Assembly: GCA_030431455.1 (NCBI GenBank)
Contig: JAUIJE010000001.1
Span: 186,001-250,000, forward strand
Reading direction: 5' to 3'
Source of the DNA: a bacterium
Lineage (GTDB): Bacteria; Myxococcota; UBA727; JAUIJE01
DNA: 64,000 nt
In this document: positions 1-64,000 of the stretch, piece after piece
How the letters are laid out: every line of letters starts with the position of its first letter
How positions within the stretch are numbered: position 1 is the stretch's first letter
Made by a program: the position numbers and the translations under genes
Notes under the pieces: model-generated
Databases searched by the model: none
Told to the model about the DNA's origin: nothing
Seen by the model: the letters and a program-made list of their open reading frames with translations, nothing else

Positions 1-263
1 CGGTCGAACACGAGCAGCGAGTGGTTGCCCTGGCCTTTGAGCTCTTTGGCCTTGAGGCGCATGGCCCGCTTGGTGGTCTTGCTCGACGAGGAAATCTCCA
101 TGTCGAGGGACGCGGTCATGTCGTTCCAGCCGGCGTTTTGTTGGGTGAGCTTTTGAATCGCTTGCTCCCCGGTGTTGGCGGCCAACGTGACCGACGCGGC
201 GAGCAGCGAGAACATCGAGACGAGGGCGAAGTGAATGACGAAGGGGTTGGTGAAGGGGTTCAT
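1..263 (-). CDS. Outer-membrane lipoprotein-sorting (LolA-like) protein, 3' end cut by window edge
   Basis: The N-terminal 87 residues are visible. A signal peptide (hydrophobic to about residue 28, ending SVTLAA) is followed by a segment with TGEQAIQKL and RLKAKELKGQGNHSLLVFDR, typical of the periplasmic LolA-like 'outer membrane lipoprotein-sorting protein' family that accompanies MMPL transporters. The ATG overlaps the stop of the MMPL gene as ATGA, so the two are translationally coupled. The inferred role is a periplasmic carrier of the lipid or lipoprotein moved by the transporter. The C-terminal part lies outside the window, so completeness cannot be judged. Confidence 0.7.
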   Translation of the reverse strand, partial: MNPFTNPFVIHFALVSMFSLLAASVTLAANTGEQAIQKLTQQNAGWNDMTASLDMEISSSSKTTKRAMRLKAKELKGQGNHSLLVFD

Positions 264-2626
264 GGGGTGACCTCCTGATTGAGCGAGAGGGGCAAAGGCC
301 GCGCCGCGGGTTGCGCCTCGTCGACATCGACGAAGAGCAGGGCGGCGGGGAGCACGAGCAAGTCGGCGAACAGCGCGCAGACGGCGACCAGGACCACGAG
401 GGCGCCGAAGTAGCTGTTCATCTGGAACTGCGAAGCGGTGAGCACGAGGAAGCCACCGGCGAGGATGATGGTGGTGGTGACGAGGGCGCCCCCGACGTGT
501 TCGAGGGTGAAGCGCACCGCGCGGTCGCCGGACAGGCCGAGGGTGACCCGGGCGTGTCGGTACTTGGTCAAAAAGTGAATGGTGTCGTCGACGATGAGGC
601 CGAGGCAGATGGCGCCGGCCACCGAGGCGATGATGTTGATCTCGCCGAACAGAAGGCGCCAAAGGCCGAAGGCGAGCACGATGGGCAAGAGGTTGGGCAC
701 CAGGCTGAGGAGGCCGAGCTTCTTGCTGCGCAGCGTCAGCACCAAGCTCAGGGAGATGAGCAGCAGGGTGAGGAGGTTGCCCCACATCATGCTCTTGGTG
801 TTGCGGCCGGACAGTTTGGAGAAAATCACCACCGGGGCGAGGGCGGGGGCGTGCATGTGGGCGGGGGCTTTTTGCTGCAGCCACATTTCGGCGTGGCGGG
901 CAAAGGCGCGCACCTCCGCGCTGCTCACGTCGCGGAGCACGGCGCTGACCCGGCTTTCGCTCTTGTCGGTGGCCACCCGGTCGGCGAGCGACAAACTCTG
1001 GGGCAGTGACATTTCGTAGGCGAGGAAATACTGGGCGATGGTGGCCCGGTCGCCGGGCACGGTGAGGAAGGCCGCCGCGCCCTCGTTGAAGTCTTGGTGC
1101 AACCGCTTCACGAGGTCACTGATCGCGGCCACGTGGGTGACCTCGTCGTGGCCGCGCAGGTATTCGGCGAACGCGTCCACCGTGCGCAGGTACGCGGGGT
1201 CCTGAATGCCGCCTTCGCCCTCGGCGGGGAGCGCAAACTCGACGACGTAGATGCCGCCCAGCCGCTCGACCATGAAGTCCGTGTCTTGGCGAAAGTCCAC
1301 GGACTTGTCGAAGTACTGCACGAACTGGTCGTTGGTGGTCAGGCCAGATGCCGCGACCCCGGCCACCACGGCGCACACCGCGGTCCCGCCGAGCACGGCC
1401 AACCGGTGCTGGGCCAAAAAGGCGTAGAACCGGAACCAACGATCGCGCGTCGCGTTCGTGTCGTTTTTCGCGTCAGGCACGGACAGCGGCCGCAACGACA
1501 GCACCGCGGGCAGCAACGTCACCGAGAGCACAAACGCGGCCGCGATGCCCGCCGTGGTCATGTTCGCGAGGTGGTGAAAGGGCGGAGACTCCGCAAAGTT
1601 GAGCGCGAGGAACCCGACCGCGCTCGTCGCGCTGGTGAGAAAAATCGGCCAGAGGTTCATCGTCACCGCGCGCACGAGGGCCGCGTGTTGGCTGAGGCCC
1701 TCGCGCAACCCGTGCCGGGTGCTGTGCACAATATGCACGCCGTCGGCGATGCACAGCGTCATCACGATCACCGCCGCGCACGCGCTCGGCGGGGTCATGG
1801 GAAAGCCCACCCAGCCGCCGAACCCGGCCGCGGTGGCCGCGGACAGCCCGATGACGAGCACCACCGAAAACACCGCCCAGGCGCTTCGCAGCAAAAGCAC
1901 CATCAAGCCCAACATGAGCAGGGCCATGAGCGGCACCATGCGCGCGGTGTCGAGCACCGACGTGGTCATGAGCGCGTCGTTCATCATCGCCAGACCCGAG
2001 ACGCGAATCTCGACCTCGGGGAACAGGTTCTGCGCTTCTTGCACCAACCGGCGCGCGGCCTCGGCGCTCTCGACCACGGCCTCGGGCCGATCCTGCGGCA
2101 AGGCGAGCAACGCGTTCACGCCCGCGGCGCGGCCGTCCTGCGCGACCAGGCTGCCGACGAGCATCGGCTCGCTCAGCACCCGGGCGGACAGCTGCGCGGG
2201 GGACAGGTCGGTCTTGCCGCTGCCGCTCACCAACCGTTCGATGATGATGTCCTCGCCGTCGGCGCGGGAGAGCGGCAGGTTGGTCAGCGACGTCACCCGG
2301 CTCGCGTGGGGCAACGACCAAGCGTGTTCGGTGAGGTAGGCCACCGCGCTGAGCGGCCCCTTTTCGAACACGGCGCCCGGGGTCGCGTCCCGGGTCGCGA
2401 CCACGAACATCACGTTGTCGGTCTTGCCGTAGGTCTCTTCGAGGTGGGCCAAGGCCACCACGTCGGGCTCTTCGGCCCGAAAGAACACGCGGTAGTCGGC
2501 GCTGATTTTGCCGAACACCGCGCCCACCGCGACGAGGGCGAACAGGGCCGCGGTGACGGCGGTGACCGCGCGGGGCCGGGCGAGCACGGCCTCGGCGAAT
2601 CGTTCTTTGCGGGAAACGTTGTCCAT
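260..2626 (-). CDS. MMPL/RND-family membrane transporter
   Basis: A 788-residue protein with the RND 'half-transporter' plan: one N-terminal TM, a periplasmic loop with FRAEEPDVVALAHLEETYG, a 5-6 helix block around the middle (MVPLMALLMLGLMVLLL, ADGVHIVHSTRHGL), a second loop, and a C-terminal 6-helix block with LGLIVDDTIHFLTKYRHAR. The paired D-x-x-H-x-x-x motifs in the helix blocks are the family's proton-relay region. The start is the ATG at 2624-2626 because AAGGAG precedes it; a longer upstream extension is Arg-rich read-through of the neighbouring gene's shadow. It is coupled to the LolA-like gene (ATGA overlap) and follows the Cys-rich lipoprotein by 11 nt. Probable substrate: a lipid or hydrophobic product of this operon (inference). 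Confidence 0.88.
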   Translation of the reverse strand: MDNVSRKERFAEAVLARPRAVTAVTAALFALVAVGAVFGKISADYRVFFRAEEPDVVALAHLEETYGKTDNVMFVVATRDATPGAVFEKGPLSAVAYLTEHAWSLPHASRVTSLTNLPLSRADGEDIIIERLVSGSGKTDLSPAQLSARVLSEPMLVGSLVAQDGRAAGVNALLALPQDRPEAVVESAEAARRLVQEAQNLFPEVEIRVSGLAMMNDALMTTSVLDTARMVPLMALLMLGLMVLLLRSAWAVFSVVLVIGLSAATAAGFGGWVGFPMTPPSACAAVIVMTLCIADGVHIVHSTRHGLREGLSQHAALVRAVTMNLWPIFLTSATSAVGFLALNFAESPPFHHLANMTTAGIAAAFVLSVTLLPAVLSLRPLSVPDAKNDTNATRDRWFRFYAFLAQHRLAVLGGTAVCAVVAGVAASGLTTNDQFVQYFDKSVDFRQDTDFMVERLGGIYVVEFALPAEGEGGIQDPAYLRTVDAFAEYLRGHDEVTHVAAISDLVKRLHQDFNEGAAAFLTVPGDRATIAQYFLAYEMSLPQSLSLADRVATDKSESRVSAVLRDVSSAEVRAFARHAEMWLQQKAPAHMHAPALAPVVIFSKLSGRNTKSMMWGNLLTLLLISLSLVLTLRSKKLGLLSLVPNLLPIVLAFGLWRLLFGEINIIASVAGAICLGLIVDDTIHFLTKYRHARVTLGLSGDRAVRFTLEHVGGALVTTTIILAGGFLVLTASQFQMNSYFGALVVLVAVCALFADLLVLPAALLFVDVDEAQPAARPLPLSLNQEVTP

Positions 2627-2637
2627 CACGGGCTCCT

Positions 2638-3087
2638 TCACGCGGCCTGGCCGCAGACGGTCACGTCGGGCGAAAACGCGCAGTCGGTGTCGTCGCAGTC
2701 GGTGTAGCCGTCGGCGTCGTTGTCTTCGCCATCGGCGCACGCGTCGTCGTCCTCTTCGGGCGCGCGCGGGCCGGGGCTGTCATCGCCCGGCGAGGGGGGC
2801 GGGGGGATGTTGTTCACATCGTCGGAGGTGATCATGCCGTCGGTGCACACGTCGGTGTTGGACGCGAGCAGGGCCACCTCTTGGCAGTCGCTGGCGTGCT
2901 CGAGCACGCACTGGGCGATGTCCTGGCGCAGGCCCGAGCAGGTCCCGTCCTCGAGGAGCGGGAGCGAGACCCCGCACGAGTCGAGCAGGCTCGACGCGTC
3001 GGTGCAGGGATTCGTTTCGAAACCTGTGCAAGAGATGAACTGAAGCATCACCGGCAATACGAGCGCGTGGACGAGAATGTTGCGCAT
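2638..3087 (-). CDS. Small Cys-rich lipoprotein with MopE-like acidic motif
   Basis: 149 residues. The N-terminus is hydrophobic and ends in FISC, a plausible lipobox with Cys20. The middle has eight further cysteines in pairs. The C-terminal part is Pro- and Asp-rich and ends with a CADGEDNDADGYTDCDDTDC-type sequence, the Asp/Asn/Cys pattern of 'putative metal-binding' MopE-like repeats common in myxobacterial surface proteins. It lies one base from the lipase stop upstream and 11 bases from the MMPL start downstream, so it belongs to the same transcript. Function is unknown; a surface-exposed accessory protein is the simplest reading. Confidence 0.7.
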   Translation of the reverse strand: MRNILVHALVLPVMLQFISCTGFETNPCTDASSLLDSCGVSLPLLEDGTCSGLRQDIAQCVLEHASDCQEVALLASNTDVCTDGMITSDDVNNIPPPPSPGDDSPGPRAPEEDDDACADGEDNDADGYTDCDDTDCAFSPDVTVCGQAA

Positions 3088-3088
3088 C

Positions 3089-4390
3089 TCAGTACCCCCT
3101 CGTGGCCAGATCCGTGGCGATGTCCGCGTAGAACCAGGCGATGTCGACCCCGGTGCGCACGTTGGCGGCGGGGAGGTTTTTGCGGCCGAGCTGTTCCATG
3201 TGGTCGGCGGGCACGCAGCCGCGGAAGTTGCCCCACCGGGCCGAGTCCACCGGGCAGAGCCCGTCGGAGTGACGCACGGGCAGGTCTTCGCCCGGCTCGC
3301 TCACGATGCGGTACCCGTCGACCAGGGGCAGGGCCATGCGGTCGTGGACGCCTTGGAAAAGGCGCAGGCCGTCCTCTTCCTCGTCGGACGGGGCACAGGC
3401 CGCGGGCAGCATCGCGTCCTCGTCGACGAGCGTGCCCTGCGGGCGCGAAAAGCCGGCCCAGGATTGGTAGTAGACGCCGGGGGCGTTCACGATCGCGTCG
3501 TTGAACGCGATGGCTTGGCTTTCGGAGAGCGCGGCCAGGCTCTCGCGCAAGTGGATGTTCTCGTCGAGGTCTTCTTGGGACAGCCACGAGCCGAGCGCGG
3601 TGGCGAGCGCGTTGATCGCTTCTTCGGTGTCGCCGCCGGGCAAATACCCGAGCGCTTGGTCGGCGACGGGCGTGCCCCGGTGCGCGGTCCCCACCGTGGT
3701 CACCGACGCCACCGCCGCGGGGATGGTGTCCTCGCGCACGTCGTCGTCGTCGAGGTCGAGCCACAGCCCGTTCGGCGAGGTCAGGTACCGGCAATCGAGC
3801 CCGCCCAGCGAATGGCAAATCAGGTTCACGCGGGGCTTGCCGGTGAGGTTTTTGATTTCCTGTACCCGGTCCCAGAGCACGGCCGCTCGACGAGGGGGCG
3901 CTTCATAGGGGGGCACCACCGCGAGGTACACGTCGTGGCCGGCGGCGCGCAGGGTGTCCACGATGCGGTCGCTCCAGGAAAAGAGCGGGGACACGTCGAT
4001 GCCGTTCACGAGCAGGATGGGGTAGTCGGTGCCGCCGTCGCGGGGCGCGCGGTTTTTGGCCTCGATGCACCCATCGCCGAACAGCACACAGCTTGCGGCC
4101 AACGTGTCGCCGTCGACGGGCAGCAGGTGCACCACCCCGTCACAGCCCGCGGTGGAAAACGCGGTCTCGAGATTGTGGAGATCGGTCTCGGTGAGCGAGC
4201 TGCACTCGACCGGGAGGTGGTCGATGCCGGTGCAGCGCTCGACGTCGACGCGCAGCTGTTCGCAGCGGCCCTCGCCCTGGATCACGCCGGTCACGTCGAG
4301 GCCGAACACCTCGAGCGACGGGTCCTCCTCGAGGAGCGGCCCGCACGCACAGGCAAAAAAGACCCCCAAGGAGAGGCCGGCCGCGCGCAT
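3089..4390 (-). CDS. Secreted triacylglycerol-lipase-like alpha/beta hydrolase (active-site Ser present)
   Basis: 433 residues with an N-terminal lipoprotein-type leader (ACAC). The hydrolase core begins near residue 122 with YPILLVNGID, the oxyanion strand. The nucleophile elbow is CHSLGG with Ser194, followed by LDCRYLTSPNG and VGTAHRGTPVAD, features of the Pseudomonas/Burkholderia-type lipases. The N-terminal 110 residues carry several cysteines and match the same segment of the next upstream gene, so the two are tandem paralogues. The ATG overlaps that gene's stop by one base (TGATG). A His in DHMEQLGR near the C-terminus is a candidate for the triad. Likely hydrolyses esters or lipids at the cell surface. 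Confidence 0.8.
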   Translation of the reverse strand: MRAAGLSLGVFFACACGPLLEEDPSLEVFGLDVTGVIQGEGRCEQLRVDVERCTGIDHLPVECSSLTETDLHNLETAFSTAGCDGVVHLLPVDGDTLAASCVLFGDGCIEAKNRAPRDGGTDYPILLVNGIDVSPLFSWSDRIVDTLRAAGHDVYLAVVPPYEAPPRRAAVLWDRVQEIKNLTGKPRVNLICHSLGGLDCRYLTSPNGLWLDLDDDDVREDTIPAAVASVTTVGTAHRGTPVADQALGYLPGGDTEEAINALATALGSWLSQEDLDENIHLRESLAALSESQAIAFNDAIVNAPGVYYQSWAGFSRPQGTLVDEDAMLPAACAPSDEEEDGLRLFQGVHDRMALPLVDGYRIVSEPGEDLPVRHSDGLCPVDSARWGNFRGCVPADHMEQLGRKNLPAANVRTGVDIAWFYADIATDLATRGY

Positions 4391-5601
4391 CAGTGCCCCC
4401 GGTCCGCAAGGTCGCTGACGAGGTCGACGTAAAAATCGGCCGCGTCGAACCCGGTGTTGGGGTCACGCCCCGCGTCGGCCATGCGCCCGACGAGGTCGTA
4501 GTGATCGGCGACCACACAGCCGCGGAAGTTGGCCCAGCGCGCGCTGTGCACCGCGATCTCACCGTCGGCGGGCGAACGCAGCCGCGCGTCTTCGGTGTCC
4601 GCGACCTCGGCGTAGGGCATGAGCGGGACCAAGAACTCCGACGCGTCGTCCATGGTGTGCTCCCCGCGCAGGAGGTGCACTTCGCCATTGCTCGCGGTGC
4701 ACCAGGCGTCGAGCACCTCGTCGGAAAAGGTCACTTCCTTCGTGGCTTGGCTGACGCCGGCCCAGCTTTGGCGGTAGATGCTGGTGGTGGCGGTGATGGT
4801 GGCGTCGAACACCGCGCCCCGGTCGAGGGTGATTTCCGCCAGCGCGTCCCGCACCAGCTCTTCACGTTCTTCGCGGGTGGTGCCGTCGGGGCCGCCGGCC
4901 ATGGCGAAGGCGGTGTTGGTCATCTCCCCCGCGGGCAGAGCCAGGAGCACATCCGCGAGGTTGGTGCCCTTGTGGGGCGTGGCGATCGTGGTCACGGACG
5001 CGATGCGAGATTCGACAAGCGCAAAGGTATTGAACTCATCCTTGAACAGCCCTTCGGGCGAGGTCAGGTACCGGCAGTCGAGGCCGCCCACCGCCCAGCA
5101 CACGAGGTTGACCTTCTCCGCCCCGCGCTGGGCCAAATGGTTCTGCACCTGCTGCCACAAGGACGCGGCCCGGACCTCGCGGCTCTCCCAGGCGGGCAGC
5201 CCCACGTAGCCGACCTCGGCCTGGTTGCGCCGCTCCACCGCGTCCAGCACCCGGGGGGCCCAATCGAACACCGGTGTGTCGTCGATGCCGGACACAAACA
5301 GCACCGGGTAACGCGGGCGCTTTTCCTGCGCGTCGATGAGCGCGCCGGGGCAGTCCCACCCGAAGGTGGCACACGCGGTCTCGTCCACCACGCCCTCATC
5401 GTCGCGCAACGCGGCGCAGCCCTCATCGTCGAGGCGCGCCTTCAGCTCGGTTTGGGCCCCAGGCCAGGCTTCACAGGCCCCGAGGTCGCGCACCCGCAGG
5501 TCACAGAGGGACAGGGCCTCTTCGAGGTCATCGCACAGCCCCACGGGGGCGCAGCCGGTGGCCGCCATGGCGACGAGCAGGAGGAGCGCGCGCCTAGTCA
5601 C
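4390..5601 (-). CDS. Lipase-like lipoprotein with nucleophile Ser replaced by Ala
   Basis: 403 residues, lipoprotein leader with AATGC. It has the same fold markers as its downstream paralogue: YPVLFVSGID near residue 98, LDCRYLTSPEG after the elbow, and IATPHKGTNLADV. The elbow reads CWAVGG instead of CHSLGG: residue 170 is Ala, encoded by GCG (5092-5094 on this strand), where the paralogue has Ser194. All else around it is conserved, so this looks like a pseudo-enzyme and not decay. It overlaps the GMC gene by 8 nt at its start and the paralogue by 1 nt at its end. Possible roles are a foldase or partner of the active paralogue or a lipid-binding protein (inference). Confidence 0.78.
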   Translation of the reverse strand: MTRRALLLLVAMAATGCAPVGLCDDLEEALSLCDLRVRDLGACEAWPGAQTELKARLDDEGCAALRDDEGVVDETACATFGWDCPGALIDAQEKRPRYPVLFVSGIDDTPVFDWAPRVLDAVERRNQAEVGYVGLPAWESREVRAASLWQQVQNHLAQRGAEKVNLVCWAVGGLDCRYLTSPEGLFKDEFNTFALVESRIASVTTIATPHKGTNLADVLLALPAGEMTNTAFAMAGGPDGTTREEREELVRDALAEITLDRGAVFDATITATTSIYRQSWAGVSQATKEVTFSDEVLDAWCTASNGEVHLLRGEHTMDDASEFLVPLMPYAEVADTEDARLRSPADGEIAVHSARWANFRGCVVADHYDLVGRMADAGRDPNTGFDAADFYVDLVSDLADRGH

Positions 5602-7450
5602 GATATTCCTCGTGGATCACATCGGCGGCGCGCTCGCTGAGCATAAAGATGGGCATCGCGATGAACGTGCCGGGAATCTCTGGAAACACCGACGCGTCCA
5701 TCACCCGCAACCCCGCGGTGCGCTTGACCCGGAAGTGGCTGTCCACCACCGCGCGGTCGTCGTCGTCCTTGCCCATGGGGTTGGTGCAGCACGCGTGGTG
5801 GCCCCAGGCCTCTTTGCGGGCCCAGGCCGCGATGTCGTCGTCAGTGACCACTTCGGGGCCGGGGGTGACCTCGATGAGCGGGTCCCCTTCGTTTTGGCTG
5901 CGGGCCCGATCCGCGAAGCGGCGCACGAGCTTGACCCCTTCGACCACCGCGCGCAGGTCCTCGTCGTGGAGCGGGTCTTCCTCGTCGAACGCGTTGAACT
6001 GGATGGTCGGCCAGTTGAACGGGTCTTTGTCCCGCAACCGGATGACCCCGTCGTTGTTCTTGGAGTGGGCCTTGAGGATGAGCCAAGAAAAGAACTTCTT
6101 TTCGCGGACCGCGTCCTCGGAATAGCCGGGGTAATAGCCGCGCGCGTCCGACGGGGTGGCGAAGATCTGCAGGTCCGCGTCGGGGCGATTCGGGTCTGAA
6201 CGCACCAACGCCGAGGCGAGAAACCCATTGGTGTTGTAGGCGCCGGGGCGGTCGGCCATCCAATCGAGCAGGCAGGGGTCGTCCATGTCCACGCGGCCGA
6301 GCCGGCAGTTTTTGAGGATGTCGCTGTCGCGTTCCATCTCGGTGACGACGGAGACCTCGGTGCGATCTTGCAGGTTGGAGCCCACCGCGGGCACGTGCGC
6401 CACGACGTCGATGCCCATCTCCTCGAGGTGCGCGCGCTCGCCCACGCCGGAGAGCATGAGCAGCTGCGGGCTGTTGAACACGCCGGCGGAGAGGATCACG
6501 TCTTTTTCCGCGCGGAAGAGCACCGGGTCCGACGCTTCGCCGGGGGTGCCGAGCCCCGCTTTGTAAAGGCCCTTGCCCGCTTGGGCGATGACGCCGATGG
6601 CGCGCGGCGGGTCTTGCTCCTCGTCGAACACCACCTGGGTCACGAAGTGGCCGGTCTTGACCGTGAGGTCGTAGCCCGCGGCCACGGTGTCGAGAATGAA
6701 CTCGCGGGTGCCGTTGCGGCGGCCGTCTTTGGTCGCGACGGGCAGACGAAAAAGTCCCTCGGTCTCGCCCGCGCTCACCGCCTCGTTGAGGTCCGCGGTC
6801 GAGAGGGTGGCGAGATTTTTCGCGGTGCCGTCGACGCCGGGCAGGTCGGTGCCGGGGCCGAGGTCGTCCGACTCATCCGCGAGCACCGAGGCGGCGGCGG
6901 AGAAGAAGTCGAACACCGAGCGGTCGTTCATCGCCAACGTGGGGTCGGCGTTTTCTGTGGAGAGCCATTCGGCCACGCGGTCTTGGTAGGCGCGCATCTT
7001 CACCGCGCGAAAGCCGCCGTCGCCGGTGCGCTCGGACAGGCGGTTCCAGTCGGACGCGGGCGGGACCACGGTGACCATGGCGTTGACCGCGGTCGAGCCG
7101 CCGAGCGCGCTGCCGCGCGGGTAGAGGATGCCGTCGGGGGTGTACTTGGAGTCGGTCTCGTCGATGGCGCGGTCTTGGTGGTGCTGCACGAAGAACCACC
7201 ACGCGAGGTCTTCGTCCTCGGTCGAGAGCGCGTGGTAGGCGGGCACCTGGTACTTGAGCTTGCCCCCGACGTCCTCGCCGGCTTCGAGCAGCAGGACCTT
7301 GTGGCCGAGCCGGGCCAGGCGCGCGGCGAGCGGGCCCCCGCCGGCCCCGGAGCCGACGACGACGAACTCGTAGGTCGGCTCGGCCGGGGTCTCGGTGACA
7401 CACCCGGTCAGAAGGACCGCCGCCGCCAGGAACCACACAGTGCGTGACAT
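5594..7450 (-). CDS. GMC-family oxidoreductase (choline dehydrogenase-like), lipoprotein
   Basis: 618 residues. The ATG at 7448-7450 gives a lipoprotein signal (LLTGC, Cys17); an upstream extension adds only unlikely sequence. The FAD-binding motif GSGAGG (33-38) with the ribose-binding Glu56 follows, then the GMC signature regions (SALGGSTAVNAMV; SAGVFNSPQLLMLSGVG). The C-terminal catalytic block has WGHHACCTNPMG with the active-site His and ends PEIPGTFIAMPIFMLSERAADVI. This PxIPG form differs from the usual SGNTN of choline dehydrogenases and resembles the secreted sub-branch. It is the first gene of the 7450-1 operon and oxidises an alcohol, probably outside the inner membrane. Substrate not deducible. 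Confidence 0.85.
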   Translation of the reverse strand: MSRTVWFLAAAVLLTGCVTETPAEPTYEFVVVGSGAGGGPLAARLARLGHKVLLLEAGEDVGGKLKYQVPAYHALSTEDEDLAWWFFVQHHQDRAIDETDSKYTPDGILYPRGSALGGSTAVNAMVTVVPPASDWNRLSERTGDGGFRAVKMRAYQDRVAEWLSTENADPTLAMNDRSVFDFFSAAASVLADESDDLGPGTDLPGVDGTAKNLATLSTADLNEAVSAGETEGLFRLPVATKDGRRNGTREFILDTVAAGYDLTVKTGHFVTQVVFDEEQDPPRAIGVIAQAGKGLYKAGLGTPGEASDPVLFRAEKDVILSAGVFNSPQLLMLSGVGERAHLEEMGIDVVAHVPAVGSNLQDRTEVSVVTEMERDSDILKNCRLGRVDMDDPCLLDWMADRPGAYNTNGFLASALVRSDPNRPDADLQIFATPSDARGYYPGYSEDAVREKKFFSWLILKAHSKNNDGVIRLRDKDPFNWPTIQFNAFDEEDPLHDEDLRAVVEGVKLVRRFADRARSQNEGDPLIEVTPGPEVVTDDDIAAWARKEAWGHHACCTNPMGKDDDDRAVVDSHFRVKRTAGLRVMDASVFPEIPGTFIAMPIFMLSERAADVIHEEYRD

Positions 7451-7656
7451 GTCGGGAAGTGTGTCGACGGCTTTGGATCCCCACAAACGTCGAATTTTGC
7501 ACGGGCAATTCGAAATTCCGCCGGTCCCGTGCCGCGGTGCGGCAAGGGGCCGGAAACACATGGTTTTCCAGATTCGTTCGAGTCCTGATCACAATATGAC
7601 GAAAAATCTCACATTTTCTTACCCGCCAAAATCGCCACGATGGCGATGTGACTGCC
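7451..7656. promoter_or_regulatory. Divergent promoter region between the two GMC loci
   Basis: About 200 bp between the minus-strand GMC/lipase/MMPL operon and the plus-strand subunit-3/GMC pair. It is more A/T-rich than its surroundings, especially 7560-7625, and holds no gene. Both operons must start here. I could not fix -35/-10 hexamers with confidence. Confidence 0.45.
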
Positions 7657-8436
7657 ATGGAATCTCAAAGGCTCACCCGCCGCCGCGCCCTGCAAATCCT
7701 CGCCGCCCTCACGGTGGGGCCCGCGGCTGCCTGCGGCCCAGGACCCGAACCCGACGACGACCCGTGGACGCTCCCCGCAGAGCTGCCCAAGGTCGCCGGC
7801 GGCACCGATGCGGACGATGTCCGCGCGCTCATGGACGTGCTGTTGCCCGCCGAGACCGACGCGGAGGGTCGCCTGCTCAGCCCCGGGGCCGGGGATGTCT
7901 ATGCCTTTTCCATCCTGCAGCTCGATCACTACATCCCCTTGGCCCAAGGCCAGGGTCTGCTGCCCCCGTTGCCCGACACCCTGCTCGGCGACGCCATGGC
8001 ACTGGACGCGTTTTTGGTCTCTGGCCTCGCGGGCGAACTCAACCGCTGGGCCGCTGACCTCCGGCCGTTCTCCCGCTTCGCCGACCTGAGCGCGGCCGAC
8101 CAAATCACATTGGTGGACGACGCCTTCGACGATCCCGAGCGGCGCCCGGTGGTCGAGTTTGTCCGCGGGGTGTGCTTTTTGGCCTACCTGGGCGCGGTCA
8201 AAAACGACAAAGGCCTCGTCGAGGTTGGCTATCCCCCATTCGAAAACTTCGACGACGGCCTCGCGGTGTCCGGCTACCCCCGCACCCCCCAAGGCCGCCT
8301 CATCGACGCCGAGACCGAGGACCTCACCGAGCTCGCTGCGCTCGGTCAGCTCGACGACTACACCTACAACCTGAATCCGCCCCCGCCGGCCGACGATTTG
8401 TCGTCGCTGCTCACCCCCGGCGGAGACCTTTTGTGA
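7657..8436 (+). CDS. Gluconate 2-dehydrogenase subunit 3-like protein (Tat-type lipoprotein)
   Basis: 259 residues. The leader has RLTRRRALQIL followed by a hydrophobic stretch and PAAACG, which fits a Tat signal ending in a lipoprotein Cys. The body has DVRALMDVLLPAETD and a helical segment typical of the gluconate 2-dehydrogenase subunit 3 family, the small partner of GMC dehydrogenases. The GMC gene starts 10 bases downstream, as expected for a heterodimer in which the small subunit carries the export signal. Start: ATG at 7657; an in-frame GTG at 7648 is an alternative. Confidence 0.7.
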   Translation: MESQRLTRRRALQILAALTVGPAAACGPGPEPDDDPWTLPAELPKVAGGTDADDVRALMDVLLPAETDAEGRLLSPGAGDVYAFSILQLDHYIPLAQGQGLLPPLPDTLLGDAMALDAFLVSGLAGELNRWAADLRPFSRFADLSAADQITLVDDAFDDPERRPVVEFVRGVCFLAYLGAVKNDKGLVEVGYPPFENFDDGLAVSGYPRTPQGRLIDAETEDLTELAALGQLDDYTYNLNPPPPADDLSSLLTPGGDLL

Positions 8437-8446
8437 GGGCCGTCTG

Positions 8447-10141
8447 ATGGAACGCTGTGACATTGCCATCATCGGTTCGGGATTTGGCGCCGCGGTCATC
8501 GCCGCCCGCCTCGCCGCGCATCTGCAAGAGGCCACCGACGGGGCCTACCGCATCGTGTTGCTCGAAAAGGGCCCCGACGGCACCGGCACGTTCGACCCCG
8601 ACGGCGACGTGCAAGACATGAACCCCCAGGGCAACCGCTACCGCCACAGCCTCAGCCCCGACTACCTCGCCGAGGTCGCCGACCTCTACACCGACCCCGT
8701 CGGCCGCTACCGCCCGGGCTCTCCCTCGATGAGCGTCATCGCGGGCAAGGGCCTCGGCGGCGGGTCCAATGTCTATTGCGGCGTGAGCCTGCGCAACCCC
8801 ACCGAGAGTTTCGAACGTCTCGACGGGGACCGGCGCTATTGGCCCGCGATGTATTCGCGCGCCGGCCTCGATGGCCACTACGCCACCGCCGAACAGCAGC
8901 TGCACGTGCGCCAGATGCGCTGGACCGACGACAACGCCCCCCATTGGCAGCTCTGCACCAAACGCGACTTGGTGTTCGCCGAGGGCGCGAACCGCATCGG
9001 GGCCACCGCGGTGCCGCTCAAGTTGAGCAACCTCGACGACCCCAACGAGGGTTGGTGGACCCAGGGCCGCCGCTTTCAGGGCAAACAGCACCTCACCGGC
9101 AACTACCTCGCCGACGCCAAAGAGGCGGGCGTCGAGTTTTGGACCGGGTGCACGGTCAATGACATGGCCCCCGATGGCGCGCGCTACATGCTCTCGGTCA
9201 CCGACCGGCGCCGGGGGCAGAATAAGTCCATCGACCTCGAGGCGCGGCTGGTGTTCGTCGGCGCGGGGGCGGTGGGCAGCACCGGCATCTTGTTGCGCTC
9301 GGAGGAGAACTTCTTGGGCGCGCGTGCGCTCGATCAGCGCGCGCACCAGACGGGCACGCCCCTGCTCGGTCGACACGTGTCCGGCAACGGCGACTACGGG
9401 GTCACGGGTTTTGTCGGGCCGCAATACGAGCGTCTCGTCGAGGGCCACAAGGGCAAACCGATGTCGAGCTTCTCGCCGAGTTTCTGGCCCGACCATCGCT
9501 TCATCATCATCCCGTTTCATACCCCGCCGCTCTACCTCGCCCAGGAGCAGGTCAGCTCGTTGCGCCCGGCCGAACACCCCGACGCGGTGGGGCGGGGCAG
9601 CACCGGCCCGGCTCGACGACCAGACGGGCGCGAGGTGCCCCATTGGGGCCCGGGGTACAAAGATCGGCTCAAGTTCTTTTCCGACCGGGTGCTCACCATG
9701 GGCGTGCTCTGTTGGGACGAGGGCGAAGGCAAAATCGAGCTGGGCCCCGACGAGGAGACCGTGCAGGTGAGCTGGGCCGAGACCCACCCCGAGACCGAAG
9801 CGCGCTGGAGCGTGGCCGCGGAAAAGATGCGAGCGATTTACCGCGCCCTCGACGGGGACATGATGCTCGACAACTACCGGCACCGGGGCACGGTCAACAC
9901 CGCGCACCCCTTGGGCGGCTGTCGCATGGCTGATTATGGAGAGCCGACCGAAGGCATCGTGAACCCGGACGGCGAGCTGTTCACAAATCCCAACCTGTTT
10001 GTGGTCGACGGCGCGATCATCCCCTGCGCCCTCGGCGTGAACCCGTCTCTGACCATCGCCGCGGTGGCGGAGTCCATCGCCGCCCGGCTCATCGCCGGCG
10101 ACGGGACAACGTCATTGCTCGAGCGGCTCTCGGGGAGCTAA
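8447..10141 (+). CDS. GMC oxidoreductase, cholesterol-oxidase-like
   Basis: 564 residues without a leader of its own, beginning CDIAIIGSGFGAAVIAARL (FAD motif GSGFGA at 10-15). KGLGGGSNVYCGV is the GMC signature, and the C-terminus has NTAHPLGGCRMAD (catalytic His), VVDGAIIPCALGVNPSLTIAAVAE (catalytic Asn). This layout matches cholesterol oxidase and glucose-methanol-choline dehydrogenases that pair with subunit-3-like proteins. Probably carried out of the cytoplasm with the Tat partner encoded just upstream. Its end overlaps the convergent MMPL gene by 30 bp. The substrate could be a sterol or other bulky alcohol; not decided. Confidence 0.82.
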   Translation: MERCDIAIIGSGFGAAVIAARLAAHLQEATDGAYRIVLLEKGPDGTGTFDPDGDVQDMNPQGNRYRHSLSPDYLAEVADLYTDPVGRYRPGSPSMSVIAGKGLGGGSNVYCGVSLRNPTESFERLDGDRRYWPAMYSRAGLDGHYATAEQQLHVRQMRWTDDNAPHWQLCTKRDLVFAEGANRIGATAVPLKLSNLDDPNEGWWTQGRRFQGKQHLTGNYLADAKEAGVEFWTGCTVNDMAPDGARYMLSVTDRRRGQNKSIDLEARLVFVGAGAVGSTGILLRSEENFLGARALDQRAHQTGTPLLGRHVSGNGDYGVTGFVGPQYERLVEGHKGKPMSSFSPSFWPDHRFIIIPFHTPPLYLAQEQVSSLRPAEHPDAVGRGSTGPARRPDGREVPHWGPGYKDRLKFFSDRVLTMGVLCWDEGEGKIELGPDEETVQVSWAETHPETEARWSVAAEKMRAIYRALDGDMMLDNYRHRGTVNTAHPLGGCRMADYGEPTEGIVNPDGELFTNPNLFVVDGAIIPCALGVNPSLTIAAVAESIAARLIAGDGTTSLLERLSGS

Positions 10142-12433
10142 GCCCTCTTCGGACGGCTCTTCTTTTAAGAACGACAAGAGCGCGGGTAAGAGCAAGAGAT
10201 CGCAGACCAAGGCGAAGAAGATCGCCAGCGCGCCGAGCACCCCGAAGGTGCGGCTGGTCATAAACGCGCTCAGGCCATTGATGCCGAAGCCGACCACGAG
10301 CACCACCGAGGTGATCAGCACCGCCCGGCCCGCGCCGGTCACCGCCTTGGCGATGTGGGCCTTGCGCGCGCCCTCTTCGCGGAACCGCGAGAGCAAATGG
10401 ATGGTGTCGTCGACGGCCATGCCGATGGCCACGGTGAACACGATGGTGCCGGTGGGGTTGAGCCGCCACTCGGTCAAGCGCATGAACAAAAGACAGAGCA
10501 ACAGCGGCAAGAGGTTGGGCACCAGGCTGATGAGCGCGGTGAGCACCCGGCGAAAGAGCAAAAACACCACCAGGGTGATGAACGCGATCGCCATCAAGAG
10601 GCTCTTGAGCATGTCTGTGGAGAGCCGGTTGAAGCCGCGCAGGGCCACGAAGGGGATGCCGCTCATGTGAATGGAAAGTTGCGGCGCGGCGGTCTCTGCG
10701 GCCTTCACGTGGTCGTCGAGGGCCGCGCACAGGTCGGAAAAATGGCTGCCCCCCTTGTCCTGGGTCCAGACCATGACGCGGGCCCGGGTCTTGTCCGCCC
10801 CGAGCACGCGGGAGGTGGCGCGGTCGTCGGCGAGGAACAACAGCTGCACGCTCTCGGCCCGGGTCGCGGGCAGGGTGGCCTCGCCGGTGAGGGACTTTTT
10901 GAGCGCGCGCATCATCTTGCCCGGCCCTTGGACCGCGCGCACATCGGGGAGGGCCGCGGCCCGGTGCTCGAGGGTGTCGATGGCCAAGAGCGCGGCCTCG
11001 TCGAGCACGTCGCCCGACTTGGCCTGGATGTCGAGGTGCAGCGTGACCATGCCCGAGAGGTGCGCGTCGATGCGGTCGGCGGCCTTGGTGGTCTCGTGGT
11101 CGTCGCCGAGCACGTCGCGCAGGGCGTTGTCGATGGGGATGGTGTCCGCGGCCCAGCCCCCGGCCGCGAACAGCAGCGCGGCGAACGCGAGCACGCTGAT
11201 GCGGTACCGCACGGCGACCTCGGCGACCTTGCCGAGCCAGGGGGTGATGCGGTCCTTGCCCTGCTCGGGGGGCCGCGGCCTTCGCACGTAAAACAGCCCC
11301 AAGGGGAGGATGAGCAGCGCGGACAAAAACGCGAGCAGCACGCCGAGGGCCGCGAACAGGCCAAAGCTCTGCAGGATGGTCATGTCCGCCGCGAGCAGGG
11401 ACAAGAAGCCTATCGCGGTGGTGACCGAGGCCAAAAAACACGCGCGCCCGACGTGGCCGAACGCGAAGATGATCGCCTCTTCATGCCCGGCGTCGTCGCC
11501 GTCGGCGGACCGGGTCTCGACCAGGCGCTGGTGGTAGCGGCTGATGACGTGAATCGCGTCCGCCACCGCGATCACCGGGAGCAGCGTGGCGTAGACCTGC
11601 GAAATCATGCCGATGGGTTTGTCCGCCCAGCCCATGACCCCGAACGTCATCGCGGTGGGCACGATGGCGGCCAGCGACGGGATGAGCACCCCGTACCAGG
11701 AGCGAAACAGGGCATAGAGGAGCACGACGATGGCGAGCAGGCTGAGCAGCAGGAAAAACGTCTGGTCGGTCTTGATGCCTTCGACCATGTCCGCGCGCAC
11801 CGCGGGGATGCCGGCGGTGAACACCTCGATGCCCGGCCGGGCGGAAATGGGGGCAAGCGCGGCCCGGATGCCCGCGAGCACGGGTTCGAACGCGAGGATG
11901 TTGTCCGCGTCGAGGTCGAGCTCGATGAACATCAGGGTGCGGCGGCCATCTTTTGACAGGACCATGGGCACGAGGTCGTCTTGGGAGACGAGCAGCGCAC
12001 GGGCCTTTTCGTCGTCGAGCCCGTCCACCCGTTCGCGCACGCTCTTGAGCGAGAGCGCGCCGGCCTCGTCGGCGGGCAGCTTGATCGCGAGGGGGTTGAG
12101 CACGGTCTTGACGCCTTCGACGTCGCCCACCGCGCGTTCGATGTCGTCGAGCACCACCCGGCCTTTTGCGCCGAGCACAAAGTCGCCCTCGGTCTCGACG
12201 AGCACAAACAAGAGCGACTCGTCCGTGCCCCAGTAGTCGATGAAGTCGAGCAGGTGGGCGACGGCGGGGTCGCTCGAGCCGAAAAACGACTGGAACCGAA
12301 AATCGATGCGCTGGCGGGACAGGCCCGCGCAGCAGAGCACGAACACCAAAAGGCCCAGGGCCCAGGCCGTGCGCCGATGGGTGAGCACCCACCGCGCGAT
12401 GGCCGCGAACGTCGACGGCGGCGCCTCGTTCAC
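10112..12433 (-). CDS. MMPL/RND-family transporter (second copy)
   Basis: 773 residues, start GTG at 12433 directly after the stop of the Mpo1-like gene. N-terminal TM, periplasmic loop with FQSFFGSSDPAVAHLLDFIDY, first helix block with VIAVADAIHVISRYHQR, second loop, and a C-terminal block with VAIGMAVDDTIHLLSRFREEG. Both D-x-x-H motifs are present, as in the copy at 260-2626, to which it is a distant paralogue. The order ICMT-like, Mpo1-like, MMPL suggests transport of a modified lipid (inference). No adaptor or outer-membrane partner is adjacent. Confidence 0.87.
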   Translation of the reverse strand: MNEAPPSTFAAIARWVLTHRRTAWALGLLVFVLCCAGLSRQRIDFRFQSFFGSSDPAVAHLLDFIDYWGTDESLLFVLVETEGDFVLGAKGRVVLDDIERAVGDVEGVKTVLNPLAIKLPADEAGALSLKSVRERVDGLDDEKARALLVSQDDLVPMVLSKDGRRTLMFIELDLDADNILAFEPVLAGIRAALAPISARPGIEVFTAGIPAVRADMVEGIKTDQTFFLLLSLLAIVVLLYALFRSWYGVLIPSLAAIVPTAMTFGVMGWADKPIGMISQVYATLLPVIAVADAIHVISRYHQRLVETRSADGDDAGHEEAIIFAFGHVGRACFLASVTTAIGFLSLLAADMTILQSFGLFAALGVLLAFLSALLILPLGLFYVRRPRPPEQGKDRITPWLGKVAEVAVRYRISVLAFAALLFAAGGWAADTIPIDNALRDVLGDDHETTKAADRIDAHLSGMVTLHLDIQAKSGDVLDEAALLAIDTLEHRAAALPDVRAVQGPGKMMRALKKSLTGEATLPATRAESVQLLFLADDRATSRVLGADKTRARVMVWTQDKGGSHFSDLCAALDDHVKAAETAAPQLSIHMSGIPFVALRGFNRLSTDMLKSLLMAIAFITLVVFLLFRRVLTALISLVPNLLPLLLCLLFMRLTEWRLNPTGTIVFTVAIGMAVDDTIHLLSRFREEGARKAHIAKAVTGAGRAVLITSVVLVVGFGINGLSAFMTSRTFGVLGALAIFFALVCDLLLLPALLSFLKEEPSEEGLAPREPLEQ

Positions 12434-12766
12434 TCAGGCCTCCAGCCGCGCGAACTTCTCCCGCGCCCGGTCGATGTCCGCTTGGTAGGTGCCGCGCAAA
12501 AACTTCAGGCAGATGGTCGAGCTGAACCACACCACCTGTGGGCTCGACGTGGTCTCGCGCAGGTTGACGTCGGAGTCGCCGCTGATGAAATGGCCGAACG
12601 CGCCCATGGGCCCGGACAGGACAAACGCCAGCAGCGGCCACGGGCTCCACAGGGCGAGGGCGGCGAGGGGGCCGCCCCAGAACATCACGAAGCTGACGAC
12701 GTGCACCCACAGGTTGAGCGGGTGGGTGTGGCGCAACACAAACGCCTCGTAGGCGGTGAGGGCCAC
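12434..12766 (-). CDS. Mpo1-like (DUF962) small membrane protein
   Basis: About 110 residues from a GTG at 12766, seven bases after the ICMT stop. It opens with AYEAFVLRHTHPLNLWVHVVS and has FGHFISG after two hydrophobic segments; the spaced His/Asn residues (HxxHPLNxxxH ... GH) are the Mpo1/DUF962 pattern. Yeast Mpo1 is an iron-dependent dioxygenase in alpha-oxidation of 2-hydroxy fatty acids. An in-frame ATG at 12832 would add 22 residues that overlap the upstream gene and lack family similarity, so I prefer the shorter form. Family call rests on motif spacing by eye. Confidence 0.6.
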   Translation of the reverse strand: MALTAYEAFVLRHTHPLNLWVHVVSFVMFWGGPLAALALWSPWPLLAFVLSGPMGAFGHFISGDSDVNLRETTSSPQVVWFSSTICLKFLRGTYQADIDRAREKFARLEA

Positions 12767-12773
12767 CGCTTCG

Positions 12774-13358
12774 TCACCACCAGGGCGTGTAGCGTCCGAC
12801 CCGTTGTTGGTACGCGCGGTACCCATCGCCAAACCTCTCGATCAGCATGCGCTCCTCGCGGGGCAAGCGCACCACCGACGCGGCCATCATACCCAATGCG
12901 TTGAGCCCGCCGACCAGAACATTCGCGGTGCAGAGCAGGATGCCGATGCCGGTGAAGAACAGCACGGTGTACATCGGGTGCCGCGCGAAGCGGTACGGCC
13001 CGGTGGTGACGAGCTGGTGCGCGTCGCGCAACCGCAACAGGGGGTGGAAGTTATCGCCCAGAGCGTGGTGCACCCAGGCATAGAGCCCGGTGGTGAGGCC
13101 GATGAGGCCAAGGCCCACCCATTGCAGCCACATGGGCACGGGCAGATCCGCGAACGCAATCCACGACGGGCGCACCAGCCACAGCACCACGCTGGCGAAG
13201 AACACGGGCTTCATCGCGGTCATGAACACCGCGAGCACGGGGTGTTCGCTCATGGTGGCGGGCTCTTGCCCCACCCGGCGCAGGTAGAAGAACCGCACGC
13301 CAAAAAACGCACACGTGGCGAGCACAAACCCCAGGCGCAGCCAGTGAGCAGCCGACAT
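12774..13358 (-). CDS. Isoprenylcysteine carboxyl methyltransferase family protein
   Basis: 194 residues with four to five hydrophobic segments. The C-terminal half has GPYRFARHPMYTVLFFTGIG and EERMLIERFGDGYRAYQQRVGRYTP, the conserved S-adenosylmethionine/lipid-binding signature of ICMT/PEMT-type integral membrane methyltransferases. Bacteria do not prenylate proteins in the eukaryotic manner, so the substrate is probably a lipid or small amphiphile. First gene of the three-gene minus-strand operon ending at 10112. Its start overlaps the promoter region of the divergent TPR-like gene. Confidence 0.8.
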   Translation of the reverse strand: MSAAHWLRLGFVLATCAFFGVRFFYLRRVGQEPATMSEHPVLAVFMTAMKPVFFASVVLWLVRPSWIAFADLPVPMWLQWVGLGLIGLTTGLYAWVHHALGDNFHPLLRLRDAHQLVTTGPYRFARHPMYTVLFFTGIGILLCTANVLVGGLNALGMMAASVVRLPREERMLIERFGDGYRAYQQRVGRYTPWW

Positions 13359-13422
13359 GCGCTCAGTCTACGCGACGACGCGCGCGTTGTTGGCGCCCAA
13401 AATCGCGTGTAGCCTGCGCGCC

Positions 13423-14877
13423 ATGTGGTGGTTTGTCGTCTCGTTGCTCGCCTCCGCGCCGTCGCTGGACACCTGTGTCACCGACCGCGCGCTCGCGTCC
13501 CAAGAGCCGGCGTATCGCGCGCTGCTGTTGCGCAAGCTCGACAAGGCGTTCGCGCAGCACCCGTCCCCCGACGCGGCCCGGGTGAAGCAGGCGCTCAAGG
13601 CCCTGCCGCGCGCGGAGGACAAAGCCACGCGGAGCGAGGCGTGGACGCGGTCGCAGGCGGGCAAGGCCGAGGCCCGGGCCGCGCGCGGGTCGGGCATGTT
13701 CGGGGCCGAGGCGTGGGCGGACGCGGCGCTGTTGTACGTCGCGCTGGGCGCGGACGAAGACGCGCGGCGGTGCTTGGCCAAGGCGCGCGCGGTCGCGAAA
13801 GAGGCGTCGCAGGATGCGTTCTCGGCGGTGCCGGCCCTGAGCAAGATCGCCCAGGTCGAGGCCGGGTTGGGCCAGAAGAAGGCCGCGCGCTCGACGGTGA
13901 AGCAGGCGGAGCGGTGGCTGCCGAAGGTGAGCGAGGGGGTGCGCATCGGGCGGCACGCGGACGTGGCCGAGGCCTACCTGGCGCTGGGGGACGCACGCGG
14001 GGCGCGGCGTCATGTCGATGATGCCATGGCATTGGCCCGTGCGCAGACCGACCCCCGCGAGCGCCGGCGCGCGGGATCGAGTCTCATGCACTTTGGGCGC
14101 ATGTTGGTGAAGCGGGGCCGCACCCCGTGGGCGGTGGGCCTGCTCGACGCGATGGACGTGTCCGGCCGGTCGAACGCCTTATCGCACTACATCGAGGTGG
14201 CCGGTTATGACGACGACTGTGCGGCGATCGAAAAACTCCTCGGGCAGTACCAAGACAAGAACGCGCGGGTGTACGAGGCGGTGAGCCAAGCCCGCGGGGG
14301 GTGTGCGTCCTACCCGGGGCGCGACCGGATGGTGTCCGCGGCGGTGACCATGCGCGCCCCGGGCCCCCTCGGCGACGTGGCCAAGAACCGCTTGGCCACC
14401 TACTACGCCGCGCAGAAACAGTGGCAAGCGGCGGACAAGCTCATCGCGGGGGACAAGTCGCGGCTGCAACGGATGCGGGCCTACGCGGACATGGCCCGGG
14501 CCGCGGCCCAGGCGGGGGAGGTGGGGTGGGCGAAAAAATGGGCCCACCGCGTCACCGAGGTCGCGGACGGGTCGGGCACCCGCGACGACCAAGACGGGGC
14601 CTGGGCGGACGCGGCCTCGACGTTCTACACCGTGGGCGCGATGGCGGAGGGGGACGCCGCCGCGGCCCGCATCGTCCGCCGCGGGCCGTTTGTCTCGTCC
14701 ACGGGGTGGGCCTGGGAGCGCGCGGTGGGCCACATCCAGCGCGGGGAGGGGGAGGCGGCCAAGGCCGCGTTCGCCCAGCTCGAGCCCGACGACCAACTGC
14801 ACTTCGCGGTCATATACCTGGGCGATGACAAGGCCCGGGCCAGCGGCGTGCTCGACATGGTGTGTGCCGCCCGCTAG
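13423..14877 (+). CDS. Exported TPR-like repeat protein of unknown function
   Basis: 484 residues starting at an ATG followed by a short signal peptide (WWFVVSLLASAPSLD). The body is Ala/Arg-rich and almost wholly helical, with repeating helix pairs such as AWADAALLYVALGADEDARRCLAKAR and ADVAEAYLALGDARGARRHVDDAM-type units, as in TPR or Sel1-like solenoids. No catalytic motif seen. It ends 4 bases inside the convergent sortase gene. A scaffold or protein-interaction role in the envelope is likely. Confidence 0.65.
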   Translation: MWWFVVSLLASAPSLDTCVTDRALASQEPAYRALLLRKLDKAFAQHPSPDAARVKQALKALPRAEDKATRSEAWTRSQAGKAEARAARGSGMFGAEAWADAALLYVALGADEDARRCLAKARAVAKEASQDAFSAVPALSKIAQVEAGLGQKKAARSTVKQAERWLPKVSEGVRIGRHADVAEAYLALGDARGARRHVDDAMALARAQTDPRERRRAGSSLMHFGRMLVKRGRTPWAVGLLDAMDVSGRSNALSHYIEVAGYDDDCAAIEKLLGQYQDKNARVYEAVSQARGGCASYPGRDRMVSAAVTMRAPGPLGDVAKNRLATYYAAQKQWQAADKLIAGDKSRLQRMRAYADMARAAAQAGEVGWAKKWAHRVTEVADGSGTRDDQDGAWADAASTFYTVGAMAEGDAAAARIVRRGPFVSSTGWAWERAVGHIQRGEGEAAKAAFAQLEPDDQLHFAVIYLGDDKARASGVLDMVCAAR

Positions 14878-15470
14878 CGCATGGCCACCGCCGAGCCGGC
14901 CACGTCCTCCTCGAGCAGGACCACGAGCCGTTCGTCCCCCCCGGGGGTGGGCTTGTCGAGGGGAAAGCAGGTGACCAGCGCCACCCGGTGCCGCCCGGGC
15001 ACCGAGCGCACCGCAGAGACTTGGCGGCGGTCGACCACTTCCTGGGCGATGACATGGTAGGTGTGTTCGACCCCGTGACGGTCCTCGAACAAGAACACAT
15101 CCCCGAGCACGACCTCGCCCAGAAAATGCATATGCGTGTCCCGGTGCCCGCCCACCACCGCGGTGCCGTCCGCGCCGATGGCGGGGGTGCGCATGGTGTG
15201 CCCGGGGCCGAAGGCCATGGTGCGCAGGCTCGAGCCCTCGAGCACGAAGCGTTCGACGTCGAGCCGGGGCACGCGCATCTTGGCGTGCACGGACAAATCC
15301 GCCCCCGGCCAGGGGGCGGTCGTTTGACCGGTCTCTTGTTCGTGCGCAAACGCGCGGGCGATGAGCACGTGGGCGAGCGCGGCCTTGGCCGGGATGTACA
15401 GCGCGTGGGCGACGAGCGCGCCCCCCGCGACAAGGCACATCACCCCGAGGGCGCGCCGGGCCCGGCTCAC
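14874..15470 (-). CDS. Class GN-type (proteobacterial) sortase
   Basis: 198 residues: an N-terminal membrane anchor, then a sortase beta-barrel. Catalytic residues are visible: His109 in VVGGHRDTH, Cys168 in ALVTCFP and Arg181 in DERLVV. The family is the marine proteobacterial sortase that works on one dedicated substrate. That substrate, a VIT/vWA protein with an LPxGG tail, lies immediately upstream with a 4-base overlap (15467-15470). Acts at the outer face of the inner membrane by transpeptidation. Confidence 0.88.
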   Translation of the reverse strand: MSRARRALGVMCLVAGGALVAHALYIPAKAALAHVLIARAFAHEQETGQTTAPWPGADLSVHAKMRVPRLDVERFVLEGSSLRTMAFGPGHTMRTPAIGADGTAVVGGHRDTHMHFLGEVVLGDVFLFEDRHGVEHTYHVIAQEVVDRRQVSAVRSVPGRHRVALVTCFPLDKPTPGGDERLVVLLEEDVAGSAVAMR

Positions 15471-17425
15471 GCGATCCCCCGGCGGTGGCCGACGAACAGC
15501 ATGCCCAGGCAGAGCAGCATCAAGCCGGCCCAGAGGTAGCCGAGCAGCCCGAGCCCCCCTTGCGGCAGCTCGCCCACGTCGTGCGCGGCCGCGACCTGCA
15601 CCGGCGAACGGTCCACCGCCACCAGGCTGGTGTAGGCCGAGACCAGGTGGTGCTTGAGCGCGACCTCGGTGATGCGCTTTTTCTGCTCGTCGTAGGGCAG
15701 GCCACGGTCGTGTTCGAGGGCGTCGATTTCGCGGCGGCCGTGCAGCTTGTGCACGCCTTCGGCGGATTCGCCCCCCGGGAGCTCGACGTCGAGCACGAAG
15801 CGGTCATCGCCGTGTTTGCCCGCCACCGTGACGGTGCCGTCGAGGTCTTTGCCGCGCACGGTCACGAGGATGGGCTCGCCTTGGTAGAGGTCGGGCAACA
15901 CCCGCGGGAACATGTCGAGCACCTGCCCGGAGAACTTGACCGTGAGGTCGGTGAGCACCGGGCTCTTGAGCGCGCCGAACAGCGCGGACATCTTCTGTTC
16001 GACCTCGCCCACGTCGGCGATGTAGGTGAACGTGCCGTGGCCCTTTTCCGCGGCCTTGGTCATAAAGTAGCTGTTGGGGGCGTGGCCGATGCCGACGGTG
16101 AAGAGCCGGCTCTGGCCCAGCTTCTCGTCGATGAGCGCGAACAGACCTTGTTCGTTCGAGACCGCTCCGTCGGTGATGAACACCACCTGCCGCACCTGCC
16201 GCTTGACCTCCGGGTGCGCGGTGAGCGCGCCCTCGAGCGCGAAGTACATCTCGGTCCCGCCGTCGGCCTGCATGTCCACGACGAAGTCCCGCGCGGACTC
16301 GAGCCGTTCGCTGGTCGCGGGGGCGCTCTGGTCGAACAACGAACGGGTCTTGTCATCGAACTCGATGATGTTGAACGCGTCCTGGGGCCGAAGCTCGGCG
16401 AGGGCGTTGTGCAACGCGCGCTTGGCCGCGTCCATGCTCACCCCGTGCATCGACCCCGAGCTGTCGACGACGAACACCACTTCGCGGGTGAGCCGTTTCT
16501 TGGCCGCGGGGGCGGTCTTGGGGGGCGTGATCATGATCGCGCGGTAGTCGTTGGCGATCATGTCCTCGGCGAACACCGCGACCTGGGGGGCGTCCTTGTC
16601 CACCGCCTCCCAATGCAACACCAAGTCGCGGTCGGCGGGGATCTCGTCGGCGTCGAGCCGCACGCCGTAGCGTCCCGCCTGCAAGGGGGTGACGTGGGCC
16701 GGGTGGTAGAGGCTCTTGACCTCGCTGACGGCGAACCCGGGGCGGACGTCGGCGCGGAAGGTCACGGGGTGTTTTGGCATCGGGGACAATGCGGTTGCAG
16801 GCAGCGGCGCGCTCTCGGTGGCGCTCGCTTGGTAGCGGGGGGTGATGGCGAGGGGCACGCGCACCTCCGCGGTCCCGCGCTTGTAGGACAGGAGCTGTTG
16901 GTACTCGATCTCGACGGTCACGGTCTCGCCCGGCCCCACGTTGGCGACCTCGGTGGTGAAGAGGTTGGGCCGGTGTTGCTCGACGAGGGAGGCGCGCTTG
17001 CCGGTGCGCTTGGCCTCTTCGAATTCTCGACGCGCGGCCCCCTTTTCACGGATCTCGCCTTCGATGAGGCGTTGGCCGATGCGCAGCGTGAGCCCATCCA
17101 CCGCCGCGTTCTCCGGGAGGGGAAATGCGTACACCCCGTCGACCACCGCCGGCGAGTCATTCTTGAACTTCTGCCGCACCGTGGCCCGGACGATGAGCCC
17201 CTCGACGCTGAGGTCCACGTCGGTGCGCAACCGGGGCGCGGCTTCGTAGGTGCCCGGCTCCTGGCCCGCGTACAACAATGTGCCTTGGTGTACGTCGTCG
17301 AGACGCATCTGGGCCGCGTGCGCCGGCAGGGGCACAAACGCCGCGAACAACACCCCGACAAACGCGAACGCGATCGCCGCGGGCAACACACAGGACAACG
17401 AGGGGGAGCAAAGCGTGGACTTCAT
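15467..17425 (-). CDS. Sortase target protein with VIT and von Willebrand A domains
   Basis: 652 residues. Signal peptide to about residue 38 (LPAHA). VIT domain about 45-185 (SVEGLIVRATVRQKF, EFEEAKRTGKRASLVEQHRPN). vWA domain about 312-500 with the MIDAS motif DSSGS at 321-325. The C-terminus has LPQGG (620-624), a hydrophobic span and HRRGIA: a classical sorting signal. The neighbouring sortase is its only obvious enzyme. Such proteins resemble inter-alpha-trypsin inhibitor heavy chains and are anchored or processed at the cell envelope. The divergent 17426-17599 gap should hold its promoter. Confidence 0.88.
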   Translation of the reverse strand: MKSTLCSPSLSCVLPAAIAFAFVGVLFAAFVPLPAHAAQMRLDDVHQGTLLYAGQEPGTYEAAPRLRTDVDLSVEGLIVRATVRQKFKNDSPAVVDGVYAFPLPENAAVDGLTLRIGQRLIEGEIREKGAARREFEEAKRTGKRASLVEQHRPNLFTTEVANVGPGETVTVEIEYQQLLSYKRGTAEVRVPLAITPRYQASATESAPLPATALSPMPKHPVTFRADVRPGFAVSEVKSLYHPAHVTPLQAGRYGVRLDADEIPADRDLVLHWEAVDKDAPQVAVFAEDMIANDYRAIMITPPKTAPAAKKRLTREVVFVVDSSGSMHGVSMDAAKRALHNALAELRPQDAFNIIEFDDKTRSLFDQSAPATSERLESARDFVVDMQADGGTEMYFALEGALTAHPEVKRQVRQVVFITDGAVSNEQGLFALIDEKLGQSRLFTVGIGHAPNSYFMTKAAEKGHGTFTYIADVGEVEQKMSALFGALKSPVLTDLTVKFSGQVLDMFPRVLPDLYQGEPILVTVRGKDLDGTVTVAGKHGDDRFVLDVELPGGESAEGVHKLHGRREIDALEHDRGLPYDEQKKRITEVALKHHLVSAYTSLVAVDRSPVQVAAAHDVGELPQGGLGLLGYLWAGLMLLCLGMLFVGHRRGIA

Positions 17426-17599
17426 ATCGGCAAGTCACCTCCTGGCCCGAATAAAGCGAGGAGCGTGCCAGGGCCGAGGAGCGCTTGTTCAAGCGGTCTG
17501 GGTGGGCGAGTGTGTCGGCGGGGCCACAAGGCGTGTGTCGATTTGACAGTGGCGTTCGCCGTGGGCCGACTCATGGTAGGAAAGGGCAGGGGGTCGCGG

Positions 17600-17935
17600 T
17601 TGCTCACGGCACAGATCGATGCGTTGGTCATGCAAGACCAAGAACAACCCTGTCGCGATGTCGACGAGGCGCTGGAGATTCTGGGCAAGGCGGCCCGGGG
17701 CAAAAACGTGGCCGAAGTCCGGGCCACCCTTCGGCTCGATCGCGACCTGGTGATGAGCTGCCGCATCCGCGACCGGGGCAGAGCGTTCTCGGTGGACAAT
17801 CTGTCCCCCCCGAAGAACTACGCGTTGAGCCGCGACGGTCTCGAAAAAGCGTTCGCCGACGTGGTGCGGTTGCTGCACGACCGGAATGAGACTGCGTTGG
17901 CCGCCTACACCCGCCTGCTCGAGGGACGACCATGA
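17600..17935 (+). CDS. Conserved-looking small protein of unknown function
   Basis: About 111 residues, probably from a TTG at 17600 that has AGGGGG six bases before it; in-frame ATGs at 17573 and 17630 are alternatives, but the codons between 17573 and 17600 look like a ribosome-binding site, not coding. The sequence is a mix of helix and short strands (VDEALEILGKAARGKNVAEV, GRAFSVDNLSPPKNY, LEKAFADVVRLLHDRNET). No known family recognised. It ends 12 bases before the YceI start, so the pair is likely co-transcribed. Confidence 0.6.
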   Translation: MLTAQIDALVMQDQEQPCRDVDEALEILGKAARGKNVAEVRATLRLDRDLVMSCRIRDRGRAFSVDNLSPPKNYALSRDGLEKAFADVVRLLHDRNETALAAYTRLLEGRP

Positions 17936-17947
17936 CCGGGGAGCGCC

Positions 17948-18472
17948 GTGCCCAAGTTTGACGCCGACAGCGCGACCTGCCTGGTGTTCACCTACAAAGA
18001 GGGTGTGCTCAGCCCGGTGGCGCACGATCTGATCTTGACGGTGACGAAGTTCTCGATCGACCTCGACCTGTCCGGGGGGCACGTGAGCGCGCGGTTTGAT
18101 CCCATGTCATTGCGGGTTGTGGACGCGGCCAAAAACGGCGAACCGGTTCCGGGCAAGCTCGCGGACAAGGACAAGGCGGAGATCGAGGCCAACATCCGCA
18201 AGGACGTGCTCCACCCCGACCGGTTCCCGGACATTTATTACCTCGCCAACGAGCTGGCCCCCGAGGGCGACGGCTTTCGGGCCGCGGGCAAGCTGCACCT
18301 GCACGGCCACCAGCAAGCAATGAACCTGGTGTCGCGCAAGGTGGGCGACGTGCAACGGGTGGAGACCAAAATCCATCAGCCGGATTTTGGCATCAAGCCG
18401 TTCAAGGCGATGCTCGGGGCCCTGAAGGTCAAGCCCGCCCTGACGGTGCGCGTCGACGTGCCCCTCGAGTAG
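17948..18472 (+). CDS. YceI family protein
   Basis: 174 residues from a GTG preceded by GGGGAG. The single YceI/lipocalin-like barrel is recognisable: an N-terminal HD in SPVAHDLIL, a mid FDPMSLRVVDAAKNGEPV segment and the family's C-terminal GKLHLHGHQQAMNL. No signal peptide is present, so this copy is cytoplasmic, unlike E. coli YceI. Barrels of this fold bind polyisoprenoid or amide lipids. Convergent with the PHA-system gene; the two stop codons are adjacent (18470-18475). Confidence 0.85.
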   Translation: MPKFDADSATCLVFTYKEGVLSPVAHDLILTVTKFSIDLDLSGGHVSARFDPMSLRVVDAAKNGEPVPGKLADKDKAEIEANIRKDVLHPDRFPDIYYLANELAPEGDGFRAAGKLHLHGHQQAMNLVSRKVGDVQRVETKIHQPDFGIKPFKAMLGALKVKPALTVRVDVPLE

Positions 18473-18769
18473 CTACGCGCTCTCTGTCCCTTCGAAGGCA
18501 TCCTTGAGGCGGCGCCCAATGCTCTTTTCCAGGCGGGACGCGTCGATGCCCGCGGCCTTGGCCAGCATGCCGAGCTTGAGCTCAACTTTGACGTCACGGT
18601 CGCTGACGTCGATGCTGCCTTTGACCCCGGTGCCCTTGAGGTCGGCGTGGCCGCCGGACCATTTCGCCTTCACCCCGTACTTGGCCATCATCTCTTCGAA
18701 CCCCGCCACTTTGGACTTGGCTTCGTCGGTGCTCATGCTGTGCGGTTGGGTGACGCGGACGTCGGCCAT
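18473..18769 (-). CDS. Polyhydroxyalkanoic acid system family protein
   Basis: 98 residues beginning ADVRVTQPHSMSTDEAKSKV and containing a GVKGSIDVSDRDVKVELKLG segment with a basic C-terminal helix, the profile of the PHA system family (PF09650). These small proteins are linked to polyhydroxyalkanoate granules but the exact role is not settled. No PHA synthase or phasin is in the window. GGAGAGCAGC precedes the ATG. Confidence 0.8.
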   Translation of the reverse strand: MADVRVTQPHSMSTDEAKSKVAGFEEMMAKYGVKAKWSGGHADLKGTGVKGSIDVSDRDVKVELKLGMLAKAAGIDASRLEKSIGRRLKDAFEGTESA

Positions 18770-18819
18770 GCTGCTCTCCTTGTCGAAGCGGGGGGATCAC
18801 ACAACGGGTGACCCGTGGA

Positions 18820-20118
18820 TCACTTCGTGATGGTCCCGGTGTGGTTCATGTTGCCGAACTTATCCCAGAACTCCACGGTGAGGGTATTGCCCGCGGCTTC
18901 GAACCACACAAACCCCTCGGTGGTGTCGTCGGCGAAGTCGGTGGGGTGGTTGCCGTCGTCGACGCGGAACTCCGTCGTCTTGGCCCCCGCGCCGGCCACA
19001 ATGAATTGCGTGCCCTGACAATCGGTGGTGATCCACTGGCGGTTGTGGTCGTGGCCAGCGAGATAAAAGTCGACGTTCCCGCAGACATACCCCTCGATGA
19101 ACTCTTGGATCTTGGTGCCGTTGGCGAGGGGAATGAAGTCAAAGCCCTCGTAGGTGCCCGCGTTGCCGTGTTCGCCGTTGGAGTAGTACGGGTGGTGTCC
19201 GTAGGCGATGCGCCAGGTCGCCTGGCTGTTGGCGTAGGTCGTGGCCAAGAAGCTCTGTTGGTCGTCGGTCAGATCGGAGAACCACGAGAACAAACCATTG
19301 AAAAAGATCGAGCTGGTGTCGATCGCGATCATGTCCACCGCGCCGTGGGTGTGCAGGTAGTACCGGCCGGGCATGTTCCACTTGTCCGACACCGTGCTGT
19401 AGTCGACCTGGATGTTGCCCGGCCCGAGCTGGACCCCGGCCCCGAAGATGCCGCCGTCGTGGTTGCCGAGCGCGGGGTAGAACTGAATGTCGAGGTTGGC
19501 GTACACATCCTCGAACTTGGTTTGCCATTGGGGATCGTCGATGCCGTCCACGCCCTCGTTGTAGAAGTTGTCGCCGAGCAACAAGCCAAAGTCACACCCT
19601 TGCTGCAGGCAGACCGTCTCGATCACCGACGAGACCATGTACTGGTCCATGTTGCCTTCGCCGGTGTCGCCCATCGCCACCCACCGGACCGGGGTGTCGC
19701 CATCGCCATCCCCGTCTCCATCTCCATCTCCATCTCCATCTCCATCTCCATCCCCGTCTCCATCTCCATCTCCATCGCCATCCCCATCTCCGTCTCCATC
19801 TCCATCTCCATCTCCGTCCCCATCCCCATCCCCATCCCCATCCCCATCCCCATCTCCGTCTCCGTCGCCGTCACCATCACCATCGCCATCGCCGTCGCCA
19901 TCTCCGTCGCCATCGCCGTCGCCATCTCCGTCTCCATCGCCATCTCCGTCCCCATCTCCATCTCCATCTCCGTCACCGTCCCCATCCCCATCGCCGTCTC
20001 CATCCCCATCGCCCCCATCGCCGTCGCCCGCGTCGGCGTCGGCGGAGGGCACGGTGCCGGGGCAGGCAGGCAGCGCAAAGGTGGCAAGGGCCAGGGCGAG
20101 GACGGTCAGACGTGGCAT
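18820..20118 (-). CDS. Purple acid phosphatase-like metallophosphoesterase lipoprotein with long Gly-Asp tract
   Basis: 432 residues. Lipoprotein leader ALPAC, then a Gly/Asp tract at residues 31-141, then a metallophosphoesterase domain. Metal-binding motifs are in order: GDTGEG (about 150), [23 protein letters not shown] and GHDHNRQW, matching the tartrate-resistant acid phosphatase subgroup. The Gly-Asp tract would hold the enzyme away from the membrane and could bind Ca2+. AGGGAG precedes the ATG. Probably phosphate scavenging or dephosphorylation at the cell surface. Confidence 0.85.
19696..20028 (-). repeat. Coding hexanucleotide repeat: 53 uninterrupted Gly-Asp dipeptides
   Basis: Residues 31-141 of the phosphoesterase are GDGDG followed by 53 consecutive Gly-Asp pairs. 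The codons vary (GGA, GGC, GGG; GAT, GAC), so the DNA is a degenerate 6-bp repeat. Loss or gain of units keeps the reading frame. Confidence 0.95.
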
Positions 20119-20234
20119 GAGAACTCCCTGGGGACTCCTATCTGGCTGAAAAGCCTGTGGAAAGAGGGGCCGGGCCCTTTCCTTTCAGGCGGTTACGGCA
20201 TACACAGAAGGTGCAGGTTCTTTGTGGAGGCCGG

Positions 20235-21830
20235 ATGACCGCACTGCGCGCCCACCATCGGCGAGGTTCCATCCCGTTGCTCGCGGGGGCCTGTCTGCTG
20301 TTGTGGGCACAGGCGGGGGCGGCCGACAACGGACGGCTCATTTACATCGGGGTGCAGGCCGGTCCGCGGGTCAGCGATCAGGTCAAGGCCACCATGGACG
20401 AGCGCATCGCCAACGTGCTTCCCGATGTGGCCAAGGCGCGTGCCTATACATTGGTGCCGCTCACCCAGGTGTCGGGCTTGACCGAGGCGGCCGCGGCCTG
20501 CCAGGTGCAAGCCTGTCGCGAGGACGTGGCGAAGAAGGTCAAGGCCGACTACGTGCTGTCCGCGCGCCTCGAGCGGCTGGGCAAAGCCGAAGACGATCCC
20601 CCGCCGAGCACCGCCGCGCCGGCCCGGGCCGACGACAAGCCCACCGCCAAGCTCGAGAAAAAGACCCCCGAGGACCTCAAAGACGACGCCCCCGTCGACA
20701 TCCTCGTGCGCCGGCCGGTGGGGCTGACCTTTGGCAGCATCTTCGGCACCGAGACCCGGGAGCGCAAAATCACCGGCTACCAGCTCACGGTGTGGCTCGA
20801 GGGGGACGGCGGCGAGACCTTCATCGAGGGGTTCAAGATCGATGGCGCACCCCCGTTCCTCGTCGGGCAGATCCCCGAGGTGGTCGAGCGCATGCTCGAG
20901 GCGGTGTCGCCCAAGCGGTTGGTGACCATGCGCCGGCTCAAGGGCACGGCCCTTTCCTACCGCCAAGCCGGGCGTTTTCACGACGCCGACCGCACGCTGC
21001 GCCGGGCGGTGAGCGTGCACCCCTTCCACCCCGAGGCGGCGCGGTTGCAGGCGCTGCTGGTGCAGGTCTGGCTCGAGGCCGGCGACACGGAAAAGACGTT
21101 CCTGGCCCTCGAGGAGCTCGTCAATGTCTATGGACCGGGCTCGGCCTGGGGCCGGGCCGGCATCGGCGGCGAGGCGTTGCAGAAGGAGCTGCGCGAGGCG
21201 ATGCGCGGGCCGCTGTTGCAGCTCGGCACCGTGGCCCACCAAAAGGCCAATGAGCTGGCCGAGGAGGCCGCGGCCAACCCCCTCAAGGCCGCGGAAAAAG
21301 CGCAGCAGGAAAAGACCGCGCGCCGGGCGTACCAGATCTTCGTCGACGGCTTCGAGGGGGACCCCCAGTGGCCGGAGATCGCGCTCTACCTCGCGGAGCT
21401 GGAGTTCGCCGCTGGCCGCTACCAAGAAGCATTGCCCCACTACGAGCGGGTCCGGGACCTCGAGGGCGCGGCCCAGGCCGAAGACGCGGGCATCGGGGCC
21501 ATGCTCTCGCTGCAGAAGCTGCTCGAGGCCTCCGCGGCCCGGGGCACGGCCAAGGCGTTCGACCCCGAGCAGGACGTGGCCCAGGTCGCGGTGGCGCCCA
21601 AGAAGGTGGCCATGGCCAAATGGGCCAAGCGGTACCGCAGCGCGGCGGACGCGTTCGCCACGCGCTTCCCCGCCCACAAGAACGCCCCCGTGTACCTCCT
21701 GCACGGCATCATGCTCACCGCCAACTACGGGGACAAAGCCGAGGCCAAGCGCCGGGTGAAGCAGCTCCAGACCGCGTACCCCAACACCCGACCCGCGCGG
21801 CTCGCGGGCGTGCTCGCCAAAAAGCTGTGA
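20235..21830 (+). CDS. Exported TPR-containing protein of unknown function
   Basis: 531 residues from an ATG after GGAGG; the first residues form a signal peptide (LLAGACLLLWAQAGA). Residues to about 200 form an alpha/beta domain (RLIYIGVQAGPRVSDQVKATM; CQVQACREDVAKKVKADYVLSARL) similar to the 'probable lipoprotein/TolB-like' N-domains seen before TPRs in myxobacteria. The rest is TPR-like (ALSYRQAGRFHDADRTLRRAVSVHP; LYLAELEFAAGRYQEALPHYERV). Its TGA overlaps the GTG of pyrC by 4 bases. Confidence 0.65.
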   Translation: MTALRAHHRRGSIPLLAGACLLLWAQAGAADNGRLIYIGVQAGPRVSDQVKATMDERIANVLPDVAKARAYTLVPLTQVSGLTEAAAACQVQACREDVAKKVKADYVLSARLERLGKAEDDPPPSTAAPARADDKPTAKLEKKTPEDLKDDAPVDILVRRPVGLTFGSIFGTETRERKITGYQLTVWLEGDGGETFIEGFKIDGAPPFLVGQIPEVVERMLEAVSPKRLVTMRRLKGTALSYRQAGRFHDADRTLRRAVSVHPFHPEAARLQALLVQVWLEAGDTEKTFLALEELVNVYGPGSAWGRAGIGGEALQKELREAMRGPLLQLGTVAHQKANELAEEAAANPLKAAEKAQQEKTARRAYQIFVDGFEGDPQWPEIALYLAELEFAAGRYQEALPHYERVRDLEGAAQAEDAGIGAMLSLQKLLEASAARGTAKAFDPEQDVAQVAVAPKKVAMAKWAKRYRSAADAFATRFPAHKNAPVYLLHGIMLTANYGDKAEAKRRVKQLQTAYPNTRPARLAGVLAKKL

Positions 21831-22867
21831 CCGCCGACCGGCTCGCGCTCATCGTGCCCGACGACTGGCACCTGCACCTGCGCGACGGGGCCATGCTCCA
21901 GGCGGTGGTGGGCGCGACCTCGGCCCACTTCGGCCGGGCCGCGGTGATGCCGAATTTGAGCCCACCGCTCACCACCCTCGAGGACCTGCTCGCCTATCGC
22001 CAGCGCATCCTCGACGCGGGGGCGACCTTCACGCCCCTGATGTTGCTGTACCTGACCGATGGCTGCACCCCCGCCACCATCGAAGCCTGCGCGGCCCATG
22101 CGCACGTCCTCGGGGTCAAGCTCTACCCCGCCCACGCCACCACCGGCAGCGCCCACGGGGTCACCGACCTCGGCCGGCTCGACGAGGTCTTCGCGGCCAT
22201 GGCCGAGACCGGCTTGCCCCTGCTCATCCACGGGGAGGTCACCGACCCCGACGTCGACGTGTTCGACCGGGAGGCGGTGTTCATCGACACCGTGCTCGGC
22301 CCGCTGAAGGACAAGTTCCCCACCCTGCGCACGGTGTTCGAGCACATCACCACCCGGGCCGCGGTGGAATTTGTGCACAGCCGGCCGGACGACGGCACCC
22401 TGGCCGCGACCATCACCGCCCACCATCTGTTCCACAACCGCAACGCGATGTTCCAGGGCGGCATCTGCCCGCACGCGTTTTGTCTGCCCGTGCCCAAGCG
22501 CGAACGCGACCGGGAGGCCCTCTGCGAGGCGGCCACGTCCGACGACGGGCGCTTCTTCTTCGGCAGCGACTCGGCCCCCCACCGCCGGGACAAAAAAGAA
22601 TCGTCCTGCGGGTGTGCGGGGGTGTTCTCCGCACCCACCGCGCTCGCCACCGTGGCCGAGGTGTTCGCGGCCCACGACGCCTTGGGGCGCCTGGAGGCGT
22701 TCTTGAGCACCCGGGGCGCGGACTTCTACCGCCAGCCCCACAACCAAGCCCGGCTCACCCTCGAGCGCGTGGCCGAGGTCGCCCCCGCCACCGTCGCCGC
22801 CGACGGCGGCGAAGTCGTCCTGTTCCGGGGCGGAACCACCTTGCCCTGGCGCGTGCAGCGGCATTGA
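21827..22867 (+). CDS. pyrC: Dihydroorotase
   Basis: 346 residues, the size of E. coli PyrC (348). Zn ligands and catalytic residues can be placed: His15 and His17 in WHLHLRDG, the carbamylated Lys98 in GVKLYP, His135 in LIHGE, His173 in FEHIT, and Asp248 in GSDSAPH. The loop CGCAGVFSAPTAL is also typical of type II enzymes. Converts carbamoyl-aspartate to dihydroorotate in pyrimidine synthesis. Start GTG overlapping the TPR gene's stop (GTGA). No other pyr gene is nearby. Confidence 0.93.
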   Translation: MTADRLALIVPDDWHLHLRDGAMLQAVVGATSAHFGRAAVMPNLSPPLTTLEDLLAYRQRILDAGATFTPLMLLYLTDGCTPATIEACAAHAHVLGVKLYPAHATTGSAHGVTDLGRLDEVFAAMAETGLPLLIHGEVTDPDVDVFDREAVFIDTVLGPLKDKFPTLRTVFEHITTRAAVEFVHSRPDDGTLAATITAHHLFHNRNAMFQGGICPHAFCLPVPKRERDREALCEAATSDDGRFFFGSDSAPHRRDKKESSCGCAGVFSAPTALATVAEVFAAHDALGRLEAFLSTRGADFYRQPHNQARLTLERVAEVAPATVAADGGEVVLFRGGTTLPWRVQRH

Positions 22868-22882
22868 TCGGACAATGGGCGC

Positions 22883-23890
22883 ATGCCCGGCCACGACGCG
22901 CCTGACCTCGGACTGCCCCCGTGGGGGGCGGACGCCCTCGACCTGCGCTACGCGCGGCGCACCTACCGGCAACGCTATTTTCGCGAGGGGTTCGGCGAGC
23001 GCTTCGACGCGCTTGTCACCGACGCGCCCGTGGCCCGGCCCTGGGACCGCGGCTTTACTTTCGTCGAGGACAACCCGGTGGCCGGCCCGGATGGGACCCG
23101 CACCGAGGTGAGTTTTATCTCGCCCGACCCTTGGCTCCCCGACCCGGTGCGGGCCGGGTGCGGGGCGCTGTTTCGGCCCCACACCGGGGCGCGGGGGGTC
23201 GCGGTGCTGCTCGCCGCCACCGGGGACGAGGGGTTTGCCCACCGCACCCAGAAGATCGCCCTGCCGCTGCTCCGGCGCGGGATCGGCGCGCTCATTCTCG
23301 AGGCCCCGTTCTACGGCGCGCGCCGGTTGCCCGGCACCGACGACGGCTGCTTGCTGCCCACGGTGCAGAGCCTGGGGCATTTGTTTCGGGCGCAGGTGAT
23401 CGAGGCCGCGGCGATGGTGTTCGCGCTGCGCAATGCCACTGGACTCCCGGTGGTGCTCGGGGGCATGTCCCGGGGGGGCCAGGCCGCGGTCATCGCCGCG
23501 TGCCTGATGCGCACCCCGCCGCCGGTGGTGGCCCACCTCGCCCCCGCCAGCGCGGTGCCGGTGTTCACCGCCGGCGTGCTCCGCCAGGAGGTGTGTTGGC
23601 CCGCGCTGGTGCAGAGCGCGGGGGGCGAGGCGGCCGCCCTCGAACGGTTCACCAGCATGCTCTCCGACGCGGACGTGGCCCGGTTCGCGCGGCCGCTGGA
23701 CGAGCCGCGCACGGTGTTCGTGCACGCGCTGGCCGACGGATTTGTGCCCCCCGAGGCCCCGGCCACGCTCCGCGCGCTGTTCGGCGGGGCCCGGTTCGAG
23801 ACCGTGCCCGGGGGCCACGTGGCCGCGTTTTTGCGCGGCGGGGCCCGCATGGTGCGCCACATCGATGAGGTCCTGGGCCCCACCCCGTAG
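22883..23890 (+). CDS. ABHD18-like alpha/beta hydrolase
   Basis: 335 residues. The hydrolase core has VAVLLAATGDEGFAHRTQ, ILEAPFYGARRLPG and the nucleophile elbow GGMSRGG with Ser196; the C-terminal His is in GGHVAAF and an Asp candidate in HALADGFVP. The APFYGARRP-like block is characteristic of the ABHD18 family, known mostly from eukaryotes and scattered bacteria. No signal peptide. Fifteen bases after pyrC, probably co-transcribed by position only. Confidence 0.75.
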   Translation: MPGHDAPDLGLPPWGADALDLRYARRTYRQRYFREGFGERFDALVTDAPVARPWDRGFTFVEDNPVAGPDGTRTEVSFISPDPWLPDPVRAGCGALFRPHTGARGVAVLLAATGDEGFAHRTQKIALPLLRRGIGALILEAPFYGARRLPGTDDGCLLPTVQSLGHLFRAQVIEAAAMVFALRNATGLPVVLGGMSRGGQAAVIAACLMRTPPPVVAHLAPASAVPVFTAGVLRQEVCWPALVQSAGGEAAALERFTSMLSDADVARFARPLDEPRTVFVHALADGFVPPEAPATLRALFGGARFETVPGGHVAAFLRGGARMVRHIDEVLGPTP

Positions 23891-23992
23891 GCGCGCGGCC
23901 AGACACGACAAAACGCTCCAACGGTGTGCGGGGTTCGTCCTTGGGTTTGCCCCCATCTTTGGGTACATTGGCGTACACGGGAGGGAGACCCT

Positions 23993-24598
23993 GTGATTTT
24001 TTCTGTCGACGACCAAGCGACCCAGCAACGCGAACTGGCGGCCCACCTGGACGCGGGGCTGGCCGGCGGCCGCACCGGCCCGCTGAGCACCTACATGGCT
24101 TTTGTGGAGGGCACGCCCAAAGACCCCGAGGACGCGCTGTTGTGGCGGTTTGTGGACCGCACGCTCGACACCAGCCACGTGTTGGTGGCCCGGGCCACGG
24201 TGCACGGCCGCGCGTTGCACTTTGCCGTCGAGGTCAGCCCCGCGGTCTGGCCGGGGGTGGCGGTGGGCGTGACCGCGTCGGTGGTGTGCCCGGGCCAGCT
24301 CGACGACGTGGTGGTGTTCGACACCGCCCAGCGCCGGTTCGAGGGGGAGCCCCAGGACGTGAGCCGCCTGTCCGCGCAGGTCGCGGACATCGCCGCCGCG
24401 CTGTCCGACGACACCTGGCGTCACGGGGACAAAGCGGTGCAGCGGTACACCGCGGGGTTTTTGATCGAGCCCTGCGCCCGGGGCCTGCGGGTCACCGCGT
24501 CGTTCGTGCCCCCCGCGATGGGCCTGGGCCGGGCGATGTCGCAGCTTCTGCGGGCCGCGCGTTTGATCGAGTCCGACCTCGCCCGGCGGGCGGCCTGA
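23993..24598 (+). CDS. Conserved-looking protein of unknown function
   Basis: 201 residues from a GTG preceded by GGGAGGGAG at 8 bases; an ATG at 23924 would add a Trp/Cys-rich extension that does not look coding. Predominantly beta with helices at both ends (TYMAFVEGTPKDPED; HVLVARATVHGRALHFAVEV; IEPCARGLRVTASFVPP). No family recognised. The SDR gene starts 4 bases later, so the two probably act together. Confidence 0.6.
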   Translation: MIFSVDDQATQQRELAAHLDAGLAGGRTGPLSTYMAFVEGTPKDPEDALLWRFVDRTLDTSHVLVARATVHGRALHFAVEVSPAVWPGVAVGVTASVVCPGQLDDVVVFDTAQRRFEGEPQDVSRLSAQVADIAAALSDDTWRHGDKAVQRYTAGFLIEPCARGLRVTASFVPPAMGLGRAMSQLLRAARLIESDLARRAA

Positions 24599-24602
24599 GC
24601 CC

Positions 24603-25469
24603 ATGACCGCGCCCACCTTTGAGAGTGTGTTTCGCCCCGGCCTGTTCGCGGGGCAGGTGCACATCGTCACCGGCGCGGGCAGTGGCATTGGGCGATGCAT
24701 CGCCCACGAGTTGAGCCACCTCGGCGCCACCGTGGTGTTGATGGGGCGCAAGGTCGAGAAGCTCGAGGCGGTGCAGCAGGAGCTAGAGGGCGAATCGAGC
24801 CTCTACGCCCTCGACATCCGCGACGAGGCGGAGGTCAAGGCCGCGGTGGGTCAAGTGCTGGAGCAGCACGGCCGGCTCGACGGCGTGGTCAACAACGCGG
24901 GCGGCCAGTTCCCCGCCCCCTTGTCACAGATCAGCAAGAACGGTTTCGAGGCGGTGGTGAAGACCAACCTCGTGGGCGGCTTCTTGATGGCCCGCGAAGC
25001 CTTCACCCAGTACATGGAGAGCCACGGCGGGGCGGTGGTCAACATCGTGGCCGACATGTGGATGGGCATGCCGGGCATGGGCCACTCCGGCGCGGCCCGG
25101 GCGGGCATGATCAACTTCACCGAGACCGCGGCCTGTGAGTGGGGGCCCGCCCACGTGCGGGTCAACGCGGTGGCCCCCGGGTGGATCGCGTCGAGCGGTC
25201 TCGATCAGTACCCGGACTGGATGAAGGACGCGCTGCGGGGGCTCAAGGACCACGTGCCTCTTGGCCGCCATGGGACCGAGGCCGAGGTGAGCGCGGCGGT
25301 GGTGTTTTTGCTCTCTCCCGCCGCGCGCTTCATCAGCGGGGCGACCTTGCGCGTCGACGGTGCCGCCCCCAACGCCAAACGGCATTGGGAGCTGCCCGCG
25401 CGCAAGCCGAGCCCGGCCTACGACGGGTTCTTGCTCGGCGGCACCCCCCGGGTGCTCAAAGGCGAATAG
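24603..25469 (+). CDS. SDR oxidoreductase, peroxisomal trans-2-enoyl-CoA reductase-like
   Basis: 288 residues. NAD(P)-binding motif TGAGSGIG (23-30) and NNAGG near residue 98. In place of the classical Tyr-x-x-x-Lys the active-site helix reads HSGAARAG (about 161-168), the arrangement found in eukaryotic PECR, where the Tyr/Lys pair is likewise absent. NAVAPGWI follows. Likely reduces an enoyl-CoA in fatty-acid metabolism. Second gene of a pair with the 201-residue unknown. Confidence 0.82.
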   Translation: MTAPTFESVFRPGLFAGQVHIVTGAGSGIGRCIAHELSHLGATVVLMGRKVEKLEAVQQELEGESSLYALDIRDEAEVKAAVGQVLEQHGRLDGVVNNAGGQFPAPLSQISKNGFEAVVKTNLVGGFLMAREAFTQYMESHGGAVVNIVADMWMGMPGMGHSGAARAGMINFTETAACEWGPAHVRVNAVAPGWIASSGLDQYPDWMKDALRGLKDHVPLGRHGTEAEVSAAVVFLLSPAARFISGATLRVDGAAPNAKRHWELPARKPSPAYDGFLLGGTPRVLKGE

Positions 25470-25497
25470 CCGCGGGCGGGGCGCGCGGGCCCCCAGC

Positions 25498-27426
25498 TCA
25501 GCTCGGGACCTCGATGAGTTCGACCAGGTCGAGGGCGTGAAAGATGCCCACCGTCTTGCGCACGGTGCGTTCTTCCAACGATGACAAGCGCACGAGCTCC
25601 TCGAGCCGGTAGTCGTTGTGGTGCAGGATGCCGGCGAGCCGAACCGCTTCGCGGGTCTTGTATTGGTGTTTGGCCAGCGAGGGGCGGGCGTGCACCATGG
25701 GGTTGCCCGGCACCGGCGGGTCGAGGTCGTCGTCGTCGTCGCCCTCGTCAAAGTCGATGTCCTCGCCGGGGCCGGGGAGGGCGACCCGGTCCGCGTCCTC
25801 GTCCTCGTCCCGGGGCGCGGACAGGGAGTAGAGCGCGGCGCCGATGTCCTCGGCCGGCTCTTCTCCGGTCTGGGGCGCGTCGACAAACGCGTCGAGCTCA
25901 TCGCTCTTGACCCCGTCGGCGAGCTCGGCAAAGCCGGCGTCGGAATCGTCCGGCGGGTGTTCGCCCATGCCGTCGGTGTCCGGGGGCGGCACCTGAAACG
26001 CAAAATCGCTGGGGTCGCCTTCGACCTCGTGGCGCGGGCCGCCGAAGGGGGTGATGGGCTCACCCTTGAAGAACGCTTCGGTGATGATCTCGGCCGAGCG
26101 CTCGTCGTCCTCCTCGTCGTCCTCGAGCACATCGTTCGCATCGTCGGTGGCGGCGGGGGGCGCGTCGCCGTCGGGCATCGCGGGCGCGGGGGCCGGGGCC
26201 GCGGCCAGGGGGGGCGGGGCGGGGGCCTCGCCGTCCTCCGCTGAGAAGTCCACGTCTTCGAAACCCACTTCGAGGTCTGCGGAATCGTCCTCGGCGTCGT
26301 CTTCCACCACCCCCACGTCGGGGAGATCGCCGTCGTCGGTGACCAGGGTGAGGTCGTCCACCACCGGAGCGGGCACCACCGGGGCGGGCACCACCGGGAC
26401 CTCTTCGGGCGCGTTCGCAGCCTCGTCGCCGGCCTCGGGCGCGGCCTGCGCGGGCACGTCCGCGGGGGCCGCGGCCGGGGCGTGGCCTTCCTCCGGTTCG
26501 GTCACTTCGATGTCATCGTCCGCGTCGTCATCCGCGTCGTCGTCCGCGTCGTCGTCCGGCCCACTGTCCCCCACCGCGTCCGCGGGCACCGCGGCCAGCT
26601 CCTCGGAGGGCTCTTGGTCGACGTCGCTGAGCACGTCGATCACCTTCTGGAGCTCCATCGCGTGGGCGAACGCCTGGTCGCGCTCCTTGGTCATCGTGGC
26701 CAGCTCATCGTCGCGGGCGTCGAGCTCGTCGCGCAGGGCCGCGGCCTCTTCCTCGGCGGCGGCGGCGCGGGTGCGCGCGGCGTCGCGCTCGGCGGAGGCG
26801 GTCTTGAGCTGGGCCTTGAGGTCGCTGGCCTTCGCGCCGAGCTCGGCGGCTTGGTCCCCGGCCCGGCGTTGCGCCGCCTCGGCCTTTTCCACCGCTTTTT
26901 CGAGGCGGGACACGTCCTTGTTCAGCCCGTCGATGGTCTCGGCGAGACGCAATGTCTCTTCCTCAAACTCGTCGCGGTCCGCGGTCGCTTCCTCCGCCTC
27001 CACCGCGAGGGCACGGTTGTCGTCTTGCAGCTCGGCGATCTGGGCCATCGCGTCTTCGTGCAGCTTGTCGCGCACCTTGTCGTCGGCGCGCAGGGTGGAC
27101 AGCGCGTCGGCCAAGCCCTTCACGTCGTCGAGGTGGGCCCGCAGGCTGAGCAGGTCCTTTTCCTGTCCTTCGCGGCGTTTTTCCAACCGGCGCAGCGACT
27201 TTTCCGCGGACTTGCTGCCTTGGTCGGAGGCGACCAGCTCGCGCAGGGTGTCGAGCTTCTTGTCGAAGTCTTTGACGTCCCGTTCGCGCAGGGCGACGCT
27301 TTTCTTCGCCGCGCTCAACATCTGCGCGGCGAGACGCGAGGCCACATCCCAGACCTCGGTGGAGTTCAACTTGATCGGTTCGGCCGGTTCGGCCTTGGCG
27401 CGCGCGGGGCGCTTTTTTGCGGCCAC
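25498..27426 (-). CDS. Coiled-coil protein with acidic middle and C-terminal helical domain
   Basis: 642 residues in three parts. An Ala/Glu/Arg heptad-type coiled coil runs from about 40 to 275 (LRELVASDQGSKSAEKSLRR, EEATADRDEFEEETLRLAET). A disordered Asp/Glu/Pro/Ala stretch follows to about 565, including DDDADDDADDD. The last 65 residues form a compact domain (AVRLAGILHHNDYRLEELVRLSSL, RKTVGIFHALDLVELIEV) that resembles a winged helix. N-terminal KKRPARAKAEP is basic. No enzymatic motif; a structural or regulatory scaffold is likely. Large gap upstream contains the terminator of the next operon. Confidence 0.65.
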   Translation of the reverse strand: MAAKKRPARAKAEPAEPIKLNSTEVWDVASRLAAQMLSAAKKSVALRERDVKDFDKKLDTLRELVASDQGSKSAEKSLRRLEKRREGQEKDLLSLRAHLDDVKGLADALSTLRADDKVRDKLHEDAMAQIAELQDDNRALAVEAEEATADRDEFEEETLRLAETIDGLNKDVSRLEKAVEKAEAAQRRAGDQAAELGAKASDLKAQLKTASAERDAARTRAAAAEEEAAALRDELDARDDELATMTKERDQAFAHAMELQKVIDVLSDVDQEPSEELAAVPADAVGDSGPDDDADDDADDDADDDIEVTEPEEGHAPAAAPADVPAQAAPEAGDEAANAPEEVPVVPAPVVPAPVVDDLTLVTDDGDLPDVGVVEDDAEDDSADLEVGFEDVDFSAEDGEAPAPPPLAAAPAPAPAMPDGDAPPAATDDANDVLEDDEEDDERSAEIITEAFFKGEPITPFGGPRHEVEGDPSDFAFQVPPPDTDGMGEHPPDDSDAGFAELADGVKSDELDAFVDAPQTGEEPAEDIGAALYSLSAPRDEDEDADRVALPGPGEDIDFDEGDDDDDLDPPVPGNPMVHARPSLAKHQYKTREAVRLAGILHHNDYRLEELVRLSSLEERTVRKTVGIFHALDLVELIEVPS

Positions 27427-27518
27427 AAGACCCCCAACTGGAGGACCAACCTACACCGCCGCCGCCCCTGGATTCCACGTTTTGGCCTGATCGCCTCATC
27501 TCGAAACGGCCAAAACAT

Positions 27519-27549
27519 CAATAAAAACGGGCGCTTGCCGCGCCCGTTT
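27519..27549 (-). terminator. Rho-independent terminator of the 28659-27652 operon
   Basis: A perfect 10-bp stem (27525-27534 with 27540-27549) with the 5-nt loop TTGCC on the plus strand, followed on the minus strand by five T's and then a further T-rich run. It sits about 100 bases after the small lipoprotein's stop codon. The rest of 27427-27651 shows nothing recognisable. Confidence 0.8.
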
Positions 27550-27651
27550 CAGACCCGAAGGCCGGGGTTGGAGCGCCTCGCAAAATCACCGACGCGGTGC
27601 GCTCGCCAGGGCCACGACGAGCGCCCCATCGGGCGTCTCGTCGCAGGACAC

Positions 27652-27924
27652 TTACTCCTCTTCGGCTTCCGCGATCTCTTTTTTCAGCTCGGCCTCGAGG
27701 TCGGCCGCCACCTTGTCGGCGTTTTCCGCGGTGACTTCCTTTTTCACCTCGGCGGCGAGCTTGGGGTCGACCCCGGACGCGGCCTCTTCGCCTTCGCCCT
27801 TGTCGCCTTCTTCCCCCTCTTCACCCTTTTCTTCGGTGTTGTCGCCGCCGCCCTCTTCGTCCTCACAACCGGCGAACGCCGCCATCGAGAGAACCACGCC
27901 GCCGATCATCAACAAGCGTTTCAT
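27652..27924 (-). CDS. Small acidic lipoprotein
   Basis: 90 residues from the ATG at 27924 (AGGAGG five bases upstream; the GTG at 27930 is less likely). Lipoprotein leader with AFAGC, then a low-complexity Glu/Gly segment and a charged helix (DPKLAAEVKKEVTAENADKVA). No family recognised. Co-oriented with the Lys-rich exported protein upstream, 27 bases away, and followed by a terminator. Confidence 0.65.
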   Translation of the reverse strand: MKRLLMIGGVVLSMAAFAGCEDEEGGGDNTEEKGEEGEEGDKGEGEEAASGVDPKLAAEVKKEVTAENADKVAADLEAELKKEIAEAEEE

Positions 27925-27951
27925 AGACACCTCCTGACCGCCGCGGGGCGG

Positions 27952-28659
27952 TTACTTTTTGCGCTTTCCGGACCGTTTGCCCTTCTTCGCTTTCTTGGCC
28001 TTCTTGCCTTTTTTGCCCTTGTCCTTGCCGCCGCCGGCCTTGAGGGACTCGGCTTTCTCCTCGAGCTTTTGTTTGCCGCGGGCCATGCGCCGGTCGATTT
28101 TGCCGAGCTTTTTCTCATGGCGCTGGCTCTCCATCTTTTCGAGCTCGTCGGCTTTGGCGGTCAGCTCCGCGTTCTCTTTTTCCTTCGCGAGCTCACGGAG
28201 GCGCGCGATCTTGGCCACCCGGCGGGCGTGTTTTTCGTCCTCTTTGGCCTTGGCCGCTTTGGCCCGGTCCTCGATGTTGGTCATGCGCGCTTTTTTGCGC
28301 TCCTCGAGTTTCTTGGCGCGCTTGTCGCCCTCGAGGCCGTCGATGTCCTCCGCGAGGTCGTCCGCTTCGCCGTCGAAGTCATCCTCGCCGCGCGGCTTTT
28401 TCGCCTCGGCCGCCTTGTCCTCTCCGTCTTCGCCCGCCTCTTCCCCTTTTTCGTCGTCGTCCTTTTTGCCCTTGCCCTTCTTGCCCTTCTTCGAGGACTT
28501 CTTGCCTTTTTTGCCCTTCTTGCCGCGCTTGGCGAGCTTGACGCCGTCGTCGTGCGAAGCGCGGGGCGCGTCATCGCTGACGTGCTTGGCCGCGGCCGGG
28601 GCCCCGGCGAACAGGAAAAGACAGGACGCGGCCACCGCCAGCCACCAGGAGAGTTTCAT
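27952..28659 (-). CDS. Exported, highly charged Lys/Glu-rich protein
   Basis: 235 residues from an ATG with GGAGG upstream. Signal peptide (LAVAASCLFLFAGAPAAA), then poly-Lys/Gly clusters (KRGKKGKKGKKSSKKGKKGK), an acidic segment, a long charged helix (RAKKLEERKKARMTNIEDRAK) and a basic tail. It has no folded-domain signature. Such sequences may bind DNA, polyphosphate or acidic polysaccharide outside the cytoplasm, but this is inference. Opposite net charge to the acidic lipoprotein downstream suggests the two could interact. Confidence 0.6.
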   Translation of the reverse strand: MKLSWWLAVAASCLFLFAGAPAAAKHVSDDAPRASHDDGVKLAKRGKKGKKGKKSSKKGKKGKGKKDDDEKGEEAGEDGEDKAAEAKKPRGEDDFDGEADDLAEDIDGLEGDKRAKKLEERKKARMTNIEDRAKAAKAKEDEKHARRVAKIARLRELAKEKENAELTAKADELEKMESQRHEKKLGKIDRRMARGKQKLEEKAESLKAGGGKDKGKKGKKAKKAKKGKRSGKRKK

Positions 28660-28782
28660 CGCTTGCCTCCACACACGGGTTACGCCGCGGTTCTAGCACA
28701 GCCGGGCGGGGCGCCTGTCAAGTTCACCGCAGGGTGAGCCCGGGGCTTTTGTTCCCCCGGGCAAACGTCGCATGATGACCCG
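28660..28782. promoter_or_regulatory. Divergent promoter gap: Lys-rich protein / Ser-Thr kinase
   Basis: 123 bp between divergent start codons. It contains a GC hairpin near 28738-28770 (CCCGGGG ... CCCCGGG type). No clear -35/-10 pair could be assigned. Confidence 0.3.
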
Positions 28783-30330
28783 ATGACCGCCCCCTCCGTG
28801 GCCGACAAGTACACCCTGCTGCGCCAGCTGGGCAAAGGCGGCATGGCCGAGGTGTATCTCGCGCGGCAGCGGGGCATCCGCGGGTTCGAAAAACTCGTCG
28901 TGCTCAAGCGCATCCTCCCCGACAAAGCCCGCAACGGCGAGTTCGTGACCATGTTTCTGGACGAGGCGCGCACCGCCGCGGACTTGCGTCACCCCAACGT
29001 GGTCAACGTGTTCGACATCAACCGCGCCGACGGCACGTACTACATGGCCATGGAGTTTCTCAACGGCCGGGACCTTCGCCACGTGCTCAAGCGCGCGCTG
29101 TCGAAAAAGCAGCGCGTGCCCCCCGGCATCATCGGCGGGGTCGGGGCCCAGGCGGCCGCCGGTCTCCACTACGCCCACGAAAAGACAAGCCTCGACGGAG
29201 CGCCGCTGCACATCGTGCACCGGGACGTGTCCCCGCAGAACATCATCGTGGGCTTCGCGGGGGAGGTGAAGGTCGTCGACTTCGGCATCGCCAAGGCCGA
29301 ACACCAGAACTTCGAGACCCAGGCCGGCCGGCTCAAAGGCAAGTACGCCTACATGTCCCCGGAGCACGCACGGGGGGAGCGGCTCGACGGGCGCGCGGAC
29401 CAATACTCCCTCGCGGTGGTGATGTGGGAACTGCTCACCCGCCGCCGGCTGTTCCGCGGGGGGAACGATCGTCGTACATTGGCATTGGTCCTGGACGCGG
29501 CCATCGAACCCCCGCGCAGCTTCGACGGCAGCATTCCCCACGGGCTCAACGACGTGGTGATGCGCGCGTTGTCCAAAGACCGAGACGACCGCTACCCCAC
29601 CGGCGACGCCTTCCGCGCCGCCCTCGAGGACGCGCTCACCGACGACGGGGTGCGGCACAGCGCGGCGGACATCGCCCGCTACATGGACGAGCTGTTCGCG
29701 GACGAGGTCGAGGACGAGGCCTCCTTGTCCGAGGAGCGCATCGACGTGGGCTCGGACTTGTCGTCGGTGCCGTCGGGGGCGCAGACCCGCGCCGAAGGCA
29801 GCGGGCCCCGGCGACCCTTCGCCAAGACCCGCGTCGATGTCGATCCCCCCGAGGCCCCCCGGGTGTTCGAGGACGACGCCACCGACACCCGGCTCGAGGT
29901 CGGCACCGATGATGTGTTGCCCCCCACCGCGCTCCCCGCGGTCCCGGCGCCCGCGCCCGCCGCCGGGCCCCCGTCGCCGGCGCGGGCGGGAAAGGGCCGC
30001 CGGGCGTTCGTCGTCGGGGCCCTGTTCGGCGGGGCGGCCGCGGTGTTCGCGCTGGCGGTGATCATCGGGATCGCGGTGGGCCGCGGCCAGCGCGGCGGGG
30101 GCGACGGGGTGGTGATCCTGCGCTCCAGTCCCGCGGGGGCGTCGGTGTTCATCGACGACAAGTTCACCGGACAGGTCACGCCCCACGTGGTGCGGCGCGA
30201 CGTGGGCAGCGTCATCACCGTCCGGCTGGAAAAGCCCGGGCACCGCCCCGCCCGGGAGGTGGTGCACATCACCACCGACAAGCCCGTCGAGCTCCACATG
30301 AAGCTGGATAAGAAGTTGGACAAGAAATGA
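28783..30330 (+). CDS. Membrane Ser/Thr protein kinase with C-terminal PEGA domain
   Basis: 515 residues. Kinase domain 8-295: Gly loop GKGGMAEVY (17-25), Lys42, Glu61, catalytic loop HRDVSPQN with Asp148, DFG at 167-169, and APE-like SPEH. An Asp/Pro/Ala-rich linker, one TM at about 408-432, and a PEGA domain from about 442 (SSPAGASVFIDDKFTG) follow. HRDVSPQN is typical of myxobacterial Hanks-type kinases. The outside PEGA domain probably senses or binds envelope material. The next gene overlaps by 4 bases (ATGA). Confidence 0.92.
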   Translation: MTAPSVADKYTLLRQLGKGGMAEVYLARQRGIRGFEKLVVLKRILPDKARNGEFVTMFLDEARTAADLRHPNVVNVFDINRADGTYYMAMEFLNGRDLRHVLKRALSKKQRVPPGIIGGVGAQAAAGLHYAHEKTSLDGAPLHIVHRDVSPQNIIVGFAGEVKVVDFGIAKAEHQNFETQAGRLKGKYAYMSPEHARGERLDGRADQYSLAVVMWELLTRRRLFRGGNDRRTLALVLDAAIEPPRSFDGSIPHGLNDVVMRALSKDRDDRYPTGDAFRAALEDALTDDGVRHSAADIARYMDELFADEVEDEASLSEERIDVGSDLSSVPSGAQTRAEGSGPRRPFAKTRVDVDPPEAPRVFEDDATDTRLEVGTDDVLPPTALPAVPAPAPAAGPPSPARAGKGRRAFVVGALFGGAAAVFALAVIIGIAVGRGQRGGGDGVVILRSSPAGASVFIDDKFTGQVTPHVVRRDVGSVITVRLEKPGHRPAREVVHITTDKPVELHMKLDKKLDKK

Positions 30331-30695
30331 GCGACAAGCCCAACATCGCCTTGGCCCGGACCATGGGGCCGCGTCAGGCCGCAGAGTTTCTGCGCGACAA
30401 CTTCACCGTGCCCGAGCAGCTGGCGGAGATTCAGCGCATGTTGCAGGCGGGGGGCCATGTCACCAACCTCGCCCACGGCATCGCCATCGAGCTCGACATC
30501 GATGAGCACGAAGAGCTCAAGACCGCGCTGGTCACGTCGCTGAAGATGAAGCCGCGCGACCTGAGCGTGGGCTACGGGGGCACGGTGGGCGAAGCCGCGA
30601 CCAAACGCAGCGAGTTTGCCGGCAAGGGGCCGATGTTCGCCCAGATGGGGGCCAACAGCGCGCCCGGCACCGAGGACGACGACGACGAGGGCTGA
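30327..30695 (+). CDS. Small cytoplasmic protein translationally coupled to the kinase
   Basis: 122 residues, ATGA overlap with the kinase stop. Helical N-terminal half (MGPRQAAEFLRDNFTVPEQL), then HEELKTALVTSLKMKPRDL and a disordered acidic tail ending DDDDEG. No family recognised. The tight coupling suggests a substrate or regulator of the kinase. Confidence 0.6.
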   Translation: MSDKPNIALARTMGPRQAAEFLRDNFTVPEQLAEIQRMLQAGGHVTNLAHGIAIELDIDEHEELKTALVTSLKMKPRDLSVGYGGTVGEAATKRSEFAGKGPMFAQMGANSAPGTEDDDDEG

Positions 30696-30763
30696 CGATT
30701 GATCAGCTCGATTTCAGCGCCCCGCGTCCCCGGGCGCGCCAGGCTCACGCCGAGGGAGGCGAG

Positions 30764-31669
30764 ATGGCGCATTTCTTTTTGGTGGCGCAGACCGCGCGGG
30801 GGCCGGTGTGGGGGGTGGCCGATGGCGTCCCCGAAGAGCATTTGCATTGGGTGTACCGGGAAGGGATCGAGCCCGACGCGGATCCCGACGAGCTCGAGTA
30901 CGATCGGCACGCCCTGGTCCGCACCAAGACCCCCGCGCACGCCCTCGACGTGTTCCAGGCCCGGGGCCTCGATCCGGCCGACGTGACGTGTCCAGAGACA
31001 TTGCGGCGCGGGTGGCCGGGCGCGCCCCCCGTGGCCCCATGGACGGCGGACACCGCGGCGTCTTGGGCGCTCTACCGCGACGTGCTGCGCGACGAGGCGC
31101 TCAGCTACGAGGGGGAAGTGCACCACTGGTGGGAGCTGTACCGCGCGTGGTTTTTGTTCGCGCGGACCCCCGGGCCCGGGCACGCCGGCGGCGCGGCGCG
31201 GCGCCTTGCCCTGCCGGGCGTGGCCGGCCGGGACGTGACGGTGTGGAACCTCGACATCGACGCGGGCGACGAGCTGGTCAACTTCGTGTGGGACCACAGC
31301 CGGCGGCGGCTGCTGTGGTTTGGCACCCAGGCCGCGCTCCTCCGGTACCTCGCGGACGACGTGGTCGAGGTGTGCGCGGGGATCGATTGGTCGGGCGACG
31401 ACGCGGCGGGGGCGGAGGTCTTTGGGCTGCCGGTGCCGCGGCTGGTTTGGCACCTCGAGGGCGAGGACTGGGAAGAGGCCGCGCCCATGGTGTTGACGCA
31501 CTTGATGTACATCGTGCGCGGCCTGGCCCTGCTCCTCGAGCGACCGCTGCCGGTCCCGCCCCCCGACGACAGCGTCTGCATGACGGTGACGATGACCGCG
31601 CGCGGCACCCCCGTGACCTACGAGGTCATGCAGTGGACCACCGAGGATGTCGCCGCTTGGTTTGACTGA
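30764..31669 (+). CDS. Conserved-looking protein of unknown function
   Basis: 301 residues, GGGAGGCGAG before the ATG. Trp-rich, mixed alpha/beta, no signal peptide or TM (FFLVAQTARGPVWGVADGVP; VWNLDIDAGDELVNFVWDHS; DVVEVCAGIDWSGDDAAG). No recognised domain. It sits between the kinase pair and a convergent lipoprotein gene whose stop is 4 bases away. Confidence 0.55.
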   Translation: MAHFFLVAQTARGPVWGVADGVPEEHLHWVYREGIEPDADPDELEYDRHALVRTKTPAHALDVFQARGLDPADVTCPETLRRGWPGAPPVAPWTADTAASWALYRDVLRDEALSYEGEVHHWWELYRAWFLFARTPGPGHAGGAARRLALPGVAGRDVTVWNLDIDAGDELVNFVWDHSRRRLLWFGTQAALLRYLADDVVEVCAGIDWSGDDAAGAEVFGLPVPRLVWHLEGEDWEEAAPMVLTHLMYIVRGLALLLERPLPVPPPDDSVCMTVTMTARGTPVTYEVMQWTTEDVAAWFD

Positions 31670-31673
31670 GCGG

Positions 31674-32279
31674 CTACTCGGCGTCGGACTGCATTTGTTC
31701 GTAAGTGTCCTGCTCGGACGCGGTCTCCCCCGCGCTCGCGGCGTGGTCTTCTTTGGCCTCGGCGTATTCACGCTCTTGTTCCGCGACCTGGGCTTGGAAC
31801 TTCGCGAGGTTCTGTTCGTACAAGGGCCCGGCCACACCCTGGGCCGCGGCCACGCCTTTGAACTTCGACAGCTCGTGTTTGGCCTTGGCCACCATCACCG
31901 CCGCTTGCTGGGCCTCGACGAGCTTCTCGAGGGTGTCCTTGCGGGAGGTCTGGACCTTGTGGCCCTGCTCGGCGGTGGCGAGGCGGTGCTCGGCCGCCTC
32001 CAGCTGTTCACGAATGGCGTCGACCTTGGCCTGCTCGGCGTCGATGCGGCTTTGGGCATCGGCGATGGCCGCGTCCTGGCGGGACAGCTCGGTGCGGGCG
32101 GCGTCGAGGGCGGACTCGGCCGCTTCGATGCCCCCCCGGGCGGCCGCGATCTGTTGGCCGGCCTTGCCCTCGATGCCCGCCGCGGACTGATCGTCCACGG
32201 TGTGATCGAGCTCTTGGGTGGTCGCGCACCCGACGGTGCACAGGCCGGTGGTGAGCAAAACGGCATGTAGCCAACGCAT
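31674..32279 (-). CDS. Coiled-coil lipoprotein
   Basis: 201 residues from the ATG at 32279 with AGGAGG. Lipobox TVGC. The rest is one long coiled coil (AARGGIEAAESALDAARTELSR; VDAIREQLEAAEHRLATAEQG). Unknown function; a periplasmic spacer of the kind seen in envelope-bridging or efflux systems. A 6-bp hairpin (32290-32305) abuts the ribosome-binding site. Confidence 0.65.
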   Translation of the reverse strand: MRWLHAVLLTTGLCTVGCATTQELDHTVDDQSAAGIEGKAGQQIAAARGGIEAAESALDAARTELSRQDAAIADAQSRIDAEQAKVDAIREQLEAAEHRLATAEQGHKVQTSRKDTLEKLVEAQQAAVMVAKAKHELSKFKGVAAAQGVAGPLYEQNLAKFQAQVAEQEREYAEAKEDHAASAGETASEQDTYEQMQSDAE

Positions 32280-32317
32280 GGTTCCTCCTCGGCGTGAGAA
32301 CGCCGCGAGTATACAGG

Positions 32318-33892
32318 CTAACGCGCGCGGTCTGGGATTGCCCCGCTCCGAGACGCCCGCGCCCCGGCGAGGTGGCGCGCTTGCCGCGGCAGGGCGTGGG
32401 CCACGTCGGGGGCGGGCACGTGGGCGGGCAGGGCCGCGACCTCGACGCGGGGGTGGGCGGCGATGGCCTGGGGCACCGCCCGCGGCTTGTCCCGGGTGAG
32501 GTCTTGCATCACCAGGGCCGCGGCGTCCTGGGGGGCGAGGCCGTCGTCGACGAGGGCGGCGAAGGCGTGCCCGGCGAGCGCGGACAGCGCGAGGTGGTGG
32601 GACGTGCCGTGGTCGTCGAGCACCCGCCGGGTGAACCCGGCCATCCGGGCGAAGGGGGCGGGGGTGAGCAGGGCGCGGCTGGTGGCGAGCAAATGTCCCT
32701 GGTTGTACAGCCGGTCGAACAACCGCGCGAAGTGCCGCATGAACGACAGCTCGTCGAAGGAGAGCCGGTCGTTGCGCAAAATCTCGTAGGGCGGGCCGGG
32801 GCTGTAGACCATCGCGAACGCGTCGGTGTGCACGCCGATGGGCGCGCCGTTGAGCCGCTTGAGAATGCCGACCTGAATCTCGTGGGGGCCCCAGGCGAAC
32901 AACCGATCGAAACCTTGGGCAAACGTGTCCAGGTCCTCGCCGGGCAAGCCCACGATGAGGTCGGTGTGCACGTGCACGCCGGATCGCTCGACGAGAAAAC
33001 GGATGTTGTCCTCGGTTTTGGCCAGGTCTTGGCGGCGCTCGATGCGCGACTGCACATCGGGGTCGAAGGTCTGGATGCCGACCTCGAGCTGGACCGCCCC
33101 CTCGGGGAACGCCGCGAGCAACCCGCGCAGACTGTCGGGCAACCGGTCGGGGACCATCTCGAAATGAACGAACAGCCCCGGCCGGTGTCGCTCGAGGAAG
33201 AAGCGCAAAATCGCCTCCGCGAAGCGCAGCTTGAGGTTGAATGTGCGGTCGATGAACTTGAACACCGTCGCGCCCCGGGCGAGCAGGTCCTCGAACGCCG
33301 CGAACAAGCGCTCTTCGTCGAACATGCGCACGCGCTCGTCGAGCGCGGACAAACAGAACTGACACGAAAACGGGCAGCCCCGCGACGCCTCGACGTACAG
33401 CACGCGGTGGGCGAGGTCCTCGTCGGTGTATTCGCCGTAGGGCAGGGTGAGCGCGGCCAAATCGGGGCTGCCCCCGTCGAGAACCCGGTCCGCGGGGGGC
33501 AGGCCGGTGAGCAGCGCCTTGCACAACTTGGCGAACGCCTCCTCGCCCTCTCCGCGCACGACGTAGTCGGCGGCTTGTACGATGGGTTGGTGCGCGGTCT
33601 CGTGGCTGACCTCGGGCCCCCCGAGCACGACCTGGACGTCGGGGGCGACGGCCTTGAGCAGGCGCACGACCTCGGTGAGGGGGGCGACGTTCCAGATGAA
33701 CACGCTCAGGCCCACGATGCGCGGCCGCGCGGCGAGGATGCGCTCGACCAAGTCGAGGGGGCGCTCCTGCACGGTGGCCTCGAGCAGCATGCATCGGTCC
33801 CGCAACGGGCCGAGGCTGGCCCGCAGGCAGCGCAAGCCAAACGCCGCGTGGCTGAACCGCGCGTTCATTGTGGCGAGGACGATGTCGGTCAC
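32318..33892 (-). CDS. B12-binding radical SAM protein, DUF4080 family
   Basis: 524 residues from a GTG at 33892. The N-terminal cobalamin-binding-like domain has LATMNARFSHAAFGLRCLRA, IVGLSVFIWN and LGGPEVSHET, the diagnostic blocks of DUF4080 radical SAM proteins. The radical SAM domain has the 4Fe-4S motif CPFSCQFC (Cys173, 177, 180), then FKFIDRTFN and LEVGIQTF. C-terminal DUF4080 region with RLFDRLYNQG. Substrate unknown for the family; probably a methyl or C-C bond chemistry. Longer in-frame extensions run into the divergent M13 gene's promoter. Confidence 0.85.
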   Translation of the reverse strand: MTDIVLATMNARFSHAAFGLRCLRASLGPLRDRCMLLEATVQERPLDLVERILAARPRIVGLSVFIWNVAPLTEVVRLLKAVAPDVQVVLGGPEVSHETAHQPIVQAADYVVRGEGEEAFAKLCKALLTGLPPADRVLDGGSPDLAALTLPYGEYTDEDLAHRVLYVEASRGCPFSCQFCLSALDERVRMFDEERLFAAFEDLLARGATVFKFIDRTFNLKLRFAEAILRFFLERHRPGLFVHFEMVPDRLPDSLRGLLAAFPEGAVQLEVGIQTFDPDVQSRIERRQDLAKTEDNIRFLVERSGVHVHTDLIVGLPGEDLDTFAQGFDRLFAWGPHEIQVGILKRLNGAPIGVHTDAFAMVYSPGPPYEILRNDRLSFDELSFMRHFARLFDRLYNQGHLLATSRALLTPAPFARMAGFTRRVLDDHGTSHHLALSALAGHAFAALVDDGLAPQDAAALVMQDLTRDKPRAVPQAIAAHPRVEVAALPAHVPAPDVAHALPRQARHLAGARASRSGAIPDRAR

Positions 33893-34001
33893 CCCGCGTT
33901 CATAGCCCCTCGCAGCAGCGGCGCAAACGACCCCGGCCACGCCTCGAACCGCTTTGACCGGGCCCGCGCCGGGTTGTAGCTGGGCGGCACTAGGAGGCCC
34001 C

Positions 34002-36089
34002 GTGCGCAAGCTCTTGTTCTGCCTGTCCGCCCTGTGGTTTGTCTCGTGCGCGAGCACCGAAGAGAAAGCCGAGTCCTCCGCGACCTCGTCTGCGGTGCGC
34101 GAAAAGGGCATGGCCCAAAAGCCGGCGGGACAAAAGCCGAGCGGCATCGACAAAGGCAACTTCGATCCCAAGCTGCGCGCGGTGGACGATTTCTACCTGC
34201 ACACCAACGGCACGTGGCTGGCCACGACGGAGATCCCCGCCGACCGGTCGAACTACGGCACGTTCACCGAACTGTTCGACAACGCGGAGAAGAATCTCCG
34301 CATCATCATCGAGGAGGCCGCGGGCAAAGCCGGGGCCCAAAAGGGCAGCACCGAACAAAAGGTCGGCGATGCCTACAAGAGCTTTCTCGACGAGGCCGCG
34401 GCCGAGAAAAAGGGCCTGACCCCCTTGGCTGGGCAGCTCCAGGCCATCGACGCGGTCAAGACCCACGATGATGTGGCCCGCGCCTTGGGGCAGCTGTCCG
34501 CCATCGGCGCGATGGGGCCGTTTGTGGCCTGGATCGACCAGGACGCCAAGGACGCGACGAAGTACGCGCTCTATTTGCACCAAAGCGGTCTCTCGCTCCC
34601 CGACCGCGATTATTACTTGAAGGACGACGAGAAGTTCAAAAAGCTCCGCACCGATCTCGGCGCGTTCATCGGCAAGCTCTGGACCGTCCTGGGCAAGACC
34701 GACGAGGGGGCCGAAGCGGCCCAGCAGATTCTCGCTCTCGAGACCGAGCTCGCCCAGTTGCATTGGACCCGGGTGGACAACCGCGACCGGGAAAAGACCT
34801 ACAACAATTACGACGTGACCACCCTCGAGAAGGCCGCGGGGGGCTTCAACATCCGCGCGTTCTATGAAGGCATGGAGCACGAGTTCAAGTGGCCCACCAT
34901 CGTGCGGCAGCCGACCTACCTCGAGGGGGTGGGCAAGCTTTTCCGCAAGACCCCGGTCAAGACCTGGAAGCGGTACCTGACCTTCCGGCTCGTGGATCGC
35001 TATGCCCCCTATCTGCACAAGGCCCTGGTGGACGCACACTTCGCGTTCCAGGGCACCGCGGTCACCGGGGTCGAACAGAACCGCCCCCGCTGGAAACGCG
35101 GGGTGGCCTTCGTCGAGACCGTGCTCGGTGAGGCGGTGGGCAAGCTCTACGTGGAGCGGCACTTTTCGCCCGACGCCAAGGCCCAGATGGACACCTTGGT
35201 GAAAAACCTCAAGGTCGCGTTTGGACACTCCATCGACGGCCTGGACTGGATGAGCAAGGACACCAAGAAGGCCGCCCACGACAAGCTCGCCAAGTTCGTG
35301 ACCAAGATCGGCTACCCCGACAAGTGGAAGGACTACACCGGTCTCGAGGTAAAATCCGACGATTTGGTGGGCAACCTCACCCGGTCGGCCTGGCTGGAGC
35401 ACCGCCGCGAGCTGGCCAAGCTCGGCAAGCCCATCGACCGCACCGAGTGGTTCATGACCCCCCAGACGGTCAATGCCTATTACAACTCCAACATGAACGA
35501 GATCGTGTTCCCGGCCGCGATCCTGCAGCCCCCGTTCTTCGATCCCAGCGTGGACATGGCCGCCAACTACGGCGCCATCGGCGCGGTCATCGGCCACGAA
35601 ATCAGCCACGGCTTCGACGACCAGGGGCGCAAGTCCGACGGGGACGGCAACCTGCGCGACTGGTGGAAGCCAGAGGACGCGGAGAAGTTCAAAGCCCGGG
35701 CCCAAAACTTGGTCGCCCAGTACAATGCCTATGCGCCATTTGACGACGCCCACGTCAACGGCGAGCTCACCCTCGGGGAGAACATCGGCGACCTCGGGGG
35801 GCTCACCGTGGCCTACGCCGCCTACCGGCTGTCGCTGCGGGGCCAAGAACCCCCCGTGCTCGACGGGCTCACCGGGGACCAACGCTTCTTCTACGGGTGG
35901 TCGCAGATCTGGCGCCGCAAGTACCGCGACGAAGAACTCCGCCGCCGGTTGCTCACCGACCCCCACTCGCCGAGCCACTACCGGGTCATCGGCATCGTGT
36001 CGAACATCCCCGCGTTCTACGCCGCGTTCGACGTCAAGCCGGACGACAAGATGTTCCTGCCCCCCGAAAAACGCGTCAAAATCTGGTAG
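34002..36089 (+). CDS. M13 family (neprilysin-like) zinc metallopeptidase, lipoprotein
   Basis: 695 residues from a GTG after TAGGAGG. Lipobox FVSC (Cys16). N-terminal M13 domain starts with [12 protein letters not shown]. The zinc motif HEISH has His532, Glu533, His536, followed by [15 protein letters not shown]; the third ligand Glu lies in GENIGDLGG. The conserved [23 protein letters not shown] substrate strand is intact. Degrades peptides in the periplasm or at the surface. 11 bases separate it from glnS. Confidence 0.94.
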
Positions 36090-36100
36090 CGAGGCCCCCC

Positions 36101-37786
<1,686 letters not shown>

Positions 37787-37819
37787 CGTTGCCGAGGTTT
37801 GATTTGGGAATAGCCGGCG

Positions 37820-38125
37820 TCAGCTGGTGGCGCCGTCTTCGGGAGCGGGGATCTTGACTTCCTGCCCGTCGTTGAACGCCCAGTAGCCGCTCTTCAGCTT
37901 CTTGCCGCCGTTCTTCTCGAGCCAGGAGTTGATCTCCGCGGGCTTGTGGGTGCCCATGGTGGCGTCGGCGATCTTCTCCCAGGCGATGCCGAAGCGCTCG
38001 CCGAGGTTGCCGAGGGTGTCGCCCTTTTGGATCGCGTAGGTGAGCCCGGCGGGGAACATCAACCGCGCGGTCTGCGGTTGTTCACGCCAGATCTTCATCA
38101 TCTCTTCGATGTTGGTGTCGCTCAT
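37820..38125 (-). CDS. LysM domain protein
   Basis: 101 residues, GAGGAG before the ATG. It has a short helical N-terminus (IEEMMKIWREQPQTARLMF) and one LysM-like domain (TYAIQKGDTLGNLGERFGIAWEKI ... NDGQEVKIP region). No signal peptide, so it may act in the cytoplasm like phage or type VI associated LysM proteins, or be exported by another route. Monocistronic, ending in the terminator at 37766. Confidence 0.75.
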   Translation of the reverse strand: MSDTNIEEMMKIWREQPQTARLMFPAGLTYAIQKGDTLGNLGERFGIAWEKIADATMGTHKPAEINSWLEKNGGKKLKSGYWAFNDGQEVKIPAPEDGATS

Positions 38126-38180
38126 GTTGAAAACTCCTCGTGGTGGGTGAGCCACGCCCCTATAGCGTCTCGACTTGCGC

Positions 38181-38209
38181 TTGACCCGTGCCCTTGTGGC
38201 GCGGTAATC
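38181..38209 (+). promoter_or_regulatory. Candidate sigma-70 promoter of the small lipoprotein gene
   Basis: TTGACC (38181-38186), 17-nt spacer, then GTAATC (38204-38209), about 50 bp before the start at 38262. The -35 is close to consensus, the -10 is weak. The same gap must also serve the divergent LysM gene (CTATAG near 38159-38165 on the opposite strand). Confidence 0.45.
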
Positions 38210-38261
38210 CGGCACCCCCTTGGACGGGCCCCATGCCCGGCCGCAGACGAGAGGTGAGGAA

Positions 38262-38657
38262 ATGCGTATTTTCGTGATGTTCTCGATCTTGGCCCTGGGC
38301 CTTGTGAGCGCGTCTGGCTGTAAAAAAGCCGATGAAGCCAAAGAAGATGCCAAAGAGGCCGTGGACGAAGCGGCCGAAGGCGCCAAGAAAGCGACCGACG
38401 CGGTGAAGGAAGCCGCTGACGACGCCGCCGACGAGGTCAAAGGTGCGTCCAAAGAGGCGTACGTGAAGGCCGCGGTCGAGATCGGGTGCCTCGGCATGAC
38501 CGAGAAAGACGCGACCAAGGTCGCGGAAAAGTCCATGGACATCCAAAAGAAGCTCGGCTTCGACGCGAAGACCTGGGCGGAGTGGGCGCAAAAAATGGCC
38601 CAAGACCCCGAGGTCACCAAGCAGGTGGCGGACGGATTGGCCAACTGCGCCAAGTGA
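38262..38657 (+). CDS. Small lipoprotein with charged helical repeat
   Basis: 131 residues, GAGGTGAGGA before the ATG. Lipobox ASGC. Residues 22-70 are an Ala/Glu/Lys/Asp 11-mer-like amphipathic helix (DEAKEDAKEAVDEAAEGAKK), similar to LEA/YtxH-type proteins; a folded C-terminal part has two Cys (EIGCLGM, LANCAK). Unknown function, possibly stress-related. Followed by a strong terminator. Confidence 0.7.
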   Translation: MRIFVMFSILALGLVSASGCKKADEAKEDAKEAVDEAAEGAKKATDAVKEAADDAADEVKGASKEAYVKAAVEIGCLGMTEKDATKVAEKSMDIQKKLGFDAKTWAEWAQKMAQDPEVTKQVADGLANCAK

Positions 38658-38678
38658 TCGGCGGGAGCTGATACGATG

Positions 38679-38712
38679 ACGCGCGGCGGTGATCGCCGCG
38701 CGTTTTCTTTTT
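38679..38712 (+). terminator. Rho-independent terminator between the lipoprotein and the peroxiredoxin gene
   Basis: A perfect 10-bp stem (38679-38688 with 38694-38703) with loop GTGAT, followed by a T tract broken by one C (38703-38712). It ends only about 20 bases before the peroxiredoxin start, which leaves little room for a separate promoter. Confidence 0.88.
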
Positions 38713-38731
38713 GGGGAAGACTGGGGGAGAT

Positions 38732-39229
38732 GTGGTCCTCAAAGCCATCAAAGGGCTGGTGAAGTCCGGCAAGGGCGAGATGCTCGCGGTCGGGGCCGAG
38801 GCGCCCGACTTTGTGCTCACCGCGCACGACGGCAGCACCGTGACCCTGTCGGAGCAGCGCGGCCACCGGGTGTTGCTGTGGTTTTATCCCAAGGCCGACA
38901 CCCCGGGTTGAACGCGCCAAGGGAGCGCGTTGCGCGACCACGCTGACGAACTCGCCGACGCCAACCTCGTGGTGTTCGGGGTGTCGTTCGATTCCGTCTC
39001 CGCCAACCGCAAGTTCGCGGAGAAGTACTCGTTTCCGTTTTTGTTGTTGTCCGACGAGGACCGCGCGGTGGGCATGGCCTACGGGGCGGCCAAGAGCAAG
39101 GACGCGGGGTACGCGTCCCGCATCAGCTACGTCATCGACCCCGACGGCAAGGTGATGCTGGCGTACCCCAAGGTCGATCCCGGGACCCACCTCGATCAGA
39201 TCTTCATGGATTTGCGGCTCAAGGGTTGA
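38732..39229 (+). CDS. PrxQ/Bcp-type peroxiredoxin with in-frame UGA (selenocysteine) at the catalytic position
   Basis: 165 codons read through one TGA. The start is a GTG after GGGGGAGA; an internal ATG at 38780 (LAVGAEAPDF) would match the usual Bcp start. The first half ends WFYPKADTPG, then TGA (38909-38911), then TRQGSALRDHADEL and the whole rest of the fold (VVFGVSFDSVSANRKFAEKY, FPFLLLSDE). In Bcp the residue after DTPG is the peroxidatic Cys, so the UGA replaces exactly that codon. With the 38780 start it is residue 44 (E. coli Cys45). The resolving Cys position is Ser and the protein has no Cys at all. A hairpin follows the UGA. Read as a selenoprotein reducing peroxides; the MOSC gene follows by 12 bases. 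Confidence 0.8.
38909..38911 (+). other. In-frame UGA, predicted selenocysteine codon
   Basis: TGA in the frame of the peroxiredoxin at the position of the peroxidatic Cys (TGC or TGT expected). Coding continues in the same frame for 106 codons with conserved Prx sequence and no other disruption. Confidence 0.8.
38921..38939 (+). promoter_or_regulatory. Candidate bacterial SECIS hairpin
   Basis: Stem GG, tandem G-A mismatches, GCGC, apical loop GTT, then GCGC, GA, CC. The loop begins 17 nt after the UGA and starts with G, matching the usual bSECIS rules (loop 16-37 nt downstream, G in the first two loop bases). A competing 7-bp stem (38911-38917 with 38925-38931) also exists. Confidence 0.55.
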
Positions 39230-39241
39230 GACAACCGGGGC

Positions 39242-39751
39242 ATGGACCTCGAGACCTACGACCAACGCCACCAAGCCCAGCCGGCGTCCCCGCGTGAGCG
39301 GGGCACGGTGCGCTTGGTGGTGGCCCGAAAATCCGGTGGCAAAAAACACGTGCTCGACGAGGGGCACTTCTCCGCCGCGGGGGGCCTCGACGGCGACCGT
39401 TGGACGTTGGCCAAAGACCCGGACCGGCAAAGCCAAATCACGCTGATGGACGCCGCGGTGGTGCGCACCCTCACCGACGGGGACCTCGTGCCCACCTCGG
39501 GCGACAACCTGCTGGTGGACTTCGATCTCAGTGCAGCGGCATTGGCGCCGGGCACCCGGCTTCGGGTCGGCAGCGCGGTGCTCGAGGTGACCCCCGAGCC
39601 GCACGACGGGTGCAAGAAGTTCGCGGCGCGGTTCGGCAAGGACGCGATGCGGTGGGTGGGGCGCGACAAGCCCGCGCGCCGGCGGGGCATCCACGCCCTG
39701 GTGGTCGAGGACGGGGTGGTGCGCGCCGGCGACTTTATCGAACGGGCCTGA
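39242..39751 (+). CDS. MOSC domain protein
   Basis: 169 residues, a stand-alone MOSC domain: GHFSAAGGLDGDRW, TSGDNLLVDFDLS, a lipocalin-like strand LAPGTRLRVGSAVLEVT and the conserved Cys in HDGCKKFAARFG. MOSC proteins carry sulfur (as in Moco sulfurase) and the Cys is the expected acceptor. Directly after the selenoprotein-type peroxiredoxin (12-bp gap), which hints at a shared sulfur/selenium or redox function (inference). Confidence 0.85.
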   Translation: MDLETYDQRHQAQPASPRERGTVRLVVARKSGGKKHVLDEGHFSAAGGLDGDRWTLAKDPDRQSQITLMDAAVVRTLTDGDLVPTSGDNLLVDFDLSAAALAPGTRLRVGSAVLEVTPEPHDGCKKFAARFGKDAMRWVGRDKPARRRGIHALVVEDGVVRAGDFIERA

Positions 39752-39775
39752 ACGCGCCGGCGGCTGACGCCAAAA

Positions 39776-39794
39776 TGTGCATGAACGTTGCACA
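39776..39794. promoter_or_regulatory. Inverted repeat upstream of cydAB, candidate operator
   Basis: TGTGCA, 7 nt, TGCACA, about 100 bp before cydA. A dyad of this size suggests a dimeric regulator responding to oxygen, NO or redox. It does not match the FNR box. Regulator unknown. Confidence 0.5.
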
Positions 39795-39892
39795 ACCTCG
39801 TCGGGAGGATGTGCCATCGTGGCGTTTTCGCCCCTCGACGGTGGCACCCCGCCACAGGGTGCGGCGCGGCCGCGGCAAGGAGGGCACGCACG

Positions 39893-41230
39893 ATGGACAA
39901 CCTGCTGTTCGCCCGCTGGACGATGGCGGTCTCGTTGGGGTTTCACATCGTGTTCGCGTGTATGGGCATGGTCATGCCCGTGCTCATGGCCCTGGCCGAG
40001 TGGCGGCACCGCCGCACCGGCGACGACATCTACCGGCGAATCTCGGACAGCTGGGCCAAGGGGGTCGCGATCTTCTTCGCGGTGGGGGCGGTGTCGGGCA
40101 CCGTGCTCAGCTTCGAGCTGTCGCTGCTGTTCCCCGCGTTCATGGGCACCTTCGGGGGCGCGGTGGGCCTCGCCTTCGCCTGGGAGGGGACGGCGTTTTT
40201 CCTGGAAGCGATCTTCCTCGGAATGTTCCTGTATGGCCGGCGCCGGCTCTCGCCCGACGCGCACCTCTTCGCCGCGGTGATGGTCGCGGTCTCGGGCATG
40301 CTCTCGGGCGTGATGGTGGTGAGCGTCAACGGCTTCATGAACGCACCCGCGGGCGTGTCCCGCGCGGCCGACGGCACCATGGTGCTGGACCCGGTGGCGG
40401 CGCTGCTCAACCCTGCGTGGCCCGCCGAGGCCTTGCACATGGCCCTGGCCGCGGTGGTGGCCACCTCGTTCGCGGTGGCCGGGATCCACGCCGCCCGGTT
40501 GTGGCGCCGGCCCCACGACCGGTTTCACCAGACCGCCCTGCGTCTCGCGCTCCCGGTGGCGGCGGTGGCGGCCTTGCTGCAGCCGCTGTCGGGTGATTTC
40601 TCGGCCAAGGACATCGCCCGGCGCCAACCGGAAAAGCTCGCCGCGGCCGAGGCGCTGTTCGAGACCCAGCGCCCCGCGCCCTTGCTCGTGGGGGGCTGGC
40701 CCGACCCGGACAACCGGACGGTGTCGCTCGGCGTGCACGTTCCCTATGCATTGAGCGTGCTCGCCTTCGCCGACCCCGACGCCGAGGTGGCCGGTCTCGA
40801 CCAGGTGCCCCGCGCGGATTGGCCCCCGGTGCGGGTGCTCCACGTCGCGTTTCAGCTCATGGTCGCGATCGGGTTTGCGCTCGCCGGCTTGGCCCTGTTT
40901 TCCCTGGTCGCGTGGTGGTTCAAGCCACATTGGCTCGGGGACCGGCGGGTGTTGGCGGTGCTGATCGCGGCCACCCCGCTCGGCTATCTCGCGGTGGAGG
41001 CAGGGTGGGTGGTCACCGAGGTCGGGCGCCAGCCCTGGTTGGTGCGCGGCCTGCTCCGCACCACCGACGCGGTGACCGCGATGCCCCATTTGTGGGTGCC
41101 CTTCGTGGGCACGGTCGCCACCTATGCATTGTTGGGCGTGATCTCCGCGCGGCTGTTGGTGGCCCACATCCGCAAGGCCGAGGCCCTCACCGACCAGACC
41201 CCCAGCCCGGGGGCCGGGGAGGGGACATGA
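39893..41230 (+). CDS. cydA: Cytochrome bd ubiquinol oxidase subunit I
   Basis: 445 residues, AAGGAGG before the ATG. Nine-helix CydA plan; a His ligand candidate is His18 (SLGFHIVFA), a second His sits in WPAEALHMALAA, and GRQPW is present (VVTEVGRQPWLV). E. coli CydA has 522 residues; the difference is the short Q-loop, so this is the short-Q-loop (CIO-like) branch. Reduces O2 with quinol at the inner membrane without pumping protons. Overlaps cydB by 4 bases. No cydX or cydDC was seen. Confidence 0.93.
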   Translation: MDNLLFARWTMAVSLGFHIVFACMGMVMPVLMALAEWRHRRTGDDIYRRISDSWAKGVAIFFAVGAVSGTVLSFELSLLFPAFMGTFGGAVGLAFAWEGTAFFLEAIFLGMFLYGRRRLSPDAHLFAAVMVAVSGMLSGVMVVSVNGFMNAPAGVSRAADGTMVLDPVAALLNPAWPAEALHMALAAVVATSFAVAGIHAARLWRRPHDRFHQTALRLALPVAAVAALLQPLSGDFSAKDIARRQPEKLAAAEALFETQRPAPLLVGGWPDPDNRTVSLGVHVPYALSVLAFADPDAEVAGLDQVPRADWPPVRVLHVAFQLMVAIGFALAGLALFSLVAWWFKPHWLGDRRVLAVLIAATPLGYLAVEAGWVVTEVGRQPWLVRGLLRTTDAVTAMPHLWVPFVGTVATYALLGVISARLLVAHIRKAEALTDQTPSPGAGEGT

Positions 41231-42201
41231 CCTTCTTGTGGCTGGTCCTGTTTGTGGCCCTGGGCCTGTACGTGCTCCTCGGGGGCGCCGACTTCGGGGC
41301 CGGCCTGTACGAGCTGCTCACCGGCAACCGCGGACGGGTGGACAAAGCCCTGTCCCCGGTGTGGGAGGCCAACCACGTCTGGCTCATCCTCATCCTCGTG
41401 CTGCTCAGCAACGTGTTGCCCGGGCCCACCGCGCAGATCATCGCGTGGCTGCACATCCCGCTGGGGCTCGCCCTGCTCGGCATCGTGGCCCGGGGCACCG
41501 CGTTCACCTTTCGGCACTACGATCCCGCGGCCCGGCCCGCCCGCGCCTACACCGTGGCGTTCCGGGCCGGGAGCGTCTTGACCCCCCTCTTTTTGGGCAT
41601 GTCCTTCGCCGCCACTGGTGCAGGGACATTGCGCAGCACCGGGACCTTCGCCGAGGTCTACGTCTGGCCTTGGCTCACCGGCCACGGTCTGTTGGTGGGC
41701 GTGTTTTGGCTGCTGTTGTGTTTTCACTTTGCGGTGGTGCTCTTGCTGTCCGAGGACCCGCACGACGCCGCGGCCCGGCGCTTGGGCTTTTGGGCCCACG
41801 CCGCGGTCGTGCTCGCCGGGGCCGCGCTGTTCGCGCAGGCCGCGCTCAGCGGGGTCCCCTGGGCCGGCCGGGTCCTCGCCCCCGGGCCGCTGCTGTGCGT
41901 CGGGGCGGCCACCGCGTGCGCGGCCGGGGTCGGCACCGGGGCCCGCACCGGGCGCCGCGTGCTGACGATGGTGGCCGCGGGGGGGGAAGCGTTGTTCATC
42001 ATCGGGGGCCAGCTGCTCGCCCGCTGGCCGGTGCTGTGCGTGGTCGACGGGCGCGAGGTCTTGGCCGAGACCGCGGGCCCGGTGGCCCCGGCCTTGATCT
42101 GGGCCCTGGGCGTGGGGTTGGCGCTGGTCGTGCCCGCATTGGGCGCGCTTTTCTGGGTGTTCAAAGCCCCGCGGCCGGAAGGCACCTCGATCTCTTCATA
42201 A
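41227..42201 (+). CDS. cydB: Cytochrome bd ubiquinol oxidase subunit II
   Basis: 324 residues, eight or nine TM helices. Begins with LWLVLFVALGLYVLLGGADFGAG, the classical CydB start, and has VWEANHVWLILILVLLSN. ATGA overlap with cydA guarantees coupled translation. The stop (42199-42201) lies inside an inverted-repeat element. Partner of CydA in the bd oxidase. Confidence 0.92.
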   Translation: MTFLWLVLFVALGLYVLLGGADFGAGLYELLTGNRGRVDKALSPVWEANHVWLILILVLLSNVLPGPTAQIIAWLHIPLGLALLGIVARGTAFTFRHYDPAARPARAYTVAFRAGSVLTPLFLGMSFAATGAGTLRSTGTFAEVYVWPWLTGHGLLVGVFWLLLCFHFAVVLLLSEDPHDAAARRLGFWAHAAVVLAGAALFAQAALSGVPWAGRVLAPGPLLCVGAATACAAGVGTGARTGRRVLTMVAAGGEALFIIGGQLLARWPVLCVVDGREVLAETAGPVAPALIWALGVGLALVVPALGALFWVFKAPRPEGTSISS

Positions 42202-42332
42202 ACGAACATTCGTATATATATCGTTCGCGGCCGTCGCTGGGCACCGGCCTGCGAAGCCCATGGGCGAGGCGACGGGCCCACCCGGGCCCCGCATCTGGAC
42301 CGGCTCCGCCCAAATATGAACGTTCGTTTATC
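42198..42332. promoter_or_regulatory. Pair of inverted, near-identical palindromic elements in the cydB/CHAD gap
   Basis: Element 1 (42198-42213) reads ATAAACGAACATTCGT; element 2 (42317-42332), read on the other strand, is GATAAACGAACGTTCA. They match at 14 of 16 positions and each has a small dyad (ACGAA-CA-TTCGT; GAACGTTC). They are A/T-rich islands in GC-rich sequence and look like operators for one dimeric repressor. The rest of 42202-42443 shows no gene. Confidence 0.5.
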
Positions 42333-42443
42333 AATCGCTGCCACGCGGGTTCGTCGCGGTTTCTGCCCCACACGATCTCGGCCAAACCATCGTCGACCGC
42401 GCTATAGCTTGCGCGCCCCACCGGCTTTTTCCTGAGGGTTTTC

Positions 42444-43799
42444 ATGACCAAGACCAGCAACATCGGCGGCCCCCGCGTCCAGTCCCCCCGCACCCCCGGC
42501 ACCGAGCCGGCGGCGAAGCAGCCTGAGGCCACCACGGCGGCCGAGCCCGGCCTGCTTCACCCCGAGGACGGGGCCCGGCCTGCGACCAACCTGACCTCGA
42601 TGCCGTCCCGCCCCGGCGAAGTGGTGGCCAGCGAGGGCCCGTCGACGTCGCCGCTCGGCTCGCGCTTCGCCGACGTGCCGGTCCAACGCGGGCCCAACGC
42701 CCCCGTGGCCCCCGAGGTCAAAGCCCTGATGGAGACCTACGGCATCGAGAAGCGGCTCGGCCGCTCCGCCGAGCGCTTCCTGAAGTGGGGCGCGGTGGTC
42801 AGCGAGAAGCTCAACGTGTCCCGCGACCCGTCGGCGGTGGTGGACGCGGCGATGGACAAGGACGTGCGGCGGCAGGTGTTCCTCGTCGAGGGCCTGTTCA
42901 AGATGTACCGCAAAGAGATGCCCGAGCTCGTGCCCCAGTACGAGGCGATCAAGGCGTTCGAAGATTCGCTCGGGGCGTACAGCTACGCCCGGGGCATGGT
43001 GAAGCTCGCCGAGGAAAAGGGGCTTGACCCCAAGATCAAAGCCCACTTGGCGCACGAGTCCGCGGCCGCGCGGGAAGCGTTGACCAAGGTCGTGGCCGAC
43101 GGCTGGATTCCCGACGAGCAAGGCCGCGTGCCCGCCATCGCCGACATGGTCGAGGCGCTGGCCAAGGCCGACTTCGGGACCTACGAAGAGGACCGGCAGT
43201 TCTTGCGCGCGGAGCTCGAGGACATCGTGAAGGACCTCGACCGGGACATGAAGCTCGACGCGGATGAGGGCGGGTACGATTTGACCCAGCTCCAAGGCCC
43301 CATCGGGTTGCACGAGTTCCGCCGCGACATCCGTTGGTTCTCGGTGTGCGCCGAGGCGGTCGACGGGCTCGTGCAGCTCACCACCGAGCGCAACCCGGTG
43401 AAGGAATACAAAAATCTCATCATCACCGACGAGAACGATCCGAAGTTCGTCAGCGACCTCTCGACGTCGAAGTTCGTCAAGCTGCCCACCGCTGAGCGTG
43501 AAAACGGCGCGTTCGAGATCCCGCTGTCGCTCTACACCGCCAACATGAAAGGCGTGCTCGACTTCGGGGGGGCCAAGGACGGCGGGGAAGAGATCGAAGG
43601 CATCGCGCATGCGCTGCAAGCCATCGGCGAAGCCGACGACCTCGCGTCGGCGATGGCCAAGGCCACGGAGATGCTGGGCTATCCCGCCACCTACTTCGAC
43701 GACGCGCTCAAAAAGGGCCAAGAGATGTTCGAAGAGATGAAGGACAACAAGCTCTACAAGGCGCTGAAGAAAGAATTCGACCGGTACCAAGAGGACTGA
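42444..43799 (+). CDS. CHAD-like all-helical protein
   Basis: 451 residues. The first 75 are Pro/Ala/Thr-rich and disordered. Residues 100-451 are helical in two similar halves: KDVRRQVFLVEGLFKMYRKE with FEDSLGAYSYARGMVKLAE (172-190), and LHEFRRDIRWFSVCAEAV (His290, Arg293, Arg297) with LQAIGEADDLASAMAKATEM (391-410). The H-x2-R-x3-R and LQ-x-(L/I)G-x2-(N/D)D patterns are those of CHAD, a polyphosphate-binding domain usually found with CYTH. The third Arg of the first motif is Ser. Fits the CYTH genes downstream. The call is by eye and could be a divergent unrelated helical fold. Confidence 0.5.
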   Translation: MTKTSNIGGPRVQSPRTPGTEPAAKQPEATTAAEPGLLHPEDGARPATNLTSMPSRPGEVVASEGPSTSPLGSRFADVPVQRGPNAPVAPEVKALMETYGIEKRLGRSAERFLKWGAVVSEKLNVSRDPSAVVDAAMDKDVRRQVFLVEGLFKMYRKEMPELVPQYEAIKAFEDSLGAYSYARGMVKLAEEKGLDPKIKAHLAHESAAAREALTKVVADGWIPDEQGRVPAIADMVEALAKADFGTYEEDRQFLRAELEDIVKDLDRDMKLDADEGGYDLTQLQGPIGLHEFRRDIRWFSVCAEAVDGLVQLTTERNPVKEYKNLIITDENDPKFVSDLSTSKFVKLPTAERENGAFEIPLSLYTANMKGVLDFGGAKDGGEEIEGIAHALQAIGEADDLASAMAKATEMLGYPATYFDDALKKGQEMFEEMKDNKLYKALKKEFDRYQED

Positions 43800-43801
43800 G
43801 C

Positions 43802-44068
43802 GTGGCCAGCGAAGACAAACAAATCTTGGAAGGCCCCGGCGGGCTCCGCATCGAGGAAGACCTCTCGATCATGAAGCACCCGCCCAAGGACTACCGTGAC
43901 AAGCGGGCGGCCAACGCCCGCGAAGGCCACAACAACGAAGCCGCGGCCAAAGCCGCGGCCGCCATCGACGCGGGGGCTGCCAATGACCCTGCGTTCGGCA
44001 AAAAATCTGGCGCGCGCAACGCGCTGCTCTTTCACAACTGGGAAGGCGACAAGGACGACGACGCCTAG
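43802..44068 (+). CDS. Small hydrophilic protein in the CHAD operon
   Basis: 88 residues from a GTG two bases after the CHAD-like gene's stop. Charged, Ala/Asn/Lys-rich, probably disordered (IEEDLSIMKHPPKDYRDKRA; AREGHNNEAAAKAAAAIDAG), ending acidic. No family recognised. Spacing indicates one transcript with 42444 and 44114. Confidence 0.6.
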   Translation: MASEDKQILEGPGGLRIEEDLSIMKHPPKDYRDKRAANAREGHNNEAAAKAAAAIDAGAANDPAFGKKSGARNALLFHNWEGDKDDDA

Positions 44069-44113
44069 CCCCCGCAGACCATTCAACCGCTTTCAACGAG
44101 AAGGACACTACCC

Positions 44114-44728
44114 ATGCCCAACGTTTCCAGCACCCGCGGCGCCGCCGCCGCCCGCCAACCCCACGTCCCGAGCATGACCCCGCCGGCGGAGATGACCCGC
44201 CTGGCCCAAGCCGAAGCCGCCGCCGGCCGCGGGGTGGGCGAGATGATGATGCCCAAGGGCCGGGTCGACGACCTCGTCTCGCTCTACCACGCGGAAAAAC
44301 GCGACGCGGCCATCGCCACCGCCATCGCCGACAACGCGAGCATGCACATCCTGCGCTACAGCTACGGCACCCACAAAGGCATGGAGGCGTGGCTGGCCGA
44401 GGCCCCCCCGCGCGGCGAGAAGCTGAAGATGCAAGTGGTCTGCACCCCCAGCTGGCACGTGGGCAGCACCGAAGACCAAAAGGTCGCCAACGCCAACAAG
44501 TACGCGCTCAGCAACGCCTACATGTTCGAGGTGCGCTTCCCCGACGGGACCAAAGAGACCAAAGAGTTCAAGGTCAACGGCAGCACCCCCGAGTACGCGA
44601 CCAAGTCGCCGGTGATCGAAATCGACGCCGAGAAGTACAAGGGCCAAGACGTGGTCATCCTCGGCTGGCCCAAAGCCACCGGTGTCGGCGGCTACACCGA
44701 AGCGCGCAAGACCACCCTGCACCTGTAG
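44114..44728 (+). CDS. Unknown protein with Pro/Ala N-terminal tail
   Basis: 204 residues, GAGAAGGA before the ATG. Tail (MPNVSSTRGAAAARQP) similar in composition to the tails of the CHAD-like and giant CYTH proteins. Then a helical segment and a beta-rich half (EKLKMQVVCTPSWHVGST; YMFEVRFPDGTKETKEFKV; GQDVVILGWPKATGVGGYTE). No known family. Last gene of the plus-strand arm. Confidence 0.6.
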   Translation: MPNVSSTRGAAAARQPHVPSMTPPAEMTRLAQAEAAAGRGVGEMMMPKGRVDDLVSLYHAEKRDAAIATAIADNASMHILRYSYGTHKGMEAWLAEAPPRGEKLKMQVVCTPSWHVGSTEDQKVANANKYALSNAYMFEVRFPDGTKETKEFKVNGSTPEYATKSPVIEIDAEKYKGQDVVILGWPKATGVGGYTEARKTTLHL

Positions 44729-44735
44729 CCTCAGG

Positions 44736-44805
44736 GGGGCTGTTCCAGCCCCCCTCGGCCTTCACGGCTCGCAAGCTCGCCGAGTCAGGCCTCACCCCCG
44801 AGTCG
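44736..44805. repeat. 64-bp exact direct repeat, copy 1 (with hairpin)
   Basis: 44736-44799 is identical to 44994-45057, and after one mismatch AGTCG also matches. Starts with a perfect 7-bp hairpin (GGGGCTG-TTC-CAGCCCC, 44736-44752). Non-coding, between convergent genes. Confidence 0.9.
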
Positions 44806-44993
44806 TCGGGCCAGGTTCGCTTTGCTCACGGCCCTCCGGGGTTGCATCCGGTCGGATGCAACGCGCCGCGGAAACCGCGGGCCGCGGGGCCCCACTCCCC
44901 CCTCATCGCTCCAGGCTCCCGTCGGTCGCGTCGCGATGCCTCGCGTTTGCTCGGGCTCGTACGCTTCGCGTACGAGGCGACGGTAATTCGAGA

Positions 44994-45063
44994 GGGGCTG
45001 TTCCAGCCCCCCTCGGCCTTCACGGCTCGCAAGCTCGCCGAGTCAGGCCTCACCCCCAAGTCG
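44994..45063. repeat. 64-bp exact direct repeat, copy 2 (with hairpin)
   Basis: Second copy of the repeat at 44736, same orientation, 258 bp further on. The hairpin GGGGCTG-TTC-CAGCCCC is at 44994-45010. The sequence between the copies contains other hairpins unrelated to the repeat. Confidence 0.9.
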
Positions 45064-45446
45064 GCGCTCCAGGGGCCTCCGGCCCGTCGCGCCGGGTCGT
45101 ATGCATCTGCATACGACCAGTCGAGGAGTCTGGTCGCATACGACCGAAAAGACCCTTCAACGCTGCCACGCAGTGCGGGAGGGTCTCTTCAATTGTGCAT
45201 AGCCGCGCACACGACTCACACCCGCCCCAAAAGCTGCTCGCGCCTCCAACCAAACTCTCTTGAGCAAGCGGCGGGACGAGCCCCCATCGGGCGGTCGGAG
45301 CGGAAATGTTCGCCGCCGTCGACGGCGATATCCGGCCCCGGTGCCTGAATTTCAGCGAAGCATCCCGGCGGGCCGTCGTCGACAAATGGCGGTGAACGTT
45401 TTCGCGGAGCCCGCTCGACCACCGATCCGCCTGCTGAGAGTTGACC

Positions 45447-46640
45447 TCACCCGCGGAGATGGGCGAAGAACCGTTTGGCCTTGCTCGCGGCGGGGAACAC
45501 CTCGACCCCCACCTCGCGGAGCATGTCTTTGACGATGTTGTCCACCCGCTCGCCGATGGTGGGGTCGGGCACTTCGATCTCGAGCTCGTACGCGACGTGG
45601 TCGCCGGGGAACGTGGTGGTGTCCATCTCCAATGTGACTTCAATGTCCCCCAACTCGTCGCGCAGGGTGAATGGCTTTTTGATCCGGCGGTTCTCGAAGC
45701 TGCCGATGTTGGCCAGGGCCGCCCCCTCGAGCAGTTTGCGCATGTCGTCGGGCAGCACCGCCTCGGCCCCGTCCAGGGGATGCATCTGGGCGTACACCAG
45801 CGGGTCGAACTGCCCGGACTCGAACTCCGCGGTGGCCTCCTGATCGAGCACCCACTCCTCTTCGCGCTTCTGGGTCAGGGTCCCGTCCCCCGAGGAGCGC
45901 CCCTTGAGCGTGAGGGTCAGGGTGTCGCCCTCACGGCGCACCCGGCACACCATCTTCTCGCGGTTGAGCAGGAAAAAACTCGGGGTGTCGTAGAAGGTGT
46001 TCACCTGCACCCGCTGCACGGTGTCGTCGAGGCCGAACACCGCCCGGGCCTTGTCCGCGTCCGCTTTGCCGTTGAACGCGAATTTGAGCTCTACCTCTTG
46101 CGGCCCGAACAGCTCGCGGCCCACCGCCTCGAGCACGCGGGCGAGCTCGATGGGGGGCGGGTTGCAATGTGGCTGCACGTGAACGTGCAGCTGCCGCACG
46201 GACAGCGCGCGGGGGGGGTTGACCCAACACTGCACCGGCTGGGTCAACGTCGCGTGGGTCTGAAGGGCGTGCACCACCCGGCCCGCGAGCCGCTCGAGCG
46301 CGAGCTGCTCGGTGGCGGACAGGTCGGTGAGGAACATCGCGGGGCGCTTGGGCACGATCAGCATCTTGAGCCCGGCCCCGAAGCGGTCGAGCAACACCAT
46401 GTGGGTGTCGTCCTCGAACACCACCTGCTCGTCGTCGCGCGCCCCCGGCGCGTCCTCGGCGATGGGGGTGAAGGGGTCGGCCAGTTTCTCCACCCGGCCC
46501 CGCGCGGCCTTGACCGCGTCGTAGACCGCCTCGTTGGTGCCGCCGAGGGCGGCCTTCCAATCCGCGAACAGGGCCGGCCGGGCATCGTCGGCTTGACTGA
46601 CCCGGTGCGCGGGGGCGATGTCCTCGTCGTGGTTGCTCAT
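45447..46640 (-). CDS. HIT-domain / CYTH-domain fusion protein
   Basis: 397 residues. N-terminal HIT-like domain (about 70-160): LIVPKRPAMFLTDLS, then LHVHVQPH with His152, His154 and Gln156, i.e. the GalT-type H-x-H-x-Q form of the HIT motif with the nucleophilic His154. C-terminal CYTH/triphosphate-tunnel domain (about 180-395): EVELK (ExExK, 182-186), FYDTPSFFLL, CRVRREGDTLTLTLKG (233-247), KREEEW and YELEIEVP. The HIT family transfers or hydrolyses nucleotides, CYTH handles triphosphates, so the fusion probably acts on a nucleotide or inorganic triphosphate. No clear ribosome-binding site; a dyad abuts the start. No other obvious hypothesis fits both halves. Confidence 0.75.
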   Translation of the reverse strand: MSNHDEDIAPAHRVSQADDARPALFADWKAALGGTNEAVYDAVKAARGRVEKLADPFTPIAEDAPGARDDEQVVFEDDTHMVLLDRFGAGLKMLIVPKRPAMFLTDLSATEQLALERLAGRVVHALQTHATLTQPVQCWVNPPRALSVRQLHVHVQPHCNPPPIELARVLEAVGRELFGPQEVELKFAFNGKADADKARAVFGLDDTVQRVQVNTFYDTPSFFLLNREKMVCRVRREGDTLTLTLKGRSSGDGTLTQKREEEWVLDQEATAEFESGQFDPLVYAQMHPLDGAEAVLPDDMRKLLEGAALANIGSFENRRIKKPFTLRDELGDIEVTLEMDTTTFPGDHVAYELEIEVPDPTIGERVDNIVKDMLREVGVEVFPAASKAKRFFAHLRG

Positions 46641-46660
46641 GGTGCAAAGCGTAGTGCACC
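46641..46660. promoter_or_regulatory. Dyad directly upstream of the HIT-CYTH start
   Basis: GGTGCA, 8 nt, TGCACC, touching the start codon (46638-46640). It takes the place where a Shine-Dalgarno is expected; it may be an operator or an RNA hairpin. Its core TGCA-N-TGCA resembles the dyad before cydAB. Confidence 0.4.
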
Positions 46661-46689
46661 GCGCCGCGGAGGGCGACCGGGGCCGCCGG

Positions 46690-49600
46690 TCAGCCTTGGG
46701 CGGGCGCGGTCAGTCCGCTCCAGGTCTCCAGTCGTTTGATCACCTGCGGCAGGTTGCTCCACCGGAGCGCGCTGGGGTCGAGCTTGTCCTTCTTCGCCGC
46801 CGCCCGCAGGGCTTTGCCCATCCAGGTCTCGGTCTCGGCGTTGAGGGCGCTGACGTCGATTTGGCCCGAGGTCTTGAGCGAGTCCACAATGGCATTGGTG
46901 TCCCAGCGCATGCCCTCGGACAGGTAGAGACCATCGGGGACCTCGAGCTTGCGGCTCTTGACCGCCTTTTTGAGGTCGTTGCTGCGGCTCAGGTCGCTCA
47001 TCACCGCGAGCACATCCTGCGGGGGGTTGCCGGCGTCGTCGACCAGCGCCCACAGCTTGTCGAACAGCTTGTCCTCATCCGAGAAGAACACCTGCTTGGC
47101 CTGCTCCTGGTAGGCGGCCTCGAAGTGGGCCTTGAGGTACTTCACCTTGGGGGCGGCCACATCGGGCAGGCCACCCGAGGACTGGTAGCGTTTGATCGCT
47201 TCGTCGGCGGTGTTGTGGCGCAACGAGCGCACCACCTGGTTCAAGGTCTGGGCCGCGGCCCCGGCGTCGAGGGCTTTCTCCACATAGGTGCGCAGGCTGC
47301 TGTTGTAGCTGACCCCGATTTCGCCCGCTGCGCCTTTGAGCACGTTGTGGACCGCGGCCTTGTCGACCGAGATCGACGGGGGCGTGACCCCGATGCGCTG
47401 GGCCGCCTCGGTGAACCACTTTTGGTAGTCCGCGCGGGACAGGGGATAGAGATTGCGCGCCTTGTCCGGGCTGGTCTGGTTGGCCACGTCGGCGAGGAAG
47501 GTCTCCAGCTCGGGGGTGAACACAACGTGATTGTTCGCGAGCTGGGCCTTGGCCCCATCGATGAACTGGGTCGGGTCGGTGTGCAGGGCGGGCACCTCCA
47601 GGCCGCCGGCCGCGGTGGCCAAGGTCTTGAGCCCGCTGTCCGCGTAGTAGTTCAACGACTGGATGGCCCGGCGCAGCTGGTAGGCGCTCGCCCCTTTGCG
47701 CTTGGCCGCGCGGAGCAGGGTCATGATCGCGTCCTTGTCTCCGGGCGCGACCCAGCCTTGTTTCATTTGGGCGTCGATCTTCTCGGCCTCGGCGAGCTTG
47801 TCGACGTTGATGGTCGCGCTCGGCGCGGGGGAGACGCCGGCTTTCTGGGCGAGCTCGGCCAGGGCTTTGCCCTCGTCCCCGGTGCGCAGCTGCCCCACCA
47901 ACCGGTGGAGGTCTTTGGGGGCGAGCTTCTTGGTGTCGAGCTGCTTGAGCATGTCCCGGATGCCCTTGTTGCTGTCGAGGCCCACCGATTCGAGGGTGTC
48001 GTCGACGAGCACGGACAGCGCCCGGTGGTCGTAGACGAGCTTGGGTGCGCTGCGGCCGAACACCTTTTTCACCAACGCGGCCGGGTCTTGACCGTTCCAG
48101 TCTTGGTCGAGCTGTTGGTTGAGCTTGTCGAGGCCGCCGTCTTTGTCCGCGAGCTTGTCGAACGCGGCCGCGAGGTCGTCGGTCCAGTCGAGACCAAAGC
48201 CGCGCAGGGCGAACTCGAGGCGCCGCTCCGCCCCCGCTTCGGTGTCCGGGTTCATGTCGAGGAGGTCGGCGGCGTGGGCGGCTTTTTGCTTGCCCGGGTT
48301 GAGCCCATCGGGGAACAGGAAGGGCAGCAGCTTGCCGTTGGCCCCCTCGAACTGCTTGTACGAATCGGTGCCCCGGAACGATTTGTTCTCGAGGTCTTCG
48401 AGCTCGTGCAGGCGGGGGTCGATGTCCATGGTGACCTTGGACCCGGTGGTCTTGAGCCAATCGTCCTGGGCATCGTCGGTGGAGAACGAGCCCGTGCCCG
48501 CCCCCGCGGCCTGGAAGCTGTTCTGGTTCTGCGATTGCAGCTGGAGGTGATCGAGTTCGCCCTCGAGCACGCAGAACTCAATCTTGCGCGGCTTGCCGTT
48601 GCGGTCGGCGTGGGTTGGGCGCAATGTCTCTGCAGTGACAAAGTCGAACGAGAACTCGATCTCGACCCCGGTCTTTTCGTTCTTCACCGTGAACTTGTGA
48701 CGGTCCTGGGTGATCTGCATGAATGGGTCGAGGGCCTCGGCGAGCTCGAGCTGGCTGTCGAGCTTCTTCACCTCGCGCTCGGCGTGGTTGAACACCGTGT
48801 TCGCCCATTTGCCGTTGGTCGCGACCCCCCGCAGAAAGCCGGCCACATCGTCGGTGTCCGCGTCCGCCTTGAGCTCCAAACCGACCTCTACGCGCTGGCG
48901 GATGCCGGTCTTGTCGTCGAGGCGACCGCCCCCGGGCTTGACGTTGATGAAGGTGGCCTGCTTGTTTTTGCGCAACCGCACCGCGCCTTCGTGGCGGGTC
49001 ATGGTGAGGTTCTTGTTGTCCATGTAGGCGTCGCTCATGGGGTCTTGCAGGGGCAGCCCGTCGTCGCCCACGCGGAAGCCAGCGAAAAACCCGGTGCCGG
49101 GTTTGCCCTTGTCGCTGCTGCCGTCGTCCTTGATCCAGTACCGGTTGACGGTGCTGATCGACCAGCCCTTGCCGAGGAGCTTCTCGATCTGGCTGTGGTC
49201 GCCTTTGCTGCTGGCCTCGACGATGCCGTACATCTTGTGCACCGCCGCGGTCATCTTGGCTTTGTCGGTGGTGCCTTTGAACTCAGACTCCAAGCGCGAC
49301 ACGATCGCGCCCCCGTCCTTGAGCATGGGGTAGGTCGCCACCAAGTCGGGGGCGTAGCCCACCTGCATGTCCAGGGGCAGGTCGGTGGCGTCGCCTTGGT
49401 TGCCGGTCATCGCCCCGATGCGGGTCGACGTCGGAGATTGGGCCCCTTCGGGCAACGGGGTCCGGAAGGAACCGCCGCGCGCCGGCCCCCCCGCGCGGTG
49501 CCGCACCCCCCCGCTGTCGTTGTTCCACATCGCCATCACCGACAAGCTGGTGTGGCCGGGGTTGATCTTGAGGTTGGGGTTGCGGGCCTGGAGGAACTTG

Positions 49601-50121
49601 TTCACGTCGGCGTAGCTGACGTCGAACGTGCGCGAGCCGCGGTACTTGTCCCCGTTGATGTTCTCTTTGTTGGTCAACACCGACAGGTTGATGGTGCGCA
49701 GCTGGTTGGTCTCGAGGTCGAGCACCTCGGCCATCAGCACCAGGGTCATCTTGTCGTTCTTGTCCTTGTGGAACGTGTTGACCGTGACCCGCACCCCGCC
49801 GGGGATGGCTTGGGGTTCGACCTCGATGTAGCCGCGCTTGACCGCGTCGCTGCCCGAGCCCGCGGTGAACGAGGTGTCCGCGCCGAAGCGGTTGGTGGCC
49901 ATGGTGTCGAAGGTGGTGGTCAACCCTTTGAGGCCGTTGATCGTCGCCTTGGGGGGTTGGTTGCTGATGCGCCCGGCCCCCGAGGGCACCGGCGCGGCGT
50001 CGGCCGCGGGGGTGGCGTCGCTGGTCGCGGGGGCCGCGGGGGCGGCCGGCCCGGTGGTCGCGGTGGTGCTGGTCGTCGAGGTCGCGGGGCGATTGGTGCG
50101 GGGTCGGTTGATGTGGGGCAT
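46690..50121 (-). CDS. Giant CYTH/triphosphate-tunnel protein, paralogue A
   Basis: 1143 residues starting MPHINRPR, GAGGC before the ATG. Layout: disordered Pro/Ala/Thr tail (1-50); beta-rich domain (60-215: GGVRVTVNTFHKDKND, VLDLETNQLRTINL, YADVNKFLQARNPNLK); CYTH domain (272-530) with ExExK as ESEFK (278-282), YMDNKNLTMTRHEG (367), RLRK (382-385), Lys395, RQRVEVGLEL (408), RHKFTVK (474), VEIEFSFDF (486) and CVLEGELDH (517); then about 570 residues of helical repeats of 80-90 residues. All tunnel signature positions are present, so it is likely catalytic. Its CYTH part is nearly the same as in B and C while the repeats have diverged. Substrate unknown: triphosphate, polyphosphate or a nucleotide. 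Confidence 0.75.
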   Translation of the reverse strand: MPHINRPRTNRPATSTTSTTATTGPAAPAAPATSDATPAADAAPVPSGAGRISNQPPKATINGLKGLTTTFDTMATNRFGADTSFTAGSGSDAVKRGYIEVEPQAIPGGVRVTVNTFHKDKNDKMTLVLMAEVLDLETNQLRTINLSVLTNKENINGDKYRGSRTFDVSYADVNKFLQARNPNLKINPGHTSLSVMAMWNNDSGGVRHRAGGPARGGSFRTPLPEGAQSPTSTRIGAMTGNQGDATDLPLDMQVGYAPDLVATYPMLKDGGAIVSRLESEFKGTTDKAKMTAAVHKMYGIVEASSKGDHSQIEKLLGKGWSISTVNRYWIKDDGSSDKGKPGTGFFAGFRVGDDGLPLQDPMSDAYMDNKNLTMTRHEGAVRLRKNKQATFINVKPGGGRLDDKTGIRQRVEVGLELKADADTDDVAGFLRGVATNGKWANTVFNHAEREVKKLDSQLELAEALDPFMQITQDRHKFTVKNEKTGVEIEFSFDFVTAETLRPTHADRNGKPRKIEFCVLEGELDHLQLQSQNQNSFQAAGAGTGSFSTDDAQDDWLKTTGSKVTMDIDPRLHELEDLENKSFRGTDSYKQFEGANGKLLPFLFPDGLNPGKQKAAHAADLLDMNPDTEAGAERRLEFALRGFGLDWTDDLAAAFDKLADKDGGLDKLNQQLDQDWNGQDPAALVKKVFGRSAPKLVYDHRALSVLVDDTLESVGLDSNKGIRDMLKQLDTKKLAPKDLHRLVGQLRTGDEGKALAELAQKAGVSPAPSATINVDKLAEAEKIDAQMKQGWVAPGDKDAIMTLLRAAKRKGASAYQLRRAIQSLNYYADSGLKTLATAAGGLEVPALHTDPTQFIDGAKAQLANNHVVFTPELETFLADVANQTSPDKARNLYPLSRADYQKWFTEAAQRIGVTPPSISVDKAAVHNVLKGAAGEIGVSYNSSLRTYVEKALDAGAAAQTLNQVVRSLRHNTADEAIKRYQSSGGLPDVAAPKVKYLKAHFEAAYQEQAKQVFFSDEDKLFDKLWALVDDAGNPPQDVLAVMSDLSRSNDLKKAVKSRKLEVPDGLYLSEGMRWDTNAIVDSLKTSGQIDVSALNAETETWMGKALRAAAKKDKLDPSALRWSNLPQVIKRLETWSGLTAPAQG

Positions 50122-50159
50122 GGGGCCTCGGGGACAAAATGGGTGTCGGGGCGTTCGAC

Positions 50160-50193
50160 AAAAAATGGAGCGCGCGGGGTCGGGCCCCGCGCG
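50160..50193 (-). terminator. Intrinsic terminator between giant genes B and A
   Basis: Perfect 9-bp GC stem (50171-50179 with 50185-50193), loop TCGGG, followed on the minus strand after 5 nt by TTTTTT (50165-50160). It implies that paralogue A is either expressed by read-through or from its own promoter. Confidence 0.75.
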
Positions 50194-50218
50194 AAGAGGG
50201 CGGAAGGGCCGCCGCGGT

Positions 50219-53200
50219 CTAGGGCACGCCCGCCGGGGGCGCGTCGCCGGACCAGGCTTGCACGTGTTTGACCACGTTCTGCGGGGTCTGGTTGTAAATG
50301 GTGTAGAGCACAAACTCGGGGTTCTGGATCGCCTTGGGCAACGCCTGCTCGAGGTACTTTTCAAGCTCAGGCTTCATCGTGCGCATGTAGCTCGACGAGG
50401 TCTTCCAGTAGCTGATGAGCTGATCGGGCTGCCACGCCACCTTGGGCTCGGTCAGGCCGTCGGGGACTTTGTAGGCGGGGACGAACCGCTTGAACGCCTC
50501 GCCCAATGTCTTGGAGCGGTTGAAGTACCCCGCGGCCCGGGTGAGGTTGTAGGGCGTGAGGGTCGGGTCGGCTTTGCACAGATCCACAATGAACTGCGCG
50601 ATCTCGCCGTGGTTGTTGAAGGGCACGTTCTGCGTGCTGTTCTGCAGGTTGTTGGACACAAAGCCCGGCTCGAACGAAATCTGCGGCACCTGCGTGCCCT
50701 CGGGCAAGGCCACCCGTTGGCGGCTGAACGCGTTGGCCGGCGTTTGGTTCCAGAGGCTGGCCACGAACCCTTCGACCTTGGACACCGGCGCGCCGTTGCC
50801 GAGCAGGTCGAGGGCGAACTTGGTCAAGGCGTCGTCGACCACGACCCCCACCTGACCGGCCGCGCCTTGGAGCCGGGACTTGACCGCGCTCTCGTCGAGC
50901 TGGAGCGGGGGCGCGGTCAGACCTTGCTTGGCCGCGAAGGCATCGAGCTGCTGCTTGAAGTCGGCGCGGGCCAGGCTCGACACGAAGGTGTGCATGTCGC
51001 GGCGCGGGACCTTCTTGGCCGCTTCTTTGAGGAAGTCCTCGAGGGCGCTGTCCACCATCACCAGGTGGGACGAGAGTTTGCCCGCGACCTCGCCGATGAC
51101 GCGCTTTTTGTCCGCGTGCAGCACCGGCGGGGTGGTCCCGGGGGCGGCCTGGGCCACCCGCTGGAGCGCCGACTCCGGGTTGTTGGCGAACACCGCGAGA
51201 GCGTCGCGGATCTTCTTGGCGCTGGCGCCCTTTTGCACCGCGTCGTCGACGAACGCCTGGATGTCGCCGAACGCCCCGCGGTCGATCCACGCCGCCGCCA
51301 TCGGGCCGTGCAGCCCCTGGGTGAGCTTTTGCGTGTCGATGCCGGGCGCGGGCACCGGGCTGACCCCCAGCGCGTTGGCCAGCGCGGTGAACGCGAGCTT
51401 GTCGTCTTGCTGGGGCACCCCGTTGAGCAACGTGCGCAGCTGTTGCGGGGGCAGCTTGGCGATGTCGATCTGGCCGAGCATGGCCTCGATCTCGGGGGTC
51501 ATGGTCAGCCCCAGCCCGGTGAGGCTCGCCTCGACGGTGGACTTGATCATCGCCGGGTCGTAGCGGAGGCCGGTCACGGGCTGGTTGTCGTTGAGTTGCT
51601 GCAGCAGCCCGTCAATGTTGTTGCGGTACTTGTCGAGGATCTGGTTGGTGCTTTGCACCCCGCCGTCGGCCTCGGCCTTGGTCTTGACGAGTTTTTCGAG
51701 CTCAGGCGTCCACTCGATGCCGTACTGCCCGACGAGGAAGGCCATCTTGTTGACCACCGCGGGCGCGTCCTTGACCACCGCGGACAGCAGGTCCGCACCG
51801 TGGGCGGCCTTCTGCTTGGCGGGGTCGAGTCCGGCGGGGAACAAGAAAGGCAGGAGCTTCTTGTTCGCCCCTTCGAAGGCTTTGTAGGAGCCGGTGGAGC
51901 GGAACGATTCGTTCTCCAGGTCCTCGAGCTCGTGCAGCCGGGGATCGATGTCCATCGTGGCCTGGGCCGACGTGGCCTTGAGCCAGTCGTCTTGGCTGTT
52001 GTCGTCCTTGAACGCCAAAAAGCCCGCGCTCGACCCTTGAAAGTCAGTGGCATTGGCGGACTGCAGCTGAAGGTGGTCGAGCTCGGCCTCGAGCACCGCG
52101 TATTTGACCTCCCGGGGGGAGCCGTCGAGGTTGCCGTGCTCGTTGCGCAACGTACGGGCGGTGACGAAGTCGAAGCTGAGCTCGATCTCGACCCCGGTTT
52201 TTTCGTTCTTGACCGTGAACTTGTGGCGGTCCTGGGTCACGTCGAGGAACGGCTGCAGGGTGTTGGCCAGCTGCATGCTCGCGTCGAGTTTTTTGACCTG
52301 CCGCTCGGCGTGGTTGAACACCGTGTTGGACCATTTGGCGTTGCGGGCCACGTCCTTGAGGTACTTGGCCGCGTCCTGTTGGGTCGCGTCCGCGCGCAGC
52401 TCCACCCCGACCTCGACCCGCTGGCGGATGCCGGTGCGCGGGTCGAGCCGGCCCCCGCCGGGCTTGACGTTGATGAACGTGGCCTGCTCGTTCTTGCGCA
52501 GGCGGATGGCGCCTTCCTCTTTGGTCATCGAGAGCTGGGCGTCGTCCATGTACTGGTCGCGCATGGGGTCTTGGATGGGCAGGCCCTCGTCGTCGACGCG
52601 GAACCCTTTGAACATCCCGGTGCCGGCTTGGCCCGGGGCGTTGGCGCTCCCGTCGTCCTTGAGCCAGTAGCGGTTGACGGTGGTGATGTTCCAGTCGGGG
52701 CCGAGCAGTTGGGTGATGCCCGAGCGGTCCCCGCCGGCGGCTTTGCCGACGAGGTCGTACATCTTGCGCACCGCCGAGGCCATGTCCTTCTGGGTCGAGC
52801 TGCCCTTGAACTCGGACTCGAGCCGGCTCACCACCGAGCCGCCTTGCTTGAGCATGGGGAACTGCTTGACCAGCTCAGCGGGGTAGGCGACCTGCATGTC
52901 GAGGGGCAGGTCGGTCTGCTCGGTGTGTCCCGTGACATTGCCGATGCGGGTGGCGGTGGGGGATTGCGCCCCGGCGGGCAGCGGGGTGCGGAAGTTGCCG
53001 CCCCGGCCCGGGCCCCCGGCTTGGTGGCTGCCGTTGAACTTCGCCGCCACCGCGAGCGACGTCGTGCCCGGGTTGAGCTTGAGGTTGGGGTTGCGCGCTT
53101 GCAGGTAGGCGTTGACGTCGGCGTAGCTGATGTCGAACGACGCGGACCCGCGGTAGCCGCCCTCGTTGAGCACCACCTGTTTGGCCAGGACCGCGAGGTT

Positions 53201-53638
53201 GATGGTGCGCAGCTGGTTGGATTTGGTGTCGAGGACCTCGGCCTGCAACACGAGGGTGAGCTTGTCCCCCTTCGACTTGTGGAAGGTGTTGACGTGAATG
53301 CGCGCGCCCCCGGGGATCGCGTCCGCGCTGACCTCGATGAAGCCGCGGCTGACCGCGCCTTCGCCCTCGGCGTGGAAGTTGTTGAACTCGGTGGTGACGT
53401 TGAAGCGGCTGCCCGCGGCCGACAATTCGCGCGCATCGAGGCCGTTGAGCCCGTTGATCGGGACCTTGGGCACCGCGGCGTTGATGGTGCCGGCGGCCGA
53501 GGGAATGGGGGCGTCGGGGGTGGCCGCGCCGGCGGGCGTGGTGGTGCCGGTGGCGGTGGTCGACGTCGTCGCGCCGGCGCCCGTGGTCCCGGTGGTCGCG
53601 GTCGGGGTGGTGGGGCGGTTGCGGTTGATGCTGGGCAT
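50219..53638 (-). CDS. Giant CYTH/triphosphate-tunnel protein, paralogue B
   Basis: 1139 residues starting MPSINRNR, GAGGTG before the ATG. Same layout as A: Thr/Ala/Pro tail to about 48, beta-rich domain (GGARIHVNTFHKSKGD, YADVNAYLQARNPNLK), CYTH domain with ESEFK (274-278), QYMDDAQLSMTKEEG, RLRKNEQATFINVK, RQRVEVGVEL, RHKFTVKNEKTGVEIELSFDF and AVLEAELDH, then helical repeats ending in IYNQTPQNVV. The acidic strand is VLEAELDH where A has VLEGELDH. In the repeats, units share a P-x-x-x-(V/L)D-x(3)-V start. No signal peptide or TM, so cytoplasmic unless the tail directs export. Confidence 0.75.
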   Translation of the reverse strand: MPSINRNRPTTPTATTGTTGAGATTSTTATGTTTPAGAATPDAPIPSAAGTINAAVPKVPINGLNGLDARELSAAGSRFNVTTEFNNFHAEGEGAVSRGFIEVSADAIPGGARIHVNTFHKSKGDKLTLVLQAEVLDTKSNQLRTINLAVLAKQVVLNEGGYRGSASFDISYADVNAYLQARNPNLKLNPGTTSLAVAAKFNGSHQAGGPGRGGNFRTPLPAGAQSPTATRIGNVTGHTEQTDLPLDMQVAYPAELVKQFPMLKQGGSVVSRLESEFKGSSTQKDMASAVRKMYDLVGKAAGGDRSGITQLLGPDWNITTVNRYWLKDDGSANAPGQAGTGMFKGFRVDDEGLPIQDPMRDQYMDDAQLSMTKEEGAIRLRKNEQATFINVKPGGGRLDPRTGIRQRVEVGVELRADATQQDAAKYLKDVARNAKWSNTVFNHAERQVKKLDASMQLANTLQPFLDVTQDRHKFTVKNEKTGVEIELSFDFVTARTLRNEHGNLDGSPREVKYAVLEAELDHLQLQSANATDFQGSSAGFLAFKDDNSQDDWLKATSAQATMDIDPRLHELEDLENESFRSTGSYKAFEGANKKLLPFLFPAGLDPAKQKAAHGADLLSAVVKDAPAVVNKMAFLVGQYGIEWTPELEKLVKTKAEADGGVQSTNQILDKYRNNIDGLLQQLNDNQPVTGLRYDPAMIKSTVEASLTGLGLTMTPEIEAMLGQIDIAKLPPQQLRTLLNGVPQQDDKLAFTALANALGVSPVPAPGIDTQKLTQGLHGPMAAAWIDRGAFGDIQAFVDDAVQKGASAKKIRDALAVFANNPESALQRVAQAAPGTTPPVLHADKKRVIGEVAGKLSSHLVMVDSALEDFLKEAAKKVPRRDMHTFVSSLARADFKQQLDAFAAKQGLTAPPLQLDESAVKSRLQGAAGQVGVVVDDALTKFALDLLGNGAPVSKVEGFVASLWNQTPANAFSRQRVALPEGTQVPQISFEPGFVSNNLQNSTQNVPFNNHGEIAQFIVDLCKADPTLTPYNLTRAAGYFNRSKTLGEAFKRFVPAYKVPDGLTEPKVAWQPDQLISYWKTSSSYMRTMKPELEKYLEQALPKAIQNPEFVLYTIYNQTPQNVVKHVQAWSGDAPPAGVP

Positions 53639-53709
53639 GGGGCACCTCGGTTGGCGGATCCCACGCGCGGGGCCGGGGCCCCAAATGGGCCGGGGCTCGG
53701 ACGGCTTCC

Positions 53710-53744
53710 GACAACCCAAAACTCTATGAAATCAAGGGGTTGTC
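53710..53744. promoter_or_regulatory. Inverted repeat upstream of paralogue B
   Basis: GACAACCC and its exact complement GGGTTGTC, 19 nt apart, 72 bp before the start of B. The spacer is A/T-rich and could hold promoter elements. Candidate operator or mRNA leader hairpin. Confidence 0.4.
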
Positions 53745-53754
53745 TGGCGGGGAA

Positions 53755-53806
53755 CCGTGCCCCCTATATAGCCCAAACTCCGCCGGATTGGCGGAGAAAG
53801 CCCGCG
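53755..53806 (-). promoter_or_regulatory. Upstream block shared by paralogues B and C (copy at B)
   Basis: About 50 bp that align with 57361-57412 upstream of C: CCGTGCCC, a TAT-containing step, GCCCAA, then CCG-ATT-GGCGGAG and GCCCGCG. At B the element includes a perfect dyad CTCCGCC-GGATT-GGCGGAG (53778-53796) and CTATATAG. Likely a shared promoter or operator duplicated with the genes. Confidence 0.55.
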
Positions 53807-53845
53807 TGCGGCCGCCTTGGCGCCCCTGGGCGCCACCCAAGCCGC

Positions 53846-53867
53846 TCTTACATAAGTCTTACATAAG
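53846..53867. repeat. Tandem 11-bp repeat TCTTACATAAG x2
   Basis: Two exact, adjacent copies of TCTTACATAAG just after the stop of paralogue C. Each has a CTTA/TAAG dyad, so this may be a double operator spaced by one helical turn, lying about 200 bp upstream of B. Confidence 0.7.
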
Positions 53868-53914
53868 TCCTGCGCGAGGTCCGCCCAGCGAAGGCCACCA
53901 CCGGCGATCCTGGG

Positions 53915-56900
53915 TCAGAGGCCGAGCGCGTCGGGCAGGGCCACCCCGGACTGCTCGGCCAGGCGTTTGGCCACCGACGACAAGCTGCCCTTTTTCATCC
54001 GCAGGATGCTGAACTTCGCGTCGCCGCTGGCCTTGTCGAACACCTTTTTGACCCACGCCTCGACCGCGGGGCTGACTTTGGCCCCGTGCGCTTGTTTGAG
54101 GTGGGCCACGAAGGCGTCCTCATCGAAGTCCACCGCGGGCACCGTGAGCCCGCCGGGCACATCCACCTTGGCGCTCTTGATCGCGGCCGCGAGGTCGGGC
54201 ACCCGAATCTTCTCGAACATCGCCACCACATCTCCAGGAGCATTGGCGCCGTCTTTGATCAGCTTCTCCCCGAAGGCGAGCAGCTTGGCCCCATTGCCCA
54301 CGAAGTTCTCGTCGAACGCCGCCTCGGCCGCGTGGTCGAACGCGGTGGGCGCGAACGCGATGTCCGGCACCGACAACCCCGCGGGGACCTTGATGTGGGA
54401 AGCCTTGAGCGCCTGCTCGGGGGTGTTCATCCACAGGCGGCTGACGAAGGGGGCAATCTTCGACGAGGGCGTGCCCGCGTCGGCCAGGGCGTGGCAAAAG
54501 CCCTTGAGCGACGCGTCGTAGACCACGTTGGCCCCCGCGCAGGCCGCCTTCAGGCTCTCGTCGAGGGCGGCCTTGTCGAGCTCGAGGGCGGGCATGGTCA
54601 CACCCAGGTCCTTGGCCTGCTTTTGCAAGAACCGCTCGAAGTCGCTTCGGCTCAGCGACGACACGAAGGTCTGGACCTCGGTGAGCGGCTTTTGCTCGGC
54701 CACCTGCTCGAGGAGCTTCTTCAGGGCGGGGGTGAGCTTGATGTTGTGGCGGGTGAAGTGGACGTTGGCCTCGTCGACCACGCGTTTTTTGTCCGCGTGG
54801 ATCACGGGGACCTGGGCCGCGCTCCCCCCCGGCGCGCTGCGGGCGATGTAACCCAGCGCGCGGTCGCCGTACGACGAGAAGTTGCGCATGTACGACGCGA
54901 TGCGGTCGCCGGTGACGCCCTGTTGGAGCATCTGCCCGAGGAACTTCTCGATCGCCTTCCGGTCGGCCGTGGCCACCCACGCGGTGTCGAGCTGGGGCTC
55001 GATGCTCTTCATGAATTTGGCGGGGGAGAACGTCGGCTCGGGAGCGCGGCCGCGTTGGCCGAGCCGGGCCGCCATGTTGCGGAACATGTAGGCGGGGGTG
55101 GCGGTGGCGAGGGCGTCCAGGGTCTGCTTGAGCTCCACCGGGTCGAGCTTTTTGGGGTCGAGCTTCTTGATCAGGTCTTTGACCCCGTCGTTGATGGTGT
55201 AGCCGGCGGCGTCGAGGGTGGCGGTGATGGTCTTTTCGATCCCGGCCTTGTCGTAGGTGAGGGCGGGGGTTCGCTGGGTGTCGAGCACCGCGGCGAGGTA
55301 CTGCTTGACGTTGCGGAACTGTGGCAAGCGGCCGAGGTCGCGGCCCACATCTTTGATGCCGTCGTCTTTGTCGAGGCGTTTTTTGAACGCTTTGTCGACG
55401 TTGGCGGTCCACTCCAGACCCAGCGAACGGAACTGCCGCTTGGCCGCGGTGAGCGCGCTGTTCTTGTCGGTGATGATCAGGTCCAGCAACGTGGCTGCGT
55501 GGGCGGCCTTCTGCTTGCCGGGCTTGAGCCCCCTCGGAAAGATGCGCTGGAGGAGCTTGCCGTTGGCCCCCTCGAACGCCTTGTAGGACTCAGTGGACCG
55601 AAAGCTGTTGTTCTTGAGGTCTTCGACCTCGTGCAGGCGGGGGTCGACGTCGAGGGTGACCTTGCTCGAGGTCTTCTTGAGCCAATCGTCCTGGCCCCGG
55701 TCGTCCGAGAACGACGACGACGACGCCCCCGCGGCCTGAAACTCATTCTGGTTGGCGGACTGCAGCTGCAGGTGGTCGAGCTCCCCTTCGAGCACACAGA
55801 ACTCGATGACCTGGGGCTTGCCGTCGGCGCCGGCGTGCTCCGGCCGGGTGGTGGTGGCCTTGACGAAGTCGAAGGAGAACTCGATCTCCACCCCCGTCTT
55901 CTCGTTCTTCACCGTGAACTTGTGGCGGTCTTGCACCACCTCGAGGAACGGCTTGAGGGACTCGCTGAGCGCGATGGTGGGGTCGAACTTGTGCACCTCG
56001 CGCTGGGCGTGGTTGTACACCGTGTTGCCCCACTGGGAATTGGTGGATACCCCGCGCAGAAAGCCCGCCGCGTCGTCGACATCGGCGTCGGCCTTGAGCT
56101 CGACCCCGACCTCCACGCGTTGGCGGATGCCGGTCTTGTCGTCGAGGCGACCGCCCCCCGGCTTGACGTTGATGAACGTGGCCTGCTTGTTCTTGCGCAG
56201 CCGGATCGCCCCTTCGTGGTGGGTCATGGAGAGGTTGCCGTCGTCCATGTAGCTGTCGCGCATCGGGTCCTGGATCGGCAGCCCTTCGTCGTCGACGCGG
56301 AACCCTTTGAAAAAGCCCGTGCCGGGCTTGCCCGGTTGCTCGGCCCCGCCCTCGTCCTTGAGCCAGTAGCGGTTGACCGTCGAGATCGTCCAATCCTTGC
56401 CGAGCAGCGCCTCGACGTCGCTCTTGTCGCCGCCCTGGATTTTCTCGACCATCGCGTACATCTCTTTGACCGCGCGGGTCATCTCCGCCTTGTCGGTGGT
56501 GCCTTTGAACTCCGACTCCAGGCGCGAGACGATGGCCCCCCCGGGCTTGAGCATCTTGTAGGTCCGGGTCAACGCGGGGTCGTAGGCGACCTGCATGTCG
56601 AGGGGCAGGTCGGTGGCCTCGCCGCGGTTGCCCGACAGGTTGCCGATGCGGGTGGCGGTGGCGCTCTGCGCGCCCGCGGGGAACGGGGTGCGGAACGAGC
56701 CCCCGCGCCCGGGCCCGCCGGCCTGGTGTCCGCTCTTGAAGCGGGCCGCGACCGACAGCGGGGTGTGACCGGGGTTGAGCTTGAGCGCGGGGTTGCGGGC
56801 TTTGAGCCACTTGTTCACGTCGTCGTACTTGAGGTCGTAGACCTTCTGCCCGCGGTAGCTGTCGCCGTTGATCTTCTCGTTCTCGGCGAGGATGCCGAGG

Positions 56901-57334
56901 GTCACGGTGCGCAGTTGGTTGGTCTTGGTGTCGAGCACCTCACACATCAAAAACAACGTGATCGCGTCGTTCTTGGTTTTGTGGAAGGTGTCGACGGTGA
57001 CGCGGCAACCGCCGGGGATGGGGTCGGCGTTGACCTCGATGAAGCCGCGATCGACCGGGCCTTCACCGTCGGCGTGGTAGTGCTGAAATTGGGAATCGCC
57101 CGCGAAGCGCCGGGTGGCGTTGGTGGGCATGGTCGGGCGCTTGCCGCCGAACCCGTCGATGGTGGCCTTGGGGACGTTGGATTGGATCTCGCCCGCCGCG
57201 CTCGGCACCGGGGGGGTCGTGCCCGACGTGCCCGCGGCCGGGGTGGTGGCGGTGGCGCCGCTGGTCGACGTCGCGGCCCCAGAGCTGGCGGCGCGCGGGG
57301 TCCGGGTGGAGCGGGGACGGTTGATGCGGGGCAT
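53915..57334 (-). CDS. Giant CYTH/triphosphate-tunnel protein, paralogue C
   Basis: 1139 residues starting MPRINRPR, GAGGTG before the ATG. Thr/Ala/Pro tail to about 48, beta-rich domain (GGCRVTVDTFHKTKND, YDDVNKWLKARNPALK), CYTH domain with ESEFK (273-277), SYMDDGNLSMTHHEG, RLRKNKQATFINVK, RQRVEVGVEL, RHKFTVK, VEIEFSFDF and CVLEGELDH, then helical repeats (VPAGLSVPDIAFAPTAF, VPGGLTVPAVDFDEDAF). Closest to A within the CYTH domain. First of the three giant genes in transcription order, 136 bp after the RMD1 gene; the shared promoter block is 27 bp upstream. Confidence 0.75.
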   Translation of the reverse strand: MPRINRPRSTRTPRAASSGAATSTSGATATTPAAGTSGTTPPVPSAAGEIQSNVPKATIDGFGGKRPTMPTNATRRFAGDSQFQHYHADGEGPVDRGFIEVNADPIPGGCRVTVDTFHKTKNDAITLFLMCEVLDTKTNQLRTVTLGILAENEKINGDSYRGQKVYDLKYDDVNKWLKARNPALKLNPGHTPLSVAARFKSGHQAGGPGRGGSFRTPFPAGAQSATATRIGNLSGNRGEATDLPLDMQVAYDPALTRTYKMLKPGGAIVSRLESEFKGTTDKAEMTRAVKEMYAMVEKIQGGDKSDVEALLGKDWTISTVNRYWLKDEGGAEQPGKPGTGFFKGFRVDDEGLPIQDPMRDSYMDDGNLSMTHHEGAIRLRKNKQATFINVKPGGGRLDDKTGIRQRVEVGVELKADADVDDAAGFLRGVSTNSQWGNTVYNHAQREVHKFDPTIALSESLKPFLEVVQDRHKFTVKNEKTGVEIEFSFDFVKATTTRPEHAGADGKPQVIEFCVLEGELDHLQLQSANQNEFQAAGASSSSFSDDRGQDDWLKKTSSKVTLDVDPRLHEVEDLKNNSFRSTESYKAFEGANGKLLQRIFPRGLKPGKQKAAHAATLLDLIITDKNSALTAAKRQFRSLGLEWTANVDKAFKKRLDKDDGIKDVGRDLGRLPQFRNVKQYLAAVLDTQRTPALTYDKAGIEKTITATLDAAGYTINDGVKDLIKKLDPKKLDPVELKQTLDALATATPAYMFRNMAARLGQRGRAPEPTFSPAKFMKSIEPQLDTAWVATADRKAIEKFLGQMLQQGVTGDRIASYMRNFSSYGDRALGYIARSAPGGSAAQVPVIHADKKRVVDEANVHFTRHNIKLTPALKKLLEQVAEQKPLTEVQTFVSSLSRSDFERFLQKQAKDLGVTMPALELDKAALDESLKAACAGANVVYDASLKGFCHALADAGTPSSKIAPFVSRLWMNTPEQALKASHIKVPAGLSVPDIAFAPTAFDHAAEAAFDENFVGNGAKLLAFGEKLIKDGANAPGDVVAMFEKIRVPDLAAAIKSAKVDVPGGLTVPAVDFDEDAFVAHLKQAHGAKVSPAVEAWVKKVFDKASGDAKFSILRMKKGSLSSVAKRLAEQSGVALPDALGL

Positions 57335-57360
57335 GGGGCACCTCGTGACGTGACAAAACG

Positions 57361-57412
57361 CCGTGCCCGGTATTGCGCCCAAGTGCCGATTTTGGCGGAG
57401 GTTTTGCCCGCG
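57361..57412 (-). promoter_or_regulatory. Upstream block shared by paralogues B and C (copy at C)
   Basis: Matches 53755-53806. It retains CCGTGCCC, GCCCAA, CCGATTTTGGCGGAG and GCCCGCG but the dyad is imperfect here. It is much nearer the start (about 27 bp) than at B. Upstream of it, on the minus strand, an A/T-rich run (57445-57470) follows the RMD1 stop. Confidence 0.5.
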
Positions 57413-57470
57413 ATCCGCGCGGGCCAGGGTGGCCTGGGCCCCGCGGTAAGTGCTTAAAAAATATAAAGAA

Positions 57471-58337
57471 TCAGCTCTTGATCCACTCGCTGAGCATGAT
57501 GAAGACCTCGACCGCGATGAGGGCCACGATGAGCCACTCGAGCCGGAGGCTGCGGCGGTTGGCGCTCAGCTCGACGAGCATGCGGGCGGTGTCGTCGAGC
57601 AGCGCCATCTTGCGGTTGAAGGTGGCGTGGCGTTCGGACAGCTCGTATTCCTGGCGCAGGCCGGCGTAGAGGCGGTCGAGGTCGGGGCGGTCCCAGACCA
57701 CGTCGGGCTTTTCGTCGAGCTCGACGTCGCGCAAGAACCGGAACCGGTTCTTCAATGTTCCCCCAATGCTCTTGATCAGCGCGCGGTCGGTGCCGACCAC
57801 GCGGCCCCCGTCGGCCAAGCCGGTGGCCCAGCTCTCGGCGGTCTGGAGCAGCTCGACGATGGCCGCCTCCCGGTGGGCGAGGGCCACGCTCTGGGCGAGG
57901 GCGGTGGCGGCGACGTCGCAGTGGGCGAGGGTCAAGCGTTCGACCTGGGCCTGGCCGTTGTGCACGGTGAGCGGGCCGGGGCCTTGCTCGAGGACCAGGC
58001 CCTCGGTCTCGTCGATGTCCACCGCGCCGACGACGTGGGCGGCGAGGGTGGTGAGCACATGGGCGCGGACCAGCGGACCGGCCTCGAACAGCACGATCAC
58101 CCCGTAGGGGGCGACGAAACCGAACGCCCCGTCGGGGGCGGGGCTGGGGGGCGCCTTTTTGATCCGGGCCACGAACGCGGGGTCGAAGCGCTCCCCGAGG
58201 ATGATCGCTTCACCGACGACGCGGCCTCGCGGCAACGGGGCGACGTCGAGCCCGCCGGCGTCGACCGCGTACAGAGGAATGTTGACCGCGCCGGGGTCTT
58301 TGACCGGCAGCAGGGTGTCGTCGGGGTCGCGGGGCAT
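57471..58337 (-). CDS. RMD1/DUF155 family membrane protein
   Basis: 288 residues. The C-terminal DUF155 signature is clear: VVWDRPDLDRLYAGLRQEYE, ERHATFNRKMALLDDTARML and SLRLEWLIVALIAVEVFIM, ending in one TM. The N-terminal part (VVGEAIILGERFDP, APYGVIVLFEAG) is also typical. Eukaryotic relatives (Rmd1, Rmd8, Sif2) sit in mitochondrial or other membranes; the bacterial role is unknown. It is upstream of and co-oriented with the three CYTH giants. Confidence 0.82.
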   Translation of the reverse strand: MPRDPDDTLLPVKDPGAVNIPLYAVDAGGLDVAPLPRGRVVGEAIILGERFDPAFVARIKKAPPSPAPDGAFGFVAPYGVIVLFEAGPLVRAHVLTTLAAHVVGAVDIDETEGLVLEQGPGPLTVHNGQAQVERLTLAHCDVAATALAQSVALAHREAAIVELLQTAESWATGLADGGRVVGTDRALIKSIGGTLKNRFRFLRDVELDEKPDVVWDRPDLDRLYAGLRQEYELSERHATFNRKMALLDDTARMLVELSANRRSLRLEWLIVALIAVEVFIMLSEWIKS

Positions 58338-58444
58338 GGGACAAGCTTACCGTTGCCCGGGGCGCCCGGCCCGAATGCGAGCCCCGGCGGCGGCCAATTC
58401 GAGCCGCTGGGCGCTAGACTCAAAACGCGCCCAGGAGGACCGAC

Positions 58445-60616
58445 ATGCCACGGATGCGATTTACGTCCGAAGCGATGAACATGTTCACCAAGTCGCTCAT
58501 CGAGGCGCGCAAAAAGGGCGGGGTGGGCTCGGAGAACCTCGACATCGGCCTGCCCGACACGGACAAGAACCTGCGGGTACGCGACCGGCTCAAGCAAGCG
58601 TTCGGGGGCAAGCTCAACGCCGACGACGTGCGGGATCTGCAAAAGGCCGCCTTCGACGGCGGGCAGGTCACCGACGAGGAGGCCGTGTACCTCCTGCAAC
58701 AGGGGCTCAACGAGGACCGCTTCGAGAAGACCCCGTCCGGGGAGCTCACCGAGGCGGCCCGGCTCGCCCGCTTCGACCTGTTGCGCTTCGCGGTGTTGCA
58801 CCTCGCGGACATCGATCCGAGCAAGGCCACCAGCGAAAAGGCCGCCTCCCTCGCGGCCAACTCCCAGGTCATGCGCGAGTACATCAAAGGCACGGTGCGG
58901 GCCATCGTGTCCACCGGCGAGGCCGACCGGGTGTACCTCCAGGACGCGCAAAAAGCGGCCAAGGGGGTGACCGCCAACGCCGCGGTCAGCGACCTCGCCA
59001 AAAATGCCACTGCACAGGACGTGCTCCAGGTGTTCCTCGAGCAGACGGACGCGATCTCCGGCTGGGACTTTTTCAAGCCCGGCCAGACCCACAATGTCCT
59101 GTCCAAGCCGGGCATCAACTGGGGCATCAATGGCTACCCCACGGTCTCGAGCTGGGAGAGCGTGTACGCATCGGCATTGGGTACCTTGCAGCGAGGCAAA
59201 GAACGCGGCGCGGACGTGCACGTCACCGTGGCCGACGAGTCCGGCATCGAGAACAAAGACTTCGGCCGCACCACCATGGACAACATGGAGGACACCGGGA
59301 TTCTCGGGGGAGCGGTGCTGGCGGGGGTCGAGCAGTCCTTCCGGGACCAAGGGCTGGCCGGCGACGCCGCCCACCAGGCGGCGGTGGCCCATCTCGCCGA
59401 CGCGCTGCGCGCGGCGGGGGTGGAGGTGCCTGACAATGCCACTGCGGCCGATGTCGCGCCGTTGGTGCGCCGCACCCACCGGGGGCTGATCGATCGCGCC
59501 GAGCAGGCGGGGGTGAGCGTGATCCCCCTCGACGAACAAGCCACCCGCATCCTCAAGCCGGTGGTGAAAGGCGAGGACGAACCCCTGCTCCCGGGTGAGG
59601 CGCGGGTCACCCAAGAGCAGTTCGACGCGATGAAACACTTCCAGGACGGCATTCGGGTCTCCACCGCCCTCGACGACGTCACCGACATCATCAACCTCCC
59701 CAAGCCGCCCGGCCGGCACGGCATCATGTCCAACTGCGGCCTCACCGGCGCGGGCAAGAACTACATCGGGCTGATGCACGGCACCGATCGCAGCGAGAAC
59801 CTGCACAGCAAGTGGGCCCGCACCCCCCCGCGCCGCGACGGCGAAGACGCGGGGAGCTACGTCGAGCGCATCAAAGAGTTCGTCGAGTTTTTGGGGCCAC
59901 GGGGGGTCAACCGCGAGGACCTGAAGCGCCAATCCGATGTGTCAAAAGACGTGGCCGGCGTCGGCGATTGGCAGGCCCACGAGGACGAGCTGCTCCAGAC
60001 CGCGGAGGAGTGGGTGCTCAACATGAAGAGCGAAGGCCAAAAGCTCGCCAACGAGAAGGGCAACGAAGCGGAGGGGCCCGGGCAGCAGTGGTTCGAAAAA
60101 CTCGCCGAGCTGCAGTTGATGTTTCAGGACAAGCAGCGGTTTGTGTTCACCGACATGCGCCAGACGGTGGGCAGCTTCGGGCCGGATTTTGGGGAGAGCC
60201 TCGACGTGGGCAAAGCCATCGCCTCGGACAGCTCCGCGGTGGTGGACGCGTTGGCCTCGGCCGAGATCAAGGACGCGTACGAACGGAGCGGTCACGGCTT
60301 CGGCGGGGTGGACGAAGTGGCCGAGCTCGAAAACGCCCCCGAGGGGCTGCTCGGTTTGCCCCACCGCCTCCTCGGCCGGGTCCGCTCGGCGATGAGCACG
60401 GGCTACAAGGAGGCCCAAGGCGCGGGCTGGATGCGCGGCGGTGATCCCTTCACGCTGAAGAACCACGCGGCGTTCATGTCCATTCCCGGCCTGGCCCCCG
60501 CGGACATGACGATGGTGAACCTGCGCTTGGCCCCGGAGAGCTCGCGGCAAAGCCCGTCGCTGGGCAAGCAAGACCTGATGAGTCTGCGGCTTTCGCGGGC
60601 CCAAGCCGACGATTGA
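58445..60616 (+). CDS. Large protein of unknown function
   Basis: 723 residues, AGGAGG before the ATG. No signal peptide or TM. The N-terminal part has LNADDVRDLQKAAFDGGQVTDEE, a small helical module frequent at the start of myxobacterial unknown proteins. The middle is alpha/beta (WGINGYPTVSSWESVYASAL; GADVHVTVADESGIENKDFG), and a Gly/Cys-rich IMSNCGLTGAGKNYIGLMHG follows, then a long helical stretch. The GLTGAGKNY segment is not a clean Walker A. I cannot assign a family. Divergent from RMD1 by 107 bp and followed by the efflux operon's control region. Confidence 0.6.
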   Translation: MPRMRFTSEAMNMFTKSLIEARKKGGVGSENLDIGLPDTDKNLRVRDRLKQAFGGKLNADDVRDLQKAAFDGGQVTDEEAVYLLQQGLNEDRFEKTPSGELTEAARLARFDLLRFAVLHLADIDPSKATSEKAASLAANSQVMREYIKGTVRAIVSTGEADRVYLQDAQKAAKGVTANAAVSDLAKNATAQDVLQVFLEQTDAISGWDFFKPGQTHNVLSKPGINWGINGYPTVSSWESVYASALGTLQRGKERGADVHVTVADESGIENKDFGRTTMDNMEDTGILGGAVLAGVEQSFRDQGLAGDAAHQAAVAHLADALRAAGVEVPDNATAADVAPLVRRTHRGLIDRAEQAGVSVIPLDEQATRILKPVVKGEDEPLLPGEARVTQEQFDAMKHFQDGIRVSTALDDVTDIINLPKPPGRHGIMSNCGLTGAGKNYIGLMHGTDRSENLHSKWARTPPRRDGEDAGSYVERIKEFVEFLGPRGVNREDLKRQSDVSKDVAGVGDWQAHEDELLQTAEEWVLNMKSEGQKLANEKGNEAEGPGQQWFEKLAELQLMFQDKQRFVFTDMRQTVGSFGPDFGESLDVGKAIASDSSAVVDALASAEIKDAYERSGHGFGGVDEVAELENAPEGLLGLPHRLLGRVRSAMSTGYKEAQGAGWMRGGDPFTLKNHAAFMSIPGLAPADMTMVNLRLAPESSRQSPSLGKQDLMSLRLSRAQADD

Positions 60617-60806
60617 CGTCGTGGGCGATATCGCCCGGCGCAGTTCGCCCCGCCCAATGAAGATGCAATCTCGTTATCGTTGAAGACGAGAATCGTTATC
60701 GTTCTCGCCTGAACAATCGAGAATACGTTATCGCTCGTCGAGCTCCGGGCATTTGTTAGCGTGCACACACCGGGCGACGCGGTGCGTATCCCGGGGTGAG
60801 GACAAC
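60617..60806 (+). promoter_or_regulatory. Control region of the metal-efflux operon with three phased CGTTATCG sites
   Basis: An A/T-rich 120-bp stretch with CGTTATCG at 60672-60679, 60694-60701 and 60726-60733. Spacings of 22 and 32 bp place all three on one face of the helix. The middle site is the centre of a dyad GAGAA-N9-TTCTC (60688-60706). The pattern resembles Fur/Zur-type arrays in layout; the metal and regulator are not known. Confidence 0.6.
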
Positions 60807-62030
60807 ATGTGGACAATGCTATTGTGGTTCGGCGCGGGGGGCGTCGCGTTGGTTGTGCCCCCTGCGGAGGCAGCCCGTTGCCCCGCGCAGGTGGGGTTGG
60901 ACGAGGCGCTGCGGTTGGTCGAGGATCGGCCCGACGTGCTCGCGTGGGGCTCGGGGGCCAAAGCGGCCCGGCGCGAGGCGGACGGGGTGTCGTGGTTGCA
61001 CGGCACCACCCAGCTCACCGCCACCCCGGGGGTCCGGTGGTGGCCCCGCGATCAACTGCAGCCGGAGGGCTCGGTGGGGCTGGCGCACTCGGTTCTGCTC
61101 GGCAACCTCGGGGGGGCGCGCGAGCGGGTGGCCAAAGCCCACGCGGCGGTGTCCGACGAGGCGATGCGGGAAGCGCACCTGGTGCAACGCCAAGAGGTCG
61201 CCCACCGGTGGGTGGACCGGTGGCGGGCCGACCATGCCTATGCATTGGCGAAGGCGCAGTATGAGCGCACCGCCGCCCTGGCGGACAAGTTCGAGCGGGC
61301 CATCGGCGCGGGCGTCACCCGGGCCGAGGCGGCCACCGCCCGGGCGGACGCGAGCGCGGCCCGGGTCTCGCTCCTCGACGCCGAAGGGGAGGTGACGCAC
61401 ACCGCGTTGTTCTTGGCCGAGGCGGTGGGGTGCCGCGGCGAGATGGGCGTCATCGGCGAGCCCTGGGCCGAGGCGGGGGCGATCGCGTCCCTCGCCGAAG
61501 GGCGGCGGTCGCCGGCGGTGGCCAAGCTCGAGGCCCAAGTCGAGGCCGGCGCGGCGGAGAACGACCTCACCACGATGCAGACCCGGCCCCAGGTGGGGGT
61601 GGGCATGACCGCCGAGGTTGACGGCACCAACACCTTCCGCACCATGTCGAACCTGTCGGGAACGTGGGCGGTGTTCGACGGGGGCCACGCCCAACGCGCC
61701 CAGATCGCGGCCGAGGTCGAGCTGCTCAAAGGCCGGGCCCGCCAAGCGCAGATCGCCGAGGCCCAGACCCTCGCGCTGTACGTGCACGAGATCGAACACC
61801 TCACCGAGACCGGCCGCGTCATCGACGAGCAGCTGTTGCCGCAGCTGCGCGAAGCGGTCGAGCTCGAACGGCAAGCGTTCGCGCTCGGCGAGTCCACCGC
61901 CGAGCCCTTGGCCAAGGCCGAGCGGGTGTTGACCGGGGCCGAGCTGCGGGCGCTCAAGCTGCGCGGCGACCTGGCCGAACAAGTGGTGGGGGCCCGGCTC
62001 TGGGCCGCCCCCGACGAAGGGAGCCGCTGA
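60807..62030 (+). CDS. TolC-family outer membrane efflux protein
   Basis: 407 residues from an ATG after GGTGAGGAC. Signal peptide (LLWFGAGGVALVVPPAEA). Two TolC-like repeats with long helices (ARERVAKAHAAVSDEAMREA; AVELERQAFALGESTAEPLAKAERVLTGAELRALKL). The GESTAEPLAKAERVL-type segment is the family's C-terminal hallmark. Outer-membrane channel of the CzcCBA-type system; the adaptor's ATG overlaps its stop by one base. Confidence 0.85.
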   Translation: MWTMLLWFGAGGVALVVPPAEAARCPAQVGLDEALRLVEDRPDVLAWGSGAKAARREADGVSWLHGTTQLTATPGVRWWPRDQLQPEGSVGLAHSVLLGNLGGARERVAKAHAAVSDEAMREAHLVQRQEVAHRWVDRWRADHAYALAKAQYERTAALADKFERAIGAGVTRAEAATARADASAARVSLLDAEGEVTHTALFLAEAVGCRGEMGVIGEPWAEAGAIASLAEGRRSPAVAKLEAQVEAGAAENDLTTMQTRPQVGVGMTAEVDGTNTFRTMSNLSGTWAVFDGGHAQRAQIAAEVELLKGRARQAQIAEAQTLALYVHEIEHLTETGRVIDEQLLPQLREAVELERQAFALGESTAEPLAKAERVLTGAELRALKLRGDLAEQVVGARLWAAPDEGSR

Positions 62031-63100
62031 TGCGCCACCGTCCCGCGGGCCGCGCGCCCGCCTTGCTTTTGTCCGCCTGGGCCCTGGTCGCGTGCGACCA
62101 AACCGCCCCTGCCGCCGCGCCCACGCCGCAGCCCGCGGCCGCGGACGACGCGGCCACACCCCCTGCCAATGTCTATGCAGGACACTTCACCGCGGCGCGC
62201 CCCCTCGAGGAGGTGCGCGAGCTGTTGGCGGTGGCCGAGACGGTGGCGCCCCCGTCGGCCACCCGGCTCTTGGCCGCGCCCTTCGCGGGCCGGGTGCAGC
62301 GCGTCGACGTCGCCCCCGGCGACGAGGTCAAGGCCGGTCAGGTCATCGCGGTGTTGCTGCTGCCCGACCTCGGCGAGGCCGCGACCGACTACGTCATCGC
62401 CCAGCGCACGTCACAGAGCCGGCAAAAGCGGCTCCAACAACTCGTGGCGCTGTCCCAGTCAGGCATGGCCCGGGCCAGCGCGGTCACCGACGCGGAGGTC
62501 GCGGCCGCCGATGCCGAGGGGCGGTCACTGGCCGCCGCGGCCCGCTTGCGGGGGGCGGGCATCGATCCGGCGTCAGCCCAAAAGTGGGCCGAAGCCGGCG
62601 GGCGCTATTGGCTCACCGCCCCCCACGAGGGGGTGGTGGTCGAGGTCATGGGCCACCCCGGAAGCGCGCTCCAGCAAAACGACCCGGTGGCGCGCCTCGA
62701 GACCGCGGCCCCGGTCCGCGTCGAGGCCCACATCGCGCCCGCCCTGTGGGCCGCGGACTTCGCCGGCTTTGAGCTGATGCTCGACGACGCGGTGGTGCCG
62801 ATCACCCCCTTGGCCGCGGCCCGCACGCTCTCCCCCAAGAGCGGAACCGCCCGGGTGTGGTTCAGCGTGGACGAGGCCGGCATCGCGGCCGGCCGCACCG
62901 GGTTGGTGCGGCCCAAAGGCAAAGACCCGCTGTTCGTGGTGCCGGCCGACGCGGTGACCCGAACCGACGAGGGCGCGACCGTGGCGATCCGTGATCAAGG
63001 GACATTGGTCAGCCGGCCGGTCACGGTTCACGCCGAGGTCGCGGGTCTGGTCGTGGTCAGCGGGCCGGTGGCGGCCCAGGAGGTCGGCGTCCGTGATTGA
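62030..63100 (+). CDS. RND efflux periplasmic adaptor (CzcB/CusB-type)
   Basis: 356 residues with a lipoprotein signal (LVAC). Biotinyl-lipoyl-like half (LLAAPFAGRVQRVDVAPGDEVKAGQVIAVLLL), helical hairpin (IAQRTSQSRQKRLQQLVAL), second lipoyl half (YWLTAPHEGVVVEVMGHPGSALQQND), beta-barrel and membrane-proximal domains. The N-terminal region lacks an obvious Met/His metal cluster. Links TolC and the RND pump. Overlaps the pump gene by 8 bases. Confidence 0.87.
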   Translation: MRHRPAGRAPALLLSAWALVACDQTAPAAAPTPQPAAADDAATPPANVYAGHFTAARPLEEVRELLAVAETVAPPSATRLLAAPFAGRVQRVDVAPGDEVKAGQVIAVLLLPDLGEAATDYVIAQRTSQSRQKRLQQLVALSQSGMARASAVTDAEVAAADAEGRSLAAAARLRGAGIDPASAQKWAEAGGRYWLTAPHEGVVVEVMGHPGSALQQNDPVARLETAAPVRVEAHIAPALWAADFAGFELMLDDAVVPITPLAAARTLSPKSGTARVWFSVDEAGIAAGRTGLVRPKGKDPLFVVPADAVTRTDEGATVAIRDQGTLVSRPVTVHAEVAGLVVVSGPVAAQEVGVRD

Positions 63101-64000
63101 GCAGCTCTCGGTCGCGCCCCTGAAGTCGCGCAACGCGGTGCTCGGGGTCACGTTGGTGCTCGCGGTGGCGGCGGCGTTCTACGCCCGCGGGCTGAAGCTC
63201 GACGCGCTCCCTGACATCACCCCCAACCAGGTGGTGGTGTTGACCACCGCGCCCGGGTTCACCCCCGACGAGGTGGAGCTCTTGGTCACCCGGCCGGTGG
63301 AGGTCGCGCTGTCGGGCACCCCCGGGCTGGTGTCGCAGCGCAGCGTGTCCCGGTACGGGGTCTCCCAGGTGGTGGCGGAGTTTCCCGACGACGTGGACCC
63401 GTTTTTTGCGCGCCAGGTGGTGCAAGAGCGGCTGCTCACGGTCTCGTTGCCCGGTGGAGCCGACACCCCCGCGCTCGGGCCCCCCGCCGGCGGCCTCGGC
63501 GAGGTCTACCACTTCAGCCTGCGCTCCCCGGTGCGCAATGGGGCTGAATTGCTGTCGTTGGCGGAGGTCCGGGTGCGCCCGATTTTGGCCCGGGTGCCCG
63601 GCGTGGTCGAGGTCAACACCTGGGGGGGCGAGCGCATGGGCTTTTCTGTGGCGGTGTCGGCGGAAAAGCTCGCCGCCCGCGGCCTGACCTTGGCCGACGT
63701 GCAGGCGGCGTTGGAGCAGGCCCAAGGCACCCGCGCGGGCGCGGCGCTGCGCAACGGGCGCGGCCAGGCCTACGTGCGGGCGACCCGCCGCCCCCAGTCC
63801 CCCGACGAGCTCGGCGACGTCGTGGTGGGGCACGATCACAGCACCCACGCGGTGGTGCGCCTGTCCGACGTGGCCCGGCTCGGGCCGGCCCACTTTCCCC
63901 GGGTGGGGGCGGCCACCGGCGATGGCGAGGGCGAGCTGGTGTACGTGATGGTGCAGATGCTGCGCGGGGCCAACGCGCTGGAGCTGTCCCAGGCGCTGGA
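63093..64000 (+). CDS. CzcA/CusA-type heavy-metal RND pump, N-terminal part (cut by window edge)
   Basis: 302 residues visible, start GTG with AGGAGG. TM1 near 16-32, then the CzcA pore-domain sequence: LPDITPNQVVVLTTAPGFTP, EVELLVTRPVEVALSGTPGL, FFARQVVQERLL and GPPAGGLGEVYHFSL, exactly the heavy-metal efflux branch. The metal-specific DFGxxxDGA / DxxE motif of TM4 lies beyond the window, so the metal cannot be read. Confidence 0.9.
   Translation, partial: MIEQLSVAPLKSRNAVLGVTLVLAVAAAFYARGLKLDALPDITPNQVVVLTTAPGFTPDEVELLVTRPVEVALSGTPGLVSQRSVSRYGVSQVVAEFPDDVDPFFARQVVQERLLTVSLPGGADTPALGPPAGGLGEVYHFSLRSPVRNGAELLSLAEVRVRPILARVPGVVEVNTWGGERMGFSVAVSAEKLAARGLTLADVQAALEQAQGTRAGAALRNGRGQAYVRATRRPQSPDELGDVVVGHDHSTHAVVRLSDVARLGPAHFPRVGAATGDGEGELVYVMVQMLRGANALELSQAL

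Follow-up and report, generated by a model that had tools for sequence, protein, structure and literature searches.

Introduction

Very small dispersed palindromic repeats that share a fold with compensatory changes, occur nested and belong to one lineage were reportedly described in Nostoc by Elhai et al. in 2008. These SDRs are said to be 21–27 nt long and are not known to be linked to an enzyme. Stem-loop sequence families are reported to have been described by Petrillo and colleagues. In the accessible text on such families (PMC2267715) they are genome-specific stem-loop repeats, and "stop codon" and "compensatory" occur 0 times each in that text, so that neither feature belongs to its account. 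The REP, REPIN and BIME sequences are extragenic palindromes with complementary stem variants, dispersed and partly clustered, as far as the available sections of three reports go (PMC3116915, PMC3733652, PMC8266576), and REP stems often carry G-T pairs according to the available section of one of them (PMC3733652). MITE-like repeats such as NEMIS/Correia, ERIC, RUP and CIR are, in the accessible part of PMC2229807, intergenic sequences of 100–200 bp with structured transcripts that are thought to be moved in trans.

Here we describe an element found in a stretch of 64,000 nt of bacterial DNA (the window). With a probability of roughly 70%, it is a non-autonomous, lineage-restricted mobile palindromic repeat of ~135 nt, of which the window holds a small array. 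It is probably a new family of mobile palindromic repeats, akin to REPs and SDRs and tied to gene 3' ends. As in the Nostoc SDRs there is a common fold with compensatory changes (33 of 36 pairs here) and there is nesting, but the element is ~135 nt long, has four stem-loops and keeps a set position a few bases after gene ends; the closer match to the SDRs is a smaller repeat, X, nested within it. The features of REP, REPIN and BIME sequences given above are shared, but the element is larger, comes without a RAYT or the GTAG/CGTC tag, keeps a strict distance to the stop codon and has no clear G-T excess. It also resembles the MITE-like repeats in the features named, but no terminal inverted repeat joins its ends, no TA duplication was seen and it has four serial hairpins and not one long stem. 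Like the stem-loop sequence families it is genome-specific. A search of titles and abstracts in the open-licence literature with a few wordings returned no fitting stop-codon-anchored palindromic repeat, and unopened literature may differ.

The array in the window

The array spans 44729–45119 and contains the element twice in full and once in part. The features are as follows (window coordinates, which equal the coordinates of contig C8 minus 186000; H1–H4 are the four stem-loops of the unit):

44114–44728, plus strand: co-oriented upstream gene of 204 aa, TAG stop at 44726–44728, separated by 4 nt from where pairing in the element begins
44729–44864, plus strand: element copy 1, from the covariance model (model positions 1–134, E 3.2e-23; C8:230729–230864)
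44733–44755, plus strand: H1 of copy 1, G-rich hairpin AGGGGGGCTG-TTC-CAGCCCCCCT, from sequence and fold
44757–44791, plus strand: H2 of copy 1, outer stem of 5 bp, TCA, inner stem of 4 bp, with model pairs positioned by eye
44841–44862, plus strand: H4 of copy 1, GTTGCATCCG-GT-CGGATGCAAC, from the stem count
44893–44977, plus strand: partial copy, H3–H4 part, from the covariance model (model positions 65–133, E 0.0037)
44956–44976, plus strand: H4 of the partial copy, CTCGTACGC-TTC-GCGTACGAG, from the stem count
44987–45119, plus strand: element copy 2, the genome's best model match (E 9.9e-29, itself a member of the model alignment; C8:230987–231119)
45095–45118, plus strand: H4 of copy 2, GGTCGTATGCA-TC-TGCATACGACC, from the stem count
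45146–45190, plus strand: separate hairpin AAGACCCTTC..GGAGGGTCTCTT, outside the element and downstream of the array (fold z -5.4)
45447–46640, minus strand: converging flank gene, from the gene calls

The first-pass annotation had placed this cluster between converging operons, and the two flanking genes do converge. The exact 64-bp repeat at a spacing of 258 bp that it reported was found again as the longest direct repeat (44736 and 44994), and it widens to 83 bp at 94% identity (44733–44815 and 44991–45073). Its count of at least seven perfect stems was slightly high: with loops of 2–4 nt, 44736–45186 holds six distinct stems of at least 6 bp, five of at least 7 bp, three of at least 9 bp and two of at least 10 bp, the last agreeing with its two hairpins with 10-bp arms. 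The excess itself is clear, since the five stems of at least 7 bp compare with no more than two in any of the window's 278 other 451-bp tiles or of 300 dinucleotide shuffles. The three differing arms that had been cited (GTTGCATCCG, GTCGTATGCA and CTCGTACGC) are all present, and the first hairpin (AGGGGGGCTG/CAGCCCCCCT) begins 3 bases before the interval that had been given.

No Pfam match was obtained for the upstream gene (44114–44728), and the separate hairpin at 45146–45190 is a possible terminator of this gene. Elsewhere in the window (46690–57382, minus strand), three very long genes of 1224, 1166 and 1155 aa adjoin one another and may be tandem paralogues.

A dispersed family of four-hairpin units

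Aligning 21 copies gave a unit of ~135 nt with four consecutive stem-loops. These are, in order, a G-rich H1 (a GC hairpin of 8–10 bp just past the stop codon), H2 (5-bp outer stem, unpaired TCA and 4-bp inner stem), a conserved CACCCCC linker, H3, and H4, which occurs as types GTTGCATCC, GTCGTATGC and CTCGTACGC. With a 91-base query taken from the repeat, blastn matches at 38 places were found in the element's own genome (a 7.7-Mb assembly of 28 contigs). A covariance model built from the 21 copies (R1) gave 79 matches at E ≤ 1, and a refined model built from 77 of these matches (R2) gave 78; the two sets are nearly identical, so the census has converged. The whole-genome search proposed in the first-pass annotation thus returned many other copies, so the lack of any further copy, which was to refute its observation, did not come about, and the non-coding mobile repeat, one of the readings offered there, is supported by it. 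About fifty places are occupied in the genome, and nearly all of them follow a gene end at a distance of a few bases, a placement that the first-pass annotation had missed.

Further tandem copies occur on C6, C24 and C28 and at C8:52324–52730. Contigs C6 (C6:1–436, L118) and C20 (C20:1–132, L125) start within copies of the element, so longer tandem arrays have probably been collapsed or broken in the assembly.

A number of copies differ from the common layout. A conserved tail, CAGCTGAGGTTTTGGGATGTGCTCTAG, follows H4 in some (e.g., L104, L105, L106, L130, L134 and L147) and may be the true right end of the element; in L130 the CTCTAG of the tail abuts H1 of the next copy. A variant with a different H2, of type CTCGCGCGCGCGAGCGCTC, and the same H1 and H3–H4 was seen at L067, L070, L071, L072 and L080, and is evidence for module exchange. 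At L167:1440–1700 there are two similar units with a CTGA-like left end, an AGGGG/CCCCT-type hairpin and repeat X, which look like members of another, divergent hairpin family at gene ends.

Nested repeat X

X is a double-hairpin repeat of 41–43 nt (type TGGCCATTCCnnnGGAATGGCTnAAGCAACGCGAAGCGTTGCC), present at 56 places with at most three mismatches as against none for a reversed control. Its arms vary in concert too. X was found in H3 at the position GTCG|CTGCTCC, which is empty at C11:310733 and filled in L004, L010 and L018, and also in the loop of H4 (L012 and L026) and in H1 (L018, minus strand, and L005). This pair of occupied and empty sites is direct evidence of mobility, for X and not for the main element. 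The element itself has been remodelled by tandem duplication and by the nesting of X.

Distribution outside the genome

None of 57 other relatives matched the element at E ≤ 0.01 (15 belong to the same order and none to the same family or genus). Under stricter filters and at E ≤ 0.001, a further 194 genomes from the phylum were without a match as well. An exact 22-mer of the core was without match in the contigs of the species genomes, a set from which the organism's own record is possibly absent, and viral contigs gave no match to the core pattern. With a degenerate core pattern, two matches were found in 84,980 species genomes, both coding when inspected by eye. One (L209) lies within a sensor-kinase-like frame and was rejected as a copy; the other (L210), scoring E 3.9e-6 with R1, has no H1 and stays a coding, sugar-epimerase-like frame, and was taken as a chance match. 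The element is therefore lineage-restricted among the genomes compared, none of which is of the same family or genus.

Covariation of the hairpin arms

In an alignment of 77 copies, 91% of the cells in pairing positions are paired, and 33 of 36 pairs have changed on both sides. Both-sided changes fill 516 cells, as against a mean of 167 in shuffles and at most 111 when the partners are slid. H4 by itself occurs with 11 different perfect 9-nt arms in 42 perfect copies, and these combine with various types of H2, which makes the units mosaic. The covariance modelling that the first-pass annotation had suggested therefore bears out part of its statement that compensatory change maintains pairing as a mark of selected structure: pairing does outlive changes of the arms. 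Selection is not safely implied, as A-C mispairs are nearly as frequent as G-U.

Over all pairs there are 2149 Watson-Crick, 81 G-U, 65 A-C and 150 other combinations, and in H2–H4 of the best 50 copies 22 G-U and 29 A-C, all of them counts over related sequences and not independent events; the alignment made with the covariance model (A2) favours standard pairs, so that G-U is if anything inflated. As a yardstick, 27 distinct tRNAs of the same genome (from 30 of 44 tRNA loci) have 30 G-U and 0 A-C among 575 pairs, although ARAGORN may itself avoid A-C pairs. The clear excess of G-U over A-C that marks a structured RNA under selection was thus not found in the element. Since G-U is hardly above A-C, the constraint looks to be at the level of DNA rather than RNA. 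The symmetry of the mispairs points to palindromes kept as DNA, to correction by template switching or to neutral decay of once-perfect copies, and either of the first two accounts for the pattern no less well than selection on RNA would. The near-equality of G-U and A-C could in part reflect neutral decay of dead copies, which would be strand-symmetric whatever selection acts on the source copies.

It is quite conceivable, although we would put it at somewhat below even odds, that the concerted changes are the product of a mutation process alone, template switching in which one arm corrects the other, which would be silent on selection. Double-sided changes are common, one-sided wobble is rare and A-C nearly equals G-U, as such a process would have it; the hairpins of X behave alike, and the process has been described for hairpins of RNA genes in the accessible part of PMC8794818. 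A neutral process by itself, however, would not preserve TCA and CACCCCC as unpaired blocks, together with five separate stems (H1, outer and inner H2, H3 and H4), across ~70 copies, and a requirement for DNA hairpins in mobility would yield the same symmetry.

Placement behind gene ends

Seventy matches have a called gene on each side, and in 67 of them the upstream gene is co-oriented with the element. Placement was scored at 50 distinct stop codons lying -5 to 62 nt from the element; tandem second copies, partial or antisense matches, copies at contig ends and sites without a nearby called gene were left out, as were L096 (tRNA fragment), L113 (upstream gene in the opposite direction), L138 (87 nt), L143 (128 nt) and L103 (stop 176 nt away, with a terminator-like hairpin between). 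Taking the model's placement of the first H1 pair, 38 of the 50 stops lie 5–10 nt before that pair and another six 44–49 nt before it, the latter having X inside or before H1. In copy 1 of the window, H1 starts 4 nt after the TAG when its first A-T pair is counted.

The gene ends themselves share a short motif. Directly before the stop, the two bases W-Y (A/T, C/T) stand in 44 of 50 cases, whereas 28 of 189 other gene ends have them (Fisher p 2e-22). Every one of positions +2 to +5 is a pyrimidine at 39 of the 50 ends and at 17 of the 189, and the stop is TAG in 29 of 50 as against 58 of 189; these 189 background ends come from the examined loci and the window, and L063 among them is probably a remnant of the element. 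The left end reads W-Y-T-R-R, the stop being T-R-R, followed by pyrimidines. At least two of the stops look native, since the DUF819 and acyl-CoA dehydrogenase domains run to 3–6 residues before theirs. Random insertion and purging alone does not explain the absence of the element from other intergenic DNA.

One copy stands behind part of a tRNA. At L096:1500–1690 (minus strand) the array starts 9 nt after the 3' half of a tRNA (T-arm, acceptor strand and CCA); ARAGORN found no complete tRNA at this locus and there is no 5' half. The tRNA half looks like the attachment-site remnant of an integrated island, and if it is one, the element originally stood behind a tRNA gene. By this case the rule concerns gene ends and not translation alone.

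Three roles were considered for this placement and rejected. A regulon of related genes does not fit the unrelated upstream functions, which include CorC, EAL, DnaJ, SDR, GroEL, PspA, thioredoxin and others (20 of the 50 genes scanned, four without match). A part in stop read-through, or a SECIS-like role, does not fit either, as the linker (~6 nt after TAG, ~7 nt after TGA) and the hairpin lengths vary, so that no reading frame is kept. Nor does H1 serve as the genome's general terminator: a search with one H1 sequence gave 21 matches, 19 of them at copies of the element and the other two at L063 and L081, and H1 is missing from the window's remaining gene ends.

A wider reading, which we regard as unlikely, is that of a functional 3'-UTR RNA or a terminator without a U-run, spread by duplication and kept because H1 ends or protects the transcript, the distance to the stop being functional. 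The tight spacing, the fixed orientation and the tRNA case, with gene ends and not only stops involved, all agree with it, and the sense RNA folds of four copies are better than shuffles (z -6.1, -3.6, -5.7 and -2.2). The antisense RNA and the DNA fold about as strongly, however (for copy 2, sense -6.1, antisense -5.5 and DNA -5.5/-5.3). A T-run (at least five T in 8 nt) follows none of H1, H2, H3 or H4 in any of 50 copies, so the bidirectional terminator suggested in the first-pass annotation is without intrinsic-terminator support, and the element is not a canonical intrinsic terminator. The structured RNA, its third suggestion, found no match in Rfam 15, which gave nothing in the window and a single weak, unrelated match among four loci; the element is not a demonstrated functional RNA. 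Further points against the 3'-UTR reading are the scarcely visible G-U excess, the mixture of gene functions, the W-Y preference before the stop, which it leaves unexplained, and the downstream genes, which in 41 near-stop cases are convergent in 21, co-directional in 18 and not called in two.

Enzymes and element ends

In the broad sense the element is REP-like, with many extragenic palindromic copies in one genome (79 matches), most of them behind stops. That it is a classic REP or REPIN, moved by a RAYT (TnpAREP) or by another HUH enzyme cutting beside CT, is nevertheless distinctly improbable. It has short extragenic hairpins, with complementary alternative stem residues as in the GTAG REPs (available section of PMC3733652), and most of its left junctions read W-C-T, while TnpAREP cuts at CT beside the REP (accessible part of PMC8266576). 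The unit, however, is ~135 nt with four hairpins as against 20–60 nt, the GTAG/CGTC tag is absent, and no Y1_Tnp (PF01797) was found in the 97%-complete own assembly by a search that was positive in 5 of 14 control genomes. As far as this assembly shows, the element is not a RAYT-driven REP. A search for reverse transcriptases (RVT_1, PF00078), which a group II intron-derived or other retro-element would call for, also found none there, with 3 of 14 controls positive, and one for IS91-type Y2_Tnp was silent in the genome and in the controls as well. At the junctions no TIR or TSD is apparent, with the right end only loosely placed. Among the genomes compared, none of which is of the same genus or family, no transposition event, empty site or target duplication of the main element came to light.

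Integron attC sites have the core motif GTTRRRY/RYYYAAC. An attC-type site would be a palindrome that follows a cassette's stop codon and is conserved in structure, and the element does follow stop codons directly with its structure better conserved than its sequence, but its single copies behind ordinary chromosomal genes (groEL, dnaJ, pspA), the absence of cassette arrays and the core motif not seen by eye in the alignment make this reading barely credible.

Proposed mechanism and implications

What we infer of an enzyme, a mechanism and any benefit starts from the dispersal, structure, covariation and placement described above. For the mobile palindromic repeat that we prefer, an enzyme acting in trans would recognise the hairpins as DNA, either as single strands or as cruciforms, and entry would take place beside the short gene-end motif W-Y-T-R-R, with the stop codon as T-R-R. 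Palindromy would be kept at the DNA level by what the mobilising enzyme needs, by template-switch correction or by both, and inactive copies would decay. A tight hairpin behind the stop may cap the 3' end of the mRNA as REP hairpins do, and copies are perhaps tolerated or kept as such a hairpin is harmless or helpful to the transcript.

A more specific proposal is made tentatively, and we think it rather unlikely as it stands: the element would home to gene 3' ends, an enzyme of no known transposase class reading either W-Y-T-R-R plus pyrimidines or the 3' end of the RNA and inserting the four-hairpin unit in one orientation at a fixed 5–10 nt behind, with the palindromes copied arm-to-arm as single-stranded DNA. 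If true, the element would have reached dozens of genes and left each of them intact.

The family could make two matters testable, namely how very small palindromic repeats spread without a recognised REP transposase, and whether the "compensatory change" that is usually taken as proof of a functional RNA can, in bacterial hairpins, arise at the level of DNA. Its ~70 copies in one genome have arms that change in concert and are without the G-U intermediates left by selection on RNA. The gene-end rule, whose motif overlaps the stop codon, puts a sharp limit on where such an element lands.

Follow-up and report, generated by a model that had tools for sequence, protein, structure and literature searches.

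A protein joining HIT and CYTH domains in a member of the Myxococcota, with a possible role in handling nucleotide-linked phosphate chains

Locus and gene layout

The DNA analysed here (the window) is a stretch of 64,000 nucleotides from contig JAUIJE010000001.1 of a myxococcotal genome. It contains a gene whose product carries a HIT domain followed by a CYTH (triphosphate tunnel) domain (Table 1). This gene comes at the end of a co-directional run, after those of three very large proteins, giants A–C, which are tandem paralogues with 45–48% identity to one another. The giants start with MPxINR, preceded by GAGG. No promoter-like or terminator-like sites have been found at 44600–46900, and there are no Rfam matches at 42300–58500. 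An 83-nt direct repeat lies between c2 and the fusion gene (copies at 44733–44815 and 44991–45073, 94% identical); it has no Rfam match, and each copy opens with a GC-rich, hairpin-like stretch. Beyond the giants are a DUF155 (RMND1/Sif2-like) gene at 57471–58337 on the minus strand and a DUF362 gene at 58445–60616 on the plus strand.

Table 1. Features of the fusion locus, in window positions, and related proteins at other loci
Feature	Position	Strand	Remarks or basis
Family c3, 451 aa	42444..43799	+	G193 homologue overlaps a CYTH gene by 4 bp
Family c2, 204 aa	44114..44728	+	adjoins stand-alone HIT or CYTH genes elsewhere
HIT-CYTH fusion gene	45447..46640	-	397 aa, ATG start; unbroken frame and Pfam
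CYTH (triphosphate tunnel) domain, residues 181-391	45468..46100	-	Pfam and profiles
ExExK signature, E182-V-E184-L-K186	46083..46097	-	CYTH alignment, sequence
Linker, residues 159-180	46101..46166	-	translation
HIT domain, residues 54-158	46167..46481	-	Pfam, PDB profile, predicted fold
Triad Q150-L-H152-V-H154-V (H152, presumed nucleophile)	46176..46193	-	alignments and model
Lys92 (place of the Hint upstream catalytic His)	46365..46367	-	11-row alignment, HMMER, MAFFT
N-terminal stretch, residues 1-53	46482..46640	-	LFADWKAAL fits the LLxDWxxA motif of the stand-alone HIT relatives
Giant A, 1143 aa, putative cryptic CYTH domain	46690..50121	-	stop codon 49 bp ahead of the fusion's ATG
Giant B, 1139 aa, putative cryptic CYTH domain	50219..53638	-	paralogue of A and C
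Giant C, 1139 aa, weak CYTH match	53915..57334	-	paralogue
Pyruvate-kinase-barrel proteins	L031:259-2937, L034:2749-5436, L041:5577-8180, L148:4192-7644		Pfam tested in L031, L034 and L148

The initial annotation had placed both domains on one protein, and this is borne out. The frame has no internal stops, and both domains exceed their Pfam cut-offs within it. PF01230 (HIT) matches residues 70–157 with 23.3 bits against a cut-off of 21.5 (E 1e-4; 26.3 bits in a genome-wide search), and PF01928 (CYTH) matches residues 181–391 with 53.3 bits against 23.2 (E 3.9e-14). The motifs listed in the annotation, namely H152, H154, Q156, LIVPK (94–98), EVELK (182–186), RVRR (233–236), FYDTP, and TLKG, are all found where it had put them. 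The long insert of the stand-alone HIT relatives, which have the LLxDWxxA motif, is absent from the fusion.

The two halves occur in one frame in a single genome, its own, of the 195 genomes of the phylum, which could suggest an artefact of assembly or gene calling. Such an origin is highly improbable, since the contig is 906,356 bases long, the frame is unbroken, and both domains are complete. Third-position GC is 0.94 and 0.91 in the two halves, and codon-position GC is similar in both and in the linker, so there is no sign of a wrongly joined frame. The occurrence of HIT and CYTH on one chain is therefore confirmed as a real fusion.

Fold and active site of the HIT half

Because the HIT score barely exceeds the Pfam cut-off, additional tests have been made with profiles and a predicted structure. 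An 11-row HIT profile, built from the fusion and 10 stand-alone relatives, finds HIT proteins among PDB entries, the best at E 4e-6. The predicted structure of the fusion has a pLDDT of about 70–90 across residues 41–160, and Foldseek gives 44 matches of the model to HIT proteins at E <= 0.001. In the VIA comparison, model residues 54–180 superpose on 3o0m with Z 12.1 and rmsd 3.1 over 123 aligned residues. The VIA list consists exclusively of HIT-superfamily chains, and the lack of CYTH chains in it is no argument against a CYTH fold in the other half. The initial annotation had proposed a predicted structure of residues 70–170 as the check on its HIT assignment, and the model confirms the HIT fold there.

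The assignment of the catalytic residues has changed. A GalT-like triad, H152-x-H154-x-Q156, had been annotated, and this register is two residues off in all alignments, leaving Gln156 beyond the triad. HMMER aligns the QLHVH of the family to the HLHVH of 2eo4 and the QLHVH of 3i4s, and 3lb5 gives the same triad register. When a further two HIT proteins encoded in this genome are included, three MAFFT modes put Q150, H152, and H154 on the triad positions, with QLHVHV opposite the HIHLHV of another HIT protein from this genome. For several Hint1 entries, the VIA alignment runs as far as model residue 164, equivalent to Hint1 residue 124. Provided that there is no gap between, this offset of 40 sets Q150, H152, and H154 on Hint1 residues 110, 112, and 114, which we take to be the Hint1 triad; H112 and H114 of Hint1 are named in the PDB titles of VIA matches. 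Since the three registers agree, the triad is read as Q150-x-H152-x-H154, in which the nucleophile and the third histidine are retained. It is a Gln-His-His triad with H152 as the presumed nucleophile in the middle.

Conservation among the 11 HIT rows follows the same register. H152, H154, Lys92, N141, and D85 are invariant, and Q150 is present in 10 rows and replaced with arginine in the remaining one (G011). Position 156 is variable (Gln in 2, Leu in 4, Ala in 2, Gly in 2, and Arg in 1), and the occurrence of Gln156 is no better than chance.

The GalT triad carries a glutamine at its third place. GalT and the fusion belong to a common superfamily and share the middle nucleophilic histidine, but in the fusion the glutamine is at the first place; the GalT residues named in PMC5081055 are His186 and Gln188. 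The H-x-H-x-Q string does exist in the sequence, and the initial annotation called it GalT-type, which would make the HIT half a nucleotidyl transferase for NDP-sugars or similar substrates. This assignment is hardly credible given the two-residue shift in each alignment made and the presence of Gln156 in 2 of 11 rows. Furthermore, the profile matches of the protein, taken to an E as high as 10, include no GalT family. The GalT reading has been rejected on register, from the HMMER, MAFFT, and VIA alignments together with the 11-row conservation.

The Hint and Fhit hydrolases share with the fusion the fold, the nucleophilic middle histidine, which is H152 here, and the third histidine. They have the canonical HxHxHxx motif with three histidines, whereas the fusion has glutamine as the first triad residue and a lysine in place of the upstream histidine. 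Lys92 aligns with this upstream histidine of Hint in both HMMER and MAFFT, and PMC7157772 describes a catalytic role for it. The closest precedent for the triad is 3i4s, the solved structure of Bradyrhizobium blr8122, in which QLHVH likewise replaces HxHxH, although this protein has a tryptophan at the Lys92 place and no CYTH domain. A Gln-first triad is thus not unique to the HIT clade of the fusion. The HIT hydrolases of the MccH clade, as described in PMC7157772, resemble the fusion in having lost the upstream histidine and in having a changed triad, but there the third histidine has become lysine (HxHxK), while in the fusion the first has become glutamine.

The substitution of both the first triad histidine and the upstream histidine could abolish nucleotidyl transfer. 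The main alternative to a catalytic HIT half is one whose binding of a nucleotide gates the CYTH half, making the protein a nucleotide-controlled tripolyphosphatase. This would agree with the two substitutions, with the report in PMC7157772 that replacing the upstream or the third histidine of Hint substantially lowers activity, and with the retention of the pocket residues D85 and N141 in all 11 rows. It is weakened by the invariance of H152 and H154, by the same QLHVH in a solved HIT protein (3i4s), and by the MccH enzymes, which PMC7157772 describes as active despite their changed triad. On balance, we consider a non-catalytic HIT half unlikely, though a serious contender. As the active-site residues are kept in the stand-alone relatives, the site is a constrained variant and not a decayed one. 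The clade, with glutamine first and lysine upstream, provides a natural variant for asking which triad residues are needed.

The CYTH half

A 16-row CYTH profile matches triphosphate tunnel enzymes in the PDB (best E 8.9e-23), including 5a5y, 3v85, 8h92, and 5a60, and tripolyphosphatases are among the nearest solved relatives. In the fusion and 15 relatives, 21 columns are invariant. The CYTH half of the predicted model has low pLDDT, with no CYTH rows in the input, and the fold is taken from the sequence profiles.

The signature residues of the triphosphate tunnel metalloenzymes (TTMs) in the fusion are E182, E184, and K186; V231; R233 and R235; the catalytic lysine K246; and E352, E354, and E356. 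Motif rules that separate TTMs from class IV adenylyl cyclases and thiamine triphosphatases are given in PMC8233210. In place of the cyclase motif HFxxxxExExK the fusion has ELFGPQEVELK, and in place of the W/YxRxR of thiamine triphosphatases it has VCRVR, with V231 at the W/Y place. By these rules, an ExExK that no HF precedes, the valine before R233-x-R235, and the ExE glutamates indicate a TTM and neither a cyclase nor a thiamine triphosphatase. The sequence therefore points to a CYTH half of the TTM type with inorganic-triphosphatase signatures. Tripolyphosphate hydrolysis by such enzymes is reported in PMC4641920. Like the inorganic triphosphatases plant TTM3 and ygiF, the fusion has ExExK, RxR, the catalytic lysine, and the ExE strand; unlike them, it has a HIT domain attached.

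The CYTH fusion partners given in the relevant part of PMC8233210 are HD hydrolase, exopolyphosphatase, nucleotidyl kinase, and CHAD, and HIT is not listed there. No literature joining a HIT domain and CYTH in a fusion has been found, in a search whose scope lay outside the fusion table of the founding CYTH paper; two papers that name CYTH together with the histidine triad are, judging by their titles, on other matters. Viral relatives of the CYTH half have not been found either. Its best matches are the CYTH proteins of G125 and G193, both encoded beside giants, but the CYTH tree, with long branches and the fusion row unplaced, gives no support to this relationship.

The giant proteins

The giants appear to carry a cryptic CYTH domain. 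PF01928 matches giants A, B, and C with 18.3, 19.3, and 15.6 bits, below the cut-off of 23.2 (E 0.001–0.014). In a family search, giant B reaches 22.5 bits, or 23.6 bits with its frame neighbours, and a homologue in G011 exceeds the cut-off with 26.6 bits. Profile–profile comparison of the giants with CYTH gives E 0.045, and their predicted structure, made from three rows only, has a mean pLDDT of 37.6. ExExK (as RLESExKG), RxR, a lysine, and ExE are invariant in all nine giants aligned, the ExExK falling outside the Pfam match and being assigned by eye.

Distribution and partner families

The fusion protein is matched at E <= 1e-6 in 19 of the 195 genomes of the phylum. No fusion has been found in plasmids or phages. 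Scans of genome contigs used short-peptide patterns, which limit their sensitivity; the whole-protein scan gave nothing, and the HIT-profile scan gave seven loci, every one through the HIT half. The CYTH half of the fusion itself escaped the family search, so claims of absence from such searches are weak. A phage origin has been set aside, the sole PHROG match (E 0.06) being taken as noise.

Stand-alone HIT genes number ten, in G000 (a second copy), G011–G015 (two in G014), G027, G028, and G125. In genomes other than the fusion's own, HIT and CYTH are encoded separately, in linkage with the same partner families. Thus c2 follows HIT in G011, G013, and G014, and precedes CYTH in G012. The CYTH gene is next to a giant in G125, and in G193 the two are no more than 1.5 kb apart. 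A pyruvate-kinase-barrel protein precedes HIT in G013 and G014 and precedes c2 in G012 and G033; these proteins, which adjoin HIT, c2, or CYTH genes, are 870–1,150 aa long with the barrel in their C-terminal part. A Ppx/GppA-type gene follows CYTH in G012 (Pfam tested) and in G014 and G015 (same cluster), a linkage confined to one family (f5). The ties of the stand-alone HIT genes to phosphate genes are indirect, through c2 and the pyruvate-kinase protein. For HIT, the stretches taken from G000, G012, G027, G028, and G125, and around the second of the two copies in G014, contain no such neighbours, and the G015 contig ends at the HIT neighbourhood. Nor were any seen beside CYTH in the stretches taken from G001, G027, G032, and G192.

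By genome, giants are matched in 10 of the 195 (the fusion's own included), HIT in 9, and c2 and c3 in 11 each. The association drawn from these counts is one of linkage. All six pairs of these families co-occur beyond chance, with p from 6e-13 to 6e-10 by genome, values that related genomes inflate. By family, p is 1e-5 to 2e-3, assuming 31 families, which is a lower bound, in a test that ignores the deeper tree.

A CHAD identity for c3, prompted by an HxxRR..R pattern seen by eye, gains no support from hhalign (probability 0.05%) or from Pfam (no CHAD match in two members). Polyphosphate kinase is encoded in the fusion's genome on another contig, and there is no PF05235 (CHAD) match in that genome. 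In G012:C7, G013:C42, and G014:C9, unlike in this genome, a true CHAD gene and polyphosphate kinase are about 0.5–0.7 kb apart, measured between their matches.

The neighbourhood bears on another reading of the HIT half, as a phosphoramidase or de-AMPylase of the Hint/MccH type that cuts NMP from amines, with CYTH just removing related phosphates and the pair clearing nucleotide conjugates. The closest folds are those of Hint-like and other HIT hydrolases, and according to PMC7157772 altered-triad HIT hydrolases are used in this way in Hyalangium minutum and other bacteria. However, no biosynthetic or immunity genes are seen adjoining the fusion, the PADLOC (defence) search matched none of five proteins (the fusion, giant B, c2, c3, and one pyruvate-kinase relative), and the partner genes are CYTH-like. 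We regard this reading as distinctly unlikely.

Proposed function

Gene fusions point to proteins that act together, and tripolyphosphate is a usual substrate of TTMs. We propose, tentatively and from sequence, that the fusion could be a two-step phosphate-anhydride enzyme for nucleotide-linked phosphate chains. In the HIT half, H152 would attack the alpha-phosphate of a nucleotide-capped chain, such as nucleoside tetraphosphates or dinucleoside polyphosphates carry, freeing NMP and a short phosphate chain. A nucleoside tetraphosphate split at the alpha-phosphate would yield NMP and tripolyphosphate. The CYTH half would then hydrolyse the tripolyphosphate, or a short polyphosphate, to PPi and Pi, so that nucleotide-linked phosphate would re-enter the pools of NMP and Pi. 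That a triphosphate is handled in steps, as the initial annotation had suggested, is plausible. No literature linking the histidine triad with adenosine tetraphosphate and tripolyphosphate has been found.

Sharing what looks like this tunnel signature, the giants may handle related phosphate chains. A wider proposal, which we consider very doubtful, is that some bacteria of the phylum have a previously undescribed phosphate-chain module. In this module, the tunnel-based giants, the Gln-His-His HIT protein, a small TTM phosphatase, the pyruvate-kinase-barrel protein, c2, and c3 would jointly build, cap, or break down nucleotide-linked polyphosphate, with HIT and TTM fused in the present genome. 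If so, nucleotide release and chain hydrolysis would there be carried out on one chain. Under this proposal the giants could even act as polymerases, like the tunnel domain of yeast VTC4. Both domains are already known; the wider module is more interesting than the fusion, and less certain. Through the fusion, two phosphate-handling folds that are widely conserved become linked to three unannotated giants and to families c2 and c3, which gives a testable way into their roles.

The N-termini of the giants (46690–57334, minus strand) are rich in Thr, Pro, and Ala. An MPxINRP- or MTxIGNRP-like leader followed by a Thr/Pro-rich stretch is found in giants A, B, and C, in the giants of L068, L072, and L076, and in the HIT protein of L034. 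This pattern, chosen after the sequences were seen, occurs in 7 of 74 module-family genes and in none of 640 other called genes at the same loci. The leader common to the giants and the HIT protein might be a sorting signal.

What the first reader, a model, noticed from the sequence alone, without database searches (positions are those of the whole stretch)
46690..57334. Three tandem 1140-residue paralogues with a complete CYTH/triphosphate-tunnel core
A, B and C share ExExK (ESEFK), YMD, RLRK, the second Lys, RQRVEVG, RHKFTVK, VEI(E/L)SFDF and (C/A)VLE(G/A)ELDH in the order of tunnel enzymes. The domain is near-invariant among the three while the C-terminal helical repeats (~80-90 residues each) differ, which suggests one shared chemistry and varied partners or cargo. 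CYTH proteins this long are, to my knowledge, not described.
Basis: partly seen in the sequence, partly recalled or inferred. Interest (0 to 1): 0.85.

Follow-up and report, generated by a model that had tools for sequence, protein, structure and literature searches.

The report
Giant triphosphate-tunnel enzymes in Myxococcota
Three neighbouring genes of an uncultured Myxococcota-type bacterium each encode an unusually large protein that holds a complete, apparently active triphosphate-splitting tunnel enzyme fused to a fast-changing tail of six helical repeats, an enzyme family for which I found no description.

Summary
Three tandem minus-strand genes (1143, 1139 and 1139 aa) each carry a full triphosphate tunnel metalloenzyme (TTM/CYTH) domain. 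Across 20 family members sharing as little as 25% identity, the ExExK glutamates and lysine, both RxR arginines, the tunnel lysine, a later Arg, the Asp and the first Glu of ExE are invariant. An AlphaFold model (pLDDT 81) matches E. coli YgiF at Z 14.8 over 205 residues. Pfam's CYTH model sees the three proteins only weakly, so annotation would tend to miss them. By published discriminating motifs they are triphosphatases, not class IV cyclases, thiamine triphosphatases or VTC polymerases. Corrections: the core is 65-74% identical, not near-invariant; the tail is six units of 73-80 residues and is 27-29% identical; there is also an N-terminal beta-sandwich domain and a "MPxI" plus Thr/Pro/Ala-rich leader. 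The family was found in 10 of 195 genomes of the phylum, and not in the phage, plasmid or viral collections. A, B and C are one lineage-specific triplication. Neighbours (a HIT-CYTH fusion and two unknown proteins) recur, as whole or part, beside other members. Chemistry is well supported; substrate, location and the role of the repeats are inferred. A new variant of a known kind.

The parts
53915..57334 (-). gene C, 1139 aa: leader + N-terminal beta-sandwich + TTM/CYTH + six helical repeats
50219..53638 (-). gene B, 1139 aa, same architecture
46690..50121 (-). gene A, 1143 aa, same architecture
55466..56530 (-). TTM/CYTH tunnel domain of C (residues 269-623, including C-terminal helices)
   Evidence: AF2 model pLDDT 81, pTM 0.76; YgiF Z 14.8 over 205 residues; coordinates
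51767..52831 (-). TTM/CYTH tunnel domain of B
   Evidence: alignment A1, Pfam CYTH E 1.1e-3
48241..49302 (-). TTM/CYTH tunnel domain of A
   Evidence: alignment A1, Pfam CYTH E 2.1e-3
56630..57082 (-). N-terminal domain of C (residues 85-235), predicted beta-sandwich; homologous domains in B 52928-53380 and A 49402-49866
   Evidence: strands between model residues 41 and 158; conserved in the family
57170..57334 (-). N-terminal leader of C: MPRINR followed by a Thr/Pro/Ala/Gly/Ser-rich, presumably disordered linker (B 53468-53638, A 49951-50121)
   Evidence: same MPx[IV] start in most family members and in neighbours of the P0006/P0007 type
53918..55267 (-). six helical repeats of C (units at residues 690, 764, 842, 915, 989, 1065); B 50222-51574, A 46693-48045
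   Evidence: AF2 model pLDDT 89, unit alignment, coordinates
45447..46640 (-). HIT + CYTH fusion protein (397 aa), HIT motif HVHVQ, ExExK = EVELK; 49 bases downstream of A on the same strand
   Evidence: Pfam CYTH 3.9e-14, HIT 1e-4; halves are separate proteins in relatives
44114..44728 (+). unknown protein P0007, starts MPNV plus linker; homologues lie beside family members in L025 and L035 and beside a HIT protein in L098
42444..43799 (+). unknown protein P0006; homologue next to a stand-alone CYTH gene and a family member in L042

Best explanation
A, B and C are multidomain triphosphatases. Each TTM barrel binds a linear triphosphate (inorganic tripolyphosphate or short polyphosphate, or the 5'-triphosphate of a nucleotide or RNA) with the basic wall (K277, R378, R380, K391, R406, R470) and hydrolyses the terminal phosphate with two Mg/Mn ions held by the acidic patch (E273, E275, E408, E516, E518; C numbering). 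The N-terminal beta-sandwich and the six-unit helical tail are binding modules: one shared chemistry is brought to three different partners or substrates by tails that have diverged. The MPxI leader with its disordered linker probably serves localisation or export. Shown here: fold (predicted), motif conservation, triplication, tail divergence, recurring neighbours. Inferred: activity, substrate, partner binding, localisation.
For: Catalytic set invariant or nearly so in 20 members down to 25% identity. TTM-fold entries occupy the top 36 structural rows. Pfam CYTH in register. Discriminators in PMC8233210: no HF before ExExK and the first Arg of RxR kept (not AC-IV); Ala, Ile, Val or Leu instead of Trp/Tyr before RxR (not ThTPase); acidic second residue of ExE kept; DxY kept in 19 of 20. 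Acidic-patch glutamates that replace the basic exit residues of Vtc4 (PMC4641920) are present, which points to hydrolysis. A, B and C form one clade (100/97) and tails differ at 27-29% identity against 65-74% in the core. A second active-looking CYTH gene and P0006/P0007 recur near other members.
Against: No experiment; substrate cannot be read from sequence. One member (L020) has Asp for the second Glu of ExE and for the Glu of RxRxE, and L016 has Gly for an Arg. Pfam scores of the window proteins are below the curated cut-off in hmmscan (15.6-19.3 of 23.2 bits); only B in the genome search, with frame neighbours, reaches 23.6. Profile-profile comparison with stand-alone CYTH proteins of relatives was weak (E 0.064), though in the expected register. 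The role of repeats, leader and neighbours is not tested.
Confidence: 0.65

Rival explanations
1. The proteins are exported, for example as effectors or surface proteins of a type III-like or unknown route. The MPxI + Thr/Pro/Ala-rich leader is the export signal, the tail binds a target, and the TTM destroys triphosphates (NTPs or polyphosphate) outside the cell or in a prey or competitor cell.
For: The leader recurs in most family members and in the unrelated P0006/P0007-type neighbours; a type III hrcV gene over the cut-off is in 9 of the 10 family-positive genomes, including this one.
Against: hrcV over the cut-off is in 113 of 195 genomes of the phylum anyway, so the overlap is weak; the genes are not beside the hrcV locus; the one MPx[IV] leader hit beside hrcV in another genome belongs to what looks like an unrelated enzyme; a disordered leader proves no export.
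Confidence: 0.15
2. The locus processes RNA or dinucleotide ends: the tunnel domains are RNA 5'-triphosphatases of the Cet1/CYTH type and the neighbouring HIT-CYTH protein works on capped or NpnN-type products.
For: TTM folds include RNA triphosphatases (Cet1, Pct1 at Z 9-10); the adjacent gene joins a HIT domain (HVHVQ, DcpS_C hit E 7e-4) to a CYTH domain.
Against: Closest structures are inorganic triphosphatases; no RNA-binding domain recognised; the HIT-CYTH fusion is seen in this genome only.
Confidence: 0.12
3. The tunnel is a binding or sensor domain for triphosphates or polyphosphate and not an enzyme; the protein is a scaffold.
For: Large structural tail; catalytic residues also serve binding.
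Against: Second-metal acidic residues needed for hydrolysis are kept, not only the phosphate-binding basic residues.
Confidence: 0.08

Closest known systems
E. coli YgiF (CYTH-CHAD inorganic triphosphatase, 5A60)
   Same: tunnel fold (Z 14.8, 205 aligned), ExExK, RxR, Lys, ExE, helical C-terminal module
   Different: about 430 aa against about 1140; CHAD module not found here; extra N-terminal beta-sandwich; about 83 residues between ExExK and DxY, far more than in single-domain TTMs; six-unit tail
Sulfolobus SaTTM (7NS9/7NSF)
   Same: ExExK, DxY, AxRxR, ExE; Z 12.7 over 176 residues
   Different: single-domain protein of about 180 aa
Yeast Vtc4 TTM domain (VTC, PF09359)
   Same: tunnel fold, Z about 10 over 220 residues
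   Different: polymerase with basic exit residues where this family has glutamates; SPX and membrane parts not found
Cet1/Pct1 RNA triphosphatases
   Same: tunnel fold, Z 9-10
   Different: no sequence similarity detected; no capping partner seen
AAA+ C-terminal lid domains
   Same: single repeat units resemble them (Z 4-5.5)
   Different: no ATPase domain; similarity at this level may be only a common helical arrangement

Membership tests
TTM / CYTH superfamily | ExExK on the first tunnel strand | tested here: met
   ESEFK in A, B and C; E, E and K invariant in 20 members
TTM / CYTH superfamily | eight-stranded beta-tunnel fold | tested here: met
   AlphaFold model pLDDT 81; YgiF Z 14.8, rmsd 3.5, 205 aligned; all top rows TTM. 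Prediction, not a solved structure
TTM / CYTH superfamily | basic wall (RxR, Lys, Arg) and acidic ExE in order | tested here: met
   R378, R380, K391, R470, D489, E516 invariant; R406, E408, E518 near-invariant
TTM / CYTH superfamily | Pfam PF01928 above curated cut-off | tested here: inconclusive
   15.6-19.3 bits against 23.2 in hmmscan; B 23.6 with frame neighbours; 7 of 14 cores hit at E<1, best 1e-5
TTM / CYTH superfamily | metal-dependent triphosphatase activity | not testable with these tools
   needs purified protein
Class IV adenylyl cyclase (CyaB) | HF motif before ExExK, small residue for first Arg of RxR, ExA | tested here: not met
   VS/TT/ST-type residues at that place, both Arg kept, acidic second residue kept in all 20 (criteria PMC8233210)
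Thiamine triphosphatase | Trp/Tyr in (W/Y)xRxR | tested here: not met
   Ala, Ile, Val or Leu in all 20 (criterion PMC8233210)
VTC polyphosphate polymerase | basic residues in place of the acidic patch; VTC Pfam model | tested here: not met
   acidic patch present (criterion PMC4641920); VTC hit in 1 of 14 cores at E 0.11
CYTH-CHAD (YgiF type) | C-terminal CHAD domain | tested here: not met
   no CHAD hit by Pfam; the tail folds as six units

The most novel reading that the evidence does not exclude
The three proteins are exported, tag-carrying triphosphate-destroying enzymes whose diversified six-unit tails choose the target, the first polymorphic effector-like system built on a tunnel triphosphatase; the P0006/P0007-type neighbours with a similar leader travel by the same route.
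Probability: 0.12. Interest if true: 0.85.

Novelty: new variant of a known kind. Interest (0 to 1): 0.55.

Why it matters
Tunnel triphosphatases occur in all domains of life, yet their cellular roles in bacteria are mostly unknown. This family lies near or below the detection limit of the standard CYTH model, keeps all catalytic residues, and joins them to two further modules. The tandem triplet, with a conserved head and fast-changing tails, makes it possible to ask directly what recruits such an enzyme and to what substrate. It also gives a motif set by which annotation pipelines could find the family.

Tried and rejected
Phage, plasmid and viral origin: no match in phages or plasmids (tblastn) or viral contigs, no PHROG, no PADLOC defence model. 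PDB by sequence: no hit for the family profile. Homology of the P0007 neighbour to the N-terminal beta-sandwich: suggested by eye, not supported by hhalign (P 0.16, little above column shuffles). Type III secretion link: co-occurrence too common in the phylum to discriminate. Genome-wide spread of the leader: two pattern scans of the own genome gave 1-3 hits, near the control of 0-1, but the patterns did not fit the MPxINR start of A/B/C itself and so cannot settle it. dN/dS above 1 in the tail: NG86 gives dN 0.84-0.91 and dS 0.75-0.83, but dS is unreliable at GC3 of 0.9, so no claim of positive selection is made. One operon for all three: not supported, as a terminator-like stem (9 G-C pairs, then a T-rich tail) lies between B and A at 50193-50171. 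Repeat array against PDB: no match over more than single units in Foldseek's list. Rfam: nothing at 42-62 kb.

Full report
Observation. The window lies in a 7.7 Mb genome (G000, contig 8). Three long minus-strand genes follow one another: C 57334-53915, B 53638-50219 and A 50121-46690. Conserved ATG starts (MPRINR, MPSINR, MPHINR), each with a GAGG-type ribosome site, give 1139, 1139 and 1143 aa, and GC3 of 0.90-0.92 in frame marks them as coding. The genome holds no further copy.

Is the tunnel domain real? Pfam CYTH hits all three proteins, at E 1e-3 to 1e-2 and below its cut-off, always in profile positions 35-135. A genome-wide search with PF01928 listed only B and A of the three, with B just over the cut-off when frame neighbours are counted. 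So the domain is near the limit of standard detection. I therefore collected relatives: 9 of 39 genomes and then 10 of 195 genomes of the phylum, named in public records as uncultivated Myxococcota, Myxococcales or 'Deltaproteobacteria' MAGs. In an alignment of 20 members with as little as 25% identity to C, the two Glu and the Lys of ExExK, R378, R380, K391, R470, S487, D489, E516 and H521 do not vary; R406, E408, E518 and the Tyr of DxY each vary in one member. These correspond to the residues that hold two metals and a triphosphate in known TTM enzymes (PMC4641920; PMC8233210).

Structure. An AlphaFold model of C 58-645 from 14 sequences has mean pLDDT 81 and pTM 0.76. Foldseek's best match is YgiF with tripolyphosphate (E 4.7e-7). 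VIA-align gives YgiF Z 14.8 (205 residues, 3.5 A), SaTTM 12.7, AtTTM3 12.4, human ThTPase 11.8, Vtc4 10.1 and Cet1-type RNA triphosphatases 9-10; the first 36 rows are all TTM-fold entries. The YgiF alignment begins with model 212 on chain residue 0, which, if ungapped, places model E216 (C E273) on YgiF Glu-4. I could not measure side-chain positions because the coordinates are not returned.

Which activity? By the rules of PMC8233210, the absence of HF before ExExK, the kept first Arg of RxR and the acidic second residue of ExE speak against class IV cyclases, and Ala, Ile, Val or Leu before RxR against thiamine triphosphatase. The acidic patch (E273, E275, E408, E518 by motif correspondence) speaks against a VTC-type polymerase (PMC4641920). 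A triphosphatase is therefore the best reading. The substrate is open.

Architecture. Leader of about 55 residues (MPxI, then Thr/Pro/Ala/Gly/Ser-rich); N-terminal domain, predicted beta-sandwich; tunnel domain with about 83 residues between ExExK and DxY; then six helical units of 73-80 aa beginning (V)PxhxhD, modelled at pLDDT 89. Single units resemble AAA+ lid domains weakly (Z up to 5.5). Many family members stop right after the tunnel domain, so the tail is a separable module. In the tree the long forms fall in two places.

Evolution. A, B and C form one supported clade (100/97), close to single long genes of other genomes, so they come from duplication in this lineage. Identity between them is 65-74% in the tunnel domain, 57-62% in the N-terminal domain and 27-29% in the tail. 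Synonymous distances are similar along the gene, so the contrast lies in amino-acid change; selection cannot be inferred at this GC content.

Neighbourhood. Forty-nine bases after A is a HIT-CYTH fusion with a good CYTH domain (E 3.9e-14), motifs EVELK and YELEIE; in relatives the two halves are separate proteins. Beyond it are two unknown genes: P0007, whose homologues lie beside family members in L025 and L035 and beside a HIT protein in L098, and P0006, whose homologue in L042 adjoins a stand-alone CYTH gene and a family member. Several of these neighbours start with MPx[IV] or a similar leader. This repeated company suggests a shared process. The DUF155 and DUF362 genes upstream were not seen at the other loci examined. 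A terminator-like hairpin lies between B and A.

Verdict. The finding is real. The proteins should work like tunnel triphosphatases and pass the sequence and predicted-fold criteria of the TTM superfamily; activity is untested. Size, N-terminal domain, repeat tail and leader set them apart from every described CYTH group I could check. I rate it a new variant of a known kind.

Noticed in passing
window 45447-46640 (-): HIT + CYTH fusion with HIT motif HVHVQ (GalT/Ap4A-phosphorylase-like third position) and intact ExExK; seen as a fusion only in this genome, halves separate elsewhere.
   Followed up: partly
window 42444-44728 (+): Two genes of unknown function (P0006, P0007) whose homologues recur near the giant TTM genes in other Myxococcota.
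   Followed up: partly
window 49951-50121, 53468-53638, 57170-57334; also L025, L042 and others: Recurring N-terminal start MPx[IV] followed by a Thr/Pro/Ala-rich linker on otherwise unrelated proteins of the cluster, possibly a sorting or export tag.
   Followed up: partly
window 58445-60616 (+): 723-aa protein with a DUF362 match (E 3.9e-8) in its C-terminal half, divergent from the DUF155 gene 57471-58337.
   Followed up: no
L040 (JAHFED010000001.1) 9770-12931: A long-form family member split over several reading frames, apparently a pseudogene or an assembly error.
   Followed up: no
L094 (G017 contig 180): A stretch encoding only the last repeats, without the tunnel domain, next to a P0007-like ORF: looks like a remnant of a deleted long gene.
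   Followed up: partly
window 50171-50193 (-): Strong terminator-like hairpin (9 G-C pairs followed by a T-rich tail) between B and A.
   Followed up: no
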